Assembly: GCA_934661715.1 (NCBI GenBank)
Contig: CAKUJL010000005.1
Span: forward strand, 1-18,445
Reading direction: 5' to 3'
Origin: an uncultured Oscillospiraceae bacterium
GTDB lineage: Bacteria; Bacillota; Clostridia; Oscillospirales; Oscillospiraceae
Length of the DNA: 18,445 bases
How positions within the stretch are numbered: position 1 is the first letter of the stretch; each line of letters starts with the position of its first letter. This document shows, one piece after another, positions 1-18,445 of this stretch. The translations under genes and the position numbers were made by a program. Under the pieces are notes generated by a model, which saw only the letters and a program-made list of their open reading frames with translations, was not told where the DNA came from and ran no database searches.

Positions 1-2993
1 AAATGTCCCTTCCGGACGGCGCGGACTATCAGAACTACATTTTATCCGTGCAGGCGCACGCGGTGCAGAAAGACCAGAACGGCGAAACGGTCGAAACGGA
101 CGTCGAATTTACCTTCATTCTGCGCCTCGAGAGCGGCATCGACCTTAATTTGCAGCTCACCTGGCAGCCGGACGGACAGGCCACCTGCGGCGCGAACACG
201 ACGGTCAGCCGCACAGTCAAAAGTGACAGCCTCACCGACGGGCACTTCATCTACGAGCTGCAATTTACCGGCGAGAGCGAAGACGACGCGAAGGTCGTTT
301 CGGCAAGCTACTGGAGCAGCATGGACCGCGGCAGCCTCGACATGTCCGGCGATATCCAGATGAAGGTGCCGGACGGACAGGAGAAAGACACCTATTATCT
401 CGCCGTGACCGCCGAGGTTTTGGGCCAGCAGCTCACCTACACGTTTGCCATTACCTACGAAGATGGCTTGGACTTACAGCTGCAATTTACATGGTACGAA
501 AAATCCGTCACCGCGCAGCAGCTTCTGTGCGACGCGGACAAGAGCGCACAGCTCTCCATCAAGCACAACCAGATCGCAAACGGCGAGCTGTTATACAAGC
601 TGGGCCTCACCGGCAGGAGCGCACAGGGCGCAGTGATCACGTCGGCCAGCTGCGGCGGGAGCGAAATTTCCACGGACTCCGGCTCCATCGCCCTCACGCA
701 GACAGAAGGCGGCGCAAGCTATGACATTCTGGTGACTGCGAAGGCGGCAGAGCGGACCGTGCGCTTTACCGTTCGCGTGCGCTACCAGAGCGACGTGTCG
801 CTGGAGCTTTCCTACACGGTGCTGGAAAACGGCGCGGCAAAGCCCTGCGTTCTCACCTGCGAAAACAAAAAATCCGTCCGCTCGGAGAAAATTTACGACG
901 ACCAGCTGACAGACGGCCTTCTTTCCTACACGCTTTCCCTTACGGGCGAGGAAACGAGCGGCATCGAGATCACCTCCGTCACCTGCTACCAGTCCGGCAG
1001 CGGCAGCACGAAAACGCTCACCGCGCCCACAGGAAGCGTCACGCTCCTGCTCGCCTCCGACGGAACAAAGGGCGACAACGTTTTTACCGTCAAAGCAAAC
1101 GGCGCCGGCGCGGAATACACATTTACAATCACCCTTGAATACTGGCACAGAGGCGAGGCAACCGTTCAGATCGAGTGCTCTCTCGACGATGGCGCACAGG
1201 TCGCCAACGGGCAGAAGTTCGACTTCCTCGTCCGCGCATGGAGTGAGGACGCCTCCGGCCAGAAAACCTACATCGTCCATAACGGCCTTCAGACCGAGCT
1301 CGACGTGAAGCTCGACGGCGTGGCCTGCACCTACACCGGCACGGCCAGCGGAAACTGGCTCCAGTTCACCGCCACGCCCGAAAACCCCGACACGGGAGAC
1401 ACCAACGAGCACGAGCTCACCATCCACGCCCTCGACGAGCACGGAAACACCGGCGACAAGACCATCCGGCTTCTCGGCACACGCGCCGGGGACGGCGAAT
1501 ATCTGGGCGACGCGACGATCGTCATCGACATGGGCATCGTGGGCCTCGGTTCTGAGTCCATTACCGTCGACGTTCTGGCGGGCGAACCGCTTTCTTCCGC
1601 AGTGGGACGAGCTGTCTGGGGCTATCAGGCGCCCGAGCCCTTCACCGCCAAGCACAACATGGGAACGCTCGGCTGGACAGCGTCCTATACGGGCAACTTG
1701 CAGGGCGGCGAGTTCTATCTGGCAAGCCTCGATACCGGCAACGACGCCGCAAGCCGCGCCAACGTCTTAAGCGGCAGCTGGAGCAGCTACGGCAGCACCG
1801 AAGAAGAGGTCTTCGCGGCCATCGACGCCCGCTTCGGCGCGGGAACACCGCTTGCGATCTTCTGGCGCGGCATCTACAAAAACGGCTTGACCCTCACCTC
1901 CGGCGGACACGCGCTGGCGGAGCAGTACTTCACCGAAGGCTCGGGCTGGCTGTACGCGCTCAATGGCGCATATCTCGGAACGGGCATGGGAGAAACCCAG
2001 CTCTCGCCGGGAGACACGGTGACGCTTCGCTACATTCTGGCCTACGGCGCGGAGGTCGGCTATTCCGGCGGCTACGGCGGAAGCTACTGCGTGTCCTACA
2101 CGGGCTTCGGCGGCTGGTCGGATATCAGCCACGACACCGAGGAGATCACGCAGGACGGCGTGACAAAGACCGTCTGCCGCCGCTGCGGCACCGAACTGGA
2201 CGAGTCGAGCTGCACCCACCCGACGGACAAACGCGTTTACAAGGTGAGCGAAGACGGCCTGACGTGCGTGGAAACCTGCGAGGAATGCGGCCAGGCCATC
2301 GGCACACCGAAGGCGCACGAGCTGCACTACGAATATGAAGAAGGCAGCGACGAGCACACCATCACCTGCGAACGCGGCTGCGGCTTTGAGAAGACGGAAG
2401 TGCACTGCTGGGTCGAGGAAAGCAACACCGCCGTTGGCGGAAAGCCCGGTGTGAAGACAGAAAAATGCGAGCTCTGCGGCGCGACGCGCGAAACCGAAGT
2501 CGCAGGCGAAACGGAGCACGATGCCGGAAACGGCAGTTGGAGCGGAAGCGCAAGTGAGCACTGGCTGGTCTGCAAGAACTGCGGTGATAAATTCGATATA
2601 GGAACGCACACATATGTTTTGCAGGGCGGCACTTGGGTGTGCACCGGCTGCGAATGGGAGCACGGCGACGTCTGCAACGATGAAAACCTCACCTACTCGC
2701 CGAGCGATGAGAGCCGCCATACGGTTTCCTGCCCGGTCTGCGGTCTGGTTCACGGCACGCAGCAGCACAACATGGTCGAAGGCGTCTGCTCGGAGTGCGG
2801 CTACACTGAAGATGTTGACCCGATTGACCCTGTAGACCCCGTAGACCCGGTCGATCCGGTAGACCCGGTCGATCCGGTAGACCCGGTTGACCCCGTTGAC
2901 CCGGTCGATCCGGTAGACCCCGTAGACCCGATTGACCCCGTAGACCCGACAGACACCGGCGAAGATTCCGGGGAAGACACCGGCGAATTTTGA
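1..2993 (+). CDS. Large secreted repeat protein with DUF4430-like domain, CxxC array and VDP tail (5' partial)
   Basis: The first visible ATG (base 3) is probably internal. The residues after it (MSLPDG...YILSV) align with a later internal stretch, MKVPDG...YYLAV near residue 120, so the gene very likely starts upstream. Numbering from that Met, residues 1-375 hold about three diverged repeats of roughly 120 residues, each with an x-D-L-x-L-Q-type strand and a later TDG/ANG-x-x-x-Y motif. Residues about 380-490 look like an Ig-like domain. Residues about 515-690 resemble DUF4430, the fold of the transcobalamin/intrinsic factor C-terminal domain, with the motif SGWLYALNG followed by LSPGDTVTLRY. 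Residues about 720-935 carry eight CxxC-type pairs (CRRC, CEEC, CELC, CKNC, CTGC, CPVC, CSEC and a CERGC variant) with regular His/Trp, a pattern common in clostridial surface proteins. The acidic VDP tract follows. No LPXTG motif, SLH domain or membrane anchor is seen at the C-terminus. It is probably secreted; its function is not known. Confidence 0.85.
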   Translation, partial: MSLPDGADYQNYILSVQAHAVQKDQNGETVETDVEFTFILRLESGIDLNLQLTWQPDGQATCGANTTVSRTVKSDSLTDGHFIYELQFTGESEDDAKVVSASYWSSMDRGSLDMSGDIQMKVPDGQEKDTYYLAVTAEVLGQQLTYTFAITYEDGLDLQLQFTWYEKSVTAQQLLCDADKSAQLSIKHNQIANGELLYKLGLTGRSAQGAVITSASCGGSEISTDSGSIALTQTEGGASYDILVTAKAAERTVRFTVRVRYQSDVSLELSYTVLENGAAKPCVLTCENKKSVRSEKIYDDQLTDGLLSYTLSLTGEETSGIEITSVTCYQSGSGSTKTLTAPTGSVTLLLASDGTKGDNVFTVKANGAGAEYTFTITLEYWHRGEATVQIECSLDDGAQVANGQKFDFLVRAWSEDASGQKTYIVHNGLQTELDVKLDGVACTYTGTASGNWLQFTATPENPDTGDTNEHELTIHALDEHGNTGDKTIRLLGTRAGDGEYLGDATIVIDMGIVGLGSESITVDVLAGEPLSSAVGRAVWGYQAPEPFTAKHNMGTLGWTASYTGNLQGGEFYLASLDTGNDAASRANVLSGSWSSYGSTEEEVFAAIDARFGAGTPLAIFWRGIYKNGLTLTSGGHALAEQYFTEGSGWLYALNGAYLGTGMGETQLSPGDTVTLRYILAYGAEVGYSGGYGGSYCVSYTGFGGWSDISHDTEEITQDGVTKTVCRRCGTELDESSCTHPTDKRVYKVSEDGLTCVETCEECGQAIGTPKAHELHYEYEEGSDEHTITCERGCGFEKTEVHCWVEESNTAVGGKPGVKTEKCELCGATRETEVAGETEHDAGNGSWSGSASEHWLVCKNCGDKFDIGTHTYVLQGGTWVCTGCEWEHGDVCNDENLTYSPSDESRHTVSCPVCGLVHGTQQHNMVEGVCSECGYTEDVDPIDPVDPVDPVDPVDPVDPVDPVDPVDPVDPVDPVDPIDPVDPTDTGEDSGEDTGEF
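2814..2948 (+). repeat. 9-bp tandem repeat encoding (V/I)DP x15
   Basis: There are fifteen consecutive 9-base units, each encoding Val-Asp-Pro or, in units 2 and 14, Ile-Asp-Pro, followed by T-D and an acidic end. The Val and Asp codons vary (GTT, GTA, GTC; GAC, GAT) while the protein repeat is kept. A higher-order alternation of GTAGACCCG and GTCGATCCG is visible in the middle. This is a rigid, acidic linker or tail. Unit number is likely to vary between strains. Confidence 0.95.
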
Positions 2994-3002
2994 GAGAAAA
3001 TG

Positions 3003-3008
3003 AAGGAG
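3003..3008 (+). promoter_or_regulatory. Ribosome binding site deciding the MoxR start
   Basis: AAGGAG lies 9 bases before the ATG at 3018. It sits just inside the reading frame opened by the ATG at 3000, so that earlier ATG has no site of its own and the start at 3018 is preferred. Confidence 0.7.
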
Positions 3009-3017
3009 CAGCTTGCG

Positions 3018-3953
3018 ATGCATACGAAAATCAATGAAATTTTACAGGAGATCGAGTCCGTTATCGTCGGCAAAAATGAAATTGTCGAAAAAATCCTGAT
3101 GGCCATTCTGGCGCAGGGACACGTTCTCATGGAGGACGTCCCCGGCGTGGGCAAGACCACGACGGCGATGGCGTTCGCCAAAGTTCTGGGCCTGGACACC
3201 CGCCGAGTGCAGTTCACGTCCGACACCGTGCCGTCCGACATCATCGGCTTCTCGGTCTACGACAAAAAAGAGGACGAATTTGTCTACAAGCCCGGCGCGA
3301 TCATGACGAACCTGCTGCTGGCGGATGAAATCAACCGTACCTCCAGCAAAACGCAGTCCGCGCTTTTGGAGGCGATGGAAGAGCACAAGGTCACGGTCGA
3401 CGGCAAGACGTATGATCTTCCTGACCCCTTTATCGTACTGGCTACCCAGAACCCCGTGGGCTCGGCGGGCACGACGATGCTCCCCAATTCCCAGCTTGAC
3501 CGCTTCTTAATCCGCGTCAGCATGGGCTACCCCGACCACAAGAGCAGCGTGAACATTCTCCGCGACCGCCACATCGATAACCCCCTCGACCGCGCGTATG
3601 CCGTTGTCAACAAGGAAGAGCTCCGAAGCCTCGTGCAGGAGGTGCGGAAGGTCGATATGCGAGACCCGGTGCTCGATTATGTAACGACGCTCGTTGAAAA
3701 AACGAGAAACCACCCGCAGGCGGCCCTTGGCGTGAGCCCCCGCGGTGCGCTGGCGGTGTGCCGGATGGCAAAGGCGTTTGCGTACCTGCATGGACGCGAC
3801 TTCGTCATGCCCGAGGACGTGGCGGCGATCTTCCCGGACATCTGCGCCCACAGACTCATGCTCAGCAGCAAGGCGAGAATGATGGAGGAAAAGCCGGAGA
3901 ACGTTCTGGCCGAAATCCTCCGGTCGACCGACATGCCGGTGCTGAAAAAATGA
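3018..3953 (+). CDS. MoxR-family AAA+ ATPase
   Basis: This is a 311-residue cytoplasmic MoxR-type AAA+ ATPase; the family acts as chaperone-like ATPases that mature or activate partner complexes, often with DUF58 or vWA proteins. The protein shows Walker A EDVPGVGKTT around residues 39-48, Walker B LLLADEIN with D103-E104, the family segment following it (SKTQSALLEAMEE), and sensor 1 VLATQNP. Length is normal for the family. The start at 3018 (MHTKINEIL) is chosen from the ribosome site; an in-frame ATG at 3000 would add six residues. It lies 24 bases after the preceding gene, and its stop overlaps the DUF58 start by four bases (ATGA), which suggests coupled translation. The client is unknown. 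Its neighbours make the transglutaminase-like protein, the surface proteins or the ECF importer candidates. Confidence 0.95.
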   Translation: MHTKINEILQEIESVIVGKNEIVEKILMAILAQGHVLMEDVPGVGKTTTAMAFAKVLGLDTRRVQFTSDTVPSDIIGFSVYDKKEDEFVYKPGAIMTNLLLADEINRTSSKTQSALLEAMEEHKVTVDGKTYDLPDPFIVLATQNPVGSAGTTMLPNSQLDRFLIRVSMGYPDHKSSVNILRDRHIDNPLDRAYAVVNKEELRSLVQEVRKVDMRDPVLDYVTTLVEKTRNHPQAALGVSPRGALAVCRMAKAFAYLHGRDFVMPEDVAAIFPDICAHRLMLSSKARMMEEKPENVLAEILRSTDMPVLKK

Positions 3954-5065
3954 AGGTAGTACGAAAAATCGTCTGGCTTTTGCTGACGGCGGGGGTCTGT
4001 GTCCTCGCTGTGCAGACAGAAAGCGCCATTGCGCTGGGGCTGGCGGCGTGCCTGATTTTGCTGCCGCTTGTTTGCCTGCCAATGAACCTCCGCGCGGCAA
4101 AGAAGCTCAAGCTGGCGGTGAAGCTGCCGGTGAACCTCCGCAAAGGCGAAAGCGGCACGGCGGAGCTGACCGTACAGAACCCAACCGTCTTCCCAATTTG
4201 CCGTCTTTCCTGCCGCGTTCGGCTGGAAAATCAGCTGAACGGGGAGACGCAGATCGTGGAGACCGGCTGCGGCGTCTGGCCGAAGGGCAAAAGGACCATG
4301 AAAATTGCGCTCCAAAGCCCGTTTTGCGGCAGAATCCGCGTGAATGTGGAATCTGCGAAGCTCTATGACTGCTTCGGTCTCATTGGAGTGAAGGCGCGTT
4401 TTGACGCGCACGGCGCGTGCGTGGTGCAGCCGGACACGTTTTTGCAGACGCTGGTTCTTTCTCCCGCGGCGGCGCACATCGACGACACCGAGGACTATTC
4501 CAACGAGCGGCCCGGTTATGATCTTTCTGAAATGTTCCAGATCCGCGACTATGTCCCCGGCGACAGCCAGCGGCAGATTCACTGGAAGCTGAGCCATAAA
4601 TACGGAAAGCTCATCGTCAAAGACCCGTCGCTTCCCATCACGCGCTCGGCGGCTGTCTTCTGGGAGCGGACAGAAAGCGACCCGACAGCAGAACGCACCG
4701 ATGCGGAAGCCGAGATCGTCGTTTCCGTCTGCCGGAATTTACTTTCCCAGTCCGTGCAGTTCACCGTCGGCTGGAACGAGGAAAGCTCGGGACGCTGCGT
4801 GTTCCAGCAGATCCGCGACATGGACGACCTCATCGGCTTATTGCCGCGTCTTTTCACGGCGAAACCCGCGAAGGGCGCGAGCGGCGCGTCGCTTCTTTTG
4901 CAGGAGCTGCCCGCAGGGAGTTGCTCGCATCTCGTGTATGTGGCGGCGGAACGCAAGGCGGAGACGGACGAGCTTGCAAACATCGGCCGCCTGACGGCGC
5001 TCATCTGCGGTGAAACGTTCAACGAAACCGACTACGCCGCGCAGCTCTCCGAGCTGGAACTGTAA
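3950..5065 (+). CDS. DUF58 domain membrane protein
   Basis: This is a 371-residue protein starting at the ATG that overlaps the MoxR stop; a longer frame opens upstream at 3758 but would lie inside the MoxR gene. Two hydrophobic segments follow the basic N-terminus (about residues 7-22 and 26-45). They lead into a beta-rich domain and then the DUF58 signature at residues 199-213 (RDYVPGDSQRQIHWK), preceded by NERPGYDLSEMF from residue 185. DUF58 proteins are regular partners of MoxR ATPases and are thought to form an adaptor or vWA-like module at the membrane. The gene sits between MoxR and the transglutaminase-like protein, the usual order for this trio. No biochemical activity can be assigned. 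Confidence 0.93.
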   Translation: MKVVRKIVWLLLTAGVCVLAVQTESAIALGLAACLILLPLVCLPMNLRAAKKLKLAVKLPVNLRKGESGTAELTVQNPTVFPICRLSCRVRLENQLNGETQIVETGCGVWPKGKRTMKIALQSPFCGRIRVNVESAKLYDCFGLIGVKARFDAHGACVVQPDTFLQTLVLSPAAAHIDDTEDYSNERPGYDLSEMFQIRDYVPGDSQRQIHWKLSHKYGKLIVKDPSLPITRSAAVFWERTESDPTAERTDAEAEIVVSVCRNLLSQSVQFTVGWNEESSGRCVFQQIRDMDDLIGLLPRLFTAKPAKGASGASLLLQELPAGSCSHLVYVAAERKAETDELANIGRLTALICGETFNETDYAAQLSELEL

Positions 5066-5077
5066 GGAGGGCGGGCT

Positions 5078-7315
5078 ATGAAAAAAACGAAACATACCGG
5101 CCTGCAAGCCGGCGTTTATCACGAGAACGAAAAGAAAAACGAACTTTTTGCGCTCGTTTCAAACGTCCTTATTTTCCTCGCGCTTGCCGCGATTTTCCAT
5201 ACGGCGGCGAATTTCTCCGCGATTTTACCGCTTCTCGGCGCGGGCGTTCTGACCTGCATCGTGATTGCAATTGTCCGGCACTTCAAGAAGGCAGCGTGGC
5301 TGGCTCCCGCATTATTTATCGCATTGCTGGCCGCTGTCCTCATCGCAAAAACGCCGCTTCTGAGCGGCTTCGGCGCAGCCTGGAACGATCTGCGCGGCCT
5401 CTGGGCGGCGGAAAAAGGCATTTTACTGCCCCTTGCGGAAACCGACGGCGCGGGACCTTGGCTGGCCGGAATTGTGCTGGGCGTTTTGCTGGCACTGGTG
5501 AGCTTCGCGCTTTCCAATGTGCCGACCTTGGCGGCGGTTTTGCTGGCATCTTTCAGTGTAGCGGCGGCGTTTGTGCAGCCGGGCGTGATGCTGCTGTTCG
5601 CGGCAGGGATCAGTGTGCTGCTTCTTGCGTGGCAGAAGGAGAAAAACGCGGTTTCGGCGGCAAGCTTCGTGCTCGTGGGCGCGATCGTCCTTGGAATCGC
5701 CGCGCTGGCGCTGCAAACCGGCACGATGGAACATCTTTCGCAGGGCGCGAAGGACAGCTTGCATCATTGGCGGTTCGAGACGGCAGAAGAACTGCTTCCG
5801 GAGGGCGATCTGACGCAGCCTGTCAAAACCTCGGACAGCACGGACGCGATTTTGACGGTCACGTCCAGCGAAAACCAGACGCTCTATCTGCGCGGCTTCG
5901 TGGGCGACAGCTACGAAAACGAGACGTGGACTTCTCTGGATGCGAAGGCCGCCGCAGCGGAAAAAGACCTCTTCTACTGGCTGCACCAATCCGGTTTTTA
6001 CCCCCAGAGCCAGCTGGCTATGGCCGCGCGGCTGATGGGTAACTATCAATCCAGCGCAGTCAGCGTGCAGAACCTGACCGGATGCAGCCTGTACCGCTAC
6101 GAGCCGTGCAGCGTGCTTCCCGAACGCGCGGGACTGGCGAAAAACAAGATCCAGCCGTCCGAAGTCGAAACAAACGGCCTTCGCGGCCAGAGGAACTATA
6201 ACTTTGATTCCATTTCGGATGTAGCGACAGTCCTGCCGGAACTGCTGGATTTCCTCCAGAATGATGATTCCGGCACGGCGAACACCTATCTGCAAATGGA
6301 AAGCGCCTACCGCGAATTCGTGTATTCCTACGCGCTGAGCGTTCCGGCAGAATTCCGGGCCCAGCTGGGCGCGGTGCTCGACCAGTTCTGTGAGAGCTTC
6401 GGTTCTGCGGACAGCCTGACGAAGGAACAGGCACAGACAGCGGCGCTGGCGTTTCTGGAGCGCTGCTTCGATGGAAGCGGAGACGTTTCCCTGCCGCTCT
6501 CTGACACCGCAAACGGCACGACGTATCAGTACGCAACGGTCGCGGCCTTAGCGCTTCGCTATTACGGCATCCCCGCGCGATATGTCGAGGGCTACACCGT
6601 GAACGCAAAAGCGGGCGAAGAAACGACCATGGACGCAAAGGCGGCTGGCGCCTGGGTCGAAGTTTACCAGGACGGCGCGGGCTGGCTTCCGTTGGCTCTG
6701 ACGCCGGGACTCGAAGACCTCTCTGCCGAGCAGACCGAAAGCGGTGTAAAGCCCGTCGGCGCAGGCAAAGAAGGAACCGGCGACGGCCTTCGCGTCACGG
6801 AGGGTCAGGAATTGGAGCAGAATGACGCCGAGCCCGACAATTCTACCGACGACACTCCCGAGGGCGGCGAACGGACGGGCCTTCTCAAAAACCCGCTGTT
6901 CTGGGCGGTTCTGGCGCTGGCAATTCTTCTGCTTTTGCTTGCGGCCATCGTCATCCGGCACGCCGTCATTCTCAAAAAGCGGAACGAGACCTTCCGGATT
7001 TCCGACGACTCCGAAGCGTCCGCCAACCTCTTTGCCGACGCGGCGAAGCTTCTCGGTGCGCTCGGCTTTGACCGCGGCAGCGGCTCGATGCTGGAACTCT
7101 GCGAGGGCGTGGAAAACCGGTTCGGCGCGGAAAACGCAGGGAAGCTGCGCGAGATGACGTTACTCAACGCAAGGGCGCTCTTTTCCACAAAAACGCTTAC
7201 GAAGGACGAGCGGACGCGCATGGAAGACTTCCGTGCCGACGTTCTGAACCTGCTGAAAACCCACACAAAATGGCCGAAAAAGCTGCGCTTAAAGTGGCTT
7301 TCCTGCCTGTATTAA
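5078..7315 (+). CDS. Transglutaminase-fold membrane protein lacking the catalytic triad
   Basis: This is a 745-residue protein with AAGGAGG seven bases before its start. The first ~215 residues hold about six or seven membrane helices. A large extracellular part follows, then a single helix from about residue 605 (NPLFWAVLALAILLLLLAA) and a basic, helical cytoplasmic tail of about 115 residues. The transglutaminase core is recognisable at about 478-545 from GTTYQYATVAALALRYYGIP, ARYVEGY, AWVEVY and GWLPLALTPG. The usual catalytic positions are changed: the Cys of G-x-C is Thr482, the His of H-A-W is Gly524, and the Asp/Glu before x-TPG is Ala540. I therefore read it as a pseudoenzyme that binds or organises peptides or wall material. 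It is the third member of the MoxR-DUF58-transglutaminase set. Membership in the fold is well supported; loss of activity is inferred from alignment by eye. Confidence 0.9.
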   Translation: MKKTKHTGLQAGVYHENEKKNELFALVSNVLIFLALAAIFHTAANFSAILPLLGAGVLTCIVIAIVRHFKKAAWLAPALFIALLAAVLIAKTPLLSGFGAAWNDLRGLWAAEKGILLPLAETDGAGPWLAGIVLGVLLALVSFALSNVPTLAAVLLASFSVAAAFVQPGVMLLFAAGISVLLLAWQKEKNAVSAASFVLVGAIVLGIAALALQTGTMEHLSQGAKDSLHHWRFETAEELLPEGDLTQPVKTSDSTDAILTVTSSENQTLYLRGFVGDSYENETWTSLDAKAAAAEKDLFYWLHQSGFYPQSQLAMAARLMGNYQSSAVSVQNLTGCSLYRYEPCSVLPERAGLAKNKIQPSEVETNGLRGQRNYNFDSISDVATVLPELLDFLQNDDSGTANTYLQMESAYREFVYSYALSVPAEFRAQLGAVLDQFCESFGSADSLTKEQAQTAALAFLERCFDGSGDVSLPLSDTANGTTYQYATVAALALRYYGIPARYVEGYTVNAKAGEETTMDAKAAGAWVEVYQDGAGWLPLALTPGLEDLSAEQTESGVKPVGAGKEGTGDGLRVTEGQELEQNDAEPDNSTDDTPEGGERTGLLKNPLFWAVLALAILLLLLAAIVIRHAVILKKRNETFRISDDSEASANLFADAAKLLGALGFDRGSGSMLELCEGVENRFGAENAGKLREMTLLNARALFSTKTLTKDERTRMEDFRADVLNLLKTHTKWPKKLRLKWLSCLY

Positions 7316-7320
7316 GGAGG
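7314..7320 (+). promoter_or_regulatory. Strong ribosome binding site (AAGGAGG)
   Basis: A perfect AAGGAGG overlaps the stop codon of the preceding gene (TAA at 7313-7315) and lies four bases before the ATG at 7325. This is rather close spacing, but it fixes that start. Confidence 0.75.
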
Positions 7321-7324
7321 TTTT

Positions 7325-10300
7325 ATGAAAAGATTCGTTTCCATCCTGCTCCTGCTGGCGCTGCTGCTGGGCTGCCTTCCCATAAGCGCACTGGCCGCCG
7401 GCGAAGAAGGGTATTTCTACTTTTCGGCATCGACGCAGAGCAGCCTCATCATTGCGCCGGAACGTGTGTGTTACACGAGCGGACAGACGATCAAACAGGC
7501 GCTTGCGGCAAGCGGACATGTTTTCACCGGGCTGGAAAGCGGCATTGTTACGGCGATCGACGGTACGGCCGGAAACTTTGTGCGCGGCGATGAAACCGGC
7601 GACTATAACCTCGACAAACAGGCAAGCTCCGTCAACTACTTCGCTTTCAGAGAAGCCAGCGACAGTGCACTGAGTTTGGCGTTCCAGAGCCTCATGCAGG
7701 CAATGGCGGATTATCTGTACGAAGAAGTCGATGTGCAGCAAGCCGCAAAGACTGCGTATGACAACGCTTACAACAGCTATCCCGGCGCGGATGACACGCA
7801 GGCACAGAGACTTGCAGACGCGCTCAAAAAAGCTGTTTCGGACTACAAAACCAGTCTGAATACCGGCTATTCCGTATCATTTCCGCAGTTTACCGGCAGC
7901 GAGTACACCATCTATGCCGTGAACGCATACGGAAGACGCATTAACATGAAGAACGGCGTGCTTTCGCTTCCGGACGGCGAGTACACCTTCTACATCTACA
8001 AGGCCAACAAAGCGGTCAGCGGTACTCTGACAGTCAGCGGAGGAGCGCAGACGATCAACGATCTTCCCTCGATTCCGACGGACGCGTGGATCAACGAAAG
8101 CGCGTTCCGGATCTCCAAGTCCAGTAATTTGATGTTTGACCAGGACTTTATAGACGGCGCATTAAACCTGACGCGCGGCACGCACACTGCATCAGCAGAG
8201 CTGCCTGACACGTTCCAAAGCCAGCTGTACCCGTATGTGACGCTAAACAGCGACGTGGCGCTTTCGGCGATCTATACAAGCAGCGCCGACGGAACGGTGA
8301 AGACGGTCGAGCTTGCAAGCGGCTCAAAGAGAACGGCACTCTACAACGTTCTCGCGAAGGGCGCTGCGGGCAACACGGTCACCTTCCGCGCCAGCAAAGA
8401 GGATAGCGGCTACACGCTGCTCGAGGATTTTACCCTGACCCTCGACCGGACGCTGACGCTCAGCGGCCTGACCGTTACAAATGCGGCAGGCGAACAGCAG
8501 CCGTCGCAGCAGGAGTTCTCCGGAACCACGATGGCATATACCTATCGCGTGCTAAATACCGAACAGACGCTGAACATCTATCCCACGCCCACAGACCCCA
8601 ATGTCACTGTCACAGTGAACGGCGAAGCACTGAACGAGGCCGGATACGCAAGCGTGGGGATTCAACAGAATGAGCCGATTACTGTCAAGCTTTTGTCTGG
8701 CACATACGAGACAATTTACACGCTCACTATCGAACGCGACACGGCGACGACGGTTAAGGTTACGCTGGGAGAAGGCGTCACAGAGCTTGTCATGCTGAAC
8801 AAAAGCGGCGAGGAACTAAAACCGACAAAGACGACAGCAACACAGTATACCTACAGCCTGATCGCGAACGAAACGTATACCTGCCGCGCGACGAGAGACA
8901 CGTACTTCCATTCGGAAGAAACGTTCAAATTGACGGATAGCAGAATAAGCTTTATCGCGAAGGTCCCGATGGACAAGATGCCGTCCCTCAGCGATCTGCA
9001 AGTCTCCACGGCGAAGGAGCTTTCGGAGGCTAAGCTCGAGCTGAACACAGAGTTCGCGTCCGGCACGCACGAATACACGACCACTGTCGCGGACAACGAC
9101 AGCAGCCTCTATGCCTGGGCGGCTCCGGCAGAGGGCACGAGCGCGGAGTGCACCGTGTCCTACAGCGTCATCAGCAAACAGGCGACCGACGGCACAGTGA
9201 AAAAGGTCACGCCGACCGCAAATCTGCTGAAAGATGGCACGCAGCTTGAAAATGTGCTTCTGATGCAAAACGCCTACGGCAACACGCTGACGTTCCATGT
9301 GGCGCAGACGACCAAGGACGCGACCGGAACTACGACCTACTCGACAGACTACGTGCTGCACGTAACGCGCGGTCTGACGCTGCAAAAGCTCGAGATCACC
9401 GGCGTTACTCTGACCTTCCACCGCACACAGAAGACCTACACGATCACCGTTCCCGCCGCGCAGACAACGCTTTCGCTGACACCCACCGCGTGGGACAATG
9501 CCCGCTATAACGGTACCGACGGCGGCTATGATCTGTACGTCAGCGGCAAAGCGGCGGAATCCGGCAAGGCATCGGCGATCGAACTCTCCGGCACTTCGGA
9601 GACAGAAACCGTAACGGTCAAGGTCGAAAGCCGCGACGAAAAATCGCAGCCTGTGACCTACACGATCACCGTCCAGAAGGCAGTGGGCTCTCAGGTGACC
9701 TTCAACGTCGAGCCCACAGGTGCGCTTCTTTACATCTTCGACAAGGACAGCGGAAACCGCGTCTGGCCGGACGATGGCGGCGCGTGCGATATTTCCACCG
9801 GCTTCACCTACGGCTACAGCGTGACGAAGCCGGGCTTCGCCGGAAAAAGCGGGTACTTCAAGCTGGAAAACGGCAGCCTCGTCTTCGGCGTAATGAAGAG
9901 CGGTGAGGTCGACTATTCAGGCGGAGAAACCCATAACATCGACACGCCGTACCAGATCAGCCTGGAAGCAGCTCCGAAAAACACGCAGATCAACGAGAAC
10001 CTTCCCTCCGCGTGGCCCAACTTCCGCGGCAGCGCCTCTAACAACGGCGTGACAACGGCCAAAACCCCGATCGAGGCCGAGGCCGGTACGCTCTACTGGG
10101 CGGTTCCGATCGGCAGTGATTACGGGCTCGGCGCGGTCAGCAGTCCGATTCTCGTAGACGGCGATCTTGTCGTCAACAAGGGGAACGCGATCCTGAAAAT
10201 CGACAAGGATACCGGCGAGATCAAGAAAAAGGGGACGATGGTGGGCTCGTCGAGCTTCGCCATCAACGGCCCGACCTACGCGGACGGCGTGATTCTCGTC

Positions 10301-11821
10301 GGCCTGGCCAACGGACTGGTGCAGGCGTTCAACGCCGAGACGCTGGAGTCTCTCTGGGTCTATGCAGACCTGCTGGGCGGCCAGCCGAACAGCCCAATCA
10401 CGGTGCACAACGGCTACGCCTACACCGGCTTCTGGAATTCGGAAACAGGAAACGCGGCCTTCGTCTGCCTGTCTCTGACCGATGAAGACCCCACGGAGAA
10501 AAGGGAGAGCAAGCCCGCGACGTGGCGGCACGTGCAGGCGGGCGGCTTCTACTGGGCGGGCGCGTATGCGTGCGATGATTTCGTGATGGTCGGCACGGAC
10601 GACGGCGATGGCAGCTGCACGAGCCCGACGGCAAAGCTTCTGCTCTTCGAGCCCGAAACCGGCAGGCTGCTCGACAGCAAAACGAATCTCATCGGCGATA
10701 TCCGCAGCACGATCTGCTATGACGATGCTACAAAGGCATATTACTTCACCACCAAGGGCGGATATTTCTACAAGGTGACGGTGAGCAGACAGACCGACGG
10801 CACATACAAGCTGGGCGAACCGGAAAAAATCGCGCTTGGCGGCATGAGCACGTCGACGCCGGTCATTTCTAACGGCAGAGCCTATGTCGGCGTGAGCGGC
10901 GCAGCGCAGTTCGGCGATGGCGGCCACAACCTGTCGGTCATCGACCTGAAGAGCAAAAAAGTTGCTTATACGGTTCCGACGAACGGCTACCCGCAGACAA
11001 GCGGCCTTCTCACCACGGCGTATGGCGACTGCAATTACATCTATTTCTTTGAAAACATGCAGCCCGGCACGCTTCGCCTCCTGCGCGACCAGCCCGAACA
11101 GACCGCGGTGGACACAACATATCAGACGAAGGAAACCGCGGGCATGACCGCCTACGCACTCTTTACACCGGCTGGCAAGCAGGCACAGTATGCCATTTGC
11201 AGCCCCATCGCCGACGAAAACGGCACGCTCTACTTCAAAAACGACACCGGCTACCTCATGGCCTTCGGCAGCGCGATCGTTCCGGATTCCCTGACCGTTG
11301 TGTCGCAGCCCACGAAGCTTGTCTATCAGGCGGGAGATACGTTTGACAAAACCGGCCTCAAGGTGACGGCACAGTTTACAGACGGCACAACACGCGACGT
11401 GACAAAGCTGATGGCGCAGGAGGTTCCGGCAGCGCTCACCGAAGGAACGCCGGACGTTACGCTCATGTGTGCGCCGGGTCACATCATGTATCACAACAAG
11501 CAGAACGCGGACAAGACCATGACGTCACGCGTAGAAACGAATAAGCCGACAGTGCAGATTTCCATTACGGTTGGCGGCGTTTCCGGAAACATGGACTCGG
11601 TCAATTGGGGCTATGCCGCGAACCGGCTGACCCTCTCCGGCACGTTCCCGGCGGGCGCAAAGCTGATTGCCGCGACGTATGACGAAACCGGAAAAATGAC
11701 TGAGGCGAAGGCCTTTAACGCACTAGGCAGCGTGGAAATCACCGGCGCGAAGATCAAACTCTTCCTGCTCGACTCGACCGGAAAGCCCGTCTGTGCATCC
11801 GTGACGGTCACGGGTTCGTGA
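7325..11821 (+). CDS. Giant secreted protein: cadherin-like domains, PQQ-type beta-propeller, Ig-like domain
   Basis: This 1498-residue protein has a signal peptide with probable cleavage after ALA near residue 24; LLGC at residues 14-17 is a poor lipobox alternative. The N-terminal ~190 residues include a helical stretch (about 115-175). At least three cadherin-like beta-sandwich units follow, opening near residues 379 (LTLSGLTVTN), 553 (PSLSDLQVST) and 684 (LTLQKLEITG); two of them end in YTLTIER or YTITVQK. From about 890 (SAWPNFRGSASNNG) to 1318 runs a PQQ-type beta-propeller with blade motifs such as SSPILVDGDLVV, LKIDKDTGEI, STPVISNGRAYVG and GTLYFKNDTGYL. A bacterial Ig-like domain follows (LTVVSQPTKLVYQAGDTF...DGTTRDVT). 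No SLH domain, LPXTG motif or C-terminal helix is seen, so attachment is unclear. The position between the MoxR set and the ECF genes suggests surface recognition or scaffolding. No enzyme motif is visible. Confidence 0.93.
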   Translation: MKRFVSILLLLALLLGCLPISALAAGEEGYFYFSASTQSSLIIAPERVCYTSGQTIKQALAASGHVFTGLESGIVTAIDGTAGNFVRGDETGDYNLDKQASSVNYFAFREASDSALSLAFQSLMQAMADYLYEEVDVQQAAKTAYDNAYNSYPGADDTQAQRLADALKKAVSDYKTSLNTGYSVSFPQFTGSEYTIYAVNAYGRRINMKNGVLSLPDGEYTFYIYKANKAVSGTLTVSGGAQTINDLPSIPTDAWINESAFRISKSSNLMFDQDFIDGALNLTRGTHTASAELPDTFQSQLYPYVTLNSDVALSAIYTSSADGTVKTVELASGSKRTALYNVLAKGAAGNTVTFRASKEDSGYTLLEDFTLTLDRTLTLSGLTVTNAAGEQQPSQQEFSGTTMAYTYRVLNTEQTLNIYPTPTDPNVTVTVNGEALNEAGYASVGIQQNEPITVKLLSGTYETIYTLTIERDTATTVKVTLGEGVTELVMLNKSGEELKPTKTTATQYTYSLIANETYTCRATRDTYFHSEETFKLTDSRISFIAKVPMDKMPSLSDLQVSTAKELSEAKLELNTEFASGTHEYTTTVADNDSSLYAWAAPAEGTSAECTVSYSVISKQATDGTVKKVTPTANLLKDGTQLENVLLMQNAYGNTLTFHVAQTTKDATGTTTYSTDYVLHVTRGLTLQKLEITGVTLTFHRTQKTYTITVPAAQTTLSLTPTAWDNARYNGTDGGYDLYVSGKAAESGKASAIELSGTSETETVTVKVESRDEKSQPVTYTITVQKAVGSQVTFNVEPTGALLYIFDKDSGNRVWPDDGGACDISTGFTYGYSVTKPGFAGKSGYFKLENGSLVFGVMKSGEVDYSGGETHNIDTPYQISLEAAPKNTQINENLPSAWPNFRGSASNNGVTTAKTPIEAEAGTLYWAVPIGSDYGLGAVSSPILVDGDLVVNKGNAILKIDKDTGEIKKKGTMVGSSSFAINGPTYADGVILVGLANGLVQAFNAETLESLWVYADLLGGQPNSPITVHNGYAYTGFWNSETGNAAFVCLSLTDEDPTEKRESKPATWRHVQAGGFYWAGAYACDDFVMVGTDDGDGSCTSPTAKLLLFEPETGRLLDSKTNLIGDIRSTICYDDATKAYYFTTKGGYFYKVTVSRQTDGTYKLGEPEKIALGGMSTSTPVISNGRAYVGVSGAAQFGDGGHNLSVIDLKSKKVAYTVPTNGYPQTSGLLTTAYGDCNYIYFFENMQPGTLRLLRDQPEQTAVDTTYQTKETAGMTAYALFTPAGKQAQYAICSPIADENGTLYFKNDTGYLMAFGSAIVPDSLTVVSQPTKLVYQAGDTFDKTGLKVTAQFTDGTTRDVTKLMAQEVPAALTEGTPDVTLMCAPGHIMYHNKQNADKTMTSRVETNKPTVQISITVGGVSGNMDSVNWGYAANRLTLSGTFPAGAKLIAATYDETGKMTEAKAFNALGSVEITGAKIKLFLLDSTGKPVCASVTVTGS

Positions 11822-11831
11822 GGGACGGCAG

Positions 11832-12800
11832 ATGAAAAAAACGCTTGGAAAGCTTCTTATCCTCGCGCTTGTGCTGGCATCGCTCCTCTCACTCGCAGCG
11901 TGCGCGAAGAAGCAGGACACACCGCTTACCAGAACGGCTTCGTACCTGCAATCGCAGGTCAAAGAACCGTCCTTCGGCGCTCTCGGCGGCGACTGGCTCG
12001 TGTTCGGCCTTGCACGGTCCGGCGCGGACGTTTCACAGAAATATCTTGATACCTACTACAAAAATGTGGTAAACTATGTCGAAGAAACAGGCGGCGTGCT
12101 GAGCGAACAGAAATACACCGAGTATTCCCGCGTCATCCTCGCACTCACCGCCATCGGAAAGGACCCGCGCGACGTGGCAGGGTATGATTTGCTGCTGCCG
12201 CTGGCGGATTTTGACGAAACGGTCTCGCAGGGACTCAACGGCGCGATTTTCGCGCTGCTGGCCCTCGATTCCGGCCGCTACGACATCCCGGAAAAACCCA
12301 ACGCCGCCACGCAGGCTACGCGCGAACTGTACGTAGCAGAAATTCTGCGGCGCGAGATCGAGACCGGCGGCTGGGCGCTTTCGGGAAACGAACCGGACGC
12401 GGACATGACGGCGATGGCCCTGCAGGCGCTGGCAAAATACCGCGATGACCCCGAGGCTTCGGCGGCAATCGAGCGGGGGATCACGGCGTTATCTTCCATG
12501 CAGGAGCCGAACGGCGCGTATTTGTCGTGGGGCGAGGAAAACAGCGAGTCTGTTTCGCAGGTGATCACTGCGCTCACAGAGCTCGGCATTTCGCCGGAAG
12601 ATAGCCGCTTCGTCAAAAACGGCCAGACGCTTTTGTCTTCTCTCGAGCGCTTTTCCTGCGAAGACGGCGGCTACCGGCACACGCTCTCCAGCGGCGCGGA
12701 CGAAATGGCGAGTGAACAGGCGCTCTACGCGCTGGCTGCCGTCCACCGCGCACAGGCGGGTCTTTCCACACTTTACGACATGACGGATGTGATGCAATGA
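11832..12800 (+). CDS. Lipoprotein with terpenoid-cyclase-like alpha/alpha-toroid (transcobalamin N-domain-like)
   Basis: This is a 322-residue protein with a lipoprotein signal peptide; the lipobox LAAC places the lipidated cysteine at residue 24. The mature part carries the repeats of the prenyltransferase/squalene-cyclase toroid: TGGWAL, QEPNGAYLSW and CEDGGYRHTL, each followed by a helix such as TAMALQALAKY or SEQALYALAAV. The class II cyclase acid DxDD appears as DADM (189-192), so a binding role is likelier than cyclisation. The same fold forms the large domain of animal intrinsic factor and transcobalamin. It starts 10 bases after the preceding gene with only a weak ribosome site (AGGGA overlapping that stop), and its end overlaps the DUF4430 gene by four bases. 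Inferred role: the larger half of a two-protein ligand-capture device feeding the ECF importer downstream. The ligand, perhaps a corrinoid, is not proven. Confidence 0.88.
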   Translation: MKKTLGKLLILALVLASLLSLAACAKKQDTPLTRTASYLQSQVKEPSFGALGGDWLVFGLARSGADVSQKYLDTYYKNVVNYVEETGGVLSEQKYTEYSRVILALTAIGKDPRDVAGYDLLLPLADFDETVSQGLNGAIFALLALDSGRYDIPEKPNAATQATRELYVAEILRREIETGGWALSGNEPDADMTAMALQALAKYRDDPEASAAIERGITALSSMQEPNGAYLSWGEENSESVSQVITALTELGISPEDSRFVKNGQTLLSSLERFSCEDGGYRHTLSSGADEMASEQALYALAAVHRAQAGLSTLYDMTDVMQ

Positions 12801-13248
12801 AACGCGGATTTGCTCTTACGCTGCTTGCGCTGCTGCTTTTCCTCAGCGGCTGCGGAAAAAACGCGGCACTCGACAAAACGTGCACGATCTCCATCTCCTG
12901 CCAGGCGATTCTCGACAACCTGGACGCGTGCACGCCGGAAAAGCGCGAGCTCGTGCCGGAAGACGGCTGGATTCTAAAGCCCGTGCGGGCGGAATTTGCA
13001 GGGAAAGAAAACTGCACATGGAGTTTTCCGCTTCCCCGGTCTATAAGACCGCCTATATCGAGGGCATCGCGAATTTCTACGAATTTGACTGCGGCAACAC
13101 CTCCGGCTGGATGTACAGCGTCAACGGCTGGTTCCCGAACTACGGGTGCAGCGCGTACAAGCTGCAAGACGGCGACGTGATCGAATGGGTCTACACCTGC
13201 GATCTCGGAAACGACGTGGGCGGCGGCATGGCCGCGGAGGGCGAATGA
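12797..13248 (+). pseudogene. DUF4430 lipoprotein (transcobalamin C-domain-like), broken by frameshifting deletion
   Basis: The frame starting at 12797 gives a good lipoprotein signal (LSGC, cysteine 19) and the start of a DUF4430 domain (TISISCQAILDNL, then ELVPEDGWILKP). After about 13012 this frame turns to nonsense and stops at 13180. The rest of the domain continues in the -1 frame from about 13014: HMEFSASPVYK, YIEGIANFYEFDCG, SGWMYSVNGWFPNYGC, LQDGDVIEWVYTCDLG, ending at 13248. Compared with my recollection of the family, about 13 residues (the segment ending in V-F-D-V-L-type residues plus a Cys-containing helix) are missing at the join. An out-of-frame deletion of roughly 40 bases therefore explains both faults. 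The intact protein would be a ~160-residue lipoprotein, the small partner of the preceding toroid lipoprotein. Both ends keep four-base overlaps with their neighbours. An assembly error is the main alternative. Confidence 0.8.
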
Positions 13249-14141
13249 AAAACAAAGACGCCTTCTCGGGCTATCATCCGACGATCAACTTTTTGTATTT
13301 TGCGCTGGTGCTGCTGTTTTCGATGTGCCTGATGCACCCGGCGTACCTTCTGGTGTCTCTGGTCGGGGCGCTTTCGTATGACATTTTGCTCAAGGGCAGA
13401 AAGGCCGTGCGCTTTGCCGCGGCGGGTCTTCTGCCGATGGCGCTGCTGGCGGCGGTTCTGAACGTCGCGTTCAACCACGAGGGTATGACGATTTTAACGT
13501 ACCTTCCCTCGGGAAACCCCCTGACGCTTGAGTCCATGTACTACGGGCTTGCCGCGGCAGTGATGCTGGTAAGCGTCGTTCTCTGGTTTTCGAGCTACAA
13601 CGAGATCATGACGTCCGACAAGTTCGTCTATCTCTTTGGCCGCCTCATTCCGGCGCTGAGCCTCGTTTTGTCGATGGCGCTGCGCTTTATCCCGAAGTTT
13701 ACGGCGCAGATGAAAACCGTCTCGGAGGCGCAGGCCTGCATTGGCTGCGACACGAAGACGGGAAGCCTTCCCAGAAGACTTTCAAACGCCGTCAAAATTT
13801 TCTCGATCATGGTCACGTGGAGTCTTGAAAACGCCATTGAAACGGCGGACTCCATGCGTTCGCGCGGCTACGGTCTTCCGAACCGCACGACGTTTTCCAT
13901 CTACCGCTTTGATGACCGCGACAGGACGGCCTTTGCGTGGCTTTTATTCTGCGGCGCGTACATCCTTTCGGGCTGGATGGCGGGCGGGACGTATTTCCGG
14001 TATTATCCGACCGTGAAGGCGGCCGCGCCTTCCCCCATGAACGCGAGCTTTCTGCTCGTGTATCTGGCGCTGGTGCTGACGCCGGTGATTCTCGATCGAA
14101 AGGAGGCGCGCGCGTGGCAGTCTTCGAAATCAGCAATCTGA
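13245..14141 (+). CDS. ecfT: ECF transporter transmembrane (scaffold) protein EcfT
   Basis: This is a 298-residue membrane protein with a start overlapping the upstream stop (ATGA) and GGAGG four bases before it. It carries about five or six membrane helices. Family marks include NVAFNHEGMTILTYLPSGNP, LSMALRFIPKF, EAQACIGCD and MRSRGYGLPNRT. EcfT couples the paired ATPases to the substrate-binding S component through two short cytoplasmic motifs, often written ARG. Here the second is SRG (206-208) and the first reads CIG (165-167), probably a subfamily feature. The 3' end overlaps the following ATPase/S-component gene by 28 bases, as expected for one transporter made in fixed ratio. Confidence 0.93.
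   Translation: MKNKDAFSGYHPTINFLYFALVLLFSMCLMHPAYLLVSLVGALSYDILLKGRKAVRFAAAGLLPMALLAAVLNVAFNHEGMTILTYLPSGNPLTLESMYYGLAAAVMLVSVVLWFSSYNEIMTSDKFVYLFGRLIPALSLVLSMALRFIPKFTAQMKTVSEAQACIGCDTKTGSLPRRLSNAVKIFSIMVTWSLENAIETADSMRSRGYGLPNRTTFSIYRFDDRDRTAFAWLLFCGAYILSGWMAGGTYFRYYPTVKAAAPSPMNASFLLVYLALVLTPVILDRKEARAWQSSKSAI
14099..14106 (+). promoter_or_regulatory. Ribosome binding site selecting a GTG start
   Basis: AAAGGAGG lies seven bases before GTG at 14114, within the end of ecfT. It fixes the start at VAVFEISNLSFSY, the normal beginning of an EcfA domain. The frame is open upstream to an ATG at 13937, but that would add 59 residues translated across ecfT that do not look like protein. Confidence 0.85.
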
Positions 14142-16741
14142 GCTTTTCTTACCCCGAACAGGAAAAGAAGGCAATTCGCGACCTCACGCTGCGCGTCGAA
14201 GCGGGAGAGTTTTTCGTGCTCTGCGGCCCGTCGGGCTGCGGAAAATCGACGCTTCTGCGGCAGCTGAAGACCGTTCTGGCCCCGCACGGCAGACGTTCGG
14301 GCGAGATTTTCTTCGACGGAAGACCGCTCGACAGTCTTTCTCAGCGCGAACAGACCGAGACCATTGGCTTTGTCCAGCAGAGCTGTGATAACCAGATCGT
14401 CACCGACAAGGTCTGGCACGAGCTGGCGTTCGGCCTCGAGTCTCTTGGCTATGACACGCCGACGATACGAAGACGCGTCGCGGAAATGGCGTCGTTTTTC
14501 GGCATCCAGACGTGGTTTTATAAATCCGTCGCCGAGCTTTCGGGCGGGCAAAAACAGCTCTTGAATCTGGCCGCCGTCATGGTTTTGCAGCCGAAGGTGC
14601 TGATCCTCGACGAGCCGACGAGCCAGTTAGACCCCATCGCAGCCTCCGACTTTTTATCGACGCTCGGCAAAATCAACCGCGAGCTCGGAACGACCATCCT
14701 TTTGACCGAGCACCGGCTCGAAGAGGCGTTCAGCTTTGCCTCGCGCGTGGCGGTGATGGACGGCGGCAGGCTTCTTAGCACGGGAAGCCCTGCGGAGGTG
14801 GGCGCGGAGCTCAAAAACCGCGGAAACGCGATGTTCCTCGCGATGCCGGCGGCCATGCGCATCTGGAGCGCGGCAGACTCAAAGGCGGCGTGTCCCGTCT
14901 CGGTCTGCGACGGGCGGAACTGGCTGCTTTCCTACGCAAAAACCCATGAACTCAAAAACATTCCGGAACCGCCGAAGCCCGCGCCGAAGGGTGAGATCGC
15001 CGCAAAAGCGCACGAGCTCTGGTTCCGATACGAAAAGGACGCGCCCGATATCGTCAAGGGTCTGTCGTTGGAGCTCCATAAAGGCGAATTTCTCGCCCTC
15101 CTCGGCGGCAACGGCACGGGCAAAACGACGTCCATGAAGCTCCTCGCCGGACTCCAGAAGCCCTATCGCGGCGAGCTCACCATTACCGGCAGCGCCGGCA
15201 TGCTCCCGCAGAACCCGCAGGCGCTTTTTGTCAAGTCCACCGTCCGCGAAGACCTCCTTGAAATTCTCCCGAAGGCCGAGCGGAAAACGCAGCGCCTTGC
15301 GCAGGTGGTGCAGCTGTGCGATCTGACCGCGCTTCTGGACCGGCACCCCTACGATCTTTCCGGCGGCGAACAGCAAAGGGCCGCTTTGGCAAAAATTTTG
15401 CTCCTGAACCCCGAAATTCTGCTCCTCGACGAGCCGACGAAGGGTCTGGACGCGGAGTTCAAGCAGGTTTTCGGCCGGATCCTCAAAACGCTGCAAGCGT
15501 CCGGCGTGGCGATTCTGATGGTCAGCCACGACATTGAATTCTGCGCGAAATACGCCGGCCGGTGCGCCCTGTTTTTTGACGGCAATATCGTCACCGAAGC
15601 AGAGCCCCGCACCTTCTTCTCCGGCAACAGCTTCTATACCACGAGCGCAAACCGCATCGCACGCGACGTTCTGCCGGAGGCGGTGACGCCCGAGGACGTG
15701 ATCGCGGCCTGCGGCGGGGAAGTGGAAGAAGAACCGGAGCTTCCACAGTACGAGCCCGTTCTTCCCGCGCCGCAGACGGAAAAGACAAAAGCAAAAAAGC
15801 TTCCCGTCTGGCGAAAAATCCTCGCGGCTGTTTCAGGTCTTGCTTCGCTTCTTCTGATCATTCGGGCCATCGGCGTAACGGACCTAACGCAGCTCATCGG
15901 CGCGGAGGGACTGACGAATCTCGCCGCCGAACAGCTGAAGGCCTACGGCGTGCTTCTGGTGTCGCTTCTCGTCTTCGCGCTCTCGATCGGGCAGAAGGCG
16001 GAAAAGCCCGATTACCTTGTCAAAACGCCGGCGGAAAAACGCAGGCTTCAGAAGCGGACGGTTCTGGCGGCAATGCTCATTCTGCTCATGATCCCGCTGA
16101 CGCTCTATCTCGGCGTGCGCTTCTTCGCGGGGCGGAAATACTATCTCATTTCGCTTTTGATTTTGCTGGAATGTATGCTGCCCTTCTTCCTGATTTTTGA
16201 GGGAAGAAAGCCGCAGGCGCGGGAGCTGGTGCTCATTGCCGTGCTCGTCGCGCTGAACGTTGCCGGACGCGCCGCGTTTTTCATGCTGCCGGAGTTCAAG
16301 CCCGTCGTCGCGATGACGATTCTGGCGGGCGTCGCGTTCGGCGGGGAGACGGGATTTTTGGTCGGCGCAATGACGATGCTCGTTTCCAACATGCTCTTTT
16401 CACAGGGGCCGTGGACGCCGTGGCAGATGTTCGCGATGGGCATGATCGGCTTTCTCGCGGGCGTTTTGTACCGCAAGGGCGTTTTGCGCCGCTCCCGGCT
16501 CAGCCTGTGCATCTTCGGCGTCCTTGCCTCGACGGTTATCTACGGCGGCATCATGAACCCGGCGTCGGCCCTCATGTGGGCGCAGGAAATTGATCTCAAA
16601 ATCCTCATCGGCTACTACGTCAGCGGCATTCCGGTCGATCTGGTCAGAGCCGCGGCGACGTTCTTTTTCCTCTGGATCGGCGCGGGCGGAATGCTCGAGA
16701 AGCTCGACCGCATCAAGACAAAATACGGTCTGGCGGACTGA
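14114..16741 (+). CDS. Fused ECF transporter protein: EcfA-EcfA'-S component
   Basis: This is an 875-residue fusion, started from GTG. The first ATPase domain has Walker A GPSGCGKS (38-45), signature LSGGQ (142-146) and Walker B VLILDEP (D166-E167). The second has Walker A GGNGTGKT (331-338), signature LSGGE (415-419) and Walker B LLLDEP (D439-E440). After an acidic linker rich in Glu and Pro come about four membrane helices (565-695), then a six-helix S-component-like domain from residue 702 (ARELVLIAVLVALNVAGRA), with MTILAGVAFGGETGFLVGA and QGPWTPWQMFAMGMIGFLAG. This makes both ATPases and the substrate-binding subunit one chain. With EcfT, the window encodes a complete importer. The S domain resembles the CbrT-type group linked with cobalamin or its precursors, by recollection only, and the neighbouring transcobalamin-like lipoproteins agree with that. 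The substrate is an inference. Confidence 0.93.
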   Translation: MAVFEISNLSFSYPEQEKKAIRDLTLRVEAGEFFVLCGPSGCGKSTLLRQLKTVLAPHGRRSGEIFFDGRPLDSLSQREQTETIGFVQQSCDNQIVTDKVWHELAFGLESLGYDTPTIRRRVAEMASFFGIQTWFYKSVAELSGGQKQLLNLAAVMVLQPKVLILDEPTSQLDPIAASDFLSTLGKINRELGTTILLTEHRLEEAFSFASRVAVMDGGRLLSTGSPAEVGAELKNRGNAMFLAMPAAMRIWSAADSKAACPVSVCDGRNWLLSYAKTHELKNIPEPPKPAPKGEIAAKAHELWFRYEKDAPDIVKGLSLELHKGEFLALLGGNGTGKTTSMKLLAGLQKPYRGELTITGSAGMLPQNPQALFVKSTVREDLLEILPKAERKTQRLAQVVQLCDLTALLDRHPYDLSGGEQQRAALAKILLLNPEILLLDEPTKGLDAEFKQVFGRILKTLQASGVAILMVSHDIEFCAKYAGRCALFFDGNIVTEAEPRTFFSGNSFYTTSANRIARDVLPEAVTPEDVIAACGGEVEEEPELPQYEPVLPAPQTEKTKAKKLPVWRKILAAVSGLASLLLIIRAIGVTDLTQLIGAEGLTNLAAEQLKAYGVLLVSLLVFALSIGQKAEKPDYLVKTPAEKRRLQKRTVLAAMLILLMIPLTLYLGVRFFAGRKYYLISLLILLECMLPFFLIFEGRKPQARELVLIAVLVALNVAGRAAFFMLPEFKPVVAMTILAGVAFGGETGFLVGAMTMLVSNMLFSQGPWTPWQMFAMGMIGFLAGVLYRKGVLRRSRLSLCIFGVLASTVIYGGIMNPASALMWAQEIDLKILIGYYVSGIPVDLVRAAATFFFLWIGAGGMLEKLDRIKTKYGLAD

Positions 16742-16828
16742 ACACGGAAAATATGCATATATACCATATTAATAGGCGAAAAGCCGATTTTTAACGGCTG
16801 AAAATCGCAAAATATACGCACACCCGTA
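16742..16828. other. AT-rich intergenic segment with small inverted repeats
   Basis: This gap separates the ECF operon from the cohesin gene and is clearly richer in A and T than the coding DNA around it. It holds the palindrome ATATGCATAT (16751-16760), an inverted repeat AATATG...CATATT (16750-16755 with 16765-16770), and two hairpins that share bases and cannot form together: AGCCG/CGGCT (16782-16786 with 16795-16799) and CGATTTT/AAAATCG (16785-16791 with 16801-16807). Neither hairpin is followed by a run of T, so I do not call a terminator. The inverted repeats could be an operator. Confidence 0.5.
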
Positions 16829-16857
16829 TTGAAAAAACAGACGAAAAACGGTACAAT
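16829..16857 (+). promoter_or_regulatory. Sigma-A-type promoter of the cohesin-SLH/dockerin unit
   Basis: TTGAAA (16829-16834) and TACAAT (16852-16857) are separated by exactly 17 bases. This predicts transcription from about 16864 and a leader of about 24 bases before the ATG at 16888. It is the only good promoter I see in the window. Confidence 0.8.
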
Positions 16858-16877
16858 AGCTACAGGAAAAATGAAAT

Positions 16878-16882
16878 GGAGG
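16878..16882 (+). promoter_or_regulatory. Ribosome binding site deciding the cohesin-SLH start
   Basis: GGAGG lies five bases before ATG at 16888. It is inside the frame that begins at an earlier ATG (16876), so the start at 16888 is preferred; it also gives a cleaner signal peptide (MRVRRIG...). Confidence 0.75.
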
Positions 16883-16887
16883 ACACT

Positions 16888-18003
16888 ATGCGCGTCAGGA
16901 GAATCGGAATATTCTGCGTGATTTTCGCGCTTCTGGTATCGCTGCTCCCGGCGGCCTTCGCGGCGGGCACGAGCGTCGTGGTCACAGCGCCGGACGCATT
17001 GCCCGCAGTCGGCGAAAGCTTCACCGTGACCGTCAGCGTCTCGGGCAATCCCGGCCTGTCTGCCGCGCAGGTAAAGCTCGGCTATAACGACGCGGTTTTA
17101 GAGTGCACGGCGGTCAGAAACGGCGCGGTGACGAGCGGGATGCTCTCGGCCACGAACACGCACGGCACAAGAGACGGCGTCGGGGCCGTATTGGCCGCGG
17201 CAAGCACCGACACGGTCAAAAAGGACGGGGAGCTCGCCGTCTTCACCTTCACGGTCAAAGCCGCGGATGACGCGAAGCTCTCCATCTCGCAGACGACGAT
17301 GGCAAACGCCGACGGCGCACAGATCACCTTTACCTACGATCTTCCAAAGCTCGTCTCCGAAGACAGGACGCAGCCCTCCGTGATCCCCCCGCAGACCCCC
17401 GAAGCGCCGCAGGAGGACGAAAAAACCGGCTCCTTCCGCGATGTCAATTCCCGGCACTGGGCGTTTGCCTCAGTCGAGCGGGCGGCAGAGCTCGGGCTTG
17501 TCGCGGGCTTCTCGGACGGAACGTTCCGGCCGGACGAACCGGTCACGCGGGCGCAGTTCGTGCTGATGCTCTGGCGCATGGCCGGAAAGCCGGAAGCGAA
17601 AGAAAAAGCGGCCTTCACCGACACGGCAGGCGGCGACTGGTACGAGACAGCGCTCAACTGGGCGTATGAAAACGGCTTTGTAAACGGTATCAGTGAAACG
17701 ACCTTCGGCCCGAACGCGAATATCACGCGCCAGCAGGCCGTCGCCATCCTCTTCCGCTATGCCGGAAGCGAAACGGGCGGCGAAGCGCTGGTCTCCGGCG
17801 TGTATGAATCGGGCTTCTCCGACAGCGGCGCAATCGCCTCCTGGGCAAAGGACGCGATGTGGTGGGCGGTCTACCATTCGCTCGTCTCCGGCGTCGGCAA
17901 CGGAAAAATCGCGCCCGAGCAGAATGCCTCCCGCGCACAGATCGCGGCGATTTTGCTGCGCTACATGGACAAATTCCCGACAGAAAGGCAGGCGCTTGCA
18001 TGA
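16888..18003 (+). CDS. Cell-surface cohesin-like protein with three SLH domains
   Basis: This is a 371-residue secreted protein. The signal peptide ends near residue 25 (AFA/A). Residues about 27-165 form a cohesin-like beta-sandwich: VVVTAPDALPAVGESFTVTV, LSAAQVKLGYNDAVLECTAV, and GELAVFTFTVKA. A short Pro/Glu-rich linker leads to three S-layer homology domains at about 183-228, 243-293 and 310-360, with the usual TRAQ-type motifs VTRAQ, ITRQQ and ASRAQ. SLH domains hold proteins to secondary wall polymers, and cohesins bind dockerins. The layout is that of a small surface anchor such as the cellulosome anchoring proteins, with one cohesin. Its stop overlaps the next gene, which carries a dockerin, so the partner may be encoded immediately downstream. 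Cohesin assignment is good but made by eye; a generic carbohydrate-binding beta-sandwich is the alternative. Confidence 0.9.
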   Translation: MRVRRIGIFCVIFALLVSLLPAAFAAGTSVVVTAPDALPAVGESFTVTVSVSGNPGLSAAQVKLGYNDAVLECTAVRNGAVTSGMLSATNTHGTRDGVGAVLAAASTDTVKKDGELAVFTFTVKAADDAKLSISQTTMANADGAQITFTYDLPKLVSEDRTQPSVIPPQTPEAPQEDEKTGSFRDVNSRHWAFASVERAAELGLVAGFSDGTFRPDEPVTRAQFVLMLWRMAGKPEAKEKAAFTDTAGGDWYETALNWAYENGFVNGISETTFGPNANITRQQAVAILFRYAGSETGGEALVSGVYESGFSDSGAIASWAKDAMWWAVYHSLVSGVGNGKIAPEQNASRAQIAAILLRYMDKFPTERQALA

Positions 18004-18445
18004 AACGAAGAATTTTGGCGCTTTTCCTCGCGGCGCTCACGCTCCTGACGCTCACCACGGCGGCGCTTGCGGCCGAGGAAGCCAACGGCGCGTATAACGT
18101 GCAGAGCAAGGCGGGCTACACGCTTCGTGTAGAGAACGTCACGGAAGACGGCGGCTTCTACGCAAACGCGGACACGTTCACGCTGACGCGCAACACCGCA
18201 CCGGCCGAGCAGACGCTTGTGTACCTCGTGGAAGGAAGCGGCCTGCCGACGGAAGAGAATCTACAGTACATCGACCAGAGCGGCACAAACGCGGCGTTCA
18301 CCCTCAAGCCCAAGAAGCTGGAGGCCGGAAAAACCTACCGCGTCTACGTCAGCACCCAGAGCAAAGCGCCAGTAGAGGCCGCGTCGTTCAGCTATGGGGC
18401 GAAGCCGAGCTATAAATTGGGTGATGTAAACGAAGACGGCTATAT
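18000..18445 (+). CDS. Secreted dockerin-containing protein (3' partial)
   Basis: The start ATG overlaps the preceding stop (ATGA), with only a weak AAAGG site about 11 bases before it, so translation may be coupled. The visible 148 residues begin with a signal peptide (MKRRILALFLAALTLLTLTT, cleavage near ALA-A at about 24). A beta-rich domain of about 110 residues of unknown type follows. The last residues, KLGDVNEDGYI, match the first calcium-binding loop of a type I dockerin (G-D-V-N-x-D-G-x-I). The second dockerin half, or any further domain, lies outside the window. It is a likely ligand for the cohesin of the gene before it. Confidence 0.82.
   Translation, partial: MKRRILALFLAALTLLTLTTAALAAEEANGAYNVQSKAGYTLRVENVTEDGGFYANADTFTLTRNTAPAEQTLVYLVEGSGLPTEENLQYIDQSGTNAAFTLKPKKLEAGKTYRVYVSTQSKAPVEAASFSYGAKPSYKLGDVNEDGY

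Follow-up and report, generated by a model that had tools for sequence, protein, structure and literature searches.

A putative operon for surface capture and import of corrinoids in a monoderm bacterium, with relatives of both transcobalamin domains

Background

Animal vitamin B12 carriers (transcobalamin, haptocorrin and intrinsic factor) are single secreted chains in which the toroid comes first. Burroughs et al. (2007) describe transcobalamin in these terms and report, in Gram-positive bacteria, secreted proteins that combine an SLBB domain with an alpha/alpha toroid and whose genes share operons with CbiO- and CbiQ-like ones; the authors predicted that these proteins scavenge B12 and form surface complexes, and proposed lateral transfer to animals (PMC1796856, in the passages covered here). 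In our own reading, which the profile searches described below support, their SLBB clade would correspond to Pfam DUF4430. On the importer side, a study of the ECF-CbrT complex reported transport of both cobalamin and cobinamide (PMC5997447, in the passages covered here). Surface capture of B12 by monoderms is far less worked out than that by Bacteroides in the literature covered here.

Results and discussion

Layout of the locus

The window, that is the whole analysed stretch of 18,445 nucleotides, contains the following features.

3..2993, + strand: large surface protein, truncated at its 5' end by the window edge, with a weak DUF4430 match at about 1932-2033 (PF14478, E = 0.0011, 19.9 bits, below the cut-off)
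3000..3953, + strand: MoxR-type AAA ATPase (PF07726, 6.9e-57)
3950..5065, + strand: DUF58-like protein (PF01882, 1.3e-4, 21.7 bits, just under the cut-off of 23.4)
5078..7315, + strand: transglutaminase-like protein of the TgpA type (PF01841, 1.5e-12; PF11992, 2.9e-5, under its cut-off)
7325..11821, + strand: large secreted protein with cadherin-like and PQQ_2/BamB-like domains, Big_3 just under the cut-off (domain search)
11832..12800, + strand: toroid lipoprotein, transcobalamin alpha-domain-like (PF13243, 3.2e-7; AF2 model; fold matches)
12797..13248, + strand: DUF4430 lipoprotein gene, transcobalamin beta-domain-like, frame broken between about 13000 and 13020 (PF14478; intact homologue P0121)
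13245..14141, + strand: EcfT (PF02361, 7.3e-7)
14114..16741, + strand: fused EcfA-EcfA'-S (PF00005, PF07155, PF12822, TIGR04520)
15989..16741, + strand: S-component part, CbrT-like (6fnp_A, 4.5e-8; 5-sequence profile, 1.1e-15)
16876..18003, + strand: cohesin and three SLH domains (PF00963, 1.8e-11; PF00395, 6.8e-39, in three stretches)
18000..18445, + strand: secreted dockerin protein, truncated where the window ends (100% identity to P0241)

The window starts inside the operon, whose head lies outside it. The stop of the toroid gene overlaps the start of the DUF4430 gene, as do the stop of the latter and the start of EcfT, and the stop of EcfT and the start of EcfA; together with the Pfam matches, these three overlaps bear out the first-pass annotation, made from the letters alone, of overlapping genes that run into EcfT and a fused EcfA-EcfA'-S protein. 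We assign to the system, with high confidence, the putative function of capturing and importing corrinoids, either cobalamin or cobinamide, in a monoderm, a member of Oscillospiraceae by its relatives, whose habitat is probably the animal gut. Very probably, vitamin B12-type molecules are caught at the surface by means of the two folds of human B12 carriers and passed to a B12-type importer.

Two lipoproteins related to the transcobalamin domains

The 11832-12800 protein has a lipobox (...LAAC, by eye) and a squalene-cyclase/prenyltransferase toroid, with PF13243 above its cut-off and PF00432 (4.2e-4) below. The toroid fold is present in the AF2 model (pLDDT 94.7) and in its fold matches. In the structural comparison with the animal carriers, suggested at the first pass, a Foldseek search with the toroid model places rat transcobalamin at rank 6 (E = 9.1e-5), but terpene cyclases are closer in both sequence and fold, and the toroid sequence profile did not retrieve transcobalamin at E up to 1. 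The protein might then be a terpene/squalene-cyclase-like enzyme, or one that handles polysaccharides, next to an ECF transporter for an unrelated vitamin. We find this very improbable: the NCBIfam cyclase models score 26.3, 22.1 and 19.3 bits, far under their cut-offs of 322.7, 431.1 and 851, and the likeness of the importer's S domain to CbrT and the gene context of its relatives point to B12 (see below).

The start of the DUF4430 gene, at 12797, encodes a lipobox identified by eye (...LSGC), as expected of a lipoprotein. Homology in frame 2 is lost by about 13010, and DUF4430 homology goes on in frame 1 to 13248; the frame-1 piece matches PF14478 at 12880-13245 with E = 6.9e-17 (62.1 bits, cut-off 23.8). 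Because a near-identical intact homologue exists (P0121, 163 amino acids, 98% identical over the matched part and representing eight contigs), the frame break in the window reflects either strain variation or an error of assembly. The two adjacent lipoproteins with separate folds, as first described, thus stand with regard to the toroid, the lipoboxes and the DUF4430 homology, but not as two single open frames.

With a 70-sequence DUF4430 profile (A5), transcobalamin-2 takes the first five of 12 places in the PDB results (top 5no0, 7.8e-5), so that DUF4430 is, at the sequence level, detectably related to the transcobalamin beta domain. This profile supersedes an earlier one of 30 sequences, in which transcobalamin matches were weak (0.11); a single-sequence search had given a chance match only. 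A natural DUF4430-toroid fusion (L065) was modelled with pTM 0.60, which does not fix the relative placing of the two domains; its listed matches cover mainly the toroid. As for the third DUF4430-like domain claimed for the 3-2993 protein, the window sequence stays under the Pfam cut-off of 23.8 bits, but six orthologues (L081-L084, L099, L103) have BLAST matches to DUF4430 at 41-50 bits.

A CbrT-like importer

EcfT, two ATPases and an S component make up the full gene set of an ECF transporter. EcfT scores 29.5 bits against a cut-off of 25. The fused protein starts with GTG at 14114, preceded by AGGAGG, and has Walker A motifs at 14225 and 15104; PF00005 matches in two stretches (1.1e-55), and TIGR04520 at 3.8e-95. 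Its S domain matches PF07155 (4.1e-11) and PF12822 (3.6e-8, 34.0 bits against 30.7). The sole significant PDB match of this domain is CbrT, the solved vitamin B12 S component, and a profile of five S components retrieves CbrT at 1.1e-15 and RibU at 4.2e-4. This ranking, by eleven orders of magnitude, argues against an unrelated vitamin; among solved S components the domain is closest to CbrT, and cobalamin transport is predicted from this homology.

Relatives, riboswitches and Cob genes

In 57 of the 80 toroid loci compared, the DNA continues for 5 kb or more beyond the toroid; in 50 of these 57, more than chance would give, a DUF4430 protein of lipoprotein type (counted at BLAST scores of at least 110 bits), EcfT and EcfA are encoded on the toroid strand, as they are in 58 of the 80 loci overall; ECF genes precede the toroid in L019, L041, L047 and L066. 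In the nearest relative among the loci compared, L001, the toroid is 72% identical, and DUF4430, EcfT and EcfA are absent after it. A search of 400 genomes from the family of the L001 genome (G001) found none closer, and no relative was found among viral contigs. Named isolates with the system belong to Caproiciproducens, Christensenella, Paenibacillus and Bacillus; many gut-derived Oscillospiraceae and other clostridial assemblies also have it.

A hand-chosen, non-random set of 50 genomes, holding 50 of the 80 best loci, was searched for the cobalamin riboswitch, RF00174, as proposed at the first pass. It lies upstream of the toroid, on the same contig and strand, within 12 kb in at least 31 of the 50 and within 26 kb in at least 35, where about 0.6 and 1.2 genomes would be expected by chance, given random placement and rounded genome sizes. 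These counts are lower bounds, obtained with filters stricter than elsewhere; the first 35 genomes account for at least 24 and 28 of them, respectively, and the remaining 15 for at least 7 at both limits. Among the matches listed, 14 of the 35 have a single RF00174, which in 11 of the 14 is the one upstream of the toroid, and 15 of the 50 genomes have none upstream within 26 kb, three of them none at all. Searches with cmscan found RF00174 in 6/7 loci of one set and 6/7 sources of another, the latter including all four window-like operons (L081-L084), each with two or three copies at its head.

RF00174 is absent from the window itself, which begins inside the operon. It was not found in the 10-kb flanks of L001, L002, L004, L005, L007, L008 and L018; in L002, L007, L008 and L018 it is located farther upstream, and it is present on contig L104 of G003, where the L004 operon probably begins. 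In the nearest relative (L001/L099) it was not found farther upstream of the toroid, nor around the cluster head at E up to 1. A weak RF00174 match on contig C6 of G001, which scores 34.3 bits and lies upstream of a toroid at a distance of 3.5 kb, is left out of the counts.

CobT is above the cut-off in L002, L004 and L018; CobS-like genes in the same three and a CobU-like gene in L018 are below theirs. Their position after the ECF genes is what one would expect of cobinamide salvage, and, like the riboswitches, these genes speak against an unrelated vitamin. Cobinamide, which CbrT also takes (PMC5997447, passages on transport), could then be the main substrate, so that an incomplete corrinoid rather than complete cobalamin would be imported. 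We consider this rather unlikely, in that CbrT and transcobalamin bind complete cobalamin and the riboswitch family senses cobalamins; being a question of range within the corrinoid-uptake explanation, it overlaps with the latter in probability. The corrinoid capture complex feeding an ECF transporter, as first suggested, is supported, at the level of homology and gene context, by CbrT likeness, riboswitches and transcobalamin-related folds.

Cohesins, dockerins and the surface layer

The 16876-18003 protein is probably an S-layer-anchored receptor for dockerins, and P0241, a 200-residue protein identical to the cut gene that follows, has PF00404 (1.3e-8). No dockerin was found in the 7325-11821 protein itself; its orthologues end in one in L002 and L004 (Pfam) and in L007 and L008 (motif). 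G043 and G017 each have a single cohesin and a single dockerin in the whole genome, both within the operon, and it is the DUF4430-toroid protein that bears the dockerin; in G006 all three cohesins and all four dockerins lie within the riboswitch-headed operon. Four others of the 17 genomes in the G043 family have cohesins, none with a toroid match, so the pairing there is seen in one genome only. Dockerins near the toroid in G024 and G042 were dropped, as they lie upstream of the riboswitch that precedes the toroid; nine of 11 genomes remain.

These genes may be part of a general bacterial scaffold that has nothing to do with B12, a possibility to be taken seriously, if somewhat short of even. 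In 20 of the 28 genomes with cohesins there is none within 25 kb on the toroid strand, some genomes have many elsewhere (55 dockerins in G024, 36 cohesins in G045), and 22 of the 50 have no cohesin match; the sole pairs of G043 and G017 and the clustering in G006 argue the other way. The cohesin count covers all 28 genomes, with 2 of the 36 G045 rows, both on its toroid contig. That of dockerins covers 26 of 28 matching genomes, with no rows of G016 and G045 and a single row each of G015, G024 and G041; by inspection, the rows left out include none on a toroid contig within 25 kb. With a single-sequence search and a motif, far fewer of both domains were detected than with Pfam.

We give an even chance to a vitamin analogue of the cellulosome, in which dockerin-bearing B12 capture proteins and surface partners would be held in S-layer or membrane cohesins beside a CbrT-type importer, forming a modular, usually riboswitch-controlled array that concentrates corrinoids, in this clade and separately in some Bacillus and Clostridium relatives. 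In the lineage of the window, the membrane-proximal step would fall to a transcobalamin split into two lipoproteins.

Proposed mechanism

When corrinoids are scarce, cobalamin riboswitches at the operon head, found in relatives and presumed for the window, would permit expression. The toroid and DUF4430 lipoproteins would sit side by side on the outer face of the membrane and, judging by their domain relationships, may grip the corrinoid from both sides in the way that transcobalamin does with its alpha and beta domains. The ligand would be handed to the CbrT-like S component, with transport powered by EcfT and the paired EcfA-A', as their homology suggests. SLH-anchored surface proteins, partly held by cohesin-dockerin contacts predicted from their domains, could extend the capture layer outward, and the imported corrinoid might be completed by CobU, CobS and CobT, which some relatives encode after the ECF genes. 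The locus offers a candidate capture system that is concrete and open to testing and that shares its folds with human B12 carriers.

Comparison with known systems

Cellulosomal cohesin-dockerin systems use the same docking domains, which here, in contrast, accompany a B12 operon; such docking may thus be able to serve vitamin capture. What is new is the connection with cohesins and dockerins; Burroughs et al. (2007) had already predicted that operons of this sort scavenge B12, so the core is not new in kind. Literature searches in PMC, with preprints and most subscription journals outside their scope, found no paper joining transcobalamin with dockerin, none joining cobalamin with cohesin, dockerin and riboswitch, and none joining a transcobalamin-like protein with an ECF transporter; among the papers that mention DUF4430, one deals with B12 binders of vertebrates.

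As far as the covered passages of PMC1796856 go, the proteins described there share with ours SLBB/DUF4430 plus toroid and an operon with transporter genes of the CbiO and CbiQ kind; separate toroid and DUF4430 lipoproteins, a CbrT-like S component, riboswitch-headed relatives and cohesin/dockerin set the present system apart, and none of the words riboswitch, dockerin, lipoprotein or ABC transporter was found in the text of that paper covered here. The 2007 proposal that animal transcobalamin came from Gram-positive bacteria becomes testable by biochemistry. The animal carriers share the toroid fold and the sequence relation to the beta domain; in the window, however, toroid and DUF4430 are two bacterial lipoproteins (11832-12800 and 12797-13248), not one chain.

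ECF-CbrT of Lactobacillus delbrueckii has a homologous S component, but there CbrT is a separate protein in an nrdJ-cbrS-cbrT-pduO cluster, and the passages covered mention no dedicated extracellular capture protein (PMC5997447); the present operon has S fused to EcfA-A' and supplies EcfT and capture proteins of its own. BtuG, BtuH and BtuJ of Bacteroides are likewise described as surface lipoproteins under riboswitch control that bind B12 and supply it to an importer (PMC13398666; see also PMC6143338 and PMC8941943). The Bacteroides DUF4465 proteins are, however, beta-jellyrolls encoded beside btuB and btuCD (PMC13398666, relevant passages), whereas the window combines toroid and DUF4430 with an ECF importer in a monoderm.

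Gene layout of the window

The window carries 11 genes, all read in one direction; this gene set is our own choice.

3-2993, large surface protein (996 aa), its 5' end cut by the window start
3000-3953, MoxR ATPase
3950-5065, DUF58-like protein
5078-7315, TgpA-type transglutaminase
7325-11821, 1498-aa secreted protein
11832-12800, toroid lipoprotein
12797-13248, DUF4430 lipoprotein
13245-14141, EcfT
14114-16741, fused EcfA-A'-S
16876-18003, cohesin-SLH protein, with cohesin and three SLH domains
last in the window, dockerin protein, gene start only

From toroid through DUF4430 and EcfT to EcfA, each gene overlaps the next at its end. The first-pass annotation described two adjacent, overlapping lipoprotein genes; the overlap holds, while DUF4430 does not form one open frame, being split across two frames in contig CAKUJL010000005.1. 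Near-identical public records, standing for eight contigs, hold the gene unbroken at 163 aa, so that the frame break is either a strain variant or an assembly error. The MoxR, DUF58 and TgpA-type transglutaminase genes (3000-7315) are retained across window-like operons.

Corrinoid as the probable ligand

Three lines of sequence evidence, namely the S domain, riboswitches and Cob genes, point to a corrinoid ligand. The S domain of EcfA-A'-S has one significant match among solved structures, the vitamin B12 S component CbrT (4.5e-8), and a profile built on five S components of the same operon family ranks CbrT (1.1e-15) ahead of RibU (4.2e-4) and 4hzu_S (2.1e-3). CobT genes lie downstream of the ECF genes at three related loci (L002, L004 and L018), which also have CobS-like genes and, in L018, a CobU-like gene, all CobS-like and CobU-like scores being below the model cut-offs. 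Farther downstream in L018, past its ECF and Cob genes, is a TPP riboswitch match barely above the cut-off (19798-19903, 54.4 bits).

The cobalamin riboswitch, RF00174, is found in 47 of the 50 genomes reached via toroid loci. Its placement was determined by crossing an RF00174 table made with stricter filters with toroid positions (same contig and strand, upstream of the toroid); the placement counts are lower bounds. The riboswitches that the first-pass annotation proposed to seek upstream in related genomes are indeed present, within 12 kb of the toroid gene in at least 24 of 35 genomes and at least seven of the remaining 15; in four further genomes the distance is 23-24 kb. Fifteen of the 50 have no listed RF00174 within 26 kb upstream of the toroid, in some of them because the contig ends. 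Direct scans found RF00174 in six of seven loci in a first set (the exception is L028) and six of seven in a second (exception, L016). Window-like operons L081-L084 have two or three copies each. In these four operons, L081-L084 taken together with L008, L018, L002 and L007 present riboswitches, then surface proteins, then the gene order of the window: 996-aa orthologue, MoxR, DUF58, transglutaminase, 1498-aa protein, toroid, DUF4430, EcfT, EcfA-A'-S. At another locus (L046, contig C337 of genome G032), two cobalamin riboswitches stand back to back (12639-12899, minus; 13257-13510, plus) between a toroid gene and a 2907-aa gene that runs divergently and has matches to DUF4430.

The control region of the window itself lies outside it, and the nearest relative among the genomes compared, L001 (toroid identity 72%), provides counter-evidence. 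It shares the upstream genes of the window, but DUF4430, EcfT and EcfA are all missing past the toroid. RF00174 is absent from its 10-kb flank and from a further 19.9 kb upstream, and from the cluster head even at E up to 1. Elsewhere in the same genome, ECF genes accompany the toroid at L005 and L010, where the upstream stretches scanned contain no RF00174, and a further toroid locus, L026, has a weak upstream match (34.3 bits). In L001 (10939-17637), the stretch after the toroid gene holds, in place of ECF genes, a 613-aa protein that matches no Pfam family, a pemK RNA match and, by eye, recombinase-like genes, an arrangement that looks like an interrupted locus.

Cohesin and dockerin domains

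In the window, the cohesin-SLH gene is followed by one encoding a dockerin protein, and both domains cluster in B12 operons (window 16876-18445; L065:1393-4116 and 4181-4840; L081, L082, L083, L084). Bacillus sp. REN16 (G043, L065) and G017 (L024) each yielded a single cohesin and a single dockerin genome-wide, both of them in the operon: dockerin ends a DUF4430-toroid protein, and cohesin is on the next, short protein. Two RF00174 copies precede L065; none was found in the G017 genome. G035 has one dockerin and two cohesins; the dockerin and one of the cohesins adjoin a toroid at a contig end.

Share of each genome's cohesins and dockerins located in the operon
G006 (riboswitch-headed): cohesins 3/3, dockerins 4/4
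G005: cohesins 3/3, dockerins 3/4
G012: cohesins 5/6, dockerins 4/4
G002: cohesins 1/3, dockerins 3/4

Cohesins lie within 25 kb of the toroid, on the same strand, in eight of 28 genomes having any. For dockerins the figure is nine genomes, in a tally covering 26 of 28 genomes with matches (G016 and G045 left out; G015, G024 and G041 with one row each), two having been dropped (G024 and G042, with dockerins upstream of the riboswitch that precedes the toroid). Of 70 loci where a toroid gene was called, 43 have a toroid protein that itself matches the SLH portion of the 16876-18003 protein (Pfam basis for L053 only), and docking would be unnecessary at those loci.

Mechanism and relation to known systems

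What the data show is the order of the genes, the toroid fold, the homologies, the linkage to riboswitches in relatives and the docking domains. In the mechanism that we propose, the toroid and DUF4430 lipoproteins would clamp one corrinoid and hand it to the S component, and cohesin and dockerin would bind one another; any part played in it by MoxR, DUF58 and the transglutaminase would be conjectural.

Three features are variants that did not turn up in the PMC papers searched: the two-lipoprotein split, the fusion of EcfA-A' with S, and the presence of cohesin and dockerin. Burroughs et al. 2007 (PMC1796856) describe a transcobalamin-like clade in Gram-positive bacteria, fused with toroids, whose operons carry a second SLBB protein as well as CbiO- and CbiQ-like genes, and predict B12 scavenging and surface complexes. 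The core idea of the first-pass annotation, a capture system joined to an ECF importer, is thus a rediscovery of that prediction, to which the CbrT-like S component, riboswitches and Cob genes add further evidence.
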